64,000 nt of DNA from Verrucomicrobiia bacterium (lineage in GTDB: Bacteria > Verrucomicrobiota > Verrucomicrobiia > Palsa-1439), in assembly GCA_022072455.1 (NCBI GenBank), contig JAJVHY010000021.1:1-64000 (forward strand), read 5' to 3'. Below are positions 1-64,000 of the stretch, piece by piece. The position numbers were made by a program, and so were the translations under genes. A model generated the notes under the pieces. The model was not told the origin of the DNA and made no database searches. It saw nothing but the letters and a program-made list of their open reading frames with translations. The first letter of the stretch is position 1. The number at the start of each line of letters is the position of its first letter.

Positions 1-246
1 CTAGCCCAAGGAATTCAGACATTCTCGGACAAGTCGAAGCGACGGCCACCGCGCCGACGCAATTTTTCTGCCCGCGTATCCCGCAAATGATCTGTGTCGT
101 TTCCCGCAAACGATTTATTGTGTTACAGCGGCCCGCCCATAGCCGAAGCCGAATCCGATGGAATCAGCGGGGTCAGCGGGGTCAACTCTGTCGCCGGGGT
201 CAACTCCCCACTCTCCACGCGCAGGGATTCCAATTAACAGCTTACG

Positions 247-262
247 GTGAACAGTGAACAGT
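247..262. repeat. Heptad tandem repeat GTGAACA
   Basis: GTGAACA is repeated twice plus two bases. It is one of four unrelated period-7 repeats in the first 850 bases. Confidence 0.6.
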
Positions 263-410
263 TACCGGTGGACGGATTGGGAAAAGGCAGAAGTGAGAAT
301 TACCGCAAACGACAGCGGGTATCAGTTGCGACAGACAACAACCGTCGCGTCTCGTCGGACTCGGCTTGCGTGCCCGCTTTTGCCACAAGTATACAGCGTG
401 GAGGCTGTCG

Positions 411-426
411 GCTCTCAGCTCTCAGC
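411..426. repeat. Heptad tandem repeat GCTCTCA
   Basis: GCTCTCA is repeated twice plus two bases, just downstream of the stop of the minus-strand HTH gene. Confidence 0.6.
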
Positions 427-452
427 AAGTTTGCAGAAAACCGCCGCGCCGG

Positions 453-698
453 TCACTTCTGCGGGTCGCTGATTTCAATCGTGCGGGTCACCTTCACACG
501 CAGCCGAATCCCACGACGCCGTAACATCTTGTAAAGGCCGGCCGCAGTCACGCCCAACTCCTGCGCGGCTTTCTCGAGGTTGCCGTGCTTTTTCACCGCT
601 TCGAGGCACATGCGTTTTGTCAGGGCCTCAATGGCGGGGGCCAGTGTGCCGCCGGTCGTCTTCTTCCGCTTCGCCGTCATCTTGGATTTGGTTTTCAT
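453..698 (-). CDS. Small Fis-type helix-turn-helix protein
   Basis: This 81-residue basic protein is mostly one DNA-binding unit. A Lys/Arg-rich N-terminus precedes a Fis-like (HTH_8) helix-turn-helix around residues 35-65, with the typical pattern of a helix ending NLEKAAQELGV followed by a recognition helix of the LYKMLRRRGI type. This is the C-terminal domain of Fis and NtrC-type activators, here standing alone without AAA+ or receiver domains. It probably acts as a nucleoid or transcription factor. An AAGGAG site lies upstream. Either the ATG at 698 (spacing 10) or a TTG at 701 (spacing 7) could be the start. It is flanked on both sides by repeat-rich non-coding DNA, so its targets are not evident. 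Confidence 0.7.
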   Translation of the reverse strand: MKTKSKMTAKRKKTTGGTLAPAIEALTKRMCLEAVKKHGNLEKAAQELGVTAAGLYKMLRRRGIRLRVKVTRTIEISDPQK

Positions 699-784
699 CA
701 ATTCAGCTCTCCTTCATGGAACGGGGAACAAAGTGTACCGGAATCAGCCGTTACCTACAATCTCAGCCATCCGCTCTCGGTTCG

Positions 785-849
785 CAGTGGCAGTTTTCAG
801 TGGACAGTGGGCAGGGGGCGGCAGTCAGAAGTCAGAAGTCAGAAGTCAG
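785..849. repeat. Two adjacent period-7 tandem repeats
   Basis: Bases 785-814 carry degenerate CAGTGGA/CAGTGGG units. Bases 824-849 carry GTCAGAA repeated three times plus GTCAG. Both have period 7, as do the repeats at 247 and 411, but the unit sequences differ. Confidence 0.65.
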
Positions 850-863
850 TATTCGTGAATACC

Positions 864-1034
864 ACCGGCTCATCTGCCGGTCGCGGCGCAGAGGCCGCTC
901 CCACCTTCTGCCTTTCGTGTCATCTCGTGCATTCCCGCCGTCGCCTGGCCTTTGGCGGGCAAGCCGTGGTTAACCGGAGCGGTCGAGCCGGCGTCTCGCC
1001 CCTACCGTCGGCTCATCTGCCGGTCGCGGCGCAG
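864..1034. repeat. 26-base direct repeat with paired hairpins
   Basis: CGGCTCATCTGCCGGTCGCGGCGCAG-type units occur identically at 866-891 and 1009-1034. At the first copy, ACCGGC (864-869) pairs with GCCGGT (876-881) and GCGGC (883-887) pairs with GCCGC (894-898), giving two consecutive stem-loops. This is the same two-hairpin layout as the repeat family found elsewhere in the window. Confidence 0.6.
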
Positions 1035-1196
1035 TGCGAAAGCAACGCCGCGAGCAACCGCAGATTTCGCGCGATTGGGAAACGCCCGCCGGCCGATCCA
1101 ATGGCGCGGTTTGTTTTTCGCTGGATTTCCCGGGGAAGACGCCCTAAAGCTCCGGCAGTTCCAGAGCGATAAGATTTCACCCCACAAGGAGAGATA

Positions 1197-1955
1197 ATGC
1201 CGGCACCAATCGGAATTCAATTGTATACCGTCCGCGACCAGCTCGCGAAAGGGTTCGAACCTACCATCCGCCAAATTGCCGCGATGGGCTATGTCGGAGT
1301 CGAGACTGCCGGGTTTCCCGGCACGACCGCGGAGGCGGCGGCGAAGTTGTTCAAAAGCCTCGGTCTGCAGGTCAGTAGTGCCCACACCGGACTGCCTCTC
1401 GGTGACGATAAAAACAAGGTGCTTGACCTCGCCAAAACACTCGGCATCACCCGGATCGTCTCCGGGAAAGGGCCGGATGATTTCAAGACACCGGAGTTGA
1501 TCAAGAAGACCTGCGCTCTCTTCAACCAAGCCGCCCAAGCTGCCAAGGAAAACGGGCTGACCTTCAGCATTCATAATCACTGGTGGGAATTCCAATCGCT
1601 CAACGGCAAGCCGGTCTACCAGTACATGCTTGAGCAGCTCGACCCCGGTGTGTTGTTTGAACTCGACGTCTACTGGATTCAGACCGGCGGGTGCAACCCG
1701 GCCTCGGTCATCAAGGAAATCGGGAAACGGGCACCATTACTGCACATCAAAGACGGCCCGTGCGTGCAAGGCCAGCCAATGACCGCCGTCGGCGACGGCA
1801 AGGTGGATCTGCCGGCCGTGGCCAAGGCCGGTGCGGGGACCGCGGAATGGATGATCGTCGAACTCGACGCTTGCGCCACCGACATGCTGGCCGCAGTGAA
1901 GAGAAGCTATGATTACCTCGTCGGAAAAGGACTCGCGCGTGGCAACAAAAATTAA
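1197..1955 (+). CDS. Sugar phosphate isomerase/epimerase (xylose-isomerase-like TIM barrel)
   Basis: This 252-residue protein matches the AP-endonuclease-2 / xylose-isomerase-like TIM-barrel family (IolE/IolH type). It opens with GIQLYTVRDQL, typical of this family. HNHWWEF near residue 125, FELDVYWIQ near 153 and HIKDGP near 183 are placed like the barrel-mouth metal and substrate ligands. The protein has no signal peptide, so it is probably cytoplasmic. AAGGAGAG with ideal spacing supports the ATG at 1197. It is the first gene of a run with an oxidoreductase, ThuA and an SGNH hydrolase. Similar sets in Verrucomicrobiota and Planctomycetes handle sugars or cyclitols, but the substrate cannot be read from the sequence. 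Confidence 0.85.
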   Translation: MPAPIGIQLYTVRDQLAKGFEPTIRQIAAMGYVGVETAGFPGTTAEAAAKLFKSLGLQVSSAHTGLPLGDDKNKVLDLAKTLGITRIVSGKGPDDFKTPELIKKTCALFNQAAQAAKENGLTFSIHNHWWEFQSLNGKPVYQYMLEQLDPGVLFELDVYWIQTGGCNPASVIKEIGKRAPLLHIKDGPCVQGQPMTAVGDGKVDLPAVAKAGAGTAEWMIVELDACATDMLAAVKRSYDYLVGKGLARGNKN

Positions 1956-3036
1956 CGTCGGCATCATCGGGTGCGGCGCGATCAGCAATGCCTACTTCAA
2001 AGGCTGCGCGCCCTACAAAAACGTCAGCATCCTCGCCTGCGCCGACCTCGACGCGGCCCGGGCGGCGGCGAAAGCCAAGGAACACGGCATCCGGTCTTGT
2101 TCCGTGGACGAACTCCTCGGCGCTCCGGACATTCAGATCATTTTGAATCTGACCGTGCCGAAAGCCCACGCCTCACTCAATACCGCCGCCCTTGCCGCTG
2201 GCAAACATGCCTATGCGGAAAAACCGTTCGGCGTGAATCGTACCGAGGGCAAAGCCGTCCTTGCACTGGCGAAAAAGAAAAAGCTCCGCACCGGCTGCGC
2301 CCCCGACACGTTCTTTGGCGGCGGCGCCCAAACGGCCCGCAAGCTGATTGACGACGGCGCGATCGGGCAGCCGGTCGCCGGCGTGGCGTTCATGTGCGGC
2401 CACGGCCATGAATCCTGGCATCCCAGCCCCGAATTCTATTACGAGAAAGGCGGCGGCCCGATGTTCGACATGGGGCCGTATTATCTCACCGCGTTGGTCA
2501 ACCTGCTCGGCCCCGTCAAACGCGTGACCGGCTCAACCCGCATCACCTTCCCCACCCGCACGATCACCAGCCAGCCCAAAGCCGGCAAGGTCATCACCGT
2601 GGAAACCCCGACTCATCTGGCCGGCACACTCGACTTCGCCAACGGAGCCGTGATCACAATCATTCAGAGTTTCGACATTTGGAGACATTCGTTGCCGGTC
2701 CTCGAAATCTACGGCGCGGAAGGTTCGCTCAACATCCCGGACCCGAATGGATTTGGCGGCCCGGTCAAACTCGCCAAGGCCGGCGCCAACGAGTGGACGG
2801 AAGTTCCGCTCACGCACCGGGTGGATTTGGCGCGCGGGAGCGGTTTGGCCGACATGGCGCAGGGCATTGCCACCAACCGGCCACACCGGGCGAGCGGCGA
2901 ATTGGCATTTCACGTCTTGGACGTGATGGCGGCCTTTGAGGAAGCATCCACCACAGGAAAACACATCAACATCAAAAGCACATGCGAACGACCGGCGGCC
3001 TTGCCGGTCGGGTTGGGATTGGGAGAATTAGACTAA
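1939..3036 (+). CDS. Gfo/Idh/MocA family oxidoreductase
   Basis: NAD(P)-dependent sugar or cyclitol dehydrogenase of about 365 residues. The N-terminal Rossmann fold has GIIGCGAIS. EKPFGVN carries the conserved Lys-Pro of the family and is followed by the C-terminal alpha/beta substrate domain. I prefer the GTG at 1939 because GGAAAAGG lies 8 bases upstream and the dinucleotide motif then begins 8 residues in. An upstream ATG at 1909 would add 10 unlikely residues. The gene overlaps the end of the isomerase by 17 bases, so the two are probably translationally coupled and work on the same substrate, for example oxidation to a keto-sugar followed by isomerisation. Confidence 0.88.
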   Translation: MATKINVGIIGCGAISNAYFKGCAPYKNVSILACADLDAARAAAKAKEHGIRSCSVDELLGAPDIQIILNLTVPKAHASLNTAALAAGKHAYAEKPFGVNRTEGKAVLALAKKKKLRTGCAPDTFFGGGAQTARKLIDDGAIGQPVAGVAFMCGHGHESWHPSPEFYYEKGGGPMFDMGPYYLTALVNLLGPVKRVTGSTRITFPTRTITSQPKAGKVITVETPTHLAGTLDFANGAVITIIQSFDIWRHSLPVLEIYGAEGSLNIPDPNGFGGPVKLAKAGANEWTEVPLTHRVDLARGSGLADMAQGIATNRPHRASGELAFHVLDVMAAFEEASTTGKHINIKSTCERPAALPVGLGLGELD

Positions 3037-3687
3037 ATGAGCAAAAAAGCATTGATCAATTGGGGCGGTTGGAACGGTCACGAACCCGACAAATGCGCGG
3101 AGATTTTCCGCGCCGTCCTCGCCAACGAGGGTTTCGAGGTCCGCGTCGTCAACGACCTCAACGTCTACACTGAAACAGAATACATGGAATCGTTGAGCGT
3201 CATCGTCCCGATCTGGACGATGAGCGAAATCAAAAACGAACAACTCAAGGGGTTGATGGACGCCGTCACCAGCGGCGTCGGCTTGGCGGGCTGGCACGGC
3301 GGGATGTGCGATTCGTTCCGCATCCAGACCGGCTACCAGTTCATGACCGGTGGCCAATGGGTGGCACACCCGGATGGGATCGTGGACTACACGGTCAACA
3401 TCACCAAGCGCAACGACCCGATCGTCAAAGGCATCGCTGATTTCAAGATGCACTCGGAGCAGTACTACCTGCACACCGATCCGGGCAACGACGTGCTCGC
3501 GACCACGACCTTCGGCGACAATAAAGAAGCGCCGTGGGTCAAAGGCACCGTGATGCCGGTCGTCTGGAAACGTCAGTGGGCGAAAGGCCGCGTGTTCTAT
3601 TCGGCGCTCGGCCACGTCGCGAAAGATTTCGAGGTGCCGGAAGCCAAAGAAATCCAGCGCCGCGGGATTCTCTGGGCGGCCCGATGA
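3037..3687 (+). CDS. ThuA-like domain protein
   Basis: This 216-residue protein fits the ThuA (trehalose utilization) family, a class I glutamine-amidotransferase-like fold. It has the family pattern of an N-terminal NWGGWNGHEPDKC segment, a middle GLAGWHGG segment, and a YYLHTDP and VFYSALGH region near the C-terminus. In Rhizobium, ThuA takes part in 3-keto-disaccharide metabolism with a Gfo/Idh enzyme. The same pairing here suggests keto-sugar chemistry, which is inference. The ATG follows the stop of the oxidoreductase directly, with no spacer. Confidence 0.85.
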   Translation: MSKKALINWGGWNGHEPDKCAEIFRAVLANEGFEVRVVNDLNVYTETEYMESLSVIVPIWTMSEIKNEQLKGLMDAVTSGVGLAGWHGGMCDSFRIQTGYQFMTGGQWVAHPDGIVDYTVNITKRNDPIVKGIADFKMHSEQYYLHTDPGNDVLATTTFGDNKEAPWVKGTVMPVVWKRQWAKGRVFYSALGHVAKDFEVPEAKEIQRRGILWAAR

Positions 3688-4331
3688 AAATCGCACCGAA
3701 CTCCAAACTCGTCTTTATTGGCGACTCAATCACCGACTGTGAACGCGCCCGCCCGGTTGGCGAGGGACTCTTCGGGGCGATTGGCAAAGGCTACGTCGCG
3801 CTCGTGGACGCCACCTTTGGCGCAGTCTGTCCGGAAAAAAAGATCCGCGTCGTCAACGTCGGCAGCAGTGGCAACACCGTCCGCGACCTCAAGGCACGCT
3901 GGCAAACCGACGTGATCAACCTCAAGCCGGACTGGCTGTCGGTCATGATCGGGATCAACGATGTCTGGCGGCAGTTTGATCTACCAAAGATGCAGGAGAT
4001 TCACGTCGGCCCCGCCGAATACGCCGCGACACTTGACGAACTCGTTGCCAAGACCAAGCCACTCGTCAACGGGCTGGTGTTGATGACCCCCTACTATATC
4101 GAGTCCAACCGGCACGACGCCATGCGCGTCCGCATGGACGAATACGGGGTCATCGTCAAAAAACTGGCCGCCAAGCACCGGACCGTATTCGTGGACACCC
4201 AAGCCGCCTACGACAAAGTCCTCAAACACACCTACCCGGCCACTCTCGCGTGGGATCGCATCCATCCAACAACCGTCGGCCACATGATTTTAGCACGCGC
4301 CTTTCTGGCCGGGATTGGTTTCAAAACTTAA
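3684..4331 (+). CDS. SGNH/GDSL hydrolase (esterase)
   Basis: This 215-residue protein has the blocks of the SGNH family: GDSITD near residue 13 with the nucleophile serine, GSSGNT with the oxyanion glycine, GIND near residue 92 with the oxyanion asparagine, and DRIHPTTVGH near the C-terminus with the Asp-x-x-His pair. It has no signal peptide. It is probably a cytoplasmic carbohydrate esterase that removes acetyl or similar groups. The start overlaps the ThuA stop as ATGA, making it the fourth coupled gene of the sugar operon. Confidence 0.88.
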   Translation: MKIAPNSKLVFIGDSITDCERARPVGEGLFGAIGKGYVALVDATFGAVCPEKKIRVVNVGSSGNTVRDLKARWQTDVINLKPDWLSVMIGINDVWRQFDLPKMQEIHVGPAEYAATLDELVAKTKPLVNGLVLMTPYYIESNRHDAMRVRMDEYGVIVKKLAAKHRTVFVDTQAAYDKVLKHTYPATLAWDRIHPTTVGHMILARAFLAGIGFKT

Positions 4332-4334
4332 AGT

Positions 4335-4402
4335 TGTAGCGGCGGTCTATGACCGCCGTGTATTTCAGCGTTACCCGGCGGCGCTCATAGAGCGCCGCTA
4401 CA
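4335..4402. repeat. Double-hairpin palindromic repeat, copy A
   Basis: Outer arms TGTAGCGGCG (4335-4344) and CGCCGCTACA (4393-4402) are fully complementary. Between them lie two small stem-loops, GGCGGTC-tat-GACCGCC and GGCGCTC-ata-GAGCGCC. The element fills almost the entire gap between the SGNH stop (4331) and the GH20 ATG (4403). Confidence 0.8.
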
Positions 4403-5812
4403 ATGAAGAGCAAAAACACTATGCCACTCCCCGTCATCCCTCAACCAGTCCGTGCCGAAGAACTGCCCGGTCAATCGAACGCCGAGGTCATCACCGCCGG
4501 CAACGCTGATCCCGCCCTCGGCACCGAAGGGTACGAACTTCACATCACACCCACCAGTGTCACCTTGCACGCCAATGCGCCGGCTGGTTTCTTCTACGGC
4601 CAGCAAACCCTCCGGCAACTGCGCGCGGCTGACGGCTCGTTGCCGTGTTGCCGAATCTGGGACAAACCCCGGTTTGGCTGGCGCGGGTTGATGGTGGATG
4701 TGGCCCGGCATTTCTTCACGAAAGACGAGATCAAACACTTCCTCGACGTAATGGCGGCGCACAAACTCAACGTCTTCCATTGGCATCTCGTGGACGACCA
4801 AGGCTGGCGCATCGAAATCAAACGGTACCCGAAGCTCACGGAACTCGCCGCGTGGCGGAACAGCATCGGCTTCGGCCTCGATCCCGGCGCGAGTCGCAAT
4901 TACCGGGCCGATGGCCGGTATGGCGGCTTTTACACGCAGGCCGAGATCCGCGAAATCGTCGCCCATGCCGCCAGCCAACACATCACCATCGTGCCGGAGA
5001 TCGAGATGCCGGGACATTCGAGCGCAGCGTTGACGGCGCACGGCGAATTGACGTGCAGCGGCAACCCCTGCACGACGAACCAAGACGGCGGTATTTTCCA
5101 CGGGATCTTCTGCGCCGGCAAAGAGGCGCCGTTTGAGTTTTTGCAGAACATCCTCACGGAAGTCATCGAACTCTTTCCCGGCCAATATATCCACATCGGC
5201 GGCGATGAAGTCCCGAAGGACAACTGGAAGAAATGCCCCCACTGCCAGCAACGCATGCGGAACGAGGGGTTACAGAATGAGGAGGAGTTGCAGAGCTATT
5301 TTATCCGCCGGGTGGAGAAGTTCATCAATGCGCAGGGGCGGCGGCTGATCGGTTGGGACGAAATTCTGGAAGGCGGTCTCGCCCCCAATGCCACGGTGAT
5401 GAGTTGGCGCGGCGTCGCCGGTGGGATCGCAGCGGCCACCGCCGGTCACGATGTCGTGATGACACCCTTCACTCACTGCTACTTCGATTTTTACCAAGGC
5501 AAGGTCGGCCAACCGAAAGCGATTGGCGGCTATATCCCGCTGGAGAAAGTCTACGAGTTTGAGCCGGTTGTTCCGGAAATTCCGGCCGAGAAAACCCACC
5601 ACGTTCTCGGCGGCGGCGCAAATCTTTGGACAGAGTACATGCCGAATTACGGGCACCTCCAATACATGACCTATCCCCGCGCGTGCGCGCTGGCGGAGGT
5701 GTTGTGGTCACCCAAAGAAAGCCGCGACTTCGCCGGTTTCCAAACGCGGCTGGCCCGGCACACCAAACTGCTGGATGCGCTCGGTGTGAAATATGCGCGG
5801 ACGCTGGATTAA
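4403..5812 (+). CDS. GH20 beta-N-acetylhexosaminidase
   Basis: Exo-acting glycoside hydrolase family 20 enzyme of 469 residues, releasing terminal GlcNAc or GalNAc by substrate-assisted catalysis. The N-terminal GH20b-like alpha/beta domain spans about residues 8-85. The TIM barrel begins at GWRGLMVDVARHFF, and the catalytic pair is D268-E269 in HIGGDEVPK. WGWD-like active-site positions appear as VMSWRG and LWTEYMP. No signal peptide is seen, so it may act on imported chito- or glyco-oligosaccharides inside the cell. The first ATG directly abuts a palindromic repeat and has no ribosome-binding site. The ATG at 4421, with GAAGAG 10 bases upstream, is an alternative start. Confidence 0.92.
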   Translation: MKSKNTMPLPVIPQPVRAEELPGQSNAEVITAGNADPALGTEGYELHITPTSVTLHANAPAGFFYGQQTLRQLRAADGSLPCCRIWDKPRFGWRGLMVDVARHFFTKDEIKHFLDVMAAHKLNVFHWHLVDDQGWRIEIKRYPKLTELAAWRNSIGFGLDPGASRNYRADGRYGGFYTQAEIREIVAHAASQHITIVPEIEMPGHSSAALTAHGELTCSGNPCTTNQDGGIFHGIFCAGKEAPFEFLQNILTEVIELFPGQYIHIGGDEVPKDNWKKCPHCQQRMRNEGLQNEEELQSYFIRRVEKFINAQGRRLIGWDEILEGGLAPNATVMSWRGVAGGIAAATAGHDVVMTPFTHCYFDFYQGKVGQPKAIGGYIPLEKVYEFEPVVPEIPAEKTHHVLGGGANLWTEYMPNYGHLQYMTYPRACALAEVLWSPKESRDFAGFQTRLARHTKLLDALGVKYARTLD

Positions 5813-6246
5813 GACTTCGGCGGCGGGCCGAGGTCGAGGTGCGGAGGTGGGTTCGGGGGCAGTTTCCAGATGATTTCACCGTGCTTGGTCGCACCGTGCA
5901 GGACGTTGGCGAGGTCAATACCGGCTTGATAGACCTTGGCGAATTCCGGGAAGTTTTTGGCTTCAATGTGTTGTTGGAGCGGATCGAAAATCTTCTTGGC
6001 GTAATCGGCCAGCATGCCGGCGTACTTCGGACGCGTGGTGCTGCCTTTTTTGTAGAGGCTGCGGAGTCCACGAAGTTGATAGGCGGCTAGGTCCCAATTG
6101 CCGCCTTGGGCCGCGTAGTAGAGAATCCAATACCGGTCGCTGATGTCGCGCATCAGGGTGCCGAGGCCGGGCTGGAGTTCGGCAAGTTGGTCGAGAGTGA
6201 GTTCGCCGTGTTTGGTGCGTCCGACTATGGGTTTCTCGTCAGGCAT
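5809..6246 (-). CDS. Conserved hypothetical protein
   Basis: A 145-residue soluble helical protein that I do not recognise. It begins MPDEKPIVGRTKHGELTLDQL and is rich in Leu, Ala and Tyr. It repeats a TKHGE motif near residues 11-15 and again near residues 120-125. It ends in a proline-rich tail (PPNPPPHLDLGPPP). I chose the ATG at 6246 because the longer frame runs back through the terminator of the upstream gene. The 3' end overlaps the end of the GH20 gene by 4 bases (convergent). Confidence 0.6.
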   Translation of the reverse strand: MPDEKPIVGRTKHGELTLDQLAELQPGLGTLMRDISDRYWILYYAAQGGNWDLAAYQLRGLRSLYKKGSTTRPKYAGMLADYAKKIFDPLQQHIEAKNFPEFAKVYQAGIDLANVLHGATKHGEIIWKLPPNPPPHLDLGPPPKS

Positions 6247-6286
6247 GCCGGGAGAATGAGCCGGTCCGGAAAAATCGGCAACGCAA

Positions 6287-6326
6287 AAAAACGAAGAACC
6301 CCGACGTCGAAACGCCGGGGTTCTTC
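6287..6326 (-). terminator. Rho-independent terminator
   Basis: AAGAACCCC (from 6294) pairs with GGGGTTCTT (to 6325). On the minus strand the stem is followed by a run of T residues (A-run at 6285-6291 on the plus strand). It is placed 20-60 bases after the stop of the gene at 6348. Confidence 0.8.
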
Positions 6327-6347
6327 CGGGGTGAAACACTCAGTCAG

Positions 6348-6698
6348 TTAGCTCTTCTTGTCGGTCTTGCTCATGAACGGACAGCCGCCACCGGCCTTTT
6401 CCTTGGAGCAATTGGTCTTGCACTCGGCCAATTGTTCCGGCGTCAGGATTTTCTCCATCCCGGCGGCCAAGATGGCGTTACCTTCTGAGGTCGAGGGGGC
6501 GCGCTTGGCCTGTTCTTGCAGCGTGGCCAATTTCGCCTTCTGCTCGGCGGTCAGGTTCAGCTTCGACAGCGCGTCCGTGCAGGATGCGCCAGCGGCTTGC
6601 GCCTTTGCTTTCGACGCGCAACAGCCTTCCCCGGCAAAACTCGCGCTGACGCCAACGGCGACGACCGTCGCCAATACTAATCCGAGAACTTTCTTCAT
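6348..6698 (-). CDS. Small secreted cysteine-rich Spy/CpxP-like protein
   Basis: A 116-residue protein with a clear signal peptide (MKKVLGLVLATVVAVGVSASFA). The mature part has GCC, SCT, ECKTNC and GGCPF cysteines and two LTxEQ/LTPEQ elements, like the LTxxQ repeats of periplasmic Spy/CpxP chaperones and metal sensors. It is therefore likely a periplasmic helical hairpin protein stabilised by disulfides or binding metal; that is inference. GGAG lies 8 bases upstream of the ATG, and the gene is followed by a strong terminator. Confidence 0.65.
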   Translation of the reverse strand: MKKVLGLVLATVVAVGVSASFAGEGCCASKAKAQAAGASCTDALSKLNLTAEQKAKLATLQEQAKRAPSTSEGNAILAAGMEKILTPEQLAECKTNCSKEKAGGGCPFMSKTDKKS

Positions 6699-6742
6699 TG
6701 TGATCTGCTCCTATGGGTTGATTTCCAACGTTGGACAGGAGT

Positions 6743-6767
6743 GTAGCCGGATTTGTTCAATCCGGCC
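6743..6767. repeat. Half-copy of palindromic repeat
   Basis: GCCGGATT (6746-6753) and AATCCGGC (6759-6766) form a perfect 8-bp hairpin preceded by GTGTA. This looks like one half of the GTAG-hairpin element seen elsewhere. It lies just downstream of the acetyltransferase stop and upstream of the secreted protein, so it may also act as a transcript end. Confidence 0.55.
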
Positions 6768-6769
6768 AA

Positions 6770-7240
6770 TTATTTTCGCCGCCGGCAAGTCCGCCGGTAG
6801 ACCAGAAACTTGTCATCACGGCACCAGCCCAGACCGGCATAGAGCCGCTGGGCGGGGTGGTTGGTGCGGGCTGTTTCCAAAGCCAGTTCGGCTGCGCCCG
6901 TCGTCTCACCCAGCCGGTGCGCCCGTTGTAGTAAGGCGGTCGCCACGCCCCGCCGCCGGCCAGTGGGGGCAACAAACAGGTCGGAGAGCAGCCACGCCGG
7001 GCGCATGGCGAGCGAACTGAAGGTCGGGTAGAGTTGCATGAAACCAACGGGCGAGTCGCCGAGGAAAGCGAGGTAAACCTGCGAGTCTCCGCGCCGCAAT
7101 CGGGCCCGGAGAAAACGCCGGGCGGCCGGGACGGAGGCCGGGACGTGATAGAATTCGAGGTAGCTCCGAAACAACGGGAGCATCAGTTCCAAGTGCCGGA
7201 GCGTGCCGCGTAGTACTCGCAAAATCGGACGGCGTTTCAC
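6770..7240 (-). CDS. GNAT family N-acetyltransferase
   Basis: A 156-residue protein with the acetyl-CoA binding motif A of GNAT enzymes, LFVAPTGRRRGVATALL, around residues 90-106. A following ETARTNHPAQRLYAGLGW segment (motif B) contains the usual NxxAxxLYxxLGF-type pattern. The substrate is unknown. A GTG start is used. It lies 10 bases after the arylsulfotransferase-like gene, so the two are probably cotranscribed. Confidence 0.8.
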   Translation of the reverse strand: MKRRPILRVLRGTLRHLELMLPLFRSYLEFYHVPASVPAARRFLRARLRRGDSQVYLAFLGDSPVGFMQLYPTFSSLAMRPAWLLSDLFVAPTGRRRGVATALLQRAHRLGETTGAAELALETARTNHPAQRLYAGLGWCRDDKFLVYRRTCRRRK

Positions 7241-7250
7241 CGGTCAGATT

Positions 7251-8735
7251 CTACTCGAAGACCAAGTTTTCCAAGTGGATCGGGATGGCATTCCACGCGG
7301 TACCACAGCCGTTGATGGCGGGATAGTCAATTTCAAAGACCACCGCACCTTTGGAGCTTAAGCCAACCAGTTTGGTGTAAACGAAGGGTCCCCCCATCGA
7401 GTAGGTAACCAGATAGTTTTTCGCCCGATCCTCATAGACGCTTGAGCAGTAGGGACTATTAATGGTTTGATTGCGGTCGTAGGTCCAAACCTCGCGCGCC
7501 GGTTTTTTGAGCGACTTGATCTTGTATTTCCGGGCGGCGCTGTAGGTGCGATTCGTGCCGGGCGGGGTGTGATTCAAACTGGTCGCGCCATTGTCGAACA
7601 ACAACAGCGAATTGTCTTTGGTGATCGAAACGGCATGCTGCCCAATCGGCGGCAGCGTATCTTTCCCGAGCGTCACCGCAAATTGCCGGAGTGACGGATA
7701 TTGATACCAAGCCTTGGAGGAGTCTCCGAGGATCCACTTGATCTCCTGGGTGTCATAGTCGAAGGCAATCACGAAATCTTCCCGACCGGACATGATGATG
7801 GTGTTGTCGGATTTCCGGTAGGTCGTGGCGTTGTTGTGGAACCAATCGTCAGGCTCGCGCACGAACGCACTCGGATCATCGCCGCCCGCAATCATCGCGT
7901 CCCGGATGATGTCCGCGACATTCCACACCTTCAAAACGTTGCCCAGCCGGTCAATTTCGATATTCACGCTCTCGATGGCGTTGGTCGTATCCACTTCCAA
8001 AATGATGCCAAACTTGCCGGGATCGTAGTTGTGATGACCAGTCGTGGTCACCCCGAGATTGGAATAATCGGCGATAAAACCAAATGCCCCATCCAGTTCA
8101 TTGCGTACCAGCCCGGTGCCGCTGGCCACATAAAACGCGTTGTCGTAGAAAATGGAGGAAAAGATCGCGATCCCGGCCGTGCCCACCCAGCGCACTTCGC
8201 CGTCCGTGTCCACAATGACCGGGGTGTTGGAGGACGCGTACTGCTTGAGCATGACAAAGTCATAGCTCAGATCTTTCGTTTGGAGCGAACGGGCTTGGAC
8301 AATCGTCGGATTGGTGTAAACCCCGGTCGGGTCGGCAAACGCGGCAGTTGGAATCGTGACGCTGGCGGTCTGGGCGGAGCCTTTGTTGAACAAATAGGTC
8401 AGTACCACGGTGTTGCTGTAATCCGCGTACAACCCGAATACCGGCAAATTGATCTGGCCGTTGGTCGTGTCAAAAAAGCCCCGACTCTGCAGGTAGGCGG
8501 TCGAGTAACTGGCGGAGACCGGCCGCGTGGCTGACCCCGGTTTCGGTTCAACCATGAATTCAATCCCGGCCAACGCACTTGCCTGACTGACGGTCAAGTC
8601 CAGTTGACTGATGAAAGGCGTCGGGCCGGCACTTTGCCCATTAATCGTGACAACGGCCGGGGCGGCAGCGTTTGTGGTGGCCGAAAATGTGAAGGTTAAA
8701 ACCGTCGCAATCAAACCAATAAGAAGTTGCTTCAT
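7251..8735 (-). CDS. Secreted arylsulfate sulfotransferase (AssT)-like protein
   Basis: A 494-residue protein with an N-terminal signal peptide (about residues 1-24), a beta-sandwich N-domain and a beta-propeller. The pattern matches AssT-type enzymes, which move a sulfuryl group between phenolic compounds in the periplasm. The catalytic residues line up with those known for E. coli AssT (His252, His356, Arg374, His436). Here they are H234/H235 in GHHNYD, H300 in DWFHNN, R318 in SGRED exactly 18 residues later as in AssT, and H367 in GQHAVS. It lacks the adjacent dsbL/dsbI genes known from E. coli. It is coupled by a 4-base overlap to a small secreted protein upstream. Confidence 0.75.
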   Translation of the reverse strand: MKQLLIGLIATVLTFTFSATTNAAAPAVVTINGQSAGPTPFISQLDLTVSQASALAGIEFMVEPKPGSATRPVSASYSTAYLQSRGFFDTTNGQINLPVFGLYADYSNTVVLTYLFNKGSAQTASVTIPTAAFADPTGVYTNPTIVQARSLQTKDLSYDFVMLKQYASSNTPVIVDTDGEVRWVGTAGIAIFSSIFYDNAFYVASGTGLVRNELDGAFGFIADYSNLGVTTTGHHNYDPGKFGIILEVDTTNAIESVNIEIDRLGNVLKVWNVADIIRDAMIAGGDDPSAFVREPDDWFHNNATTYRKSDNTIIMSGREDFVIAFDYDTQEIKWILGDSSKAWYQYPSLRQFAVTLGKDTLPPIGQHAVSITKDNSLLLFDNGATSLNHTPPGTNRTYSAARKYKIKSLKKPAREVWTYDRNQTINSPYCSSVYEDRAKNYLVTYSMGGPFVYTKLVGLSSKGAVVFEIDYPAINGCGTAWNAIPIHLENLVFE

Positions 8736-9295
8736 AGTGGACAGGCGATACTACGCCGGCACCGCAGTGTCAAGGCTTGACGGGATTTACTTTCTGACCT
8801 GGCGGTCAGCTTTTTGCTGGGCTTGCAAAGGTTTGCCCACATCCCAACCGTGCCCCGCCCCGCTCCCTCGCCGATGTAATCCACCACCACTTTCTTCCCA
8901 AACCAATAGAACTTACCGGGCTTGTTCGGTGACTGCTGCGCCGTACCGTAGTCAGTCTGCAAACTCTTGAACAGCGGTGTCGGGTCAACCCCGCCGGCCA
9001 CCGTCAACATCACGTTGGCCAGTTTCCCTTTGTAAAAACTATACTCGATACTCTTCAGTTTGACGCCCCCCTGCTCCAACGCGTCCGCTGGGCGTGCATA
9101 GAATTTCAGGTCACCCGAATCTTCGACCAAGGTCATGCCCGGGCACGCCGCCAATTCTTGCTCAAATTTCAAGTCACGAAATCCGTATTGCGAATCCAAA
9201 TACGCCAACGAGCCGGGTTTGACAGGGTCATTGTCCGCGGCCCCCAACTTGCCAATAACCAACAGCATCAGCGACAGAATAAGAAATGATTTCAT
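8732..9295 (-). CDS. Secreted hypothetical protein upstream of AssT-like gene
   Basis: A protein of about 187 residues with a signal peptide (MKSFLILSLMLLVIGKLGA). The mature part (GSLAYLDSQYGFRDLKFEQ onward) looks like a compact alpha/beta fold with a SIEYSFYKGKLANVML segment. I do not recognise the family. The ATG at 9295 has AAGGAG 7 bases upstream and is preferred to longer frames. The stop overlaps the start of the AssT-like gene by 4 bases, which implies coupling. The last 20 residues are basic and of unlike composition. Confidence 0.65.
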   Translation of the reverse strand: MKSFLILSLMLLVIGKLGAADNDPVKPGSLAYLDSQYGFRDLKFEQELAACPGMTLVEDSGDLKFYARPADALEQGGVKLKSIEYSFYKGKLANVMLTVAGGVDPTPLFKSLQTDYGTAQQSPNKPGKFYWFGKKVVVDYIGEGAGRGTVGMWANLCKPSKKLTARSESKSRQALTLRCRRSIACPL

Positions 9296-9461
9296 GGCGA
9301 CGGCTCCTTGTTGCCCGAATGCTAGAGCGACAAGCGCACCACCGCAAGACCTAACGGCGCAGCGGGCTCTGGGGTGTACGCCCCATTGCCGCACGGTCGG
9401 GCACGCCTTACCTTGCCGCAGAATATAGAAACAAACACCCAACCACGATGGAGGTCTGTCT

Positions 9462-9563
9462 ATGGAAACCAAAATTAGAAAACCAGCACCGCGCGCCGCT
9501 TATCTGGCGCTGGTCGTTGCGTTTGCAGGAATGATCCTTTGGGCGTTCCTGAAAATGGCCTGA
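9462..9563 (+). CDS. 33-residue single-span membrane micro-protein
   Basis: A very small reading frame with a perfect ribosome-binding site, GGAGGT at 9450-9455, six bases before the ATG. The product has a basic start (METKIRKPAPR), one hydrophobic span (YLALVVAFAGMILWAFL) and a KMA end, the usual shape of a bacterial inner-membrane micro-protein. It lies divergently from the secreted protein at 9295. No family is recognised. Confidence 0.5.
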   Translation: METKIRKPAPRAAYLALVVAFAGMILWAFLKMA

Positions 9564-9633
9564 TCGCTCCCGCGCCGGGAACCTGTTCGATCAAGGATTT
9601 GAACAATTCGGGCGCGGTGCGGTCAATAGTGAT

Positions 9634-9730
9634 GGATTCGGTTGCTAGCGCCCCACGGTGGGTGACTTGCTTCTCCTAGCCTCACCTGACCTCACCCAGG
9701 TAGTCACCGCCAACGCGAGCAACCGAATCC
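9634..9730. other. Long structured inverted repeat (possible ncRNA or MITE)
   Basis: GGATTCGGTTGCT (9634-9646) and AGCAACCGAATCC (9718-9730) are perfect 13-base complements. Inside them GGTGACT (9661-9667) pairs with AGTCACC (9702-9708). The result is a nested stem about 97 bases long with internal loops. No gene covers it. Confidence 0.55.
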
Positions 9731-9739
9731 GCCTTTCGC

Positions 9740-10021
9740 TCACGCAATGCCGGCGACCGCCACGGCGGTGGTCGCAATAGTTCCCGACACCAAGTACCGC
9801 ACCGAATACGTGAAACCGGAACAACTATTGACCATCAGTTGATAACCGACCGAATCGCCGCGCAACAGGCACGGCTGTCCCACCGCCACGCGGACCGGCG
9901 CGACAAACGAAAACGGTTGGCCAACGGGTTGATCCGCCAAAATGGATTCCGCCGGGATGCGGATGTCTTCCACGGGATACGTCGCGCTCTGAAGGCTGAG
10001 TCGGTAGTTCATAATATTCAC
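9740..10021 (-). CDS. Hypothetical protein
   Basis: A 93-residue protein of believable composition (SATYPVEDIRIPAESILADQ, PFSFVAPVRVAVGQPC) ending in a hydrophobic C-terminal segment (VSGTIATTAVAVAGIA). It has no ribosome-binding site and no recognised family. It could be a real small beta-rich protein or a chance frame. Confidence 0.4.
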   Translation of the reverse strand: MNIMNYRLSLQSATYPVEDIRIPAESILADQPVGQPFSFVAPVRVAVGQPCLLRGDSVGYQLMVNSCSGFTYSVRYLVSGTIATTAVAVAGIA

Positions 10022-10207
10022 CGAGCGAGAACGGCGTCAGGCCACTACAACCTGCCGCCGTTCCGCATTCCCCTCACCGAAATCGTTCTGCATAGGGAAT
10101 GCATTCGATGTCGTGCTGGAATCACAATCGGGAGAAGTGTGTAATTTGCCCGTGGGGAAACTACCTATAGAAACTGCCAGAGCTGGCACCCGCGCCCGCG
10201 CGTCAGG
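10022..10207. other. Intergenic, nothing recognised
   Basis: 186 bases between two minus-strand genes. I see no conserved element, clear hairpin or terminator. Confidence 0.5.
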
Positions 10208-10861
10208 CTATGCCGCCCGCAGGTATTTCTCCAACTCCCCACTCAAGACCGCGCCAACACAATCCGCGACAACTTGGTTACCGCGTGCCGTAAGATGGAC
10301 GCCGTCGGGCAGGATGACGGCGGCCGGACCGGCGAGCGTCATTTCTGCGCGCACCGCATTGTCAACATCAGCCAACGGGAGGGCGTGCTCCCGCGCGAAT
10401 TGCCGGGTGAGTTGCCGGTACTTTTCCATAGAAGCGTCCGGCCCGCCGTTCTGCCGGATGAATTCGTGATCCCGGAATTGATTCCACTCATCCACGAGCG
10501 GCGGGAAAGTCAGCGGAATCACCCGGCCGTTGCACCGCTGCGTCACTTGAATCCGGATCTGGTTCAAGTTCGCGATGAACTCGGCGAAGTCCACGTGCCG
10601 GTCCGGCTCATAAGTGGAGTCATTGCCGAATTCAAAGAGCACAAAGTGCGGGGCGTGCCGGAGAACATCCGACTCGATCCGCCGCAACCCTTCGCGCGAA
10701 GTGTTTCCGCCCACCCCGGCATTAATCACTTCGATAACGCAATCCGGAAACCGTTCTTGGAGCATTTGCCACAGGATGGTCGGCCAACGGGCCGCGGGAG
10801 TTTGTTCACCGGCAGCGGTAATCGAATCGCCAAACGCGACAATGGTAATGGGCGGTTTCAT
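10208..10861 (-). CDS. SGNH/GDSL hydrolase
   Basis: A 217-residue cytoplasmic-looking SGNH hydrolase. GDSIT near residue 10 carries the nucleophile serine, GVGGNTSREG the oxyanion glycine, and FEFGNDS the asparagine block. DGVHLTARGN near the C-terminus holds the Asp-x-x-His pair. It resembles the lysophospholipase L1 / carbohydrate-esterase type. I use the ATG at 10861; a TTG at 10873 would add four residues. It appears to be a single-gene unit. Confidence 0.85.
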   Translation of the reverse strand: MKPPITIVAFGDSITAAGEQTPAARWPTILWQMLQERFPDCVIEVINAGVGGNTSREGLRRIESDVLRHAPHFVLFEFGNDSTYEPDRHVDFAEFIANLNQIRIQVTQRCNGRVIPLTFPPLVDEWNQFRDHEFIRQNGGPDASMEKYRQLTRQFAREHALPLADVDNAVRAEMTLAGPAAVILPDGVHLTARGNQVVADCVGAVLSGELEKYLRAA

Positions 10862-11172
10862 TAGCGAGCGCAATACCAGAGATTACCGGCTTCGTCAATT
10901 TGGCGGCACCGGCTTTCCCGCCGGCGTTACCGAAAGAAGGGCCTGTCCATCTTGGGACCGGCCCATTCCTTCTTTTGCCTCGCGAGCCAGCGTTATTTGG
11001 TGAGGTTGGCGCTGGGGAATGCCATGGTGAGATGAGCTGACCGTGCGAGCTATGCTGGGACGTTAGGCGCGATCACCCGCCCGCGCTATAGGGTCTTCAC
11101 CCTATTGTGAAGGGGCGACTCGACCCGTAGCTTGCCCCACATTCACACCAGCCGAACCGGAATCGTTGCACT
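10862..11172. other. Divergent intergenic region
   Basis: 311 bases between divergent genes. An imperfect hairpin lies near 10930-10976 (AAAGAAGGGCC against GGCCCATTCCTTCTTT). No promoter is clear enough to call. Confidence 0.5.
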
Positions 11173-11496
11173 ATGAAAATATTCAACCTCATCACCCTCG
11201 GCCTGGGTCTCGCGCTGCTCCCCTGGCCTGCCAGCACCAACGCCCAGACCGGTGCGGCCAAAACGCACAGCGGCGTGATCCGCTCGCTGAAACTGAAATC
11301 CCGGATGCTGACCGTCGAAAGCTCCACGGAAAAGTTGACGTTTACCGTCCCCACCGATGCCGCGATCGTTGTCAAAGACAAACCCCGCGGCGCCGATCTC
11401 AACGACCTCACGGTCGGAAACACCGTCGAAATCAAATTCACGACCGGTGAAGCCAGCCTCATCGCTCACCGCATCGCCATCCTCGGCTTGGAATAA
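11173..11496 (+). CDS. Small secreted DUF5666-like protein
   Basis: A 107-residue protein with a signal peptide ending near ASTNAQ (residues 21-26). A short all-beta domain follows (SGVIRSLKLKSRMLTVESS ... LTVGNTVEIKFTTGEASL), with the spacing of strands seen in OB-like DUF5666 / copper-binding-like periplasmic proteins. The family assignment is tentative. It sits 15 bases upstream of the dodecin gene, so the two could share a transcript. Confidence 0.6.
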   Translation: MKIFNLITLGLGLALLPWPASTNAQTGAAKTHSGVIRSLKLKSRMLTVESSTEKLTFTVPTDAAIVVKDKPRGADLNDLTVGNTVEIKFTTGEASLIAHRIAILGLE

Positions 11497-11511
11497 CCTC
11501 CCGGAGCACCC

Positions 11512-11721
11512 ATGAAAAATCCCGTCTATAAACTCATCGAACTCACCGGCACCTCCCCCACGTCCATCGAGGACGCCGTGAGCAACGTCCTCAAACGCGC
11601 CCACAAAACCATCAAGAACCTGAGTTGGTTCCAAGTGGTGGAAACGCGCGGCAGCCTCAGCAAGGGCCAAGTCCACCACTGGCAAGTGACCATCAAAGTC
11701 GGCTTCGCCGTGGCCGACTGA
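11512..11721 (+). CDS. Dodecin (flavin-binding)
   Basis: A 69-residue protein matching the dodecin family along its whole length: VYKLIELTGTSPTSIEDAV, then a helix with KRAHKTIKNLSWFQVVETRG including the flavin-sandwiching Trp, then a final strand HHWQVTIKVGF. Dodecins form hollow dodecamers that store or buffer flavins. The GGAG site 6 bases before the ATG is well placed. Confidence 0.93.
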   Translation: MKNPVYKLIELTGTSPTSIEDAVSNVLKRAHKTIKNLSWFQVVETRGSLSKGQVHHWQVTIKVGFAVAD

Positions 11722-11768
11722 GCGGACATCCAGTTGCCAGCGCCGGCGGCACCTGCTAAGAACGCGCG

Positions 11769-12269
11769 GTGCAAAAAGTCACCATTCACACCGACGGCGG
11801 CTGTTCCGGCAATCCCGGCCCCGGCGGCTGGGCCGTCGTCTTGCGCCACGGCGACCAAGTCCGCGAACTCAGCGGCGGCGAACCGGCCACGACCAACAAC
11901 CGCATGGAACTCCGCGCCGCCATCGAGGGCTTCCGCGCGTTACCGGCACCGCACATGGTGGAAATCTTTACCGACTCCGTCTACGTGAAAGACGGCATCA
12001 CCAAATGGCTGACCCGCTGGAAACGCAATGGCTGGATCACCACCGCCCGGCAACCGGTCAAGAACGCCGATCTCTGGCGTGAGTTGGACGCCGTGACCGC
12101 CCCCCATCGGATCGAATGGCGCTGGCTGAAAGGCCATGCCGGCCATCCCGACAACGAACGCTGCGATGAACTCGCCCGCGCTCAAATCGCCGCGCTGCGT
12201 GAACGCCCCGCCCCCGCCCCTGTCAAATCGCTGCCGACACTACCGATTCAAGCCGAACTGCTGTTGTAA
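11769..12269 (+). CDS. rnhA: Ribonuclease HI
   Basis: Degrades the RNA strand of RNA-DNA hybrids. The 166-residue protein has all active-site residues one position before the E. coli numbering: D9 in HTDGG, E47 in RMELRA, D69 in FTDSVYV, H123 in KGHAGH and D133 in RCDELA. The Trp-rich basic handle ([11 protein letters not shown]) is present. It starts with GTG at 11769. A proline-rich C-terminal tail of about 20 residues is extra compared with E. coli. Confidence 0.95.
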
Positions 12270-12330
12270 CAATTCCCGGCACGATTGCATTCCGGCGGCG
12301 AAACCGGTATTGCTTCGCGCAGGACGCGGG

Positions 12331-13581
12331 ATGGAAGCAAGTACCTCACAATATCTGACGCACGTCCGCCACAAGCTGAACTGGCTCGTGTTCCTCGAAC
12401 ACAGCGGCACCCGCGCATTGCTCGTCCCCCTGCTCGTCGCCGCGCCGACTGTGACATTTCATCTCTTCCTGCGCCGGCCGTTTCCGGTAACGGCGACACT
12501 CCTGACCGGTGCGGTGGCTGTGCTGGCTTGGGCGGCGTGGCAAACCTGGCAACGCCGGTACCAACCAGCCGAAGTCCGCGCGTTCGTGGACTCGTGGGTC
12601 GGCGGCAAAGGCGACGTGTTGATGGAACACGGACCGGCCACCGGCCCGGTACCGGCCACTCGCTGGCGTTGGGCCGCGACGCGCGCCGCACTCACGGCGT
12701 GCGCGACGTTCTTTGTCTTTCAGGTGCCGGTATTGGAATCGCCCTTACCGGCGCCGTTGGTGACACACTCCACCCGCCGGTTGGAAGAGAAACTCGAGGA
12801 ACTCGACAAACTCGCGTTGTTGCCGGAATCCAAAAAGGAAGAATTGGAAGCGGCGTTACAGGAATTCCAAGAGGCAACCCAGAAAATGTCCACCGAGGAA
12901 TTCTGGCACGCCAACGACAAGTTCAACGAGAAACTCGACCAAGCGCTCGCGGAATCACAGTCCACCCTGACGCACGCTGCCGCCGCACTCCACAATCTCA
13001 ACGCAGCGGACGCGGCTGACCTGACAGCACTCGCACAAGCCTTGCCGGAACTTCTCAAGGACTTGCCCGAAGCCGCCGCCGCCGCGCAGGCCGGCAACTT
13101 GGCGGAACTGGCCAAAGCCCTCCAACAGTTGCCGGCGGAGGAATTAGAAAAACTGGCCCGGCAACTCGAACAACTCGCCGCGCAAGCGCAACAACTCCGC
13201 CCCGACGCGGAGCCGGGCGGACTGGCGGAAGCATTGGCCAAACAAATGGCCGAGCAAGGTTTCCAAGAAACTGCCGGCGACGAGGGTGGCCGCGGTGGCG
13301 TGGACAGGGGACCGGGGACGAATAACCGGTTGTTCGGCAACGAATCACCGGAACTTCAGGCGGCCATGAACAACGCGCTCTTACCGGCAGTCAAAGCGAA
13401 TGATCCTGGCGTGGTGCTCGAACAAACCGACAAACCCGCCGCTCCGAAACCCGCCACCGACCAATGGGGCCGGCCGGTTTCGAGCGGCGCCGCCGGCATC
13501 GGGACCGAACACACAACCTCCGAACCCCCAACCGTCGCGCCGCGGTACCGCCCCGCGGTCGGCCGCTACTTCTCCAAATAA
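12331..13581 (+). CDS. Membrane-anchored coiled-coil protein, first gene of MoxR/vWA operon
   Basis: A 416-residue protein of unknown function. Two or three hydrophobic segments lie in the first 125 residues (LLVPLLVAAPTVTFHLFL, ATLLTGAVAVLAWAAW, and one near 110). They are followed by a long Glu/Leu/Ala/Gln-rich coiled coil (about 140-310) and a low-complexity tail. The layout resembles DUF4175-type proteins found upstream of MoxR operons; this likeness is tentative. I use the ATG at 12331 because the longer frame overlaps RNase HI. It ends one base before the MoxR ATG, so it probably belongs to the same transcript. Confidence 0.7.
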   Translation: MEASTSQYLTHVRHKLNWLVFLEHSGTRALLVPLLVAAPTVTFHLFLRRPFPVTATLLTGAVAVLAWAAWQTWQRRYQPAEVRAFVDSWVGGKGDVLMEHGPATGPVPATRWRWAATRAALTACATFFVFQVPVLESPLPAPLVTHSTRRLEEKLEELDKLALLPESKKEELEAALQEFQEATQKMSTEEFWHANDKFNEKLDQALAESQSTLTHAAAALHNLNAADAADLTALAQALPELLKDLPEAAAAAQAGNLAELAKALQQLPAEELEKLARQLEQLAAQAQQLRPDAEPGGLAEALAKQMAEQGFQETAGDEGGRGGVDRGPGTNNRLFGNESPELQAAMNNALLPAVKANDPGVVLEQTDKPAAPKPATDQWGRPVSSGAAGIGTEHTTSEPPTVAPRYRPAVGRYFSK

Positions 13582-13582
13582 T

Positions 13583-14620
13583 ATGACCACCCCCACCCTC
13601 CTGACTGCCGAGCAAATCGCGCCCGCCCAGCAACGCTTGCGCGCACTCATCGAGCAATTGGACAAGATCATCTTTGGCCGGACCGAGGCGACCACGGCGG
13701 TGACGGTGGCGTTGATTTGCCGGGGCCATGTGTTGTTCGAGGGATTGCCGGGATTGGGGAAGACGGAATTGGTGCGCGGCCTGGCGCAGTTGCTCGACTT
13801 GTCCTTTCGGCGAATTCAGTTCACGCCGGACTTGATGCCCTCCGACATCACCGGCAGTTCGATGTTGGAGGAACGCGATGGACAACGCCGGCTGGTCTTC
13901 CAACGCGGGCCGGTCTTTGCGGCAATCCTGCTCGCGGACGAAATCAACCGCGCGTCGCCCAAAACGCAGTCGGCGTTGCTCGAAGCGATGCAGGAGCGGA
14001 CAGTGACAGTGCTGGGCGAGACGCATCGGTTGCCGGAACCGTTCGTGGTGTTGGCGACGCAGAACCCGATTGATCTCGAGGGCACGTTCCCGTTGCCGGA
14101 GGCGCAAGTGGACCGGTTCTTGTTCAAGGTGCTCATCGGCGCGGCGCCGGTCGAGGTGCTGGAGCGGGTGTTGGCGGAACGACCAACCGGTACGCCGCCG
14201 GCCATCACGCCGGTCATGTCGTTGGTGCAGTTGGCGGATTTGATCGCGCTGGTGCCGCGCGTGGTGTTGCCGCGCGCTGTGGCGAATTACATTTCCCGGC
14301 TCGTCACAGCGACGCAGCCGACCGCGGAGTCGGCCCCGGCAATGGTGAAAGAGACGGTGCGTTTCGGCGCGAGTCCGCGCGCGGCGATTGGGTTGGGGCT
14401 GGCGGCGCGCGCGTTCGCGTTGCTGGACGGCCGGCCGCAATGTGGATTCACGGATGTCCGCCACGCGGCCCCACTGGTGTTGCGCCACCGGATTTTGCTG
14501 CAACATTCGGCGCGCATCGAAGGCGTGACTTCGGAAACGGTGATCGCGGAGTTGTTGGCCAAGGTCAGTGAAGTGGGCCGGCCATTGCCGGAATTGGCCG
14601 TCATGGAGAAATCGTCTTGA
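13583..14620 (+). CDS. MoxR family AAA+ ATPase
   Basis: A 345-residue AAA+ chaperone-like ATPase. GLPGLGKTE near residue 55 is the Walker A motif, ILLADEIN near 117 Walker B and ATQNP near 157 sensor 1. The C-terminal lid domain is present. MoxR proteins work with vWA-domain partners to mature or assemble other proteins, often in the cell envelope. The genes that follow encode such partners (DUF58, BatA-like and tandem-vWA proteins). The gene is one base downstream of the coiled-coil gene, and its stop overlaps the TTG start of the next gene. Confidence 0.95.
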   Translation: MTTPTLLTAEQIAPAQQRLRALIEQLDKIIFGRTEATTAVTVALICRGHVLFEGLPGLGKTELVRGLAQLLDLSFRRIQFTPDLMPSDITGSSMLEERDGQRRLVFQRGPVFAAILLADEINRASPKTQSALLEAMQERTVTVLGETHRLPEPFVVLATQNPIDLEGTFPLPEAQVDRFLFKVLIGAAPVEVLERVLAERPTGTPPAITPVMSLVQLADLIALVPRVVLPRAVANYISRLVTATQPTAESAPAMVKETVRFGASPRAAIGLGLAARAFALLDGRPQCGFTDVRHAAPLVLRHRILLQHSARIEGVTSETVIAELLAKVSEVGRPLPELAVMEKSS

Positions 14621-16302
14621 GGAACTTTTGGTTGCTGTTGCTGTTGATCACGCCGGCTTGGGCGGTGGATTACAATGGTGTGAGTTTCTCTGTTGAACCG
14701 GCCTGGAGTGTGAGCGTACTGCAAGGCACCATTCAACCGGTCCGGTATCAGTTGGAAAATCGCGGCCCCGCCCAATCGATTCAGGTGGTTTTCAACCAGA
14801 ACGGCGGCGTCCAAGTCACGCGCACCCACCGGCTCGACTCCGGCGAGCGCGTGACTGGTTGGTTTTACGTGCCGATGGCGAAAGGGTCGTGGAACAACTA
14901 CGGCCAAGTCTATTTCCGCGCGTCGAAATCCGGCGCACTACCCCGCGAGCGTTGGCAGGGGGTTTCGTTCGGGATGAACTACAATTTCGACCAGAAGAAC
15001 ATCCCGCGTTTGTTGCTCGTGGGCCAGCAATTCGACCTGACCGGTTTGCAGGACGCGGTCGAAGCGCGCGTCGGGTCATCCGGCCGCGGCAATTCACAAG
15101 GCGCATTCGCTCGCGTTGGCGCGACAGCCGTCCCACCCTCGTGGCTGGGGTTGGCTGGCCTCAGCGCGGTCTGGCTCGAGCAGTCCGCCGCAGAACAACT
15201 CAGTCCCGACAGTAAAAACGCGCTCGCCGATTACGTCGCGAGCGGCGGCACCCTGCTGCTCATCTCGGCCGATACCGCGTGGTGCAGCCAATGGTGGGGT
15301 AACCGCGGCACGTTGGCCAATGGCGATCCCGGCATCGAGATCACGTATGGTTTGGGCACGATCAAACAACTCCCCCGGTCGCCGACTGGTGCCGCTGCCT
15401 GGGAGCGATGGTTGGCGGAATTGAATCGGCCAGCCGGCTTGGTGGCGGCGCAAGATTTGGCCGAGCAATTTTTGGCGCGACCGGATTTTCCACGCGTGTC
15501 GTACATGGCGTTGTGGTGGTTGATGGCGGCGTTCGCGATTATTGTCGGGCCGGTCAACTACGGCGTCTTGCGGAAACGCGGCCGGTTGCCGTGGTTCATC
15601 ATCACTGCGCCGGCCATCTCGATTGCGTTTGGATTAATTCTGTTGCTGTTCTTTGTGGGAGTCGAGGGCCGGCAAGCGAAAGCGGTGGTCGGCGGCCTGA
15701 CGTATCTTTTCCAACGCGATCATCAAGCCGTCACCTGCCAACGCCTGAGCGTGTATGCGACTTCGTCGCTGCCGTTGCAGTATCCGAGCGGCACGTTGGT
15801 CTGGGACAAATTCGGCAAGGAATTCGGGAACGACTTCAACCCCGCGTATGGCCGGCGGCAGCTGATGCAGGATACCGGGGCGTCCATTGATTGCACGACC
15901 GGCTGGCAGTTGGGCGAAGGTTACTTGCCGCCGCGATTGCTTCGGGCGTTCGGGAGTTTGCAGCCGCGCACGGAACGCGGCCGGGCGCTGGTGGAATTAC
16001 GCGGCGACCAATGGCATGTGCAAAATGGTCTGGGCGTGAATCTGAGGGGTTTTCTCTACCGCGACACCAGTGGTAAGTTGTTCTCGACGGGCACCGTCCG
16101 CAACGGCGAAACCGCCCGGCTCGAACCGTTTCGCGGTTCACTTCACGAGTGGCACGTTGCGAATGATGCCTGGTGGACCCTTGGGTCACATCCCACAACG
16201 AACGCCTACATCGCGGTAACAAATGAACCGTTCGGGTTTGAGAAACCGCATCCGCGCCTGACTGTGAAACCAACGCCGCACACCATCTTCGGATTCCTGT
16301 GA
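14617..16302 (+). CDS. Secreted/membrane protein of the MoxR operon
   Basis: A 561-residue protein starting with TTG. The start overlaps the MoxR stop by 4 bases and has GGAG about 9 bases upstream. It has a signal peptide (MRNFWLLLLLITPAWA) and a beta-rich periplasmic N-domain. A flavodoxin/GATase-like segment follows (ADYVASGGTLLLISAD near residue 210), then two close transmembrane helices around residues 290-350, with GPVNYGVLRKRGRLPW between them, and a C-terminal beta domain. This layout recurs in uncharacterised envelope proteins next to MoxR/vWA genes. Function unknown. Confidence 0.75.
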   Translation: MRNFWLLLLLITPAWAVDYNGVSFSVEPAWSVSVLQGTIQPVRYQLENRGPAQSIQVVFNQNGGVQVTRTHRLDSGERVTGWFYVPMAKGSWNNYGQVYFRASKSGALPRERWQGVSFGMNYNFDQKNIPRLLLVGQQFDLTGLQDAVEARVGSSGRGNSQGAFARVGATAVPPSWLGLAGLSAVWLEQSAAEQLSPDSKNALADYVASGGTLLLISADTAWCSQWWGNRGTLANGDPGIEITYGLGTIKQLPRSPTGAAAWERWLAELNRPAGLVAAQDLAEQFLARPDFPRVSYMALWWLMAAFAIIVGPVNYGVLRKRGRLPWFIITAPAISIAFGLILLLFFVGVEGRQAKAVVGGLTYLFQRDHQAVTCQRLSVYATSSLPLQYPSGTLVWDKFGKEFGNDFNPAYGRRQLMQDTGASIDCTTGWQLGEGYLPPRLLRAFGSLQPRTERGRALVELRGDQWHVQNGLGVNLRGFLYRDTSGKLFSTGTVRNGETARLEPFRGSLHEWHVANDAWWTLGSHPTTNAYIAVTNEPFGFEKPHPRLTVKPTPHTIFGFL

Positions 16303-16303
16303 C

Positions 16304-17242
16304 ATGAGCGAACCCATGGTCAGAGTCGAAGGGCTGCGCAAAGATTTCAACGGCTTCTGGGCGTTGAAGGGCTTGGACTTCGAGCTGCATCCCGGCGAGG
16401 TCTGCGGTTTCATCGGCCCCAACGGCGCCGGCAAGACGACCGCGATGCGCATCATGGCCACCATCGAATTGCCCAGTGCCGGCGAGGTCTGGGTCAACGG
16501 CCATTCCGTGCTGCAACATCCCGACAAAGTCCGCCACGCACTCGGGTTCATGCCGGACCAGTACGGCCATTACGAAAACCTGACCTGTGAGGAGTACCTT
16601 GATTTCTACGCCCGGGCGTACCGGTACAAGGGCGGCGACCGCCGGCAAAGGATCGAGGCGGTGATCGAGTTTACCGGCCTCGGACCGATCCGCACCAAGT
16701 TGATGACCGACCTCTCCAAAGGCATGAAACAACGGCTCTGCCTCGGGCGCACGTTGATTCATGATCCGCAAGTGATGTTGTTCGACGAACCCGCCGCCGG
16801 GCTTGACCCGCGCGCCCGTGCGGAATTGCGCGATTTGATTTTGGAACTCTCGGCGCGCGGCAAAACGGTCTTCGTGAGCTCGCACATCCTGACGGAGTTG
16901 GCCGACATCTGCACGCACGTCGCAATCATCGAAAAAGGCGAGATGAAATTCAAAGGCCCGGTCGGTCACGCGCAGAAAGCGGCGAACCGTTTCACCCGTT
17001 ACCGGCTGCGGGTGCTCGAGGCGGTGGACAAGGTCGAGCGGTTCCTCCTCGAACAACCGTTCGTCGAAAAAGTCGCCACGAACGCCCATGAGTTGCTGAT
17101 TGATTTCGCGGCGGACGAACGCCACTTCAGCCAACTGTTGGCCGCGCTGATCCGGGAAGGCTTCGCGGTGGTCGAGAGCCGGCTCGTGCAAAGCAACCTC
17201 GAAGAAGCGTTCCTCGCGATGACCAAGGGAGACACCGAATGA
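16304..17242 (+). CDS. ABC transporter ATP-binding protein (ABC-2 type, GldA-like)
   Basis: A 312-residue ATPase with GPNGAGKTT near residue 39 (Walker A), LSKGMKQRL (signature motif), VMLFDEPAAGLDPRAR (Walker B and D-loop), the switch histidine in SSHILTE, and a C-terminal regulatory domain typical of ABC-2 exporters. It resembles GldA/NatA-type subunits. It is coupled to the permease at 17239 by an ATGA overlap and sits inside the MoxR operon. Confidence 0.93.
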   Translation: MSEPMVRVEGLRKDFNGFWALKGLDFELHPGEVCGFIGPNGAGKTTAMRIMATIELPSAGEVWVNGHSVLQHPDKVRHALGFMPDQYGHYENLTCEEYLDFYARAYRYKGGDRRQRIEAVIEFTGLGPIRTKLMTDLSKGMKQRLCLGRTLIHDPQVMLFDEPAAGLDPRARAELRDLILELSARGKTVFVSSHILTELADICTHVAIIEKGEMKFKGPVGHAQKAANRFTRYRLRVLEAVDKVERFLLEQPFVEKVATNAHELLIDFAADERHFSQLLAALIREGFAVVESRLVQSNLEEAFLAMTKGDTE

Positions 17243-18669
17243 TTGCCGGCTTGGATTGGATCAACCCGGTCTTGCTGCGGGAATATCAGCAAGTCGTCCG
17301 CAGCCGGATGTTTGCGTGGGTCGGCGTGCTCTGGCTGCTGGCGCAATTGTTGATCAGCCTGATTTACATTTCACTGCTGGAACCGACCGAGGCCGGGCTG
17401 TCGCTCACCGGGCCGGGCGGTCAATATTTCGCGTGGGTCATTGGCGGGCTGACCGTGGTGTTCTTGCTGGTGTTACCGGTCTCGACCTTCAATCGCGTCG
17501 TCCGCGACCGGAAAGAGGCAACGCTGGAGTTATTGACGATCAGCCGGATCAGTCCGTTGCAGGTCGTGTTCGGTTTCCTGCTGGTCGCTTTCGCGCAAGT
17601 CGGTTTGTTTGTCCTGATGAGTTTTCCGTTCGTGGTGTTTGCCTACTTGTTTCGCGGACTGGAATTGTCCACGGTGCTCTGGAGCGTCTATTTCCTCGTA
17701 CTGGCCGCGCTCGTCGCCAATGCGGCGGGTCTGACTGTCGCGTCGTTTTGCCGGACACCGCGAATCACCGCCGTCGTCCGCGTTCTCGGCGGAGCCGGGA
17801 TTCTCTTCATGGGATTGCCGATTGGTTGGACGCTGATCATGGCGTTTTTGTTTCTGGGAAGAAGGAGTGGTTTTCCGGTCGGATTACCGGCCGAGATTCC
17901 CTGGTTGATCGTCGGCTTGGTAACGCTCGGTGCCGCGTTGGCCGTCGGAATTTGTGTGGTGATTTCGCGGAGCAACCTGCTCTTTGAAGCGGCCAACCGC
18001 ACGACGCTGCCGCGCCTCAGTGTCACGGCAATCTTTCTGATTGCCGGTGCCGTCATCAACGGTTTCTCGTGGTTCGGCGCCAGCCGGGAGGAGGAACTGG
18101 TTTACGGCTTTGACATCATCTCCTTCCTGCTCTTGCTGGCGTACAGCCTGTGGATTCTGAACGAATCGAATCAAATTTCCCCCCGCATGCGGGAAGGGTT
18201 GCCGGCGAGCCGGCTGAGCCGGCGGTTGGCGTTCCCCTACTTGCCGGGACGCGGGTCGGCGTTCGTGTACGTCATCCTCAACGCCGTGCTGCTGACCGGC
18301 CTTGCGTTCGCCGGCTACTTCGGGTGCAAGGTCAAGTTCACCGACTCTGAATTTATCCGCGCCGAGTTGCTGAAGCTCTACTGCCTTTTCCCGCTGGGTT
18401 GCGCGTTACTTGTGCACCACCTGATGCAACGCACCAGGTTTCGCCGGGTGATCTTCGTGGCGTGGTTCCTGTTGGTCGTCTGCGTCATCATGTGGGCGCC
18501 GTTGCTGTGGGGCGCGCGCCCGTTTGCCAACGACAACGCGTTTGAAACCTTCATCCTCGGCTCACTCACCACGGATCGATCGTTGATCTGGCGCGCCTTC
18601 TTCGCCCCGCTGATTGGCATCCTGTGCGCCTGGCCGGTCATCCGTGAAAACTGGCGCAACCTCCGATGA
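17239..18669 (+). CDS. ABC-2 type transporter permease
   Basis: A 476-residue polytopic membrane protein with about ten hydrophobic segments. It begins with the NPVLLREYQQVVRSRMF type of sequence common to ABC-2 permeases that carry a cytoplasmic amphipathic start. The motif VRDRKEATLELLTISRISPLQVVFG is characteristic of this family. It is the partner of the ATPase at 16304. Substrate unknown. Its stop overlaps the start of the DUF58 gene by 4 bases. Confidence 0.9.
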   Translation: MIAGLDWINPVLLREYQQVVRSRMFAWVGVLWLLAQLLISLIYISLLEPTEAGLSLTGPGGQYFAWVIGGLTVVFLLVLPVSTFNRVVRDRKEATLELLTISRISPLQVVFGFLLVAFAQVGLFVLMSFPFVVFAYLFRGLELSTVLWSVYFLVLAALVANAAGLTVASFCRTPRITAVVRVLGGAGILFMGLPIGWTLIMAFLFLGRRSGFPVGLPAEIPWLIVGLVTLGAALAVGICVVISRSNLLFEAANRTTLPRLSVTAIFLIAGAVINGFSWFGASREEELVYGFDIISFLLLLAYSLWILNESNQISPRMREGLPASRLSRRLAFPYLPGRGSAFVYVILNAVLLTGLAFAGYFGCKVKFTDSEFIRAELLKLYCLFPLGCALLVHHLMQRTRFRRVIFVAWFLLVVCVIMWAPLLWGARPFANDNAFETFILGSLTTDRSLIWRAFFAPLIGILCAWPVIRENWRNLR

Positions 18670-19511
18670 ACCTCGCGGCTGCCGATGAAGCCCTCGCCCG
18701 CAATTGCCGGTTCAACCAACGCGTCCTCGTCCACACCCTGAACCCCGGCAGTACGCTTGGCGATCACACCGGCGGCTCGCTGATTTTTCAGGATCACCGG
18801 CCCTACTTCGCCGGCGACGATCTGCGGCGAATTGACTGGCGCGCCTACGCCCGCACTGACCAATTGCTCCTGAAAACCTATCAGGAAGAAATCTCGCCGT
18901 TCCTCGAATTGCTCGTCGACACCAGCGCCAGCCTGGCCGTCACGCCGGCCAAGGAACAAGCGCTCCGCCGGTGGACTTGGTTCCTCACCACCGTCGGCCT
19001 CCACGGCGGTTACACCGTCTCCATCCAACGTCTCGGCCACGACCCCGACGCCTTGCGCCCCGACGAACTGCAACATCTCCCGTGGAAATTTTCCGCCACC
19101 CACTCGTTGCCGGCAGCGTTGACGCAACATTGGAAAGGCCGGTATCGCGCGCTGCGCGTCGTCTTGAGTGATTTCCTGTTCGACACCACGGCCGCCGAAC
19201 GCCTGCTCGCCGTTGCCGCCCGTGACGCCACGGCGTTGTTCGCCCTCCAGATTCTCGACCCCGAAGAAATTGATCCGCCGTGGCGCGGCGCATTCCGGCT
19301 GGAAGACGCCGACAGCGCCGACCACCAAGAACTGATCATCGGCGAACGCGAACACGCCCAATACCGGGAAAAACTCGCCGGTCACCAACTCCTGCTCAGC
19401 CGGGCGCTCCGCCGGCGGGGCGGCGCGTTCGTCACGCTCAATGCCGGAGTCGAAACGAAAGAACTCGTTCTCAACACGCTTACCCCCGTCGGCATCCTCA
19501 GCCTCGGATGA
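18666..19511 (+). CDS. DUF58 domain protein
   Basis: A 281-residue protein with the DUF58 hallmark FAGDDLRRIDWRAYARTDQ at about residues 50-70. It is followed by a vWA-like core (FLELLVDTSASLAV) whose MIDAS-like DTSAS is intact. DUF58 proteins are the usual soluble partners of MoxR ATPases. The gene overlaps the ABC permease by 4 bases and is followed after 7 bases by the BatA-like gene. Confidence 0.92.
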   Translation: MNLAAADEALARNCRFNQRVLVHTLNPGSTLGDHTGGSLIFQDHRPYFAGDDLRRIDWRAYARTDQLLLKTYQEEISPFLELLVDTSASLAVTPAKEQALRRWTWFLTTVGLHGGYTVSIQRLGHDPDALRPDELQHLPWKFSATHSLPAALTQHWKGRYRALRVVLSDFLFDTTAAERLLAVAARDATALFALQILDPEEIDPPWRGAFRLEDADSADHQELIIGEREHAQYREKLAGHQLLLSRALRRRGGAFVTLNAGVETKELVLNTLTPVGILSLG

Positions 19512-19518
19512 ATTGCTA

Positions 19519-21282
19519 ATGGAATTCCTGAATCCTTGGGGCTGGCTCGGTTTGCTGGCGTTGCCGGCAATTGTCGCGCTGCATTTCTTTCGGCGCCGGT
19601 ATCAGACCAAGTCCGTTGCCACTGTCATGTTCTGGCGGCAACTCCGCGAGACCGACACGCAAGGCCGGACGCGCAAACCAATTCGCAGCAGCTTGTCGCT
19701 CTGGCTCCAACTCCTCGCCGCCACGTTGCTCACCGTGTTGCTGGCCGGGCCGCAGACTCTCAAGTCCACCGGCGAAAAGGAAATTCTCATCATCCTCGAT
19801 TCCGCGTACTCGCTGCAAACCCGGCTCAGTCAGGATAAGACCGTCGCCGACCAAATCCGCGCCGCCGTGAATTCCCGGCTCACGACTGGCCGCCGGTACA
19901 CCGTCATCGAACACGGCACCACGCCGCGACTCCTCACCGCCCGCGCCGCCGGTCTGACCGAAGCCCGGGAAGCCGTCGCCGCGTGGCAACCGGCCCAGCC
20001 GCGCGCCGATTGGCAGGCGACATTCCGGCTGCTCGAACTCTGGGACCTCGACCGGTGCACGCTCTGGGTTTTGACCGACAACCTGACGGATGCGTGGAAG
20101 AAAGTTGCCGGTGTCGAATTGACCGCGCTCGGCGGCACCGCGGACAATCTCGCCATTGTGGAGGCCAACCGGATTCGTCTCCCCGGCACAGGTCAGGAAC
20201 GCCTCCGCGCCAGCATCCACAATTTCCAGACCGGCCGCGCCACCGGCGAACTCCAAGTCCGCGCCGGCAATCAAATCGTCGCACGCCAATCCTTCACCAT
20301 CCCCGCCGGTAACGCGTGGACGTTCACCGCGGATTTACCGGAGACGAACACACCGTACGTGCTCGAATTACCGGATGACGCCCTGTCCTTTGACAACCGC
20401 GTCCATCTTGCACCAATGCTGCAACCGCCGGTCGAAATCCTGTTTGATTTCACCGACGCCGCGCTCGGGGAAACCTGGCATCGCGTCGTCGCCGCCGTCG
20501 CCCCGACCTTCCGGGCCGGCACAAATACCGCCACGCTGATCTTGAGCGACTCGCCCCGGTGGTTGACGGATGAAACTGTCTCCGCCTGCGTGTTGGTTTG
20601 CGCTTCCGGCGCGACTGAGGCGAAGCTGTACCGGCCGCCGTTTCTGAGCGAATCGCAGCATCCGTTGTTGCGTGGACTGGACTGGGCCGGTTGCCTGCTC
20701 GCCATCGGCCAGTGGCCGGGCGCGACGGTCTCGAACCAACTCGCCCGCGTCAGTGCCCGAGATGTCGCGGTCCTGACCGAACTGCCGGGGCGCGGGAGCC
20801 GCCGGTTTGTCCTGCATGCCGACATCGCCAAGAGCAACCTCGCCAAGCAACCGGCTTTTCCGATTCTCGCGCAAAATGCCGTCGAGATCGCGCGGTCATT
20901 CCAACCGGGATTGCGGACGCCGAACTTGCGTTTCGGCGAGACACTGGAATTCCGGCTGCCGCGCGACGCCCGCGAGCTTTGTCTCCGGCAAGACGGGTGG
21001 CAGGAATGCGCCGCGCAACCGGCCGGACTGCGGTTACCGGCGGACCGTGTGGGTTTGTTTGAAGTCGTCGTCGGCAACGAGACGTGGCCATTGGCGATTC
21101 ATCACGTCGAAGTCGGGACGTCGGATCTGCGCGCGATTGCCGGCGGCGATTATCGCACGCCGGTCACGAGTACGGCCCTCATGCAACGAACACTGCACGA
21201 CGAATGGATCATCGCCCTGATCATCGCGCTGCTGGCGATCATTTTCGGCGAGTGGTGGCTTACCGGGCGGAGGTCAGCGTGA
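19519..21282 (+). CDS. BatA-like membrane protein with degenerate vWA domain
   Basis: A 587-residue protein starting MEFLNPWGWLGLLALPAIVALHFF. The N-terminal BatA domain has two membrane segments (about residues 5-20 and 55-80). A vWA-like domain follows (ILIILDSAYSL) in which the third MIDAS position is Ala instead of Ser, so metal binding is doubtful. A long periplasmic region leads to a C-terminal transmembrane helix near residues 560-580. I use the ATG at 19519, not the upstream ATG inside the DUF58 gene. Its stop overlaps the GTG of the next gene. Confidence 0.88.
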   Translation: MEFLNPWGWLGLLALPAIVALHFFRRRYQTKSVATVMFWRQLRETDTQGRTRKPIRSSLSLWLQLLAATLLTVLLAGPQTLKSTGEKEILIILDSAYSLQTRLSQDKTVADQIRAAVNSRLTTGRRYTVIEHGTTPRLLTARAAGLTEAREAVAAWQPAQPRADWQATFRLLELWDLDRCTLWVLTDNLTDAWKKVAGVELTALGGTADNLAIVEANRIRLPGTGQERLRASIHNFQTGRATGELQVRAGNQIVARQSFTIPAGNAWTFTADLPETNTPYVLELPDDALSFDNRVHLAPMLQPPVEILFDFTDAALGETWHRVVAAVAPTFRAGTNTATLILSDSPRWLTDETVSACVLVCASGATEAKLYRPPFLSESQHPLLRGLDWAGCLLAIGQWPGATVSNQLARVSARDVAVLTELPGRGSRRFVLHADIAKSNLAKQPAFPILAQNAVEIARSFQPGLRTPNLRFGETLEFRLPRDARELCLRQDGWQECAAQPAGLRLPADRVGLFEVVVGNETWPLAIHHVEVGTSDLRAIAGGDYRTPVTSTALMQRTLHDEWIIALIIALLAIIFGEWWLTGRRSA

Positions 21283-24002
21283 GTTTCACGCAACCATTCT
21301 GGCTGTGGCTGTTGCCGGTGATGTGGTGGGTGTACTGGCGGTGGTTCCGCGCGACCGGCCCGCACGGCGCGTTGCGGCTGGCGTTGTTGACGTTGGCCGG
21401 TTTGGTGTTGGCGGGGCCGCGCATCCATTTGGGCGGACGCGGCACGGACGTGGTCGTGGTGCTCGACGAATCGTTGTCGGTGACGGAAGTGGAACGGCAG
21501 GGTTACCGGGAATTGGTCAAGCAGGCGGAGAAACACCGGCGCGACGGTGACCGGCTGGGGATTGTGCGGTTCGGGGGGGCGACCCGGGTCGAGAAACGGC
21601 TCGAAGACGAGAAGCTGCCCGGAGAGTGGCTGGATTTGGGGCAGCAACACCGGTCGGATGTGCGGGCGGGGGTCGAGACGGCGTTGCGGATCACGCCGGA
21701 GAATCGGCCGGCCCGTTTGGTTTTGGTGACGGATGGTGAATTGTCGCGCGCGGCGACCGACGAAGCCGGGCGGCTCGCGGCGACGCGGCGGGTGCCGGTG
21801 GATGTGTGCCGTGTGAGCAAGCCGGCAGTGCGCGACGTGTCGGTGGCAGAGTTGGAGTTGCCGGCCGAAGTGGCTGTGGGACGACCCTTCCAGTTTACGG
21901 CGTGGTTGCAGAGCAGTGCGCCGGCGGAGGTGACTTATGAATTGCGCCGCGACCGGCAAGCGATCGCGCGCGGGACGGTGACAGTGGGCGCGGGGCTGCG
22001 GCCGGTCTTGCTGCGGGATGTTTTGGTCACGGAAGGCGTGCATGGTTACGAACTCGTCGTCAGCGCGCCCGGTGAGGATCGCGTGGCCGACAATAACCGG
22101 GCCCGAGCAGTGGTGAGTTGTCGCAGCGGACGGAAGGTGACGTTGGTGACGCGCGCACCGCAGGGGAACATGGCGCGGGTTTTAGACGCATTTCAGATTC
22201 CGCATGAAGTTGTGACGCCCGATCAGGCGCCGGCAGCGTTGGCGTTGGAGAATCTCGCCGGCAAGCTTGGCGTGATCATTGATAATGTGAACGCGCAGAG
22301 TATCGGCCCGGATGGGATGCGGGCGGTGCGGCAGTTTGTGAAGACGTTCGGCGGCGGATTGATGATGACGGGCGGGCGCGAGAGTTTTGGGGTGGGCGGT
22401 TATTTTAATTCGGTGATCGAGGATTGCTTGCCGGTGACGTTGGAGGCGCGGAAGGAGATTCGGAAAAGCCGGTTGTCCATGGCCATCGCGATGGATCGGT
22501 CCGGCAGCATGAGCGTGCCGGTGCCGGGCGGGTTGCAGAAGATGGATCTGGCGAACAACGGCGCGGTCGAAGCCATCAAGATGCTCGGCCCGCTCGACCG
22601 GATCAGCGTGATCGCGGTGGACAGCGCGGCGCATGTGATCGTGCCGTTGGCGGCGGTGGATGATACCGGGGCGTTGATCGGGAAGGTGCGGAAGATCCGC
22701 TCGGAGGGCGGCGGCATATTTATTTACGAGGCGTTGGAAGCCGGGTTCAAGCAGTTGCAGAAAGCGGACACGCAGGTGCGGCACATGATTTTGTTCGCTG
22801 ACGCGGCGGATTCGGAGATGCCGGGCGATTATCAAAAACTGCTCCAGACATTCCGGCAACAGAACATGACCGTCAGCGTCATCGGGCTGGGCACGGAACA
22901 CGACAGCGACGCCGCGTTGCTCAAGGACATCGCCCGGCTTGGTGAAGGGCGGATATTCTTTACGGACCGGCCCGAGGAACTACCACGATTGTTCAGTTAC
23001 GAGACGTTGCTCGCCGACCGCAGCGCCTACGTCGAGAACCCGGTTAGCATCCAGCAATCACCGGCGGGGTTGGCGGTCCTCAGCGCGTTGCCGGGGGAAT
23101 TACCGGCCCCGGCAGTGGCCGCGTACAATCTCGGTTACTTGAAACCACAAGCGCAAGCCGCGTGGGTCACCAAGGAGAGCAAGGACGATCCGACGGTCTT
23201 GTGGGGGTTCGGCGCGAGTGGCGTGGGGCGGAGCACGGCGTTGCTGTTTGATGTGGATGGCGCGGATGGACGCGCGCTGCAAACGTGGTCGGGTTTTGCC
23301 GGTTTCTTGGGCGCGACGATTCGGTGGACGATGGCCGGCAAAGAGCCGGACGCGACAGTGGAGCTACGGCGGGACGGCCAGGACTTGGTCGCAACACTCG
23401 ACATGGCCGGTGACCTGCAACAGCGACTCACCGCCGCGCCGACGTTGCGGATTGTCACTCCTCAGACCGGCGACGAACCGCAGTTGCTGCCGTTACGCCA
23501 GCAAGCCGACGGCACTTGGAGCACCCGGTTCGCGATGGAACAAAACGGTTTCTACCACGCCGTCGCCCACCTCGGTGACGCCGGTATCGTGCGCGCCGCG
23601 CCAGTCGTGCTCCCCTACTCTGCCGAATACCGTTACTGGGAACCAACCCAAACCGACGAACGCGTGCAGACTCTTTTGGAAATGACCGGCGGCAAACTGC
23701 GCAACCAGTGGACGGATGTTTTTCAACTTCCCCGCTGGAAGCCGGTCGGTGTGGATTTGCGCCCGTGGCTTCTGGTGATCATGTTGGTCGGTTGGGTGGT
23801 TGAAATCTCCATGCGCCGGTTGCTCTACGCCCAACGCTGGCCGGCGCGGTTCGCCCCAAAAGTTAAAATCCCCCCAGCCCAACCCGTCGCTCCCGCGCCC
23901 GTCAGTCCGGAACCGGCAACGCCGACACCTCCACCGGCACCACCGCCGCCACCAAGCGCGACTCTTGACGCAATGAACAAAGTGAAACGCAAACGCCAAT
24001 GA
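21279..24002 (+). CDS. Large membrane protein with two vWA domains and a GATase-like domain
   Basis: A 907-residue protein. GTG at 21279 overlaps the BatA-like stop and has GGAGGT 5 bases upstream. Two N-terminal membrane segments (about 5-20 and 32-48) precede a first vWA domain with MIDAS D63-E-S65-L-S67. A class I glutamine-amidotransferase-like segment (FGGGLMMTGGRESFG, near 358-372) follows, then a second vWA domain with intact MIDAS D406-R-S408-G-S410. A further transmembrane helix lies near residue 830 before a Pro-rich cytoplasmic tail. Both vWA domains keep metal-binding motifs, unlike its neighbour. It is likely the main partner of the MoxR ATPase. Confidence 0.88.
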   Translation: MSFTQPFWLWLLPVMWWVYWRWFRATGPHGALRLALLTLAGLVLAGPRIHLGGRGTDVVVVLDESLSVTEVERQGYRELVKQAEKHRRDGDRLGIVRFGGATRVEKRLEDEKLPGEWLDLGQQHRSDVRAGVETALRITPENRPARLVLVTDGELSRAATDEAGRLAATRRVPVDVCRVSKPAVRDVSVAELELPAEVAVGRPFQFTAWLQSSAPAEVTYELRRDRQAIARGTVTVGAGLRPVLLRDVLVTEGVHGYELVVSAPGEDRVADNNRARAVVSCRSGRKVTLVTRAPQGNMARVLDAFQIPHEVVTPDQAPAALALENLAGKLGVIIDNVNAQSIGPDGMRAVRQFVKTFGGGLMMTGGRESFGVGGYFNSVIEDCLPVTLEARKEIRKSRLSMAIAMDRSGSMSVPVPGGLQKMDLANNGAVEAIKMLGPLDRISVIAVDSAAHVIVPLAAVDDTGALIGKVRKIRSEGGGIFIYEALEAGFKQLQKADTQVRHMILFADAADSEMPGDYQKLLQTFRQQNMTVSVIGLGTEHDSDAALLKDIARLGEGRIFFTDRPEELPRLFSYETLLADRSAYVENPVSIQQSPAGLAVLSALPGELPAPAVAAYNLGYLKPQAQAAWVTKESKDDPTVLWGFGASGVGRSTALLFDVDGADGRALQTWSGFAGFLGATIRWTMAGKEPDATVELRRDGQDLVATLDMAGDLQQRLTAAPTLRIVTPQTGDEPQLLPLRQQADGTWSTRFAMEQNGFYHAVAHLGDAGIVRAAPVVLPYSAEYRYWEPTQTDERVQTLLEMTGGKLRNQWTDVFQLPRWKPVGVDLRPWLLVIMLVGWVVEISMRRLLYAQRWPARFAPKVKIPPAQPVAPAPVSPEPATPTPPPAPPPPPSATLDAMNKVKRKRQ

Positions 24003-25337
24003 GCGATTCCCAACCATCTCGCGACAAGACTCCGCAACAGATCCTGCTGTTTCTGGGTCTTGTCCTCGTCGTCGGCAGTATCTTTGTGGCGTGGAAAACA
24101 TCACTTCGTCGGGAGGTGAATACGAAACTTGCCAAGATCCGCGCCGAAGGATTGCCGGCCACGGCCGCCGAATTGGATCAGTGGTACGTCCTCCCGCCTT
24201 CTGAAACAAATGCCGCCGACCTTTACGCCAATGCTTTTCGGGCATGGAAAGAGCCGACTGAGGAACAATTAAGATGGTTACCCGTTATTGGCTCAACCAA
24301 CTTCCCGCCGGTCGGTGTTCCGTTGCCGGAAGAAATGCAACAGGCTGTGGAGGTGTTTCTGTCGGACAACTCCGACACCTTACGACGGCTGCACGAAGCA
24401 GCGCAGGTGAAGCACTGCCGGTATCCAGTTGATCTATCCAATGGGATGGCCACGTTGTTACCGCACCTCACATATCTTCGAAAATCGGCGCGTCTCTTGG
24501 CTTTGCAAGCGGATTACGCGGCCCGCAATGGCAACCCAAGTGCGACCGTCGCTGCGATTCAAAATGGCCTGGCGGTAGGAGAGTCGTTGCGCAGCGAACC
24601 ACTCCACATCTCGCAGTTGGTGCGAATTGCCTGTCTGGGAATCACCACGCTGGCACTTGAGCGTGCCCTCTGGGCGACTCCACTGCAGGAAGCTGAGCTA
24701 AAGATCCTCGAACTTGCCGTGCTGGAAGCAGACAAACCTCAGGCTCTATTTTTTTTAATTGGTCGGAGAACGAAGTTTTGGAAACTCCGTTTTTGATTTT
24801 CCTAGAGATTTCATTGAGAGCGACATCGCGATACACAACCCTCCATTTAAGGGCTTTGTAATGCTTTATCTTGTAACGGGCCTGAAGGAACTGGATCACC
24901 TACACTATTTGAGGTTGATGACCGAGGGCATGGCTGCGAGTCGTCTCGACAGTCCGGCGGCACTGAAAGAGTTCAACCGCCTCGAAAACAAGGCATATGC
25001 ACTCCCTGCTTATTTGTTTATATCCCGGATGATTATCCCAAGCCTATCTTCAGCAGGGAAAAAATCGCTTAAAAGCTCCGCCCGGTTGCGAGTTACCCAA
25101 GCCGCCATCGCAGCGGAGCGCTATCGCTTGGAGCACGGGGAATGGCCAGAGCAACTGGTCGCGCCGGTGCCGACCGATCCATTTGATGGCCAGCCGTTGC
25201 GGTATCGGCGCACAGAGACCGGGATTGTGGTCTGGAGTATCGGCGAGGATGGCCGGGATGATGGCGGACGCGAACGTCGACCGGGGGCACTCGAACCCGA
25301 CATCAGCTTCACCATTGATCGTCCTCCCAAAAGATAA
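23999..25337 (+). pseudogene. Frameshifted membrane-anchored hypothetical protein
   Basis: The first part (23999-24796) has an N-terminal membrane anchor (ILLFLGLVLVVGSIFVAW) and a helical soluble domain. The second part (24759-25337, +1 frame) continues with helices and ends in a PTDPFDGQPLRYRRTETGIVVWSIG-type domain, with GEDGRDDGG just after it. That C-terminal domain is common in large uncharacterised proteins of Planctomycetes and Verrucomicrobiota. The two parts together look like one protein broken by an indel between about 24757 and 24796, just after a run of eight T. Its start overlaps the vWA gene stop (ATGA), so it is the ninth gene of the operon. A sequencing or assembly error is equally possible. 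Confidence 0.6.
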
Positions 25338-25376
25338 CTTGAACCAATCCCCCACCTGCGGCATCTAACCAACACC

Positions 25377-25880
25377 ATGCACCGCCTCTGGGTCATCTTC
25401 ATTGCGCTGCCGCTGTGGGCGGCAACCAATACTGTGAAGATTGTCGAATTTACCAAGACCGGCGAACGCAAAGGAGTGGTCACCGTGGAAAAGATCGTCA
25501 AGACCGACGCCGAATGGCGCCAGCAACTCACGCCCGAACAATACCGAGTCACGCGCCAAGCCGGCACCGAACGCCAATGCTCGGCCGGGTATTGGAACAA
25601 TCACGAGGAAGGCTTGTACCGGTGTGTCTGTTGCAACACGCCCCTTTTCAAATCCGACACGAAATTTGAATCCGGCACCGGCTGGCCGAGTTTCTTCCAG
25701 CCGGTCGCAGACGAAAACATCGCGAAAAAGCCGGACAATTCCTACGGCATGCGCCGCGTCGAAGTCCTCTGCGCCCGCTGCGACGCCCACCTCGGCCACG
25801 TCTTTGAGGACGGCCCAAAGCCCACGGGACTCCGGTATTGCATTAACTCGGCGGCTCTCGTATTTGAGCCGAAGAAGTGA
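25377..25880 (+). CDS. msrB: Peptide methionine-R-sulfoxide reductase MsrB, exported
   Basis: A 167-residue MsrB with a short signal-like N-terminus ([15 protein letters not shown]), so it probably acts outside the cytoplasm. Zinc is bound by C83-x-x-C86 and C132-x-x-C135. GTGWPSF and the catalytic C155 in RYCINSAAL are intact. The usual resolving-cysteine position before GWPSF is Thr. C68 in [11 protein letters not shown] may serve instead, which is inference. Its stop overlaps the start of the molybdopterin oxidoreductase gene (GTGA). Confidence 0.93.
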
Positions 25881-26506
25881 TCAACAAGAAGCTCATCGAA
25901 GCCAAAGAACGGCTCGCGAAAACCGCGAGGAACAGCAGCCCCGCCGCGACTGGGAAAGACCGTCTCCCACCCGGCCAGCACGAAGTCAAAAACTGGCCCG
26001 TCCTCGACCTCGGCATCCAACCGGATATTCCGAAAGAGAAATGGTCGCTCACGATTTCCGGCCTTGTCGCAAATCCCCGGCAATTCACGTGGGATGAATT
26101 CATGGAGTTGCCGCAAGCCGAACTCGTCCGTGATTTCCACTGCGTCACCACCTGGAGCCGGTTCGACAATCACTGGCGCGGGGTCGAATTCAAAACCATC
26201 TGCGATATCGTCAAGCCGTCGCCGCAAGCCACGCACATCGTCTGCGCAAGCTACGACGATTACACCACGAACCTGCCGCTGAACGTTGCGTTGGATGATC
26301 TACTCCTCGTCCATACCTGGGAAGGCCAGCCGCTCAGCCGCGAACACGGCGGTCCGGTGCGAGGTGTCGTCTCAAAAATTTACGCCTGGAAAGGCGCGAA
26401 GTGGATCAAGGAGATCGAGTTCTTACCGGTGGATCAACCCGGTTTCTGGGAAGTCCGCGGCTACTCCAACACCGCCGACCCGTGGAAAGAAGAGCGCTAC
26501 TCGTGA
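25877..26506 (+). CDS. Sulfite-oxidase-like molybdopterin oxidoreductase
   Basis: A 209-residue protein of the sulfite oxidase / YedY (MsrP) superfamily. It has only the Moco domain, with the molybdenum-ligand cysteine C89 in [11 protein letters not shown] and the HGGPVRGVV segment for cofactor binding. It has no twin-arginine signal, so it is cytoplasmic as written, and no heme partner is adjacent. A GTG start overlaps the msrB stop. MsrP proteins reduce methionine sulfoxide, so pairing with MsrB suggests a common repair role. The specific substrate is inference. Confidence 0.87.
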
Positions 26507-29274
26507 AGTGGCTGGCTCTCGCCGTCTTCCTCTCTCTGTGCCCTCTGTGCCTCTGTGGTTCATCTCCGCATGCCCTCGACTCCACCGACGAACGCGCCAT
26601 TGAACTCGCACTCCGCGCGATCAAGATGTCCGAGCACGATCTCGGTTTCTCGAAAACCAACGTCGAATCGGAACTAATCCTTAGCCAATCGAGATTATTG
26701 CTTCAGAATCCTCTTTTGCTCCCGGCTTACGGAAGTGATGCACGCACCAGTTGTTCTACCGCCACTAATCTGGCGGATTTGGTTGATCTCGCATTTGCGC
26801 AACTAACCTCACGCAGACTCGAGAGCGGCTGCGCCGAAGCAGAAGATTCGTTGGACCAGGAATTCATCACGAAACTGCCACAAGCTGTTGAAAGACCGGT
26901 CCGCTACCTTACCGCTGTTGCGCGGTTAGCTCGGAAAATTCCACTCGTCAAGAAGGGGGCGACCCCAACAAGGGCACTTGCGGGTTTCGCACCAGAGGCG
27001 TTGCACCTGGATCAAGATCAGGGGGAACTCGCTACTTGGCGGCAACTCGGCATGAATACAAACTACTTGGAGGAACTACTTGATCGGGACAAAAACCTGA
27101 TCCTCCAAGACACCGAAACGGCTGATCTCATCCTCGACGAGGTCGACAAGTTTGACTTGCCCAGACTCCGAGCCGCTACGATGCATCTTGCTCACGCAGT
27201 CGACTACGCCATTTCCCAACTTCGAACCGGCAACTTGACCAATGAGTTCCAATTCGAAACCGACACCGAACTCGGCAAGATCGTCGTCGGCGGCACCGGC
27301 AAGAACATCTACACCAACGAAGCCTTCCTCATTATCGACCTCGGCGGCGACGACATCTACTCCAACTCCGCCGGCGGTGCGAACGGTCTGGCCGGTCGTC
27401 CCATCTCCATCCTCATTGATCTCGCCGGCAACGATCAGTTCATCTCCAAGCATAGTTTTTCCCAAGGCTCCGGCGTCTTCGGCATCGGCATCCTCGCCGC
27501 GCTCGGTAGCAACTGCACCTTTCAAGCGAAACATTTCTCCCAAGGTGCCGGCTTCTTCGGCTGCGGCATCCTCATGACCGGCGAGGGCAAACAGACATTC
27601 GAGGCCGACACATTTTGCCAAGGCGCCGGCATGTTCGGCACTGGCATCCTCTGGCAACGCGGCGGCGACACGTCCTACACCGCCAACAAATACGCCCAAG
27701 GTTTCGGCGGTGTCCAAGGCACCGGACTCCTGCTCGATTCTGCCGGCAATGACTCCTACGCTGCCGGCGGGAAGGAACCGTGCCCTTGGACACCGGGGCA
27801 ATTCTTCTCGCTCTCCCAAGGTTTCGGCTACGGCATGCGTCCTTATGCCGGCGGCGGCATCGGCATTCTCTGCGACCTCAAAGGTGACGACCGCTACAAG
27901 GCCGGTGTCTACGGCCAAGGCGCGAGCTACTGGTATGCGGTCGGCCTCCTGCTCGACGCCGAGGGCAACGACACCTACGAAGCCTACCAATACTGCCAAG
28001 GGGCCGGCATCCACCTCAGCACCGGCTCATTAATTGATTGGAGTGGCGACGACACTTACACCGCACACGCCATCTGCCAAGGTGCCGCGCACGATTACAG
28101 CGTTGGCATCCTCGTCGATCGTGCCGGCAATGACAGATACACCGGCAACACAACTGCCCAAGGCTCCGCCATCAACAACTCCTTCGCCCTCCTCCTCGAC
28201 CGCGCCGGTGATGACACCTATACCGGCACCGACGCAAAACAATCCCAAGCCGCCGGTCACGATGGCGATAAACGTGAGTACGGTTCGATTGCCCTACTGC
28301 TCGATCTCGCCGGCATAGACACATACCCACAGGGCCAGTCGAACAATGCGGCGCGGCTCAAACCGTTTTACGGCGCGGGGCTAGACACAGAATCTGCTGG
28401 AGGGACGCGCTCCGTCGCGTCCGTTGGCGACCTGCGGCCACGACAGAGCGTGGCCCTCCAAAACGACGATTTGGCGGCACAATCCAAAGGCCGCCTCTAC
28501 ACCACCGCTCCCGTCGATCCCAATCATCCCATCGAACATCTCTTCCGCGTCGCCACCAGTGACCGGCCCGAAGCCGGCAAGGCGTGGGAGGAACTCAAAG
28601 CTCACGCCGCCGAAAATCTTCCCTACCTCATCACGCGCCTCGCCAGCCCCAACGTCATGGTGCGCGTCAAAGTTGAACAACTCGTGGACCACCTCGACAC
28701 CAACTCCATCCCCGTCCTCATCGCCGGCATCCGAACCACGAAAGACGACGAAGTCGCGCGACTCTGCTGTTACTACCTCGCCCGCTTCAACGAAAAAGCC
28801 CGCGCCGCCATCCCAGCCGTCCTCCCGCTTCTCAAGCGCGACAAGACTCGCACGACCGCCTTCTACACCCTCGGCCATCTTCGCGCGACGGAAGCCTTCA
28901 CACCCGCGGTGCGCGCCCTCGACGACCCCAAAGAACTCATCTGCCTACGCGCTACTCAAGCCCTCGGAAAAACCGGTAACCGCCGCGCCATCCCTCATCT
29001 CATTCGGCAACTCGACGACGAAATCTACTGCGTCCGCTACGCCGCCCAAGATGCCCTCGTCACCTTCGGCAAACCGGCCTCGCCGCGCTTGCGTGCCGCC
29101 TACGACAAGGCCACGCCCCGCGCCAAACCGCACCTCCTCGAAGCGCTCGCCAAACTCGGCGACGATCGCGCCCTCCCCCTCGCCCGCGAGTTCTACCGAA
29201 ATGACGAACCCATCGTCCGCGACGCCATTGAAAAATCACTTGCCGCCGCGCTACACTCCGCGCATGAGAACTGA
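26503..29274 (+). CDS. Secreted solenoid-repeat protein with C-terminal HEAT repeats
   Basis: A 923-residue protein. GTG at 26503 overlaps the previous stop. A signal peptide ([18 protein letters not shown]) leads to a helical domain up to about residue 280. Roughly ten repeats of about 28 residues follow (about 282-611), with the pattern QGxGxxxxGILxDxxGNDxYxA, likely a beta-solenoid. After a linker (about 625-660) the C-terminus is built of HEAT/PBS-lyase-type repeats. The linker includes 21 residues encoded by a double-hairpin repeat (28398-28460). The family is found in PVC bacteria but its role is unknown to me. Confidence 0.8.
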   Translation: MKWLALAVFLSLCPLCLCGSSPHALDSTDERAIELALRAIKMSEHDLGFSKTNVESELILSQSRLLLQNPLLLPAYGSDARTSCSTATNLADLVDLAFAQLTSRRLESGCAEAEDSLDQEFITKLPQAVERPVRYLTAVARLARKIPLVKKGATPTRALAGFAPEALHLDQDQGELATWRQLGMNTNYLEELLDRDKNLILQDTETADLILDEVDKFDLPRLRAATMHLAHAVDYAISQLRTGNLTNEFQFETDTELGKIVVGGTGKNIYTNEAFLIIDLGGDDIYSNSAGGANGLAGRPISILIDLAGNDQFISKHSFSQGSGVFGIGILAALGSNCTFQAKHFSQGAGFFGCGILMTGEGKQTFEADTFCQGAGMFGTGILWQRGGDTSYTANKYAQGFGGVQGTGLLLDSAGNDSYAAGGKEPCPWTPGQFFSLSQGFGYGMRPYAGGGIGILCDLKGDDRYKAGVYGQGASYWYAVGLLLDAEGNDTYEAYQYCQGAGIHLSTGSLIDWSGDDTYTAHAICQGAAHDYSVGILVDRAGNDRYTGNTTAQGSAINNSFALLLDRAGDDTYTGTDAKQSQAAGHDGDKREYGSIALLLDLAGIDTYPQGQSNNAARLKPFYGAGLDTESAGGTRSVASVGDLRPRQSVALQNDDLAAQSKGRLYTTAPVDPNHPIEHLFRVATSDRPEAGKAWEELKAHAAENLPYLITRLASPNVMVRVKVEQLVDHLDTNSIPVLIAGIRTTKDDEVARLCCYYLARFNEKARAAIPAVLPLLKRDKTRTTAFYTLGHLRATEAFTPAVRALDDPKELICLRATQALGKTGNRRAIPHLIRQLDDEIYCVRYAAQDALVTFGKPASPRLRAAYDKATPRAKPHLLEALAKLGDDRALPLAREFYRNDEPIVRDAIEKSLAAALHSAHEN
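28398..28460. repeat. Double-hairpin palindromic repeat, copy B, inside a gene
   Basis: Outer arms TGGAGGG (28398-28404) and CCCTCCA (28454-28460) enclose GGACGCG-ctccgt-CGCGTCC and GGCCACG-acagag-CGTGGCC. The length is 63 bases, which keeps the reading frame of the surrounding secreted-protein gene. Confidence 0.75.
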
Positions 29275-30664
29275 CCCGCTCTGGCTCGCCGACCAAATCA
29301 CCTACCAGATTTTTCCCGACCGATTCGCCATCGGCAAACCGCACACCTCGGAGTCAAAGCTCGCATTACCGGAATATCAAGTCGGTGACTACACCCGCCG
29401 CCGGTGGGACGAACTCCCGGAAAATCCCTCGCGCGGCAAAGACTTCTTCGGCGGCGATCTCGACGGCATCCGCGAAAAGCTCGATTATATCCAAGACCTC
29501 GGCGCCACGCTCATCTATCTCACACCGGTCTTCATCGCGCCGTCGAACCACAAATACGACACCACCGACTTCTTCACCATTGACCCACAATTCGGCGGCG
29601 AGCCAGCGTTGCGGCGACTTATCACAGAATTGAAACGTCGTAAGATGCGTTTGATCCTCGACGCCGTCTTCAACCACATCAGCGACAAACATCCGTGGCA
29701 TGGCAAGTACACGACCAACGAATGCTGGCGCGACTTTGGTCACATGCCGGAACTCAACCTCGCCAACCCCGAACTCCAAGACCTGCTTTTCCGGAAACCC
29801 GACAGTGTCCTCCAAAAGTTCTGCGCGATGGGCGTGGACGGCTGGCGGTTCGACGTGGCGGTGGATGTCGGCTTACCGGTTGTCAAAGCGATGCGCGAAG
29901 CCTTGCCGGACACGGTCTTGCTTGGTGAGGTTATGTGCTATGCCGGCGGCTGGTGCAAAGACTTCACCGGCGTGATGAACTACTACTTCCGTGACGCGCT
30001 CACCAACTGGCTCCAAGGCAACATCACCACCCGGCAAGTTTCCGCCGCGATGAATGACTACGCGACCGGCTACGGTCATCGTGGCGCAACGTGCTCGTGG
30101 AACATGCTCTCCAGCCACGACACCCCGCGCCTCCGCCATTCACTCCCCGACGTCGCGCAACGCCGGCTCGCCCTCGTCGCGCAATTCACGGCCCCGGGCG
30201 TCCCGTTCATCTACTACGGCGAAGAAATCGGCATGGACGGCGGCGGTGACCCCGACTGCCGGCGCCCGATGAACTGGGATGAATCACGTTGGGACAACGC
30301 CACCCGGTCATTCTACAAAAACCTCATCGCCATCCGGCAATCCACCGCCGCGTTGCGCCGCGGCCAACTCACGACACTCGAAGCCGTTCAACTCGTCTTC
30401 CTCCGTCACACCGACCAGATCAACGAGACCGCACTCATCGCGATTAACAATTCAGCACAAACCTACCGGCAAATCGTCTTCACCCCCCACTCGCACCTCT
30501 ACCACGCGTTACCGATGAAGAATCTGCTGAACCCGGCACAGGTCGTGAACATGGAAGCCGGCAACATCCAGATCGAGTTACCGCCGAAGACCGCCGGCAT
30601 CTTCGTCCCCGACGACACGCGGATGCGCGCCTACAAGTTCTTCAAAGCGCGCAATCTGACCTGA
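29264..30664 (+). CDS. GH13 alpha-amylase family glycosidase
   Basis: A 466-residue GH13 enzyme without signal peptide, closest in feel to neopullulanase / cyclomaltodextrinase / maltogenic amylase. It starts DPLWLADQITYQIFPDRF. Region I is LDAVFNHI. The nucleophile is D197 in GWRFDVAVD, the acid/base is E222 in VLLGEVM, and the transition-state stabiliser is D286 in SSHDTPR. It likely cleaves short alpha-glucans in the cytoplasm. The start lies inside the end of the upstream gene (11-base overlap). The 3' end overlaps the convergent PfkB gene by 34 bases. Confidence 0.92.
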   Translation: MRTDPLWLADQITYQIFPDRFAIGKPHTSESKLALPEYQVGDYTRRRWDELPENPSRGKDFFGGDLDGIREKLDYIQDLGATLIYLTPVFIAPSNHKYDTTDFFTIDPQFGGEPALRRLITELKRRKMRLILDAVFNHISDKHPWHGKYTTNECWRDFGHMPELNLANPELQDLLFRKPDSVLQKFCAMGVDGWRFDVAVDVGLPVVKAMREALPDTVLLGEVMCYAGGWCKDFTGVMNYYFRDALTNWLQGNITTRQVSAAMNDYATGYGHRGATCSWNMLSSHDTPRLRHSLPDVAQRRLALVAQFTAPGVPFIYYGEEIGMDGGGDPDCRRPMNWDESRWDNATRSFYKNLIAIRQSTAALRRGQLTTLEAVQLVFLRHTDQINETALIAINNSAQTYRQIVFTPHSHLYHALPMKNLLNPAQVVNMEAGNIQIELPPKTAGIFVPDDTRMRAYKFFKARNLT

Positions 30665-31539
30665 ACTAGCAACCGCCGCACATCGGGTAACTGCACTGTC
30701 CCGGCAATCAACGTCAGCGCGTTTGCCGCACCACACGCCATCCCGAACCTAACTGCTTCGGGTAAATTTTCGCCACGCTCCAGCGCCCGACAAATACCGG
30801 CCGTCACGGCATCGCCACTGCCGATCGGATTGACCGGCGTGATCCGCGGTGGCCGGAATTGCCAGACACCGGTGCCGCTCACCAACCACGCTCCCTTCGC
30901 GCCGTGCGTGACGATGACATTCTGCGCACCGCGCTTTAGTAACTCACGCGCACCGGCAATGATCTCCACCTTACCGAGCGTGTTCTCCAACTCGTGAACA
31001 TTCAGCTTCACGATGAACGGCTTGAATTCGAGCACGCCGAGCAACGGTTCGCGCTGCGAATCAATGATGACCGGCACGCCACAGCGCGCGATCTTCCGAT
31101 AAATCTCCGGCGATGCCCCTGGCATGAGCGCGCCGGCAATGACGACATAACAGGCTTGCGGCAGACACCGCCGAAACGTCGCGAAGAATTGCCGCCACTC
31201 GCTGGCGGTGGGCATTTTCGCTTCTTCCACCAACTCGGTGATTGTGCCCGTCGCGTGATCCATCAGCGTTGTGCAAACGCGCGTCGGTTCTTTCGTTCGA
31301 ATCATCCGTTCGGCGACGCCTTCGCGTCGGAGGTTATCGGTGATGAATTCGCTCCCTACAAACCCGAGCAGCAGCGGTCGCCCGCCGACTTGCCGAAGCA
31401 CGCGCGCGACGTTCGGGCCTTTGCCGGCCACGCTGCGATGAATGGCCGGCGAGCGGTTCACTTCGCCGAGCGTGAACGATTTGAATTCGCGCAGTTCTTG
31501 AACCGCGGGTGTCATGCCGATGCAGAGAGTGTATTTCAT
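30631..31539 (-). CDS. PfkB-family sugar kinase (1-phosphofructokinase-like)
   Basis: A 302-residue kinase of the FruK/LacC branch. It has GKGPNVARVLRQVGG (PfkB signature 1, near residue 40) and PIGSGDAVTAGI (signature 2 with the catalytic Asp, near residue 245). It would phosphorylate a sugar phosphate or nucleoside-like substrate. The ATG at 31539 overlaps the ABC ATPase stop by 4 bases, so this kinase is translationally coupled to a cobalamin/siderophore-type importer, which is unusual. Confidence 0.87.
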   Translation of the reverse strand: MKYTLCIGMTPAVQELREFKSFTLGEVNRSPAIHRSVAGKGPNVARVLRQVGGRPLLLGFVGSEFITDNLRREGVAERMIRTKEPTRVCTTLMDHATGTITELVEEAKMPTASEWRQFFATFRRCLPQACYVVIAGALMPGASPEIYRKIARCGVPVIIDSQREPLLGVLEFKPFIVKLNVHELENTLGKVEIIAGARELLKRGAQNVIVTHGAKGAWLVSGTGVWQFRPPRITPVNPIGSGDAVTAGICRALERGENLPEAVRFGMACGAANALTLIAGTVQLPDVRRLLVQVRLRALKNL

Positions 31540-32282
31540 CGTTTCGGGGTCACCGTGATTGCGCCCGTCGGGCCGGGACGCACCAGCAACTGGCAATGGA
31601 ATACTTCCGCCAGGCGCGCTTCCTGAAACACTTCCTCGGGCTTACCGGCGGCTACGATCCGACCGTGGTTCATCAGCACCAGCTGCGGGAAAAACTCGGC
31701 GGCGAGATTCAGGTCGTGGCTCGTCATCAACACCGTCAGCCCACGTTCACGATTAAGCTTCTCCAACAAAACCAAAATCTCCAGCCGGTGATTGATGTCG
31801 AGGTGGGCGGTCGGTTCGTCAAGCAATAGCAGTTTCGGCTCCTGGGCCAGGGCCATTGCGATGATGACGCGCTGCTTCTCGCCGCCGCTCAACTCCGTAT
31901 AGAGCCGGTCACGCAAGGCGAGTGTGTCGGTGGCCGTCAATGCCGGCTCGATGTCGGCCGTATCCCGACGCGCCCAACGCCCGAGCTTCACCATTTCCTC
32001 GACGGTGAAAGCCATCGGTGTCGTGACTTCCTGCGGTACGACCGCGACCAACTGCGCGCGTTCGTTCGCCGGCAGGTGGCGGACGTCGCGATCAAACAGG
32101 CGCACGTCGCCGGTCTGATGCGGATGCAACCCCGTCAACACGCGCAGCAAGGTGGACTTACCGGCGCCGTTGGGACCGAGCAACGCCATCATCTGTCCCT
32201 CCGCAATCGTCAACGACACATCATGCAACACGCCCAAATCCCGGTACCCCGCGTTGACGTTCTGGCAAACAACCGCGTTCAT
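31536..32282 (-). CDS. ABC importer ATP-binding protein (BtuD/FecE-like)
   Basis: A 248-residue ATPase with GPNGAGKST near residue 36 (Walker A), TELSGGEKQRV (signature), LLLLDEPTAHLDI (Walker B) and the HD switch in MTSHDLNLAAEF. The sequence type is that of importers for vitamin B12, heme or iron-siderophore. It overlaps the permease gene by 4 bases and the kinase gene by 4 bases. Confidence 0.92.
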   Translation of the reverse strand: MNAVVCQNVNAGYRDLGVLHDVSLTIAEGQMMALLGPNGAGKSTLLRVLTGLHPHQTGDVRLFDRDVRHLPANERAQLVAVVPQEVTTPMAFTVEEMVKLGRWARRDTADIEPALTATDTLALRDRLYTELSGGEKQRVIIAMALAQEPKLLLLDEPTAHLDINHRLEILVLLEKLNRERGLTVLMTSHDLNLAAEFFPQLVLMNHGRIVAAGKPEEVFQEARLAEVFHCQLLVRPGPTGAITVTPKR

Positions 32283-33232
32283 TCGAGCCAACTCCCTTTG
32301 CGGCGGCGCAGGAGAATCGTCAGAAAAAACGGGCCACCGACGAGAGCGGTGACGACGCCGATGGGAATTTCCTGCGGGACAAACAATGTTCGCGCGAGCG
32401 TGTCGCACACGACCAGGAACAACCCGCCGAGAATCGCGGCGAACACCGGCAATTTGCGGTGATCCGGCCCGACCCACGCCCGTGCGACGTGCGGGACGAT
32501 AAGTCCGACAAAACCAATCAAGCCGGCCAAGGCCACGGCAGTGGCTGCAAGCAATGTCGCGAGACCGAGGCAGACGATAATCATCAGACCGGTCCGGACG
32601 CCGAGATGATGGGCGGCTTCCCGGCCAAGCGTCAGGGCATTGATTTGTGATCCGAGGAGCGTGAGCACGATCAGCGCGATGACGACAATCGTGCCGCCCG
32701 TGATGACGAGCGGGGTGGCGCTGAGTTGGAGGTTGCCGAGAATCCACCACATGATGCTGTGCATGCCTTCGATGGGGGCGAGTGAGACGATGAGCATCAG
32801 CAGATTCGCCAGCACCGCGCTGATGATGATGCCGCTGAGCAGCAAGCCATAAATCGAACCGCCGGTGCGGGCGGCGAGCGCGTAGACAAGAGTCAAGGTC
32901 GCGATGCCACCGACGAAAGCCGTCGCCGGTACCGACCACGCGAACGCGGCGCTCCAGCCAAAATAGACGGCGACCGCGGCGCCGAGTCCCGCGCCACTGC
33001 TGACGCCAAGCACGTACGGTTCGGCGAGCGGGTTCCGCAACAACGCTTGCATGACGACTCCCGCGCCGGCCAGTCCCGCGCCGACGATAAAGCCGGTCAG
33101 GACACGATGCAGACGCAGTTCCATGATCGGACTCCCCCATGCCGAGATACCGGCGACGCCGACGAGAGTCGCGCCGACGAGAATTACCGGGGCGGCGAGA
33201 ATGAGCGGCCAGACTGGTAAACGACTCTTCAT
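32279..33232 (-). CDS. FecCD-type ABC permease (BtuC-like)
   Basis: A 317-residue membrane protein with about nine or ten helices and FecCD family hallmarks: GAGLAGAGVVMQALLRNPLAEPYVLGVSSGA near residue 52, LGVRTG, and GLIGFVGLIVPHVAR near residue 238. It forms the channel of a B12/siderophore-type importer. It overlaps both neighbours by 4 bases. Confidence 0.93.
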   Translation of the reverse strand: MKSRLPVWPLILAAPVILVGATLVGVAGISAWGSPIMELRLHRVLTGFIVGAGLAGAGVVMQALLRNPLAEPYVLGVSSGAGLGAAVAVYFGWSAAFAWSVPATAFVGGIATLTLVYALAARTGGSIYGLLLSGIIISAVLANLLMLIVSLAPIEGMHSIMWWILGNLQLSATPLVITGGTIVVIALIVLTLLGSQINALTLGREAAHHLGVRTGLMIIVCLGLATLLAATAVALAGLIGFVGLIVPHVARAWVGPDHRKLPVFAAILGGLFLVVCDTLARTLFVPQEIPIGVVTALVGGPFFLTILLRRRKGSWLE

Positions 33233-34047
33233 TGTTGTTGAACAGGCATCCCACCTGTCGAAGCTTCAGGAACGAACGGGCGCGACGCCGGTTCAACTCC
33301 GATGCAATTCTTCAATGAATCCACGACCTCCAACACGCGCGGGCCGGGAACGGAAAGCAAATCCCGGTCGAGGTCGCGGCAAACTCGTTTTGCTTTCCAT
33401 TCGCGCCGGCTGGGGTTGAGCACGATGACAACTTCCGGATCGCGTGCGAGGACGGCTTCGGGCGAGATTTGGTAGAAGTCCCGGTCCACGTCCGAACCGA
33501 TGTTGTCGCCGCCGGCCAAGGTGAGGAGTTCGTTGAGGAAGGAGCGTTTGCCGGCAGTGACGAGCGGATCGTTCCAGACTTCGACGAAAACGCGGCGGCG
33601 GTGCTTGGGTTTTTGGGCGCGCAAGGTGATCAGCCGCACCGCATACGTCGCGGCCAGTTTGTCGGCAGCGAGTTCGTGGTGCAGCAACATGCCCAGGGTG
33701 CGAATGGCCGTCGCAATGTCGTCGAGTGACCGGCACGGGATGCTGACGTGGCGAATGCCGAGGCGTTCGATGGCGCGGACGGAATTTTTCTCGGCGAGGT
33801 CTACGGTCACGACAATATCCGGCTTGCAGAGCGCGAGGGCTTCGAGTGCCGGCACGCCAAAGTCGCCGGCAATCGGAACATTCGTCACCGCGGCCGGGTA
33901 TTTGCACGCGCTGCTGCGGCCCACGAGTTCGTTGGTCGCGCCGATGGCATAGATGATTTCGGTCAGGCTCGGCGCGAGCGAGACGACGCGGACGGTGTCG
34001 GCATGAACCGGGCCGAGGAGGAGTATAAGCAAAAATGCGCCGCGCAT
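33229..34047 (-). CDS. Periplasmic binding protein (BtuF/TroA-like)
   Basis: A 272-residue exported protein with a signal peptide (MRGAFLLILLLGPVHA). It has the two-lobed fold typical of class III binding proteins: RVVSLAPSLTEIIYAIGA at the start, ALALCKPDIVV in lobe 1, the connecting helix around residues 120-150 and FYQISPEAVLARDPEVVIVL in lobe 2. It is most likely for cobalamin or an iron chelate. I saw no cobalamin riboswitch in the 89 bases upstream. First gene of a four-gene coupled operon. Confidence 0.88.
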   Translation of the reverse strand: MRGAFLLILLLGPVHADTVRVVSLAPSLTEIIYAIGATNELVGRSSACKYPAAVTNVPIAGDFGVPALEALALCKPDIVVTVDLAEKNSVRAIERLGIRHVSIPCRSLDDIATAIRTLGMLLHHELAADKLAATYAVRLITLRAQKPKHRRRVFVEVWNDPLVTAGKRSFLNELLTLAGGDNIGSDVDRDFYQISPEAVLARDPEVVIVLNPSRREWKAKRVCRDLDRDLLSVPGPRVLEVVDSLKNCIGVEPASRPFVPEASTGGMPVQQQ

Positions 34048-34136
34048 GAGTGGCCGCAGGCTAACAAAGCGCGCCGACCGGACAAAGTAGATTCTCCGGG
34101 CTTGCAGTTAAGCGACGAAAACCGCAAAGAACGCGC

Positions 34137-35513
34137 ATGTCTGCCCGCCTCCAATGGATCAACCGGCACATGTGGTTGGCCGGCATTGACCTCGTTACCG
34201 AACGCCAACAAGCCACTCAGGAAGGCCGCGACCTCACGAGCATCGCGGCGGAGTTCGACCGGCTGCTGGCCAGTCCCGCGCGTGACGAAGCCTGGTTCGA
34301 CGCCGCCGGCAAGTTGCTTGACCGGATCCAAGAGTTGCCGTGTCACCACCACGAGCCCAGCAATCTCGCTGGCATCCGCGCCGCGCGGCCAAAGCCGGTC
34401 GCGCTCAAACCGTGGCGCGGCAGCCGCGCAGAGTTCTTGCGCCGGTTGCACGGCGGCTGGCTCGGTCGCATCTGCGGTTGCCTGCTCGGCAAGCCGGTCG
34501 AAGGCTGGCACCGCGAGAACATCCAGCTCATGGCCGAAGAAACCGGCAACTGGCCGCTCACGAACTACTTTCGTTACCCCACCCCCGCCGAAGAGAAACG
34601 CATTGACCAGCGTCAGCCGAAATTCAAACTCCGGTTCGGTCGTTGGCCCACCTGCATGCGCGGCCACATCCACGGGATGGTCGAGGATGACGACATCAAC
34701 TACACGACCATCGGCTTCGCCATCGTCAAGACGCACGGGCCGGAGTTTACACAACAGGCCGTCGCCGCGTTCTGGTGCGAGAACGTCCCGCTCCTTCACA
34801 CCTGCACTGCCGAACGCGTTGCCTACCGGAATTTTGCGAACTGCATCGTTCCGCCGGCCAGCGCGACGTACCGGAATCCGTACCGGGAATGGATCGGCGC
34901 GCAGATCCGCGCCGACTACTTCGGTTACGCAAATCCCGGCAACCCAGCCCGCGCCGCCGAATGGGCTTGGCGCGACGCGTCCATCAGCCATATCAAGAAC
35001 GGCATCTACGGCGAGATGTGGGTCGCCGCCATGTTGGCCGCCGCCTACGTCGAAAAGGATTGGATCAAAATCATCCGCGCCGGGCTCGCCCAGATCCCGG
35101 CGCAATCGCGGCTGACGGCCGACATCAAGAAGATTCTCGCGACGAAGTCCTACGCCGAGGCGGTCGAACTCGTCCACCGGCAATGGGACGAGAAGACCAG
35201 TCATGGCTGGTGTCATACAAATTCCAACGCACAGATTGTCGCCATTGGCTTGCTCTACGGTGAAGATGATTTCGAGAAGACGATCACACGCGCTGTCATG
35301 CCGGCGTTCGACACCGACTGCAACGGTGCGACCTGCGGGAGTCTGTGGGGCGTCAAACACGGCGTCAACAAGTTGCCAAAGAAGTGGACGCGCCCGATCG
35401 CTGACCTCGTTCAGACCGGCGTCGCCGGTTATCACGAAGTCAAAATCAGCAAACTCGCGAAGGAAATGGTCGATGTCGCACTCAAAGCCGCGCCTACTCG
35501 TCGTCGGAAGTAG
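34137..35513 (+). CDS. ADP-ribosylglycohydrolase (DraG family)
   Basis: A 458-residue protein with DraG-family blocks: LHGGWLGRICGCLLGKPVEGW near residue 104, the metal-binding EDDDINYTTIG near 183, and FDTDCNGATCGSLWG near 392 carrying the second Asp pair. These enzymes use two divalent metals to split ADP-ribose or ribosyl bonds. It is followed by a ribokinase whose start lies 41 bases inside this gene. Release and phosphorylation of ribose would be a natural pairing. Confidence 0.88.
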   Translation: MSARLQWINRHMWLAGIDLVTERQQATQEGRDLTSIAAEFDRLLASPARDEAWFDAAGKLLDRIQELPCHHHEPSNLAGIRAARPKPVALKPWRGSRAEFLRRLHGGWLGRICGCLLGKPVEGWHRENIQLMAEETGNWPLTNYFRYPTPAEEKRIDQRQPKFKLRFGRWPTCMRGHIHGMVEDDDINYTTIGFAIVKTHGPEFTQQAVAAFWCENVPLLHTCTAERVAYRNFANCIVPPASATYRNPYREWIGAQIRADYFGYANPGNPARAAEWAWRDASISHIKNGIYGEMWVAAMLAAAYVEKDWIKIIRAGLAQIPAQSRLTADIKKILATKSYAEAVELVHRQWDEKTSHGWCHTNSNAQIVAIGLLYGEDDFEKTITRAVMPAFDTDCNGATCGSLWGVKHGVNKLPKKWTRPIADLVQTGVAGYHEVKISKLAKEMVDVALKAAPTRRRK

Positions 35514-36293
35514 CAACACCGATCTCGTCATCCAGTGTGACCGGCTGCCAAAACCCGGTGAGACATTGCTCGGTGGCGAGTTCGCCCGGTATGCCGGCGG
35601 CAAGGGCGCGAATCAGGCCGTCGCCGCGGCTCGTGCCGGCGCGCGCGTCACATTTGTTGGCGCGCACGGCAATGATGATTTTGGACGCGCGGCGAAAGTC
35701 GGATTGAAACGCGAAGGCATTGATGTCCGGTATTTCCTCCCGACCAATGCGCCGAGCGGCGTCGCGTTGATTCTTGTCGGCGGCCAGACGCGGGAGAATC
35801 TGATCGCCGTCGCGCGGTCCGCGAATGAGAAAGTCAGCCTGCGCGGTGTGAATTTTTCCCGGTACGATGCTGTCGTTTGTCAGCTTGAGATACCGGTCGC
35901 GGTTGTCCACGAAGCGGCACGGCGAGCGAACGCGGCCGGCTTCCGTTCATCCTGAATCCCGCGCCAGTTCGGAAACTGCCGGCCACACTGCTCCGGCTCG
36001 TTCACACGCTCGTGCCGAACGAACACGAAGTCCTGCCGGGGGCTCAGAACACCGTGATCACACTCGGGGCGCGTGGAGCGCAAGTCGGCAAGCTACGGAT
36101 ACCGGCGCCGAAGGTGAAGCCAGTAGATACGGTTGGGGCCGGTGATTGTTTTACGGCGTGGCTGGCGGTCGGAATCGCGGAGGGACTTTCGCTCGAAGAG
36201 GCGGCGCGACGAGCGGTGAAGGCGGCGGCGATTGCCGTGACGCGGCCCGGCGCGCAACTTGGTATGCCGTATCGCAGGGAAGTTTGTAGTTAG
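35473..36293 (+). pseudogene. rbsK: Ribokinase, frameshifted and internally deleted
   Basis: The N-terminal part (35473-35955) is a normal ribokinase: SNTDLVIQCDRLPKPGETL, then YAGGKGANQAVAAARAGA. At about 35945 the frame breaks. In the next frame the protein resumes as ILNPAPVRKLPATLLRLV and VPNEHEVLPG. It then jumps to VITLGARGA, about 30 residues shorter than E. coli RbsK at this point. VDTVGAGDCFTAWLAVG, holding the catalytic Asp, follows. A frameshift plus a deletion suggests an inactive gene; an assembly error could explain the frameshift. Confidence 0.75.
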
Positions 36294-36360
36294 ACACATA
36301 GCGCAGCGGAGTGCCGTCCGCCCGAACGCCACTCCGTCGGACTTCGTGGCTGACTACAAA
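36283..36360. repeat. Double-arm palindromic repeat, copy E
   Basis: TTTGTAGT (36283-36290) and ACTACAAA (36353-36360) pair perfectly. Inner pairs GTCCG/CGGAC and GGAGTG/CACTCC add structure. The ribokinase stop (36291-36293) and the esterase stop on the other strand both fall within it. Confidence 0.7.
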
Positions 36361-37154
36361 CGCCATGGCCGCAGCCAGTCGAGCAACCGGTTCGACCAAC
36401 CGCACAAGGCCGGGTTGTCCAACGCCAGCCCGACGCCGTGCCAGCCGCTCTCGTAGACGTGCAATTCCACCGGCACCCGCGCCCGCCGGCAGGCATCGGC
36501 ATAGAGCAACGAGTTTTGCACAGGAACTCCGTCATCATCTGCGGTGTGAAACAAAAACGTCGGCGGATGATTGGCAGTGACGTGTTTTTCGTTGGAAAGC
36601 TGCTCGCGCATTTGCGGGTCAGGTGGATTGCCGAGAAGATTATGCACCGAGCCGAGGTGGGTGTGTTCACCAAAGGACGCCACTGGGTACGCCAGGATCG
36701 CCCGGTCGGGGCGGGCCGAAACGGTGTCGACCAGGTCATCATGCTGGTCGTGGTGCAAGTCAGGTTGCGCGGCAGTAGTGGCGACCAAGTGACCGCCCGC
36801 ACTGAAGCCCATCAGACCGATTCGCTGCGGATCCACGCCGAATTGGCCGGCATTGGCGCGGAGGAGACGAATCGCCCGGCAGGCATCGGCTTGTGGCGCG
36901 GGAAATTTCCAAGGCGCGACCCGGTAGTACAACACGGCGCTGACAAAGCCATGCGCTGTGAAGAGTGCCGCGAACGGATCGCCTTCGTGCGGCGCCAACC
37001 CAGCATAGCCACCGCCGGGACAAACGATGACGGCGGCGCGCGGATTGGTTTCGCGGCGGTCGGGTTGGAAAATGGCGAGTCGGGGTTGCGGTTGGTCGGC
37101 TGGCGGATTGTTCGGACAACCCGCAGGCCAGAGCGGGAGCGTGGAGATCGTCAT
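36354..37154 (-). CDS. Alpha/beta hydrolase (BD-FAE / acetyl-xylan-esterase-like)
   Basis: A 266-residue esterase. VIVCPGGGYAGLAPHEG contains the HGGG-like oxyanion segment. The nucleophile Ser is in GLMGFSAGGH near residue 121. The Asp is in DDDGVPVQNS and the His in GWHGVG near the C-terminus. There is no signal peptide. It matches the BD-FAE/carbohydrate esterase group common in polysaccharide loci. It is divergent from the oxidoreductase at 37318 and ends inside a palindromic repeat. Confidence 0.88.
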   Translation of the reverse strand: MTISTLPLWPAGCPNNPPADQPQPRLAIFQPDRRETNPRAAVIVCPGGGYAGLAPHEGDPFAALFTAHGFVSAVLYYRVAPWKFPAPQADACRAIRLLRANAGQFGVDPQRIGLMGFSAGGHLVATTAAQPDLHHDQHDDLVDTVSARPDRAILAYPVASFGEHTHLGSVHNLLGNPPDPQMREQLSNEKHVTANHPPTFLFHTADDDGVPVQNSLLYADACRRARVPVELHVYESGWHGVGLALDNPALCGWSNRLLDWLRPWRL

Positions 37155-37238
37155 ACCTCACTGGCTGTACCAAGGATTACCAAGTCCGTCACGGAAGATT
37201 TGCTTGACCGGAAGCAATTCGGTGACAATTGCGCACGC

Positions 37239-37300
37239 TTGACAGTGTAGTACATACTTGATACTCGCTTATTTGCGTCCGACAAGAGCTAGCTTGTCGG
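37239..37300 (+). promoter_or_regulatory. Candidate promoter with leader hairpin
   Basis: TTGACA at 37239-37244 matches the -35 consensus exactly. With a 17-base spacer, TACTCG (37262-37267) is a weak -10. Just downstream, CCGACAAG (37279-37286) and CTTGTCGG (37293-37300) form a perfect 8-bp hairpin with a 6-base loop. It has no T-run, so it is better read as an operator or leader hairpin than a terminator. Confidence 0.4.
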
Positions 37301-37317
37301 GTTAGCTTCTGTTCCTA

Positions 37318-38550
37318 ATGAATAAATATCACCTTAAACTTGGAGTCATCGGCTGGGATGGACGCGGGGGGCGCGTCGCCCGTGATGGCTACGATTCAAC
37401 CGGCGGAATGCTGGCGCCCGTGGCTGTCGTTGAGCCATCCGATGAGCGGTACCGCAAAGGCTGCCAGCGCTTCGAGTTCGAACCGCGCCGGTATCGCACC
37501 GTCCAAGACATGCTCGCCAAAGAAGACCTCGACTGCGTGCTGATCGCGACCCCCAATCATTTTCATCTCGAAAATCTCCGCGACCTGAAAGGGTCCGGCC
37601 TGCCGATCCTGCTCGAAAAACCGTTGGACAGTTCGTTTGAAAAAATTTGTGAAGTCGTGCGTTTCGCGACAACTTACAACGGCCCGATTCTCGTCGGTCA
37701 CAGCATGCGCTACGCGCCGATCCTGCAGGAAGCGAAGAAGATGATCGCACGCGGTGACATCGGCGAGGTGTGCTCGGTGCGGTTCGTCCAGCATTGCCAC
37801 TACGGCAACGGCATGTTCCACAACTGGCGGCGCACGCTGGCCGGCAGCGGCGGGATGTTCATCGAGAAAGCGACCCACGATTTCGACATCATGCTCTGGT
37901 TACTCGAAACGTGGCCGGCCACCATTGCCGCCTTCGCCGGTCAGCAAGCCTTCGGCGGCGACAAGCCGGCCGACTTGCGTTGCCGCGACTGCGCTGAACG
38001 CGCCACGTGCCCAGAGAGCATCCAAAACACCCGCTGGCGGGCCGGCCAGTACAAGGTCGAAGAACTCGAACAGTGCGATGACCTCTGCGTTTTCAGTTCT
38101 GCCGTGGACATCCCGGACAACGAACACACGCTCATTCAATTTGCCAACGGCACCTTCGGCACGTACGTCCAATGGTTCTTCTCGCCGCGCAGCTATCACC
38201 ATCGGATCTACGAAGTCCAAGGCACTGCCGGCGCGCTTGAAGTGGATCTCGGCGCGGAGTTCGGTGGAAAAATTCTCTACTGTCCGCGCTACGGCACGCT
38301 CGCCGACCAGCAGGAGTACAAATTCGACTACCTCCGGCGCAATCATTACAACGGCGACGGCGAGATGATGAAACACTTCTACCAAGTGTTGCGCGGCGAA
38401 GCTGTTCCGGCGACGACGGTCAAGCAGGCGTTCGCCGCCGAACTGCTCGGGTATGCCGCCAACCGGGCCGTGATCGACAAACGCTACGTCTCCGCCCGCG
38501 AGTTACTGCCCGCCGACCTTGCCAGTCTCTACACCGAAAAAGTGTACTGA
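37318..38550 (+). CDS. Gfo/Idh/MocA oxidoreductase with cysteine motif
   Basis: A 410-residue NAD(P)-dependent oxidoreductase. The Rossmann start is GVIGWDGRGGR. EKPLDSSFEKI carries the family Lys-Pro. The substrate domain contains four clustered cysteines (LRCRDCAERATC near residues 221-232) that could bind a metal. No ribosome-binding site is seen before the ATG, so the transcript may be nearly leaderless from the 37239 promoter or use an unrecognised site. A bidirectional terminator follows. Confidence 0.87.
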   Translation: MNKYHLKLGVIGWDGRGGRVARDGYDSTGGMLAPVAVVEPSDERYRKGCQRFEFEPRRYRTVQDMLAKEDLDCVLIATPNHFHLENLRDLKGSGLPILLEKPLDSSFEKICEVVRFATTYNGPILVGHSMRYAPILQEAKKMIARGDIGEVCSVRFVQHCHYGNGMFHNWRRTLAGSGGMFIEKATHDFDIMLWLLETWPATIAAFAGQQAFGGDKPADLRCRDCAERATCPESIQNTRWRAGQYKVEELEQCDDLCVFSSAVDIPDNEHTLIQFANGTFGTYVQWFFSPRSYHHRIYEVQGTAGALEVDLGAEFGGKILYCPRYGTLADQQEYKFDYLRRNHYNGDGEMMKHFYQVLRGEAVPATTVKQAFAAELLGYAANRAVIDKRYVSARELLPADLASLYTEKVY

Positions 38551-38562
38551 CGCCGGCCAACG

Positions 38563-38594
38563 AAAAAGGCAACCTCGTGACGAGGTTGCCTTTT
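38563..38594. terminator. Bidirectional rho-independent terminator
   Basis: AAAAAGGCAACCTCG (from 38563) pairs with CGAGGTTGCCTTTT (to 38594) around a three-base loop, with A and T runs at the two ends. It lies between convergent genes ending at 38550 (+) and 38617 (-) and would serve both. Confidence 0.9.
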
Positions 38595-38616
38595 CGACTC
38601 TTGCAGAAGAGTGGTC

Positions 38617-38886
38617 TTACTTCACGTTCTTCGAGACCAGCTTGGTCATCTCGAACATGCTGACTTTCTTCTTACCACCGAACACCGCGGCGAGTGCGTC
38701 GTCCGCGTTGATCTGGGTGCGGACTTTCTTGTCCTGCAAGCCGTTCTTCTTGATGTACGCCCAGAGCTTTTTCGTCAGCTCGGTGCGCGGAAGCGGCTTG
38801 GAGCCGACAACCACAGCGAGTTTCTCGTTGGGTTGCACGGGCTTCATGAATGCGGCATTCGGTTTACGTTTTGCTTTTGCAGCCAT
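38617..38886 (-). CDS. SWIB/MDM2 domain protein
   Basis: An 89-residue protein. After a basic N-terminus (AAKAKRKPNAAFMKPVQPN) it is a complete SWIB domain: LAVVVGSKPLPRTELTKKLW, then AYIKKNGLQDKKVRTQINAD, then AVFGGKKKVSMFEMTKLV. SWIB domains come from eukaryotic chromatin remodelling proteins and are also found as short proteins in Chlamydiae and other PVC bacteria, where a role in DNA compaction has been proposed. AAGGAG lies 8 bases before the ATG. Confidence 0.93.
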   Translation of the reverse strand: MAAKAKRKPNAAFMKPVQPNEKLAVVVGSKPLPRTELTKKLWAYIKKNGLQDKKVRTQINADDALAAVFGGKKKVSMFEMTKLVSKNVK

Positions 38887-38991
38887 TGTCGGATCTCCTT
38901 TGGGTTAATAGCTTGAGGGCGGATACTACTGGTTTCCCTTTGAATTTGCACCGATAATCTTCACTACCCCCGCCCGGTAGACCGGCCCGCT

Positions 38992-39324
38992 TCAATGCAT
39001 CTCAACGGCGACACTCCCGAACCCACCCCGGTAATAATGGAAATGGATACTCGGATGATCCGCCAATAACGAGCTTGGCACGGCGGCATCGGGAATTTTC
39101 TGGCTGATCATCAGGGCGCTGAGACGCATGCCAAATGGTAACCCGTTCCGCCTTCCCCGTCTCGACCGGCCCAACAGTTGCCGCCTGCACCGGCACAAGC
39201 GCGACGTTCCCGCCGCCGGACGTGCGGGCGTTCTGGATGATTTAGCGGCGGTGGCGAGGATTTCCGGTTCTAGCGTGGTGGAGTCCCACCAACCGGGCGC
39301 GAGCTTACTGCTTCTGCGAGGCAT
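38992..39324 (-). pseudogene. Remnant of a glucosamine-6-phosphate isomerase (NagB)-like gene
   Basis: The frame starts [22 protein letters not shown], which I know as the start of a long NagB-like family. It then jumps to a piece that, one frame over, reads [11 protein letters not shown] and [19 protein letters not shown]. It returns to the first frame as [15 protein letters not shown] and [10 protein letters not shown], the NagB C-terminus. Most of the core, roughly 200 residues, is gone. The second break lies at a repeated ATTTGGCAT (ThrIleTrpHis versus ProPheGlyMet), a likely microhomology deletion. Recognition is from memory of the family. Confidence 0.6.
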
Positions 39325-39375
39325 GATTGTCTTCTTTCAACCGTGGTGGGTTGCACTTCCTGTCGCCGCCGCCGG

Positions 39376-40257
39376 CTATCCAACCGCAACGGGTTGCCCC
39401 GTTTCCCGGCTTTGGTTGGCTGCACAAATGATACGGACGATTTCAAGTGTTTCGGCCACCGGCACGTCGGACTTGCCGGCGGGCAGGGTGCGCAGGATCG
39501 CTTCGAGCATGCAAACGGTGGGCGAACGTTTCGCCGCCGCCGCGTCGACTTGCCGGGAGGTCTTCTGGTGATGGACCACGGCCCCGAATTGCCAGTGCGC
39601 TTTGCGCAGTCCCCGGTAAAATGCGCTCCGCCCATCGCTCCACGCGAACGTGACGAGATCGTAATCGTCAGTCGCAGTGACATGGACGCGCCGGCAACCG
39701 ACGCCAAGCGTGGCGACAATCATTTCGATCCCGTGAATTCCGTACCAGAAATAACCGGGCGTTGGCGGTTGAAAATCGAGCGGGCCGTAGACATCCAGAC
39801 CGAGGATGCGTCCATGGTCGGCCGTCGTGCGCAGGGCTTCGACGTAGCGGAGACCGGAACAACTCACGACCGGGACGTTGTGTTCCGCGGCGAGATCGGC
39901 GATGGCTTGCGCGTCGGCCACCGTCACGGCAAAGGGTTTATCAATGAAGACCGGCTTTTTGAATTTGGCGATCTCCGCGAATTGACGGCGATGGGCGCGG
40001 CCATCCACGGCGGTGATGAAGACGAGATCCGCTTGCGCGGCGACGGCGGCCGGGCTGTCGAGGATGGCGACACCGTATTCATCCTGGAGTCGTTTCGTGA
40101 AGCCGGCAACGCGGTTGATGCTGACCGGCATGTCGGGCGAGGCGGCGGGAACGCCACAGACGATCTGGCCGCCGGGGACTTGCCCTTTGTTGAGAATTTC
40201 CGCAAAGGACATGACGTGCGACGTGTCGAGTCCGATTAGGCCAATGCGTAAGCTCAT
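39376..40257 (-). CDS. Gfo/Idh/MocA oxidoreductase
   Basis: A 293-residue, shorter member of the family: GLIGLDTSHVMSFAEILN at the start, then DLVFITAVDGRAH, then VFIDKPFAVTVADAQ with the Lys-Pro pair. The substrate domain is small. It lies immediately upstream (51 bases, same strand) of the decayed NagB-like gene. It is divergent from the oxidoreductase at 40322 across a 64-base gap that holds a short CCCGCA-GT-GCGGG type hairpin. Confidence 0.85.
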   Translation of the reverse strand: MSLRIGLIGLDTSHVMSFAEILNKGQVPGGQIVCGVPAASPDMPVSINRVAGFTKRLQDEYGVAILDSPAAVAAQADLVFITAVDGRAHRRQFAEIAKFKKPVFIDKPFAVTVADAQAIADLAAEHNVPVVSCSGLRYVEALRTTADHGRILGLDVYGPLDFQPPTPGYFWYGIHGIEMIVATLGVGCRRVHVTATDDYDLVTFAWSDGRSAFYRGLRKAHWQFGAVVHHQKTSRQVDAAAAKRSPTVCMLEAILRTLPAGKSDVPVAETLEIVRIICAANQSRETGQPVAVG

Positions 40258-40321
40258 TATGTTCTTGCCCGCAGTGCGGGAGCACTTCTAATACTCTCCC
40301 GCATCGTTAAATTGCAATCCT

Positions 40322-41476
40322 ATGAAAAATCTTATTCGCATCGGGGTGGTGGGGCTGGGTCGGGGACAATCGTTCATGGAAGGAGCGACGGCGGCGACCG
40401 GACTGAAACTGGTTGCCATCTGTGACCAGCAGGAAGCGCGGGCACAGGCGGTCGCCAAGAAGTACGGCGTCACGACATACTCCGACTACGATAAATTTCT
40501 CGAACACGACATGGATGGCGTGGTGCTCGCGAATTATTTTCACGAACACACCCCGTTCGCGATCAAAGCGCTGCGCGCCGGCAAGCATGTGATGAGCGAG
40601 ACGGCGGCGTGTTCAACGCTGGCCGAAGGCGTGGCGTTGTGTCGGGAAGTCGAGCGTACCGGGAAAATCTACATGTTCGCGGAGAATTACCCCTTCACCG
40701 CCGCCAGTTTGACGATGGAACGCCTCTACAAAGCCGGCAAGCTCGGGGAAGTCCGGTATGCCGACGGCGAGTACAATCATCCCGGACCGCCGCCGGCGAA
40801 ACGGCCGCCGCTGACGAATCTGCATTGGCGCAATCGGATTCCGTCCACTTACTACTGCACGCACGCGCTCGCGCCGTTGATGCAGATCACCGACACCTGG
40901 CCGGTCTCGGTCAACGGTTTTTCCATCGTCTCCCCCCGGCATCCGAACAGCGTTCGCCGCGGCGATACCGGCTCGGTGATCATTTGCCGGATGGACAATG
41001 GCGCAGTGTTCCGGCTGTTCGGCTTGTGCATGGGCGGACACAGCATCTGGTACCGGCTGCATGGAACACGCGGGATATTGGAGACGTTGCGCGGCCCCGG
41101 CTACTTCGGGCCAAACGGCGTGCGCGTGGCGATTGACGAATGGAATTGCCGGACGGGCGAGAAAGCGGAGGAAGTCGTCATGCCGCAGTTCCCGAAATGG
41201 GCGAAAGGCGCGGAAGCGGCCGGCCACGGGGGGGGCGATTTCTTCACGAACTACCTCTTCAGCCAAGCCATCCGCACCGGCCAGCAACCATTCCTCGATG
41301 TTTACCGGGGTGTCGCGATGTCGGTGGTCGGCATTCTCGCTTGGAAGAGCGCGTTGCAGAACGGCGCGCCGTTCGCGATGCCGGATTTCAAGAAGGAAGC
41401 CAGCCGGCGTAAACACGCCAAAGACACGTGGTCGCCGTTCACCGGCAGCGCGCCGTGCGGAACGAAGTACCCATGA
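40322..41476 (+). CDS. Gfo/Idh/MocA oxidoreductase, paralog of 43091-44338
   Basis: A 384-residue oxidoreductase: IGVVGLGRGQSF, then FLEHDMDGVVLANYFHEH, then MSETAACSTLAEGVALCREV. The last replaces the usual EKP by SET, so the catalytic Lys-Pro motif is altered. The C-terminal DVYRGVAMSVVGILAWKSAL and APFAMPDFKKE segments are almost shared with the gene at 43091. The stop overlaps the DegT aminotransferase start (ATGA), which suggests oxidation of a hydroxyl followed by transamination of the ketone. Confidence 0.88.
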   Translation: MKNLIRIGVVGLGRGQSFMEGATAATGLKLVAICDQQEARAQAVAKKYGVTTYSDYDKFLEHDMDGVVLANYFHEHTPFAIKALRAGKHVMSETAACSTLAEGVALCREVERTGKIYMFAENYPFTAASLTMERLYKAGKLGEVRYADGEYNHPGPPPAKRPPLTNLHWRNRIPSTYYCTHALAPLMQITDTWPVSVNGFSIVSPRHPNSVRRGDTGSVIICRMDNGAVFRLFGLCMGGHSIWYRLHGTRGILETLRGPGYFGPNGVRVAIDEWNCRTGEKAEEVVMPQFPKWAKGAEAAGHGGGDFFTNYLFSQAIRTGQQPFLDVYRGVAMSVVGILAWKSALQNGAPFAMPDFKKEASRRKHAKDTWSPFTGSAPCGTKYP

Positions 41477-42771
41477 GCGCGAAGCTCGCGCTGCTCGGCG
41501 GTCCGAAATCTTTCAACCTCAACGTTCCGGAGTTGTTCCACTGGCCCATCGTCACAAAAGAGGACGAAGACGCCGTGCTCGACGTGATGCGCCAAGGCAA
41601 GTTCAGCGGGACCGACATCACGAAGGAATTCGAGAAGGAATGGGCGGCGTACAACGGCACGCAGTACGCACTCGGTACCTGCAACGGTACCGCGGCGATT
41701 CATGCGTCGCTGTGGGCGTGCGGCGTCGGCGCCGGCGACGAGGTGATTTGCCCGAGCATGACGTACTGGGCGACGGCCACGCCGGCGTTGATGCTGGGAG
41801 CGGCGGTGAATTTCGCCGACGTGGATCGCAATACGCTATGCATTGATCCGAACGACATCGAACACCGCATCAGCCCGCGCACGAAGGCGATCCTCGTGGT
41901 CCACTACACCGGCCATCCCGCCGACATGGACGCGATCATGGCCATCGCGCGCAAACACAACGTCAAGGTCATCGAAGACGTCTCGCATGCACAAGGCGCG
42001 TTGTACAAAGGCCGGATGCTCGGGTCGATTGGTGACATATCACCGATGAGCATGATGGGCGGCAAAGGTTTTGCCATCGGCGAAGCCGGCATGATCGTGA
42101 CCAACGATAACGAGCTGTACCAACGCGCCGTCGCGTTCGGCCACTACGAACGCACCGGCGTCGCCTCACGTTACAACCCGGCCGTGGACGTGATCTCACT
42201 TCCCGAGTTGAAACAATACGCCGGCATGCCGATGGGCGGATGCAAACATCGGATGAACCAGACTTGTGCCGCGTTGGGCCGCACCCAACTCAAACGGTTC
42301 CCCGAACGCATCCAAGCCATTCAGGACGCGCTGAATCGGTTTTGGGATTTACTCGACGGCGTGCCGGGCTTGAAGGCGCACCGGCCCCCGAAGGATTCCG
42401 GCTCGACGATGGGCTGCTGGTACGCCGCGACCGGTTTGTATCGCGCCGAAGAACTGGGCGGCTTGTCGTGTGCGCGGTTCACGGAAGCCGTGCGGGCGGA
42501 AGGTTGGCGGCAATGCTGGCCCGCCGGCAACGCGGCGTTGCATCTGCACCCCTACTTCCACACCGCCGATATCTTCCACCAAGGCCAACCCACGATGCTC
42601 GCGTTCGGTCAGCGCGACGTCCGCCAAGGCCCCGGGACGCTGCCGATCTCCGAGAACATCGGTCAACACTGCTACACGATCCCCTGGTTCAAACACGACC
42701 GGCCGGAGGAGATCAGACAGTTCGCCGATGTGTATCGAAAAGTTGCCGAACACGCCGACCAGTTGTTGTAG
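41473..42771 (+). CDS. DegT/DnrJ/EryC1 family PLP aminotransferase
   Basis: A 432-residue sugar or cyclitol aminotransferase. The N-terminus is LALLGGPKSFNLNVPELFHWP, followed by the family motifs GTCNGTAAIHASL and VIEDVSHAQGALYKGR. The PLP lysine is in MMGGKGFAIGEAG near residue 198, followed by GGCKHRMNQTCAALG. The start GGPKS with an 'inosose' type layout resembles aminocyclitol transaminases such as StsC, but that is only a likeness. It is coupled to the upstream oxidoreductase. Confidence 0.9.
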   Translation: MSAKLALLGGPKSFNLNVPELFHWPIVTKEDEDAVLDVMRQGKFSGTDITKEFEKEWAAYNGTQYALGTCNGTAAIHASLWACGVGAGDEVICPSMTYWATATPALMLGAAVNFADVDRNTLCIDPNDIEHRISPRTKAILVVHYTGHPADMDAIMAIARKHNVKVIEDVSHAQGALYKGRMLGSIGDISPMSMMGGKGFAIGEAGMIVTNDNELYQRAVAFGHYERTGVASRYNPAVDVISLPELKQYAGMPMGGCKHRMNQTCAALGRTQLKRFPERIQAIQDALNRFWDLLDGVPGLKAHRPPKDSGSTMGCWYAATGLYRAEELGGLSCARFTEAVRAEGWRQCWPAGNAALHLHPYFHTADIFHQGQPTMLAFGQRDVRQGPGTLPISENIGQHCYTIPWFKHDRPEEIRQFADVYRKVAEHADQLL

Positions 42772-42820
42772 AAGCGAATTTAATTCGCGACCGGTGGTTC
42801 GGTCAAGGTTATCTTGACCG
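42769..42820. repeat. Palindromic repeat, partial copy F
   Basis: After TAGAA, GCGAATT-t-AATTCGC (42774-42788) is a perfect palindrome. CGGTCAAG-gttat-CTTGACCG (42800-42820) is a perfect hairpin. The pair has the two-stem layout of the other copies but lacks a closing outer arm. It begins at the aminotransferase stop codon and could end transcription. Confidence 0.6.
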
Positions 42821-43090
42821 CCGCAGATTCAATAACCGAAGAGGCTGGTCGCAAAATCAATTGGGTTTCCGCCTTGATATATTAGGGCAAATCGCCAGAT
42901 CGATTTGACCTGATATCAATCGGGTTAGCGGCAAACGCACTAAATGTCCGTCAATTTTCGGCGGTTATTGGTGATCCACCGTTCGTCGTCGGCCACGGCA
43001 TCCGGCCAAGTGACGTCGGTTTCAAAACGGCACACAGTCCTGAAACACCGCGAAAACACCTGCCTGACTAAAATCCGAAACCGAAGCCGC
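42821..43090. other. Comparatively AT-rich gap with possible gene remnant
   Basis: Between convergent genes. Bases 42838-42950 are more AT-rich than the surroundings. On the minus strand, 42940-43155 reads DVTWPDAVADDERWITNNRRKLTDI at its end, which has natural-looking composition but overlaps the oxidoreductase gene and has no recognised family. It may be a remnant. Confidence 0.35.
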
Positions 43091-44338
43091 TCAATCCACC
43101 GAATAGCCGTGTTGCTTCCAGGTTTTTTTGGCGCGGGCGAGGACCTTCGGCGCAATCGTCAGTTTCCCCAGCACGCTGGCGGGGGCTTGGCCGTCTCCGG
43201 TCGCATCTGGCCACGGCGACCAGTGGTCGTTCTCGAATTTCTGGCGGACGGATTCCTTCTTGAAGTCCGGCATCGCGAATGGCGCACCCTTTTCCAGCGC
43301 GCTCTTCCACGCGAGAATGCCGACGCTGCTCATCGCCACGCCCCGGTACACATCGAGGAATGGTTGCCGGCCCGTGCGAATCGCTTCGGCAAAATAGAAG
43401 TTCGTCCAGAAATCGCCGCCACCATGACCGGCGCGATTCGCGAGGTCGCCATGTTCCGGCCAGTCAGGATAATAAGTCCGGTCATGATCCACCGTGGATT
43501 TCTGGTCCCACGGATCATGCCACACGCGAACACTGCCGGGGCCGAAGTATCCCGGCCCGCGCCCAATCTCCATCGCCCCGTGCGTGCCATGGACGCGATA
43601 CCAATTGCTGTGGCCGGGCGACCATAGCCCAAAGATCCGGAATACCGCGCCATTGTTCATCCGGCACAGAATCACCGAGCCGGGATCATTGAACCGCGGC
43701 GCCTGACGGGTGAGTTCCGGGATGGCGATGGACAACCCATTGACGCTGACCGGCATCGTGTCCGTGATGTACATCAACGGCGCCAGCGCGTGGGTGCAGT
43801 AGTACGTTGACGGCAGCCAATTGCGCCAATGCTTCGTGCCGGGCGAGATGCTGTTCAAGTCATCAATGCTCATCGGGTGGTTGTATTCACCCTCAGCGTA
43901 CGTCACGCGGCCGATCTCGCCGGTGCGATAGACGCGGCGCATCTCCAGGTTGAACTTCGTGAACGGATAGTTCTCCGCCAACATGTAAATCCGCTTGGAC
44001 CGCTCGACTTCCCGGCAGAGGGCGACGCCCTCAGCCAAGGTCGCGTTGGAGGAAGTCTCGCTCATCACGTGTTTACCGGCACGGAGAGCTTTGATCGCAA
44101 ACGGCGCGTGCTGATGGAAGTAATTTGCCAGCACCACGGCATCCATGTCGTGTTCCAGAAACCTGTCGTAATCCGTGTACGTCGCGACGCCGAACCGTTT
44201 CCCGACTTCTTTGACCTTGTCTTTCCACTGATCGCAAATCGCGACCAGCTTCATCCCGACCAATTCGCTCGCTCCGTGCGCGAAACATTGTCCACGCCCG
44301 ACGCCAATTACGCCCACTCGAATCAATTTTTTACTCAT
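43091..44338 (-). CDS. Gfo/Idh/MocA oxidoreductase, paralog of 40322-41476
   Basis: A 415-residue oxidoreductase: RVGVIGVGRGQCFAHGA, then DMDAVVLANYFHQHAPFAIK, then VMSETSSNATLAEGVALCRE. As in its paralog, SET replaces the usual EKP. The substrate domain and the DVYRGVAMSSVGILAWKSAL segment match the gene at 40322 closely. It has a longer C-terminus. AAAGGGA precedes the ATG at 44338. It lies 13 bases after the membrane-protein gene and is probably the last gene of the operon that begins at 51975. Confidence 0.88.
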   Translation of the reverse strand: MSKKLIRVGVIGVGRGQCFAHGASELVGMKLVAICDQWKDKVKEVGKRFGVATYTDYDRFLEHDMDAVVLANYFHQHAPFAIKALRAGKHVMSETSSNATLAEGVALCREVERSKRIYMLAENYPFTKFNLEMRRVYRTGEIGRVTYAEGEYNHPMSIDDLNSISPGTKHWRNWLPSTYYCTHALAPLMYITDTMPVSVNGLSIAIPELTRQAPRFNDPGSVILCRMNNGAVFRIFGLWSPGHSNWYRVHGTHGAMEIGRGPGYFGPGSVRVWHDPWDQKSTVDHDRTYYPDWPEHGDLANRAGHGGGDFWTNFYFAEAIRTGRQPFLDVYRGVAMSSVGILAWKSALEKGAPFAMPDFKKESVRQKFENDHWSPWPDATGDGQAPASVLGKLTIAPKVLARAKKTWKQHGYSVD

Positions 44339-44351
44339 TTTTTCCCTTTCG

Positions 44352-45083
44352 TTAATCCGCCTCTTCCACAAACGCCTTCCGCGAAATCATGTGAAACACT
44401 CCTAAACCGGCCAAATACACAACCCACGACAACGCCAACGCCCAGCCCATCCCAAGCTGCGGTTGCAGGCACCGAATGCAGATCATCATCGGAATGACGA
44501 GCACCAAGATCCACGGAATCCGCCGCACATTCGTCCACAAGCTGTACCGGGCTTCGTACGTCGCGACAACTCCCACCATCGGAAATGCCGTGGTGAAACC
44601 ACCCAACTGGTTCTTGATCTGCAACACCCCCAAAATCACCATCACAATTGCTGGAAACTTGATCCACAACGGCAACGGCGTGCGATGATGCGGTTCCTCG
44701 CGATACGGCAGCCACCGAATCAACGCCACTCCCACCGCGAATGTCACCACCGTCGCCAGCCAGAAATGGCCATCGCCCGTCAACTGCAAGCTGGTGATTC
44801 CCGTGCCGATCAAACAGTAGCCGGCCACCGCAATCACGATGGCCACCACGATCGGCAACTTCAGGCGCACGTACAACGCCCACGCCGCGACCGTATACCC
44901 GAACATCAACAACATCGCCCAGACGTTCGTCGCATCCAGCGGTTTGCCGACGGTCAGCAACGCAAACGTAAACGGGATGGGCAGCATCAGCACAAACGCC
45001 TTGTGCTCCGGATTCCGCAAATACGCCACCGCCGTGCCCATGACCGACACGGTGAGAATCAGCGCCCAATCCCAAGCGTTCAC
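44352..45083 (-). CDS. Polytopic membrane protein
   Basis: A 243-residue integral membrane protein with about eight hydrophobic segments and short loops. A charged loop (WLPYREEPHHRTPLP) lies near the middle, followed by LQIKNQLGGFTTAFPMVGVVATYEAR. No transporter family is recognised with confidence. The start is 3 bases after the aldolase stop, so it is in the sugar operon and may be its permease or a subunit. Confidence 0.75.
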   Translation of the reverse strand: MNAWDWALILTVSVMGTAVAYLRNPEHKAFVLMLPIPFTFALLTVGKPLDATNVWAMLLMFGYTVAAWALYVRLKLPIVVAIVIAVAGYCLIGTGITSLQLTGDGHFWLATVVTFAVGVALIRWLPYREEPHHRTPLPLWIKFPAIVMVILGVLQIKNQLGGFTTAFPMVGVVATYEARYSLWTNVRRIPWILVLVIPMMICIRCLQPQLGMGWALALSWVVYLAGLGVFHMISRKAFVEEAD

Positions 45084-45086
45084 TCC

Positions 45087-45896
45087 CTAGCCCAGCTTGT
45101 ACTTCGCCACCATTCTGGCCGGCGAAGCATTATTTTTCACCACCTCGCTCAGCGCAGCTTGGAACGCGTGCGGGTTCTTCACCTGAATCGCATTCCGCCC
45201 AAACACCACGCCACCCGCACCGGCTTTGACTTCGCGTTCCGCCAACTTCAACGCATCGAGTTGCGTCGGCAACTTCTCCGCCCCCAACCCGAGCACCGGC
45301 ACCGGACACGTGCTCGTTACTTCCTGAAACCGGACCGTATTGAACGTCTTGATCACATCCGCGCCCAATTCCGCCACGATCCGCGAGCCCGTCTTCACAT
45401 CCGAATGCAACTCCTCCGCTGACATCTCCAAATGCCCGGTCGGGAAATACTCGCCGATGACCGGCACACCCAGGCGATGCGCCGCCGTCGTCAACGCGCA
45501 GAAATTCTCGATGTTCGCCGCATCCCGCTCCTCGCTGCCGGTGTGCAACGTCAACGACACCAATGCCACATCCATCCCCTCGCGCAGGGCATCCTCGACA
45601 CCGTAAGCCGCCACGCTCTTCGCCTGCCGGTAATTCCAGTGAAAGCAATACACCGTGTTCCAATTCAGCCGCACCGCCGCGACCGGCCGTCGTTGCCCGG
45701 CAAAGATCGACCCACAATGCCGCAACATGCCCGGCGCCAGCAACACCGCGTCCACCACCGGATTGATCTTCTCCGCCGTCGCCGGCAAGTCTTCCATGGC
45801 CGGGATCGGCCCATCAAACATCCCATGGTCGATCGCCACCACCACGGCCCGCCCGACACCCATCAACCGCTTCAACTGAATTTCACGTCCGTCCAT
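45087..45896 (-). CDS. Class I aldolase (DeoC/LsrF/FBA-I-like)
   Basis: A 269-residue TIM-barrel aldolase. VVVAIDHGMFDGPIPAMED at the start, LLAPGMLRHCG, VPVIGEYFP, LGADVIKTFN with the Schiff-base lysine near residue 178, and AGAGGVVFGRNAIQ for phosphate binding are the marks of the LsrF / archaeal class I FBA group. It likely splits or builds a keto-sugar phosphate. ATG at 45896 has GGAG upstream. It is 8 bases after the amidohydrolase gene. Confidence 0.87.
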   Translation of the reverse strand: MDGREIQLKRLMGVGRAVVVAIDHGMFDGPIPAMEDLPATAEKINPVVDAVLLAPGMLRHCGSIFAGQRRPVAAVRLNWNTVYCFHWNYRQAKSVAAYGVEDALREGMDVALVSLTLHTGSEERDAANIENFCALTTAAHRLGVPVIGEYFPTGHLEMSAEELHSDVKTGSRIVAELGADVIKTFNTVRFQEVTSTCPVPVLGLGAEKLPTQLDALKLAEREVKAGAGGVVFGRNAIQVKNPHAFQAALSEVVKNNASPARMVAKYKLG

Positions 45897-45904
45897 GATT
45901 TCTC

Positions 45905-46927
45905 CTATTTTCGTTTCACTCGTTTCAACAATCGCATTCCATAATCCCAAAACATCCCGTGCACTTCTTTCTGCTTCAGTCCCGCCAAATCCGCCGCCCA
46001 CCGCAACGCCAGCGCAATCTCCACTGACATGTACGTCGCGTGAATCTCGCCGGCCACGCGGTAGGCACTCTTCGGATACCCCGGCAACACTACGTCCACC
46101 CAATGATCCATCACGCTGACGCGGCGCCCGCGCATGTTGGCCACCGGAAAATCAGTCGCGTACAACACCCGCTGCGGTCCGATCACGTCGAGCGCCAGTT
46201 GCAGACAGACCGGCTCCATCACCATCGAAACGTCCATGACCACGTTCGGCAGATTCCGAATCGAATGAATCGCACGTTTCATCTCCGACGGGATGTAACA
46301 CCGCCCACCGTGCGCCAAAACAATCGACGCCTCCGGGCACTCCTTCGCCAACCATTGCACGCCCTTCTGTATCACCGGATCCGCCAACCGCCCGGACCGC
46401 GGCACATGCAACATCGTGACCAACCGACGTTCATTCATCAGTTCGAGTTCGGTCTTCCCAAACATCTCCTCAACGCGCTTGTCGCCGTAGTTGTCGCCGA
46501 ACCAGTTCAGGAAAACCTTGAAACCGTAAAACCCGCCTTCATCCAGTGCGCGAATGTAGCGCTCCCGGCTGATGCCGAGGTCCGGCCCCGCCAACACCAG
46601 CGGATAGATGTTCGGATGCTTCCGGGCAGCCGCCGCCATGTATGCCGTGTCCTTTTCCCAAACCGTGACCGGCACGGGATAACCAAACGCTACCGCGTGA
46701 TATTCCCGATCCGGAAACGTCCGCTGCCCATCCGCCAACAACATTTTGGCCGGATACTCCGGCACCGAGACCATGTACTGCGCGCCTTTCGCGCCCACTT
46801 TCCACGGTACGTCCTTCCAGTTCTTCGACGACCAAATGTGCGTATGAAAATCCAGCACCTTCGGCGGCAACATCGGCGCGATCTCGCGCCGGTAAAACTC
46901 GAGTTCCTGTTTCGTGATTTTGTTCAT
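45905..46927 (-). CDS. Amidohydrolase-family (TIM-barrel) hydrolase or lyase
   Basis: A 340-residue protein with VLDFHTHIW near residue 25 (HxH metal motif), GFYGFKVFLNWFGDNYG, VTMLHVPRSGR, SIVLAHGGR near residue 198, and YATDFPVANMRG near residue 254 with the last metal Asp. This fits amidohydrolase_2 enzymes (ACMSD-like / lactonase-like). In a sugar operon a lactonase or dehydratase-like role is plausible but not proven. It overlaps the isomerase gene by 4 bases. Confidence 0.82.
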   Translation of the reverse strand: MNKITKQELEFYRREIAPMLPPKVLDFHTHIWSSKNWKDVPWKVGAKGAQYMVSVPEYPAKMLLADGQRTFPDREYHAVAFGYPVPVTVWEKDTAYMAAAARKHPNIYPLVLAGPDLGISRERYIRALDEGGFYGFKVFLNWFGDNYGDKRVEEMFGKTELELMNERRLVTMLHVPRSGRLADPVIQKGVQWLAKECPEASIVLAHGGRCYIPSEMKRAIHSIRNLPNVVMDVSMVMEPVCLQLALDVIGPQRVLYATDFPVANMRGRRVSVMDHWVDVVLPGYPKSAYRVAGEIHATYMSVEIALALRWAADLAGLKQKEVHGMFWDYGMRLLKRVKRK

Positions 46928-48306
46928 ATCGTCACCAATCCAATTCCGGCAAAGCGAGCGAACGCCGCCAGTTCTTCCGTTCTTTCTCCGAGTACCAACG
47001 CCGCATGATGTGTCCCGCCATGCCGCGAGTATTCCTCCAAAAATTTCGTCGCGCCTAGCCGGGGCTGCATCCAACCGCGCACCGTGTTCTTCATGTCTTC
47101 GCGGGTCGTGTCGCCCAACATCTCGACCGGTGACACGATCAAATCAAAACTGTTCTTCGGCCCCGGTACGAGATTCACATACACCGCCGGCCCCGGCCGA
47201 ATCGCGCCGACCAACGCCGTCGTGTGACACCCGAGAAAACCAAAATCCCGCACCGCCATCCGCGGCTTACCGGCGACCGTTGCCAGACCGATCTCACCCA
47301 TGTGCGACAGGAACAACGAACCGCCATGCCAATCGCTACAAAAGATCTCCGTGAACGTCGTCTCGCCAAACCCGGTCGCCAACGCTCCCATCAGGTTTGC
47401 CGTGAGAATATCGCCTTCGCCGCCGAAGCCGACGCCGCGTTCCATCGCCTTCGAGATTTCCGCAAACGGCATGGCCGGTGACGTCGGCTTGTCGAGAATC
47501 AGAAAGTTCACACTGAACCCGGTATAGTCCGCGCGTCCGAGCAACTTCCGCAGCCCCAGCCCGGCCTGCGTCGCCTTCCGGTGCAAATCGTCCTTCACCT
47601 GGATGTCGTACCGCTGCCGGTCTTCTGCCATCTCGGCCTCGACCTCCGCTGGCTTCACCGTCTTGATCGCGGCCGCCAACTCCTGCGCCGAACCCTGCAC
47701 CACCGTCACTCCAAACGCGCTCCGCATCACCTCGTTCGCGACCGCGAAATCGCCCATCCCTTTGAACGACGGCCCGATCCGCAACACCTTGCCACCGCGA
47801 AAACGCCGCGCCGCCACTGCCGCTTCCGCCAACCTCGCGACGCGCTCCAACGCGTTCGATTCCGTCAAATGTCCCGCGACCACCTCGAATTGCCGGCCGA
47901 GACGCCGCAGCACCGACGCCAAATCCATCACGCCGTGCACCCCGTGGTTGTACATGATCTTCTTCGGATCAACGTCGCGCCCAAAATCCGCGTCGAGTGT
48001 CGTATCGAGCACGATCAACGGCCGTTTCATCTTCGCCAAAATCGGCGCGCTCTCCAACGACGGCGAGTACGCGAGATGCAACGTCACCACGCAATCCACG
48101 TCCTGCTTCTCGAACCACCCCACCGCCGCCGTCACCTCCGCCGCGACCCGGCACACCTGCGCCGCCAGCACCGTCCCGCCCCGCGCGCTCAACCCCTTCT
48201 CCACCGCCACCAGCAGCGGATCAAACCCGGCCCGACATTCCGGCAGCGTGTCGTCGTACAATTTCAAATAGAGCGGCAACAACCCAATCTTCGGATTTCG
48301 TTTCAT
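46924..48306 (-). CDS. L-arabinose/L-fucose isomerase-like sugar isomerase
   Basis: A 460-residue protein of the arabinose/fucose isomerase fold. The N-terminal domain has IGLLPLYLKLYDDTLPE and a DCVVTLHLAYSPS segment. The C-terminal metal site is visible as GFGGEGDILTANLMGAL (Glu), TEIFCSDW then LSHMGE (Glu and His), and GGTHHAAL near residue 435 (His). The substrate is unknown. The distant similarity means a different aldose. AAGGAGAG precedes the ATG. Confidence 0.82.
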   Translation of the reverse strand: MKRNPKIGLLPLYLKLYDDTLPECRAGFDPLLVAVEKGLSARGGTVLAAQVCRVAAEVTAAVGWFEKQDVDCVVTLHLAYSPSLESAPILAKMKRPLIVLDTTLDADFGRDVDPKKIMYNHGVHGVMDLASVLRRLGRQFEVVAGHLTESNALERVARLAEAAVAARRFRGGKVLRIGPSFKGMGDFAVANEVMRSAFGVTVVQGSAQELAAAIKTVKPAEVEAEMAEDRQRYDIQVKDDLHRKATQAGLGLRKLLGRADYTGFSVNFLILDKPTSPAMPFAEISKAMERGVGFGGEGDILTANLMGALATGFGETTFTEIFCSDWHGGSLFLSHMGEIGLATVAGKPRMAVRDFGFLGCHTTALVGAIRPGPAVYVNLVPGPKNSFDLIVSPVEMLGDTTREDMKNTVRGWMQPRLGATKFLEEYSRHGGTHHAALVLGERTEELAAFARFAGIGLVTI

Positions 48307-48315
48307 GATCTCTCC

Positions 48316-49761
48316 TTAAAATTTCAACGGCGTATTTCCTTCGCGTCCTAACACCCGCTCGAACAACTCCGCATACACTTCGTAACCTTCCCGGATTTTA
48401 TCGGCCTCACGCGGCAACACCACGCGCTTCGCCTTCCCGGCCGACGCGTGCTTGCCGAACGCATAGACGCATCCCCGCAACCCGGCCACGTCCTCCTCCT
48501 GCAACGCATCCACCGGCAACGGCGCAAACAACGCCGCGAGGTACTGCCGGAAACAAGCTCCCTTGCTCGCCCCGCCGCCCAACACCACGCTGTCGGCCTT
48601 TCGCTGGTCGCGCACTTGCCGGAAAATCCGCAACATCTCGTACGACATCGACAACGCCACCGCCCGCACAAAATCCTCGCGCTGCGCCGCCACGCCCCCG
48701 CCATAAAACCCGCCGGCTCCCACCGCGTCGCGTTTGAGCGGATTCAGCATGTGCATCCACGGCAACGCCACCATGCCGGGCGGCGGCAACAGTTGCTTCT
48801 CGAACACCGCTGCTGCATTCCGCAGCCCACCGACGAACGTATCGAGTGCCCAATCCCACGTCACATTCCCGGTCCACAACGCCTGCACGATCATCCAGCC
48901 GTCATGGTGCGGGGCCGGGACGACAATCTGATTCGGCGACTGCGCCCGCTCATTTGCCGGCAATGTAAAATTCCCAACCCAGGCCGTCCCCAACGAACAC
49001 TGCAACGGCCGGTCGCTCACGCCCACTGCCGCCAGATACCCGGCCTCGTGGTCAAAGTATGGCCCCGCCACCGGCAACCCCGCCGGCAATCCCCACCGCG
49101 ACAACGACGGCACCGTCGAATGCCCCTCCCGCATCGGCGCGACAAACGACACCGGAACATCCACCAACGCCAACGGTCCCGCATCCAACCGCCGTTCCGG
49201 TACCCGGTAACACCCGATCTGAATCGCGTTGCCGGCATCCTGCCGCCACTGGCCGGTCAGTTGGAAGAACGCATACTCGCCCGCCCCAACATAAATGTTG
49301 TCCGCCGTGAAAAGTTTTGGATTTTGCTCCCGCAACCACAACATCCGCGCCAGTCCCCAACCGGGGTTGGTGTTGAATGCCAGCTTTTGCCAATACGCGA
49401 CCGGCTTCATCCCGGCCACTTTAGGCAGCAAGCGCAGCGGGCGTTGATCACTCCACAACCGCATCGGCGTCAGCGCCCGTCCGGTGTTTCGATTGCAGAT
49501 GATGAAGCTGCCGCCCTGCGCCGCCAGCCCGACGCCGGCAATCTGCTTCCAGCGCGTCCCCAGCCGACGCCGGAGTTGCGCCATCACGAGGTCAAGCGCG
49601 CGATCGACATCGGAAAGTGACTGCTCGCGCGTCCCGTCCGCTTCCGCGCGCACCGGCAACCGATGCGAGGCTACCGCCAACACGCGGCCAGTTTTCCGGT
49701 CGAGCACGCCGGATTTCAGGACAGTCGTGCCGAGATCAATGGCCAGTAAGAGTTCGTTCAT
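48316..49761 (-). CDS. FGGY-family carbohydrate kinase
   Basis: A 481-residue kinase: LLAIDLGTTVLKSGVLD (phosphate-1 loop), GVGLAAQGGSFI, MRLWSDQRP, the conserved Asp in QDAGNAIQIGCYR, and VVLGGGASKGACFRQYLAALF (adenosine motif) near residue 400. It would phosphorylate the ketose made by the isomerase, ready for the aldolase. The ATG overlaps the DeoR stop by 4 bases and the isomerase follows after 9 bases. Confidence 0.9.
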   Translation of the reverse strand: MNELLLAIDLGTTVLKSGVLDRKTGRVLAVASHRLPVRAEADGTREQSLSDVDRALDLVMAQLRRRLGTRWKQIAGVGLAAQGGSFIICNRNTGRALTPMRLWSDQRPLRLLPKVAGMKPVAYWQKLAFNTNPGWGLARMLWLREQNPKLFTADNIYVGAGEYAFFQLTGQWRQDAGNAIQIGCYRVPERRLDAGPLALVDVPVSFVAPMREGHSTVPSLSRWGLPAGLPVAGPYFDHEAGYLAAVGVSDRPLQCSLGTAWVGNFTLPANERAQSPNQIVVPAPHHDGWMIVQALWTGNVTWDWALDTFVGGLRNAAAVFEKQLLPPPGMVALPWMHMLNPLKRDAVGAGGFYGGGVAAQREDFVRAVALSMSYEMLRIFRQVRDQRKADSVVLGGGASKGACFRQYLAALFAPLPVDALQEEDVAGLRGCVYAFGKHASAGKAKRVVLPREADKIREGYEVYAELFERVLGREGNTPLKF

Positions 49762-50507
49762 GGTTTTGCCAGAATCAGTTTTGCGTTCCGTGTCACCCAG
49801 CGGCGATCCTTCAAGCCGGTATCCGTGACCACCGTGTGAATGTTGTCCCAAGAACTAAAGTGATAAAACGACGGCGTGCCAAATTTCGAACTGTCAGCGA
49901 CGAGCACACACTGTTGCGCGCCGCGGATCATCGCCTGCGACACCCGCGCCACTTCGGGACTGTTCGTGAACAATCCATCCGGCGTGACGCGATCCGCTCC
50001 GATGAAAGCAATATCCACCCGAAATCGCCGCAGATTCTCTTCCGTCAACTCGCCAAAAAGGTCCGGCTCGTTCCGTCGTGCTTCGCCGCCCAGCAACGTC
50101 AGCCGGATGCCCTCGAACGGATGCAACGCCGCCGCCACAGCAAGCGAGGAAGTCAACACCCGCAGATTCTCGATCCCGCTCAACGCTCGTGCCACTTCCA
50201 ACGTCGTCGTGCCGGTGTCCAGGGTGACACTCATGCCGGGCGAAACCAGGCCGGCTGCCGCTGCCGCGATGGCTTTTTTCGCCGCCGCCATGACCTCCTC
50301 GCGGCGCCGCAACCGAAATTCAATCTGGCCCGGCTTCGACAACACCGCGCCGCCGTGCGTGCGTTCGAGCCGACCGGCGGCTTGCAGCTCGTCGAGGTCG
50401 CGCCGAATCGTGGCGGGCGTCACCCGAAACCGCGCCGCCAGACGCGCGACGGAAACCGACCGCCCGGCTTGGAGCGACTCAATGATTTCGTGATGTCGTG
50501 AGTGCAT
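49758..50507 (-). CDS. DeoR-family transcriptional regulator
   Basis: A 249-residue repressor of the DeoR/GlpR type. The N-terminal winged HTH has SVARLAARFRVTPATIRRDL near residue 20, then RTHGGAVL. The C-terminal sugar-phosphate sensor domain contains VTLDTGTTTLEVARAL, LLGGEARRNEPDLFG and DIAFIGADRV. It likely represses this operon and is induced by a phosphorylated sugar intermediate. The best operator candidate is the inverted repeat at 51992-52026. A longer frame starts at 50534, but ATG 50507 fits the family better. Confidence 0.9.
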   Translation of the reverse strand: MHSRHHEIIESLQAGRSVSVARLAARFRVTPATIRRDLDELQAAGRLERTHGGAVLSKPGQIEFRLRRREEVMAAAKKAIAAAAAGLVSPGMSVTLDTGTTTLEVARALSGIENLRVLTSSLAVAAALHPFEGIRLTLLGGEARRNEPDLFGELTEENLRRFRVDIAFIGADRVTPDGLFTNSPEVARVSQAMIRGAQQCVLVADSSKFGTPSFYHFSSWDNIHTVVTDTGLKDRRWVTRNAKLILAKP

Positions 50508-51975
50508 CGCGCATTCGCTGCAATGTGTAATCAATCAACGCGTCATCGGCAATGGTCGGCAGTTTCGTCAGCGCGACTGGCGGACATTCCGCTTTGTAAC
50601 TCTGCACGCTGATATCGAATCCGGCCGCATTCATGGCGGCGACAAACGCCTGACCGTGCGCCATGTCCGCGAAACGCAGGCCCAACAGATGCCCGTGGCC
50701 CTCCACGCCCGCCAACGTGTCGGGAAATTCACCGGCCAGTTGCCGGCAGCCGGTTTCGAGCCGCTGCCCGGCAGCGGTGATGGCCGAGCCATTGGCCTGC
50801 GTCCATCTCATCGTGATGAGATACGCCAGCGACGCCAATTCCTCCTGCCCGTTCGTCACCAGCGCACCAAATTGCGGCAGCGAGTCAAACCGTTCATTGA
50901 ACAAAATTCGCGAGGCCGGATATTCGCCGCCGGGAAACCCTTTACCGAGCACCACCATCGTCGGCTGAAGTCCATATTGCCGGAACAGGAACAAGCCGTC
51001 GTACCACATGCACGATTGAATCTCGTCTACGACCGTCGGCACATCGTGTGCGGCGCACAGCCGGTGCGCGTGCTGCAGGAATTCCTCCGTCAACCGCCGC
51101 GCGCCATAATTCATCATGACGATCTCATGGAAAAACCCGGCAATCTTGAACGGCGCTTGCTCGAACTGCCGGAATGCCGCGTCGAGGTCGGCTATCGAGT
51201 TCGGGCGAATCGCGACGACGCGCATCACACCGGTCGCTTCCAGTTTCGTCCGCAACTCCGGCCACAGTCCGCGCAGCACCTGGGTAAAATTCGTCGTCCC
51301 GTGATAATTACCGGTCACCGCCCCGTCATCATCACCCATCACGAGAAAGACCGGCGTGCGTCCCGCGTACAACGGCGACGCGCCTGTCAGCTCATGCCGG
51401 TAAAACCTGCCGAGGACGAGCTTGAAGGCCGCCTCCGCCGCGAGACTGCCGGTTTCGAGATTGAGCACCCGGTTCAACCCGCCGCCGGCCAGCCGCACCA
51501 ATTCCTCTTCGAGCCGACGCGTAATCGGCCCGCGCGTGTTATTGTGCGTCGCGTTCGGGATGCCCAACGCGCGCGCCCGTTCGAGCAATTGATAACCGGG
51601 AAAACTGTGTCCGAGCGGCGCATGATAATGTTCGCTCTTGGAAATCACATACAACCGCCCGTCCTCACCGACGCGGAAATACCCGAGGCCTGACACTGGC
51701 GCCATGTGCGATTTTGTTGCCGCCGCAAAACCGCGCGAGCCAGCCCCGGTTGGGCTGCCTGTCAACGGTGCGCCCACTACCTGCCCGGCCTGCGGCAAAA
51801 ACTGCCGCAACCGCCGCTGCAATGACTCCGGAAAGAATTCAACCCGGTCAGTTCCCAACCGCACGAGCGCTGCCGGATCGACGCCGGTCAAATAGGCGCG
51901 CGCCGTGGCGGCTGCGGTGACAACATTCGCGCCCACCAAATCGGCCAAGGAACAAGCAACAGAAGTGAAACTCAT
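50479..51975 (-). CDS. Class III (acetylornithine/4-aminobutyrate type) aminotransferase
   Basis: A 498-residue PLP enzyme. LNLETGSLAAEAAFKLVLG corresponds to the cofactor phosphate site. HEIVMMNYG and VPTVVDEIQSCMWYDG contain the PLP Asp. The Schiff-base lysine is in VVLGKGFPGGEYPAS near residue 325. The N-terminal 80 residues are longer than usual. It is the first gene of the operon, overlapping the regulator by 29 bases. It may transaminate an aldehyde or keto product of the sugar pathway, which is inference. Confidence 0.85.
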   Translation of the reverse strand: MSFTSVACSLADLVGANVVTAAATARAYLTGVDPAALVRLGTDRVEFFPESLQRRLRQFLPQAGQVVGAPLTGSPTGAGSRGFAAATKSHMAPVSGLGYFRVGEDGRLYVISKSEHYHAPLGHSFPGYQLLERARALGIPNATHNNTRGPITRRLEEELVRLAGGGLNRVLNLETGSLAAEAAFKLVLGRFYRHELTGASPLYAGRTPVFLVMGDDDGAVTGNYHGTTNFTQVLRGLWPELRTKLEATGVMRVVAIRPNSIADLDAAFRQFEQAPFKIAGFFHEIVMMNYGARRLTEEFLQHAHRLCAAHDVPTVVDEIQSCMWYDGLFLFRQYGLQPTMVVLGKGFPGGEYPASRILFNERFDSLPQFGALVTNGQEELASLAYLITMRWTQANGSAITAAGQRLETGCRQLAGEFPDTLAGVEGHGHLLGLRFADMAHGQAFVAAMNAAGFDISVQSYKAECPPVALTKLPTIADDALIDYTLQRMRDALTTSRNH

Positions 51976-51991
51976 CAGGGATTATCGATTT

Positions 51992-52037
51992 TGTTTGTTT
52001 GCGCGTCGAACGGTAGCAAACAAACATCCCCCGTCAA
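51992..52037 (-). promoter_or_regulatory. Promoter with overlapping inverted-repeat operator
   Basis: TGTTTGTTTGC (51992-52002) and GCAAACAAACA (52016-52026) are perfect 11-base complements separated by 13 bases. On the minus strand, TTGACG (52032-52037) and TACCGT (52010-52015) form a -35/-10 pair with a 16-base spacer. One operator half fills that spacer and the other lies at the expected start of transcription. This is the classic layout of a repressor site, probably for the DeoR protein. Confidence 0.6.
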
Positions 52038-52163
52038 GCCGGTAATCTGCCGCAGATCCTTGGAACCTCTCCCCGCCAGCGGTGTCATACCCCTTGATGC
52101 GATTGATCAGAAAATATTCTTCTAAGGAAATCGCCGGTCGCCCGTTATCCTCGGTGAGGGCAC

Positions 52164-52745
52164 ATGCAAGCTGACGAAAATTGGATGCGTTCCGTCCTGA
52201 GAGAACACGAAGGCCCGTTGCTGCGTTACGCCATGCGCTTGACCGGCAGCCTCGACCGCGCCCGCGACGTCGTCCAAGACACCTTCGTCAAACTCTGCCG
52301 CGAACAAAGCCGGGAAGGCCTCAACAGCCACCTACCCGCCTGGCTTTTCACCGTCTGCCGCAACCACGCGCTCGACCTCCTCCGCAAAGAAGGCCGGCTC
52401 ACCGCGCTCACCGACGCCGAACTCGCCGCTCACCCGAGCCCCGAGCCGACGCCCGCCGCGCAAGCTGCCGACCGCGAAGCCGAGGCCGATGTCCTGCGCG
52501 CGCTTGAAGGTTTACCGGCGAACCAGGCCGAAGTGATCCGGTTGAAATTCCAAAACGGATTCAGCTACCGGGAAATCAGTCGCGTCACCAAACTCAGCGA
52601 GAGCAACGTCGGTTTCCTGATTCACACCGGCTTGAAAACCATGCGCCAGCGTGTCCGCGCCCTCGATAGTAGAACGGGCTTCCAGCCCGTTCATTCCCGC
52701 AAAAACGAGCAAGATGCTCGTTCTACGGAAGGAGAGCGCCCATGA
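52164..52745 (+). CDS. ECF-type RNA polymerase sigma factor
   Basis: A 193-residue sigma-70 family protein. Region 2 is LLRYAMRLTGSLDRARDVVQDTFVKL and PAWLFTVCRNHALDLLRKE. Region 4 is LEGLPANQAEVIRLKFQNG, then FSYREISRVTKLSESNVGFL. It ends in about 25 extra residues encoded by a palindromic repeat (52669-52726), which is not part of the sigma fold. Its stop overlaps the start of the anti-sigma/vWA gene, so the two are coupled and the second protein probably controls the first. Confidence 0.9.
   Translation: MQADENWMRSVLREHEGPLLRYAMRLTGSLDRARDVVQDTFVKLCREQSREGLNSHLPAWLFTVCRNHALDLLRKEGRLTALTDAELAAHPSPEPTPAAQAADREAEADVLRALEGLPANQAEVIRLKFQNGFSYREISRVTKLSESNVGFLIHTGLKTMRQRVRALDSRTGFQPVHSRKNEQDARSTEGERP
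52669..52726. repeat. Double-hairpin palindromic repeat, copy C
   Basis: GTAGAACG (52669-52676) and CGTTCTAC (52719-52726) are the outer arms. AACGGGCT-tcc-AGCCCGTT and AACGAGCA-aga-TGCTCGTT are the inner hairpins. It lies inside the 3' end of the sigma-factor gene, and AAGGAG for the next gene follows three bases later. Confidence 0.85.
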
Positions 52746-55042
52746 AGATTGACTTGAACGATCCCAAACTCACCGCCTACGCCCTCGGCGAACTTTCCGC
52801 CGCAGACCGGCAAACATTCGAGACTGCGTTGGCCGAAGACCCCGCCGCCCGGCAGGAAGTCGAGCGCATCCAACTCGCTGCCGGTATGTTGAAAGAACGA
52901 CTCGACAGCGAGCCATGCCCGCGCCTCGAACCAGCCCAGCGGAACGTCATCTACGAGAAACTCACGCCCGCCGAAACTCCGGTCGGGTTCCGCTGGTGGG
53001 CCGGCGCGCTGGCAGGTGTGGCGGCGTTGGTTCTCATTGCTGGATTGATGCTACCGGCGCTGAACACGTCACGCGGCAAGGCGCGGCAATTGCAGGTTTA
53101 CTCCCAAGCCAACGAACGTTTCGCGCTCACCGCGCCGCCAAAGGGCGAGAGACCAGCCTTGGATCAGGTCGACGACGCCCTCAACACCACCCCCGCTCCA
53201 GTTGCGGCGCCGGCAGTCGAAGAGCCAGTCATCCTCCCAACGCCGGTAATGTCCCCCCCACCTTCAGACAAGGAAATCAAAGTCATCCGAGGCACGGCCA
53301 CTGTATTTGATTCCAAGCTGAGCTCATCCGGTGGCCTTCATGCCGAAACTGTGCAACTACGCGCCACCAGTGCATACAGCAACCCGACGTTTCAAGACGG
53401 AAGCGGTCCACGCGGTCAGTTTGGCTCCGAAGGCGGTCTACGAAATGCAACTTTATCGAAAGCCCCTATGTCTGGTCCTCCTGGATCTGCTGGGGGCGAT
53501 ATGGACATCGCGTCTGCACGTAAGCCATCCGGCAGTGGCGGCGGGCTCTATCGACCGGAAAATGAATCGCGTGTGGTTCGCCAAGTCCCATTCCGGCGCG
53601 AGTCTGAATTCGCGACAGTCAAAGAATCTCCCGGCACCGAAAGCTACGCGCCGGTATACGACAATCCGTTCTACGTCGTCACCGACCAACCGCTCTCCAC
53701 GTTCGGACTGGATGTGGACACCGCGTCGTACTCCAACATCCGCCGGTTTCTCCTGAACAATCAGTTGCCGCCGCGCGACGCCGTCCGCATCGAGGAGATG
53801 CTCAACTATTTCTCCTACGACTACCCCGCCCCGCGCGGTCGCGAACCGTTCTCCCTCTACGTCGAGATGGGCGAATGTCCGTGGAATCCTGCGCACCAAC
53901 TCGCGCTTGTCGGTCTCAAAGCCAAGGACATCACCGCCCGCGAACAACCGCCGCTCAACCTCGTCTTCCTGATCGATGTCTCCGGCTCGATGCAGCCGGC
54001 GAACAAACTGCCGTTGATCAAGCAAGCATTGCGGCTGCTTGTCCCGCAACTCAGCGCCCGCGACCGGGTTTCCATCGTCGTCTACGCCAACAACGCCCGC
54101 GTCGCACTCCCCTCCACCCGCGGCGACCAACACCGGCGCATCCTCTCCGTCATCGACGAACTCAACGCTGACGGCGGCACCAACGGCGGCGAGGGAATCC
54201 AAAACGCCTACGCACAAGCCTCGGAGAATTTCATCAAAGGCGGCGTCAACCGCGTCATCCTCTGCACCGACGGCGACTTCAACGTCGGCATCACGGACCA
54301 GAGCGATCTCACGCGCCTCATCAAAGACAAGGCAGCGAGCGGCATTTTCCTGAGCGTGTTCGGGTTCGGTATGGGCAACCTCAAGGATTCAACCATGCAG
54401 AAGCTCGCGAATAACGGCAACGGCCACTACGCCTACATCGACGATCTCGACGAAGCGCGCAAAGTTCTTGTGGATCAAGCCCGCAGCACAATCATCACCG
54501 TCGCGAAGGACGTGAAACTCCAGGTGGAATTCAACCCCGCCCAAGTCCAAGCCTACCGGCTGATCGGTTACGAGAAACGTGCCCTCGCGGCCCGCGACTT
54601 CAATGATGACCGCAAAGACGCCGGCGACATCGGCGCGGGCCACACGGTCACGGCGTTATACGAAATTGTTCCGGCCGGTGAAGCCGTGGGCGAACCCGGC
54701 GTTGATGCACTCAAGTATCAACCGGCCAAGAATCGTCCCGCCGTCAACGGCGAATGGGCGACAGTCAAATTCCGCTACAAAAATCCCGACGCCGACAAGA
54801 GCCAACTTCTCACCGCCGCGCTCAAGAACTCCGGCCTGCGCTGGCGCACCGCAAGCGACGACTTCCAATTCGCCGCTGCTGTCGCCACATTCGGAATGGT
54901 GCTTCGCGACAGCCCGCAGAAAAGCGAATCAAACCTCAACCTCGCGTTCGAGCTAGCCACCGCCGGTCGCGGTCGCGACGCAAACGGTTACCGGAGCGAG
55001 TTCGCTGATCTGGTAAAGCGCGCCGGTGAGCTTTCCCGCTAG
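52742..55042 (+). CDS. YfbK-like vWA protein with anti-sigma-like N-terminus
   Basis: A 766-residue protein. Residues 1-60 (LTAYALGELSAADRQTFETA) look like the zinc-less anti-sigma domain that binds ECF factors. A transmembrane helix spans about 85-107. After a variable periplasmic linker come the YfbK N-terminal domain (FGLDVDTASYSNIRRFL near 320), a vWA domain with intact MIDAS D412-V-S414-G-S416, and the C-terminal DUF3520 region. It probably senses an envelope signal and holds or releases the sigma factor. It is coupled to the sigma gene by ATGA. Confidence 0.9.
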   Translation: MKIDLNDPKLTAYALGELSAADRQTFETALAEDPAARQEVERIQLAAGMLKERLDSEPCPRLEPAQRNVIYEKLTPAETPVGFRWWAGALAGVAALVLIAGLMLPALNTSRGKARQLQVYSQANERFALTAPPKGERPALDQVDDALNTTPAPVAAPAVEEPVILPTPVMSPPPSDKEIKVIRGTATVFDSKLSSSGGLHAETVQLRATSAYSNPTFQDGSGPRGQFGSEGGLRNATLSKAPMSGPPGSAGGDMDIASARKPSGSGGGLYRPENESRVVRQVPFRRESEFATVKESPGTESYAPVYDNPFYVVTDQPLSTFGLDVDTASYSNIRRFLLNNQLPPRDAVRIEEMLNYFSYDYPAPRGREPFSLYVEMGECPWNPAHQLALVGLKAKDITAREQPPLNLVFLIDVSGSMQPANKLPLIKQALRLLVPQLSARDRVSIVVYANNARVALPSTRGDQHRRILSVIDELNADGGTNGGEGIQNAYAQASENFIKGGVNRVILCTDGDFNVGITDQSDLTRLIKDKAASGIFLSVFGFGMGNLKDSTMQKLANNGNGHYAYIDDLDEARKVLVDQARSTIITVAKDVKLQVEFNPAQVQAYRLIGYEKRALAARDFNDDRKDAGDIGAGHTVTALYEIVPAGEAVGEPGVDALKYQPAKNRPAVNGEWATVKFRYKNPDADKSQLLTAALKNSGLRWRTASDDFQFAAAVATFGMVLRDSPQKSESNLNLAFELATAGRGRDANGYRSEFADLVKRAGELSR

Positions 55043-55059
55043 AACATAGTTCTAAAACC

Positions 55060-55118
55060 TGTAGCCGCAGGCTTTAGCCTGCGCGTTACCGAACGCACCC
55101 GTAAAGGGTGCGGCTACA
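55060..55118. repeat. Double-hairpin palindromic repeat, copy D
   Basis: TGTAGCCGCA (55060-55069) and TGCGGCTACA (55109-55118) pair fully, and AAAACC/GGTTTT extends the stem outside. Inner hairpins are GCAGGC-ttta-GCCTGC and CGCACCC-gtaaa-GGGTGCG. It lies between convergent genes and contains the stop codon of the minus-strand gene. Confidence 0.85.
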
Positions 55119-56643
55119 GAAAAAGGTTTTGAAATGACTTCTCGTCAGCCGTAGCAACGAAGCGTCGACCATCGCGCCGGCAAACGAGTTGCATGACCTG
55201 CCGGCCCGAGAATAGACACGGCGGCACGCCGCCGCCCGGCATCACCCACTGACCGGCCATGTAGAAGTTTGCCAAACCCGGCAAAGTTTTCGGCAACTGG
55301 GCGCGCATCGCTTGCGGTGTCGGACGCCAACCCATGAACGCTCCCTCGTGATTCAACGTGTAGCGCCAAGTCGTGTACGGCGTTGCCACGTCGGTCAACT
55401 CCAGCGCCGCAGTCAACCCGGGATAATGCGGTTCGAGCCGGTGGAGAATGTCCGCCGCAACCCGCTGTTTTTCGGCTTCATACCGGGGCCGGTCGTGCTG
55501 GAGGTCGTTCCAGAATTTCCAGTCGGTATGCACCAACGCCTGCACGATTGTCTTGCCGGCGGGGGCAAAGACGCGGCTGTAATTGAACACGCGCACCGGG
55601 AAGCCATCGAGAATCACGCCGCCGACGTTGAGCGGTTCTTTCACGAACAGGAAATTCAAGGCCGGCTCGTTCGGGTATTCGCGTTTGACGCCATAGCTGA
55701 CCGTCATGATCGGGAGGAACAACGGCCATTTTTCGAAACGTTCCTTGAGTTTGACGTCCACGTACCGGCCGCCGAGCATTTTGAAGATCGTGCTGTAGCT
55801 GTCGGCGGCGGAGATCACGAGGTCGGCGCGATGTTCGGTGCCATCGGCGAGCTTGATGCCGACCGCCCGGTTGTTCTCGACGAGGATTTCCTGCACCGTC
55901 GCCCGGTAGGTCACGGTGCCGCCGAGGCTCTGGTACCGTTCCACCAAGCTCGCGACGAAATCCGTGCAACTGCCGGTCAGCATTCCCATCTGTTTGTTGG
56001 CCAGCAACGCCAGCAGCAGGAGCACGAACCACACGGGCACTTCCGGCAGGAACAGGTTGATGAGCCACCGGCGGAGCTTTTCGTCCTTGGCGCGCTGGGC
56101 GAATTTTTCAATCGAGACGTTGTAGGGGCCGCCGAAATACTTGAGGACGCGCCGCAGTCCCCAGAATTGTTTGAGGACGCCGATGGGGCCGAGCAGCTCC
56201 GGCGCGGTCACCATCGTGGCGAACAGATCGGTCTTCTGCATCGCCCGCACGCCGGCCATGAGTTCGTCAATCAACCCGGTATCCTGCGGCGCGAACTTCT
56301 TGAGGTCGCGCGCGAGTTGATCGAGGTCTTGCGAGAATTGAACCCGGCAGCCGCCGATTTCATCGATGTAATTCATGAACGTCGGCAAATCAGGGTACGT
56401 GCGGTTCTTGAAGATGCCCAGTTCCCAGTAAAGGTCGTAGCACACCTGTCCCGGTTTATGCCCCATCAGATAATGGATGCCGCCATCAATCAGGTAGTCG
56501 TCGCGTTTCCACGCAATGGCGACGCCGCCGGGTTCGTAGTGGTGCTCGAAAATGCGGCTCCGGTAACCATTCATTTGCGCGTAGCTGCCGGTCGCCAACC
56601 CGGCCAGTCCCGCGCCAATGATGATGATGGATTTTTCGGCCAT
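55114..56643 (-). CDS. CrtI/CrtISO-like FAD-dependent oxidoreductase
   Basis: A 509-residue flavoprotein: SIIIIGAGLAGLATGSYAQM (FAD dinucleotide motif), HYEPGGVAIAWKRDDYLIDGG (typical of phytoene desaturase and carotenoid isomerase proteins), ADLVISAADSYSTI, and a C-terminal AGQWVMPGGGVPPCLFSGRQV motif closing the FAD site. It might desaturate or isomerise a polyene. It is divergent from the ammonia-lyase gene, 83 bases away, which suggests a shared control region. Confidence 0.87.
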   Translation of the reverse strand: MAEKSIIIIGAGLAGLATGSYAQMNGYRSRIFEHHYEPGGVAIAWKRDDYLIDGGIHYLMGHKPGQVCYDLYWELGIFKNRTYPDLPTFMNYIDEIGGCRVQFSQDLDQLARDLKKFAPQDTGLIDELMAGVRAMQKTDLFATMVTAPELLGPIGVLKQFWGLRRVLKYFGGPYNVSIEKFAQRAKDEKLRRWLINLFLPEVPVWFVLLLLALLANKQMGMLTGSCTDFVASLVERYQSLGGTVTYRATVQEILVENNRAVGIKLADGTEHRADLVISAADSYSTIFKMLGGRYVDVKLKERFEKWPLFLPIMTVSYGVKREYPNEPALNFLFVKEPLNVGGVILDGFPVRVFNYSRVFAPAGKTIVQALVHTDWKFWNDLQHDRPRYEAEKQRVAADILHRLEPHYPGLTAALELTDVATPYTTWRYTLNHEGAFMGWRPTPQAMRAQLPKTLPGLANFYMAGQWVMPGGGVPPCLFSGRQVMQLVCRRDGRRFVATADEKSFQNLFL

Positions 56644-56726
56644 GAGTGCGGGAAAGTCATATTGCCGGGCACTTGCTTGTTCAAGTCGTTTATTGTAGGA
56701 CTTCTCGCCCCGTTGGATCGGAATTC

Positions 56727-58304
56727 ATGATTGCCTGTAACGGTCACAATCTCAGTCTCACCGATGTCTGGCGCATAGCGACGCAGCACCAACCGTGTGC
56801 GTTGGCCGCTGACGCCCGACCGCGCATCCGGCAGTGCCGGGACTTTGTCGAAACCGTCGCCGCCCAGCCCCGCGCCATCTACGGGATCAATACCGGCTTC
56901 GGGCCGCTGAGCGGTTTCCGGGTGGCGTCCAACGAACTCGCCCAACATCAACTCAATCTCCTCAACCACCTCACCGTCGGCCAGGGCGCGTTGTTTTCGC
57001 CGGCCGAAACCCGCGCGATCATGCTGGCCCGGGTGAATACGTTGGCACGGGGGTTTTCGGGAATCCGCGAGGCGACGTTGGAGCTGTTGATCGGCGCATT
57101 GAATCACGATGTCCTGCCGGAGATTCCGAGCGAAGGGTCGGTGGGCGCGAGCGGTGACTTGGTGCCGCTGGCGCACATGGCCAATTTGCTCGTCGGACGC
57201 GGCTACGCCCGGCACAAGGGCCAACGGCTGCCGGCCATTGAAGCACTGAAAGCCGTCGGACTCGCGCCAGTTGAACTGCAATGCAAGGAAGGCCTCGCGC
57301 TTGTCAACGGCACGTCCGTGATGACCGGCTTGGCGGCGCTGGCCACGCATGAAGCGGCGGTGTTGTTGAGTTGGATGGAGTTGTTGACGGCTTGTCTGTT
57401 TCAAGTGCTGGACGGCGAACCGGAGGTGCTCTGTGAACAGGTACACCGGGCGCGCGGATTTCGCGGGCAGTTTCAGGTGGCGCAACGCATCGCGAAACAT
57501 TTGCGGACGCACCCCGAGTACGCGCGGCGGATTGACGAACATCAATGGGGTTCGCTCGCGAAGCCGGTCGATCCGGGCACGGAAATTCAAGACCCGTACT
57601 CGCTCCGGTGCGCGCCGCAGATTCTCGGCGCGATTCAGGAATCGCTCTGGCACGTCGAGGCCGTCGTCACCCGCGAACTCAACGCGAGCACGGATAATCC
57701 GCTCATTTTCGCCGACACGAAGACGGTGATTCACGGCGGGAATTTCTATGGGCAGCAGATCGCGATGGTCAGCGATTATTGCCGGATGGGGTTGATCAAG
57801 CTGGCGCTGTTGGCTGACCGGCAAATCGAACGGCTTGTGAACTGGCGCTACAGTCGCGGCTTGCCGCCGTTGTTGGCGGGTGGCGCGCCGGGACTCAATA
57901 CCGGCTTCGGGGGCGCGCAGTTGCTAGCGACGTCGCTGGCGGCGGAAGCCCGGTTGCTTGGTACGCCGGCTTCCATCCAGACGATTTCGACCAACGCGAA
58001 CAATCAGGATGTGGTGAGCATGGGTTGCATTGCTGCGAAGATGACGCGGACGACGTTGCCGTTGTTGTGGAAGCTCGCCGCCATCGAGGCGCTCGCGTTG
58101 ATGCAAGCCGCCGATCTGCGCGGCGACAAGAAAGTCATGGGCGACGATTACCGGCAGATTTATGATTTGGTGCGCGGCGTGTCCGCGCCGTTGACGAATG
58201 ACCGGCCACTGGCGGAGGACATCGAGCGCGTAACGGCGTTGCTCCAGTCCGAGGCGGCCCAAGAAAAGTGTTTATCCCCGCGAGGTTCCGCTGATGCAGA
58301 CTGA
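56727..58304 (+). CDS. MIO-type aromatic amino acid ammonia-lyase (tyrosine-like)
   Basis: A 525-residue member of the HAL/PAL/TAL family. The self-made MIO cofactor triad is A141-S142-G143 in GSVGASGDL. The catalytic Tyr is Y52 in AIYGINTGFG. The selectivity pair aligns as H81-L82 (NLLNHLTVGQG), matching His89-Leu90 of Rhodobacter tyrosine ammonia-lyase, whereas histidine lyases have Ser-His and phenylalanine lyases Phe-Leu. It is therefore predicted to make 4-coumarate. I use ATG 56727. It overlaps the halogenase-methyltransferase gene by 11 bases. Confidence 0.9.
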   Translation: MIACNGHNLSLTDVWRIATQHQPCALAADARPRIRQCRDFVETVAAQPRAIYGINTGFGPLSGFRVASNELAQHQLNLLNHLTVGQGALFSPAETRAIMLARVNTLARGFSGIREATLELLIGALNHDVLPEIPSEGSVGASGDLVPLAHMANLLVGRGYARHKGQRLPAIEALKAVGLAPVELQCKEGLALVNGTSVMTGLAALATHEAAVLLSWMELLTACLFQVLDGEPEVLCEQVHRARGFRGQFQVAQRIAKHLRTHPEYARRIDEHQWGSLAKPVDPGTEIQDPYSLRCAPQILGAIQESLWHVEAVVTRELNASTDNPLIFADTKTVIHGGNFYGQQIAMVSDYCRMGLIKLALLADRQIERLVNWRYSRGLPPLLAGGAPGLNTGFGGAQLLATSLAAEARLLGTPASIQTISTNANNQDVVSMGCIAAKMTRTTLPLLWKLAAIEALALMQAADLRGDKKVMGDDYRQIYDLVRGVSAPLTNDRPLAEDIERVTALLQSEAAQEKCLSPRGSADAD

Positions 58305-60600
58305 CGTGGATGTGTTGATCATTGGAGCCGGCCCTGCCGGTTCGACGGCCGCCGCCCTGCTCCACCGGGAAGGATTCCGGTTGCTTGTTGTCGAGAAACA
58401 GCAGTTTCCGCGGTTTGTGATCGGCGAGAGTTTGTTGCCACACAGCATGGATTTGTTGAAGGAAGCCGGGTTGCTGACGAATGTCGAGGACCAGAAGTTC
58501 ATGCACAAGGGCGGCGCGGTTTTCCTGCGTGGTACTCAGACGTGCAATTTCGATTTCTCCAGTCAGTTCACCGCCGGTTGGTCGTACACGTACCAGGTGC
58601 CGCGCGCGGATTTCGACAAGACGTTGGCAGATGCGGTCGCGGCCAAGGGCGTGGAGATTTTGTACGGGCATGGTGTGACGGCAGTGAATTTCAGCGAGAC
58701 GAATGCAGCCGTGACCGTGCAAGAGCCCAGCGGCAAACTGCAGACCGTCACCGCCAAGTTTATCCTGGATTGCAGCGGGTATGGCCGGGTTTTGCCGCGC
58801 TTGCTCAATTTGGAGGAGCCGTCGAACTTCCCGGTGCGCGAGGCGTTGTTCACGCATCTGACCGGTGACAAACGTCCCGCCGGCCGCGAGGAAGGAAAAA
58901 TCTGGATCTGCCTGCATCCCGGTGGCGCGTGGCTGTGGATCATTCCCTTCTCCGACGGTCGCACCAGCGTCGGCGCCGTGGCCGAGCCGGGCTTTTTCGC
59001 GAAGTATCCCGGCACGCCCGAAGAATCGTTGCGTGCGATCCTCGCCGCCGACCCGAATGCGCGTGCACGACTGGCCGACACCAAGTTCCTGTTCACGCCG
59101 CAACGCATTACCGGGTATTCGTGCTCGGTCAAACAACTCTGCGGGCCGCGGTTCGCCCTGGTGGGGAATGCGACGGAGTTTCTCGATCCGATTTTCAGTT
59201 CGGGCGTCACGCTGGCATTGGCGTCGGCCAACCGCGCGGCGCAATTGACGGCCCGGCAGTTGCGCGGTGAGCTGGTCGACTGGAACACCGAGTACGCCGC
59301 GCACCTGATGCAAGGGATCAACACGTTCCGCGCGTATGTGTCGGCCTGGTACGACGGGGTGTTGCCGGAGATTTTCTTCGCGGCCAACAAGAACCCCGAC
59401 ATCATGCGCCAGATTTGTTCCGTGCTGGCCGGTTATGTGTGGGACAAGAGCAATCCGTACGTAGCCCAAGCCAACCGCGCGTTGCCGTTGCTGGCTCAGG
59501 TCATCCGCAGCAACGCCACCCTCGATTCCAAAATGCATCTTTTCGCAACCGATAAACTGACCGCGTACGAAGCCAAATCAGAAGCGCTCCGGCTTGCTTA
59601 TGCGCCGATGGCCTTTCAAGCGACGCGCGTATTGCGGACATCCGGCTTGTTGGAACTGGTCCTCAATCACAAAAAGACCGGCAGCACGTTGCCGGAACTC
59701 GTCGCCGCCTCCCACCTCCCCCGGTATGGCGTCAAGATCCTGCTCGAAGCCGGGCTGGGGATCGGGCTGTTGTGTCTCAATAATGGCCGGTTCACGCTGA
59801 CGAAACTCGGGCATTTCATCCTGCGCGACCCGACCGTCCGGGCGAGCATGGATTTCTCACATCACATTTGTTACCGGGGCTTGTTCGATCTGGAACACTC
59901 AGTCGCGAGCGGCCAGCCGACCGGCTTGAAGACGCTCGGGGATTGGGAAACGGTGTACGAGGCGCTCGCGTCCTTGCCGACGGAAGTCCGGCAGAGCTGG
60001 TTTGCGTTCGACCAGCATTTTTCCGATGTCGCTTTTCCCGGCGCACTGCCGCTGGTGTTTGCCGACCGGCCGAAGCGGTTGCTCGATATCGGCGCTAATA
60101 CCGGTAAATGGGCGGTGCATTGCGTCCAGCACGACCCGGCGGTGCACGTGACGATGGTGGACTTGCCAGGGCAACTCGCGATGGCGCGGAAGCACGTCGA
60201 GGAGCTCGGGTTGACGGAGCGGATTGATTTCGTGCCAATCAATGTGTTGGACGACAAACAAGAATTCCCGGCGGGCTACGATGTGATTTGGATGAGCCAG
60301 TTCCTCGATTGTTTTTCCGAGGAGCAAATCATCAGCATTCTCCGCCGGGCCGCGCGCGCGATGACACCGCATAGCGCGCTCTACATCCTCGAACCCTACT
60401 GGGACCGGCAAGACAACGAGACGGCGGCCTATTGCCTGCAGCAGACTTCGATCTATTTCACCTGCATCGCGAATGGCAACAGTCAGATGTACGCCGCGAC
60501 CGACATGCTTCAGTGCGTCGCCAAGAGTGGTTTGCGCGTGGTGGAAGATCGCGATGGCGTGGGCTTGTACCACACGCTGTTCAAATGCCGGCTGGCCTGA
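58294..60600 (+). CDS. Flavin-dependent halogenase fused to an O-methyltransferase
   Basis: A 768-residue two-part enzyme. Residues 1 to about 420 are a flavoprotein of the halogenase/monooxygenase type: LIIGAGPAGSTAAALL, GESLLP, then the halogenase motif W213-L-W215-I-I-P218, then the FAD-binding GNATEFLDPIFSSG. From about 433 comes a winged-helix dimerisation domain like O-methyltransferase family 2 (LNHKKTGSTLPELVAASHL). The SAM-binding LLDIGANTGKW follows near 597, with VTMVDLPGQLAMA and the catalytic region to the end. It is coupled to the ammonia-lyase and should halogenate and methylate an aryl ring. Confidence 0.87.
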   Translation: MQTDVDVLIIGAGPAGSTAAALLHREGFRLLVVEKQQFPRFVIGESLLPHSMDLLKEAGLLTNVEDQKFMHKGGAVFLRGTQTCNFDFSSQFTAGWSYTYQVPRADFDKTLADAVAAKGVEILYGHGVTAVNFSETNAAVTVQEPSGKLQTVTAKFILDCSGYGRVLPRLLNLEEPSNFPVREALFTHLTGDKRPAGREEGKIWICLHPGGAWLWIIPFSDGRTSVGAVAEPGFFAKYPGTPEESLRAILAADPNARARLADTKFLFTPQRITGYSCSVKQLCGPRFALVGNATEFLDPIFSSGVTLALASANRAAQLTARQLRGELVDWNTEYAAHLMQGINTFRAYVSAWYDGVLPEIFFAANKNPDIMRQICSVLAGYVWDKSNPYVAQANRALPLLAQVIRSNATLDSKMHLFATDKLTAYEAKSEALRLAYAPMAFQATRVLRTSGLLELVLNHKKTGSTLPELVAASHLPRYGVKILLEAGLGIGLLCLNNGRFTLTKLGHFILRDPTVRASMDFSHHICYRGLFDLEHSVASGQPTGLKTLGDWETVYEALASLPTEVRQSWFAFDQHFSDVAFPGALPLVFADRPKRLLDIGANTGKWAVHCVQHDPAVHVTMVDLPGQLAMARKHVEELGLTERIDFVPINVLDDKQEFPAGYDVIWMSQFLDCFSEEQIISILRRAARAMTPHSALYILEPYWDRQDNETAAYCLQQTSIYFTCIANGNSQMYAATDMLQCVAKSGLRVVEDRDGVGLYHTLFKCRLA

Positions 60601-60602
60601 CG

Positions 60603-61808
60603 CTACGCCACGGCCAAGTCGGCGGCGCCTGCGCCGACCTTCAGGCGCGTCATCGTCATCGAGAAATCCAGCAACCACCGGCTGTACGGTGCCATCGCCG
60701 CCGCGCCGGTAAAGATCCGGCCCATGTGTTTGTCCATGTGCGGGAAAATCACCTTTCCCGGCGGGGTGTCCCGGTATTCCTGCCCCAGCCGGAAACAACT
60801 GAATAATTCGCCATTGTAAAAGTACTCGACGATCTGCAACCAGGACCGCAAATGCTTCCGGACATGGCGCTCGTACTGCGGCAGGTTGTGGTGCTGGATG
60901 CAGTCGGCGAGGGTGATCGCGCCGTTCATCGCGATGAACAAACCGCTGGAGAAAACCGGGTCAATGAACCCAGCCGTGTCGCCAACCAACACCCAGTTCG
61001 GGCCGACCAACCGGGTGGTGACGAGCTGGTAGTTCGTGTGCTTGACGACTGGCGTGAGGCGCTTGGAGTCGCGCGTGATTTCCTTCAACACGCGGTCTTG
61101 CCGGAGCAGGTTGTCGTATTGTTCTTCGGCCGTCGCGCCAAACTTCGTCGCGTGCTCCGCCGGCACCACACAACCCAGCGACACGCGCCCCGGTAATGGA
61201 ATCCGCCAACTCCAGCCGCGTTCCAGCCGCGTTGTGTGGACGTAGCCTTCGTGATCGAGTTGGGCCTTGTCCAGATGCGCAAACAGCGCCGTGTCTTCGC
61301 GCCGGCCCCGTTCGCTTGGCAATCCAAGCAGATTGGGAATCATCCGCAGCCGACCGGTGGCGTCCACGATCAGGTCCGGTTGTGACGCGGAACCGGCCAA
61401 CTGGACGCGGTCAGAATCGCCAATGCGTTCCAAGGTGGCGACCTGCTCGATGACATTGGTCCCGGCGCGGCGGGCGGCTTCCGTGAGACAGTCGTCGAAT
61501 TGCGCGCGGGGCACGTTGTAGGCGTACGGCGGCAGGTTGCTGCGAACGCGGTTGAACGGGAAGGAAAAATTGACGTCAGGACTGATGTTGAAACAGGCAC
61601 CGGGTTTGAACTGGCTAAAGGACTTCACTTCATCCTCAATGCCGAGCAATCGGAGGATCGGAATGATGGCTGGAACGAGCGACTCGCCGACGATGAGCGG
61701 GGCGCGTTTTGGTTGAAAAAACATCGTCACTTCCAGCCCCGCCCGCCGTAAGAGGATGGCGAGAGTGCATGCCGCCGGTCCCGCGCCCACAATTGTCACA
61801 GTCTTCAT
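60603..61808 (-). CDS. Flavin-dependent halogenase/monooxygenase-like protein
   Basis: A 401-residue flavoprotein: TVTIVGAGPAACTLAILLRR, VGESLVPAIIPIL, the halogenase-type W-S-W-R-I-P motif near residue 200, and LVGDTAGFIDPVFSSGLFIAM. It resembles the N-terminal half of the neighbouring fusion but has no methyltransferase. It is convergent with the fusion gene, only two bases apart. It could be a second halogenase, a hydroxylase, or a polyene-modifying enzyme. Confidence 0.83.
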   Translation of the reverse strand: MKTVTIVGAGPAACTLAILLRRAGLEVTMFFQPKRAPLIVGESLVPAIIPILRLLGIEDEVKSFSQFKPGACFNISPDVNFSFPFNRVRSNLPPYAYNVPRAQFDDCLTEAARRAGTNVIEQVATLERIGDSDRVQLAGSASQPDLIVDATGRLRMIPNLLGLPSERGRREDTALFAHLDKAQLDHEGYVHTTRLERGWSWRIPLPGRVSLGCVVPAEHATKFGATAEEQYDNLLRQDRVLKEITRDSKRLTPVVKHTNYQLVTTRLVGPNWVLVGDTAGFIDPVFSSGLFIAMNGAITLADCIQHHNLPQYERHVRKHLRSWLQIVEYFYNGELFSCFRLGQEYRDTPPGKVIFPHMDKHMGRIFTGAAAMAPYSRWLLDFSMTMTRLKVGAGAADLAVA

Positions 61809-61891
61809 ACCGGCGACATCCTAGCAACGCATTGGTTGCTTGGCAAAATCTGATTGTTGTCGAACCGGCATTTCGCTAGGGTGCGCGGCAC

Positions 61892-63193
61892 ATGAATCTG
61901 CTGTTGGCGGCAGGCACCTCTTCTGTCCACGAAACCGAGAAGCTGGTCTGTTTCACGCTGCTTGAGTTGCTGGCGATTCTGCTCGCGGCGCGGTTGGCCG
62001 GCAAGGCGGCGCAGCGACTTGGTCAACCCCGCGTTGTCGGTGAAATCGTCGGCGGCCTGCTCCTCGGGCCGTCGCTCTTTGGGCGGCTGTTGCCGGCGCA
62101 ATTCGAGTTCGTTTTTCATTCCATCGCGCCCCTCCCCTTGGTGATCCTCAGTCAAATCGGACTGGTGTTCTTGATGTTCCAAATCGGGTTGGAGTTCGAT
62201 TTCGCGCACTTGAAGGAAAAGCCGAATCGAACCGCCATGCTGTGGGTCTCGCTGGCCGGGATTGTTTTCCCATTTGGCTTGGGCTGGCTGATCGGGGATT
62301 GGTCGCATCCGGTGCTCGCACCAGGAATCAATCCGCTGGGGTACCGGCTCTTCCTCGGCGCGGCCATGTCCATCACGGCGATTCCCATTCTGGGACGCAT
62401 CATGATGGAGTTGGGAATCACCAAAACCCGGCTCGGAGTCATCGCGATCACGGCGGCCGCCCTGAATGACATCGCCGGTTGGACTTTGTTGGCGATCGTC
62501 AGCGCGCTGACGGTGGCGGAGTTTTCGGCGGTGTCATTTCTGACCAAACTCGGCTTGTTGGGTTTGCATCTGGTGTTCTGTTTGCTCGTGGCGCGGCCGC
62601 TGTTGCGCAAGCTCGTGGACAAACTCATGGGGACGCGCGAGCAGATTCCCCACGAGTTGATGGCGCTGATGATTGCGGTGACATTTGTGTCCGGACTGAT
62701 CACGTACTCGCTCGGAGTGTTTGTGATCTTCGGTGGGTTTGTCGTGGGCGTCTTGCTGCATGACCACCACCGGTTTGTCGCGGCGTGGAACAAATCAGTC
62801 TCGCACTTTGTGACCGTGTTTTTCCTGCCGATCTTTTTCACCTATACCGGCCTGCGCACAAACGTCAACGGGCTCGATTCGTGGGGTCTGTGGGGCTGGT
62901 GTCTGATCATCATCGGCGGAGCGACCATCGGCAAGTTCGTGGGCTGTGGCGCGGCCGCCCGGGCTTGCGGGTTGAGTTGGGCGGATGCCGGTTGTCTCGG
63001 AATCATGATGAACACACGCGCGTTGATGGAGTTGGTGGTAATCAACGTCGGCTACGATCTCGGCGTCATCCCGCCGAACGTGTTCACGATGCTGGTGTTG
63101 ATGGCGATCTTCAGCACAGTGATTACCGCGCCGCTGTTGCGGGTCTACTTCCGCATGGTTGGGCTCAAGTACGAACTGCGCGCGGATGTGTAG
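61892..63193 (+). CDS. Monovalent cation/proton antiporter (CPA2, KefB/NhaS3-like)
   Basis: A 433-residue membrane protein with about twelve helices. Family features are GQPRVVGEIVGGLLLGPSLFG, QIGLVFLMFQIGLEFD, AMSITAIPILGRIM and the ion-binding LNDIAGW in helix 5, an Asn-Asp pair. Near the C-terminus comes MNTRALMELVVINVGYDLGVI. It lacks a C-terminal TrkA-N domain. It exchanges Na+ or K+ for H+. Confidence 0.92.
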   Translation: MNLLLAAGTSSVHETEKLVCFTLLELLAILLAARLAGKAAQRLGQPRVVGEIVGGLLLGPSLFGRLLPAQFEFVFHSIAPLPLVILSQIGLVFLMFQIGLEFDFAHLKEKPNRTAMLWVSLAGIVFPFGLGWLIGDWSHPVLAPGINPLGYRLFLGAAMSITAIPILGRIMMELGITKTRLGVIAITAAALNDIAGWTLLAIVSALTVAEFSAVSFLTKLGLLGLHLVFCLLVARPLLRKLVDKLMGTREQIPHELMALMIAVTFVSGLITYSLGVFVIFGGFVVGVLLHDHHRFVAAWNKSVSHFVTVFFLPIFFTYTGLRTNVNGLDSWGLWGWCLIIIGGATIGKFVGCGAAARACGLSWADAGCLGIMMNTRALMELVVINVGYDLGVIPPNVFTMLVLMAIFSTVITAPLLRVYFRMVGLKYELRADV

Positions 63194-63215
63194 CCGCACC
63201 CTGCACGGTCGGCGA

Positions 63216-64000
63216 TTACAAATGAAAGCCGATCCCACCAACCACGGCGGTCCCGCTGCCCAGCCGGGATTCCAAACCAGCGCGTTCGACACTGAAGAAA
63301 ACTTTTCCCCACGGTCGCCGGATTCCGCACTCGGCGAACCAGTCTGGGATCTCGTTGCCAACCGAGATGAGACCGCGACCGTACAACACATTTCCCTGAA
63401 TCGTCGCCGCATCCCAATTCAATCCCAATTGCGCAGCCGGATTGTGGCGATCCCGCGAATGGTACCAGTCGTAGCCAAGCGTCACGCGCCAATCGAGGTA
63501 GTTCAGAAATTCCGTTTTCCGGTCGTACATCGCCGGGTCGCGGTAGGGCAAATCCCAGCCGAGCGTCTGCCATCGGAGCCGGACGATGTTGACACTGTTG
63601 CGCTCCAGGAATGTTCCCGGCGGAACACGCGCCGCATCGGGAGCCAACGCATGCGCGCTCCGATGCAGGTAATCCACCCCCAACACGAGCGGTTGTCCCT
63701 GCGAGACCGGTGAAGCCAATCCAATCGGTGCTTGGATGCCGGGACTGACGCAATAGGAGATGTTATCGTAATCACCGTCCCGCTGTTCCTGCCGGGATTC
63801 ATACCAGACAATCGGGGTGATCCGGTGATCACGGATTTTAATGTCATGCACCTCGGCATTCACTTCGAATTTCTGAATCGCCCGCGCGTTGCCGTAGCCA
63901 ACGGAATACTGCCCCCACACCACCGGCAACAGGCCGCTGGGACGCTCATCACGGGCGTTGAGGACTTTGTCTTGGTCGAACGCCGCCTCCACGCCCACTC
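63216..64000 (-). CDS. Outer-membrane beta-barrel-like protein (partial)
   Basis: Open to the right edge, so the N-terminus is missing. The visible 260 residues consist of alternating polar and hydrophobic strands (QKFEVNAEVHDIKIRDHRIT, TLGYDWYHSRDR, AAQLGLNWDAATIQGNV). It ends VVGGIGFHL, an amphipathic last strand like an outer-membrane protein. No exact family is recognised. A large exoprotein or capsule-type surface protein is possible. Confidence 0.6.
   Translation of the reverse strand, partial: VGVEAAFDQDKVLNARDERPSGLLPVVWGQYSVGYGNARAIQKFEVNAEVHDIKIRDHRITPIVWYESRQEQRDGDYDNISYCVSPGIQAPIGLASPVSQGQPLVLGVDYLHRSAHALAPDAARVPPGTFLERNSVNIVRLRWQTLGWDLPYRDPAMYDRKTEFLNYLDWRVTLGYDWYHSRDRHNPAAQLGLNWDAATIQGNVLYGRGLISVGNEIPDWFAECGIRRPWGKVFFSVERAGLESRLGSGTAVVGGIGFHL

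Follow-up and report, generated by a model that had tools for sequence, protein, structure and literature searches.

Gene content and surroundings of the operon

The window, meaning the whole 64,000-nt stretch of DNA that was analysed, contains an operon of eight genes at 43091-51975, all running in the same direction on the minus strand. The first is AMT (50479-51975), a class III PLP-dependent aminotransferase of 498 aa, followed by a DeoR-family repressor (49758-50507, start ATG 50507; PF00455 162 bits, PF08220 63 bits) and an FGGY carbohydrate kinase (48316-49761; PF00370 92 bits, PF02782 29 bits). Next are ISO (46924-48306; PF11762, PF24856 and PF02610), an aldose/ketose isomerase of the L-arabinose-isomerase superfamily, and AMH (45905-46927; PF04909 72 bits), an Amidohydro_2 protein. 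The operon ends with ALD (45087-45896; PF01791 55.6 bits), a class I aldolase of the DhnA/LsrF type (DeoC/LacD), MEM (44352-45083), a hydrophobic membrane protein without a Pfam or NCBIfam match, and GFO (43091-44338; PF01408 and PF22725), a Gfo/Idh/MocA oxidoreductase. An initial sequence-only reading had made the same eight assignments, and all are borne out.

Shine-Dalgarno sites and ATGA junctions of 4 bases were used to correct the gene starts. With these starts, DeoR/FGGY and ISO/AMH each overlap by 4 bases, and gaps of 9, 8, 3 and 13 bases separate FGGY from ISO, AMH from the aldolase, the aldolase from MEM and MEM from GFO. The spacing first described, an overlap of 4 bases or else a gap of 3-13, is right for every junction but that of AMT and DeoR, which overlap by about 29 bases. 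Calling the operon complete was too strong, because its genes include no recognisable transporter and because alanine dehydrogenase, a cluster member elsewhere, is encoded in this genome on another contig, outside the operon.

Just upstream of AMT, at 51992-52026, lies a putative DeoR operator, a perfect 11-base inverted repeat with a 13-base spacer (TGTTTGTTTGC-13-GCAAACAAACA). It occurs once within the window; of 2000 random stretches of 200 bp, 15 contained a perfect repeat of that size. L041/L062 have the same half-sites, equally spaced, ahead of AMT, and L070 has them with 2 mismatches; the operator search as a whole yielded only three convincing loci.

Convergent with the operon, at 40322-42771 on the plus strand, are a Gfo/Idh gene, paralogous to GFO, and a DegT aminotransferase gene; a DegT gene of the same sequence cluster is found near AMT in two other loci (L064, L071). 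Further Gfo/Idh genes lie at 37318-40257, so that at least four are present within 37318-44338. On the other side, an ECF-type sigma factor and then a YfbK-type von Willebrand protein (52164-55042, plus strand) diverge from the operon. Beyond them, 55114-61808 encodes a flavin amine oxidoreductase and two tryptophan-halogenase-like proteins, one of them fused to a methyltransferase-like domain; these are possible natural-product genes.

Active sites of the trunk and accessory enzymes

ISO shares the fold and active-site residues of AraA. Its E297, E320, H335 and H433/H434 are invariant in 15 homologues and align with the two Glu of AraA that bind metal and its two catalytic His, which places ISO in the AraA/FucI-fold isomerase superfamily. 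Against the L-arabinose isomerase equivalog, however, it reaches only 118.6 of 622 bits, and the genome has a separate true AraA (808 bits) and AraB (655 bits) on another contig. We therefore rejected the arabinose pathway.

The kinase has both FGGY domains, and the Asp of its ‘FDHEAG’ motif aligns with the Asp conserved in glycerol kinases, as expected of the family. Its best NCBIfam equivalog is XylB, at 124.8 of 380 bits; identities as xylulokinase, ribulokinase, fuculokinase or rhamnulokinase were all dropped, each falling below its NCBIfam cut-off. ALD has LsrF and MJ0400 as its best PDB matches, and the Lys of ‘DVIKT’ aligns with their Schiff-base Lys, in keeping with a DhnA/LsrF class I aldolase. 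Sulfofructose-phosphate aldolase YihT, also of the DeoC/LacD class I type, has the same fold and Schiff-base Lys. The LsrF and YihT systems nevertheless differ from this operon in kinase and isomerase, and the operon is without sulfonate genes.

An isomerase-kinase-aldolase trunk is well supported, and its logic is that of FucI-FucK-FucA for L-fucose and RhaA-RhaB-RhaD for L-rhamnose, with dihydroxyacetone phosphate and an aldehyde as the expected products. In contrast to those systems, the operon has an AraA-branch isomerase and a class I DhnA/LsrF-type aldolase in place of the class II FucA type, adds AMT, AMH and Gfo/Idh, and lacks any equivalog-level match. Indeed, none of its enzymes reached an NCBIfam equivalog cut-off. 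The initial suggestion that this may be a route apart from the standard ones for arabinose, fucose or rhamnose agrees with the absence of any assignment to the NCBIfam models tested for these, and the result that would have spoken against novelty, every enzyme being a clear orthologue of one in a known pathway, was not obtained. The order it proposed, aldose to ketose to ketose-phosphate to aldolase cleavage, fits the logic of the trunk, with “aldose” and “ketose-phosphate” deduced from fold and active-site residues.

AMT belongs to a distinct class III subfamily with an N-terminal extension of about 90 residues (PF00202, 71 bits). No NCBIfam model, the curated aminotransferase models included, came within reach of its cut-off. 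Its AlphaFold model (pLDDT 87) has the fold of class III aminotransferases, at 17-22% identity (Foldseek E 7e-22), and D317 and K345, the PLP Asp and Lys, are invariant in 20 homologues. Class III PLP enzymes also comprise racemases and lyases; the alanine dehydrogenase neighbours described below suggest that AMT is a transaminase.

AMH retains the amidohydrolase metal ligands: D26, H28, H30, H174, H206 and D259 are the same in all 24 homologues compared, and this set of HxH, two further His and a terminal Asp marks it as an Amidohydro_2 member. Whether AMH opens a lactone bears on one alternative, a sugar-acid route, in which Gfo/Idh would oxidise a sugar to a lactone and AMH would open it, the isomerase, kinase and aldolase handling a related sugar with AMT as an auxiliary. 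Gfo/Idh enzymes do oxidise sugars, and AMH shows a weak match to the L-fucono-1,5-lactonase equivalog (20.9 of 400 bits, over a 34-residue stretch and below the cut-off) and resembles COG3618 proteins in its modelled fold. That fold, however, suits amidohydrolase-2 decarboxylases equally well, for which reason we do not treat AMH as a proven lactonase; moreover, the operon has no sugar-acid dehydratase and the aldose-isomerase site of ISO is intact. We regard the sugar-acid route as quite unlikely.

MEM is tied to ISO through genome co-occurrence, as each of the eight MEM-bearing genomes among 289 sampled contains ISO as well, matched at E<=1e-40. It lies directly downstream of ISO in a sister operon (L172 in genome G201), where it is followed, as here, by a Gfo/Idh gene.

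Conservation of the cluster and its aldolase slot

Searching a public genome collection with an AMT alignment returned 273 relatives, of which the best 80 were surveyed; 79 of their loci were readable. These best 80 come from about ten phyla (Verrucomicrobia, Lentisphaerae, Kiritimatiellae, Planctomycetes, Armatimonadota, Hydrogenedentota, Omnitrophota, Chloroflexi, Spirochaetes and Firmicutes, besides single records under other labels). Within 10 kb of AMT, on contigs that are often short or end nearby, we found ISO in 42/79 loci, FGGY in 39/79, DeoR and Gfo/Idh in 33/79 each, AMH in 32/79, and ISO, FGGY and AMH together in 27/79. The recurrent core, AMT-(DeoR)-FGGY-ISO-AMH, is found across phyla, and its recurrence in many unrelated genomes places the gene set beyond chance. 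The aminotransferase and amidohydrolase, which the sequence-only reading had counted as parts of the operon, are genuine and recurring members. Some AMT copies have no other cluster genes nearby. Uroporphyrinogen-decarboxylase-like or corrinoid-methyltransferase-like genes also recur, in six clusters (L043, L044, L067, L085, L119 and L172).

To assess co-occurrence we used 289 sampled genomes from the phylum of the window, taking ISO matches at E<1e-70. Both AMT and ISO were present in 18 genomes, AMT only in 1, ISO only in 2 and neither in 268 (Fisher p 2e-25), and the shared occurrences include genomes that carry the two on different contigs. For ISO, FGGY, AMH, DeoR and alanine dehydrogenase alike, sequence distances correlate with the distances among AMT copies (r 0.48-0.87, uncorrected for species relatedness). 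Three genomes (G201, G064 and G011) keep ISO and lack AMT, which indicates that the trunk can run without AMT and that AMT may feed a general trunk.

The aldolase slot is taken by two unrelated folds, which are interchangeable. A class I aldolase fills it in the window and in L044/L115, L068, L096, L102, L133, L139 and L172, and a class II PF01116 aldolase in Robinsoniella (L130) and Subdoligranulum (L140), the latter with a compact GFO-aldolase-FGGY-ISO-AMT operon. Most of the 79 loci showed no aldolase near AMT. A link between AMT and one aldolase subfamily was dropped, as L096-type aldolases occur mostly in genomes without AMT; what recurs is the slot and not one family. One plasmid record, OY725846, had its operon read from ORFs.

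This exchange of aldolases supports the sugar trunk, and two further arrangements do the same. Where genomes lack AMT, an ALD-type aldolase lies beside Gfo/Idh and a PfkB kinase, joined in L154 and L156 by a XylA-like isomerase as a non-homologous replacement. G201 holds ALD-FGGY-AMH-ISO-MEM-GFO in one compact operon, its aldolase 57% identical to ALD, and its 96%-complete genome has no AMT orthologue.

The neighbourhoods also bear on whether the cluster might be biosynthetic, making an amino-sugar or amino-polyol by transamination towards the amine. The biosynthesis of amino-sugars and aminocyclitols typically involves pairs of Gfo/Idh and aminotransferase genes, and the DegT and Gfo/Idh pair described above adjoins the operon. 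Yet DeoR control, an FGGY kinase and an aldolase of retro-aldolase type speak for catabolism, as do the glycosidases, the sulfatases and the transporters of SSF or ABC type found near the cluster in relatives, and the operon encodes no nucleotidyl- or glycosyltransferase. We consider biosynthesis very unlikely.

A proposed route for aminated sugars

Of the 79 loci, 14 have alanine dehydrogenase in the vicinity of AMT, and the two copies that were scanned both exceed the curated cut-off. One locus (L067) has an OCD-family gene instead, a family that takes in some alanine dehydrogenases. In L040, L180 and L181 an AraA-like isomerase has a different class III aminotransferase as its neighbour, and in L158 so does an ALD; these may be parallel routes. 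The recurrence of alanine dehydrogenase and of other class III aminotransferases in such clusters supports transamination with pyruvate and alanine, and makes an aminated substrate the most economical reading. Taurine:pyruvate aminotransferase, a class III enzyme, pairs with alanine dehydrogenase to deaminate its substrate; AMT differs from it in matching no curated aminotransferase model and in being coupled to sugar enzymes. Of the substrates suggested earlier, a lactone, an acid or an amino-sugar, the last fits best because alanine dehydrogenase recurs, and the other two are weaker candidates, kept because AMH could be a lactonase.

We propose, with about even confidence, that the operon serves the catabolism of an aminated sugar or amino-polyol by deamination followed by isomerase, kinase and aldolase. 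AMT would transfer the amino group of the sugar to pyruvate, giving alanine, and alanine dehydrogenase would return alanine to pyruvate, releasing ammonia and NADH. Gfo/Idh may spend that NADH in reducing the resulting keto- or aldehyde-sugar, which would make deamination redox-neutral. ISO would then convert aldose to ketose, the FGGY kinase would add a phosphate to the ketose, probably at its C1, and cleavage by the class I aldolase would give dihydroxyacetone phosphate and an aldehyde. AMH, its metal site intact, probably serves either to open a lactone or to remove a substituent, and DeoR would repress the operon by way of the inverted repeat that precedes AMT.

Amination would account for the alanine dehydrogenase neighbours equally well, and AMT could act on the product of the aldolase. 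In one rival reading the trunk degrades an ordinary nitrogen-free rare sugar, with AMT and alanine handling the aldolase's aldehyde or another intermediate, much as class III enzymes act on glyoxylate or semialdehydes. Class III enzymes often do act on small aldehydes, and some genomes keep the trunk without AMT. We nonetheless think this unlikely: no element of the cluster is conserved more widely than AMT, which usually stands first in the operon; amination of an aldehyde would be wasteful in catabolism; and class III aminotransferases of at least three lineages are neighbours of the isomerase, kinase or aldolase genes.

The cluster is real and conserved, and in the open-access literature searched we found no description of it. 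Its trunk is of a familiar kind, whereas the transaminase front end is without match in the family libraries and open-access papers searched. The relatives of AMT come mostly from uncultured bacteria of groundwater, sediment, lakes, digesters and gut, and their spread over such habitats and about ten phyla suggests that the substrate is probably common. It is tempting to speculate, at somewhat less than even confidence, that this is an undescribed and widespread pathway in which an abundant amino-sugar or amino-polyol is first deaminated by a new class III aminotransferase subfamily, coupled to alanine dehydrogenase, and then enters the isomerase-kinase-aldolase trunk. Cultured carriers, among them Paenibacillus, Cohnella, Robinsoniella and Subdoligranulum, make the pathway testable.
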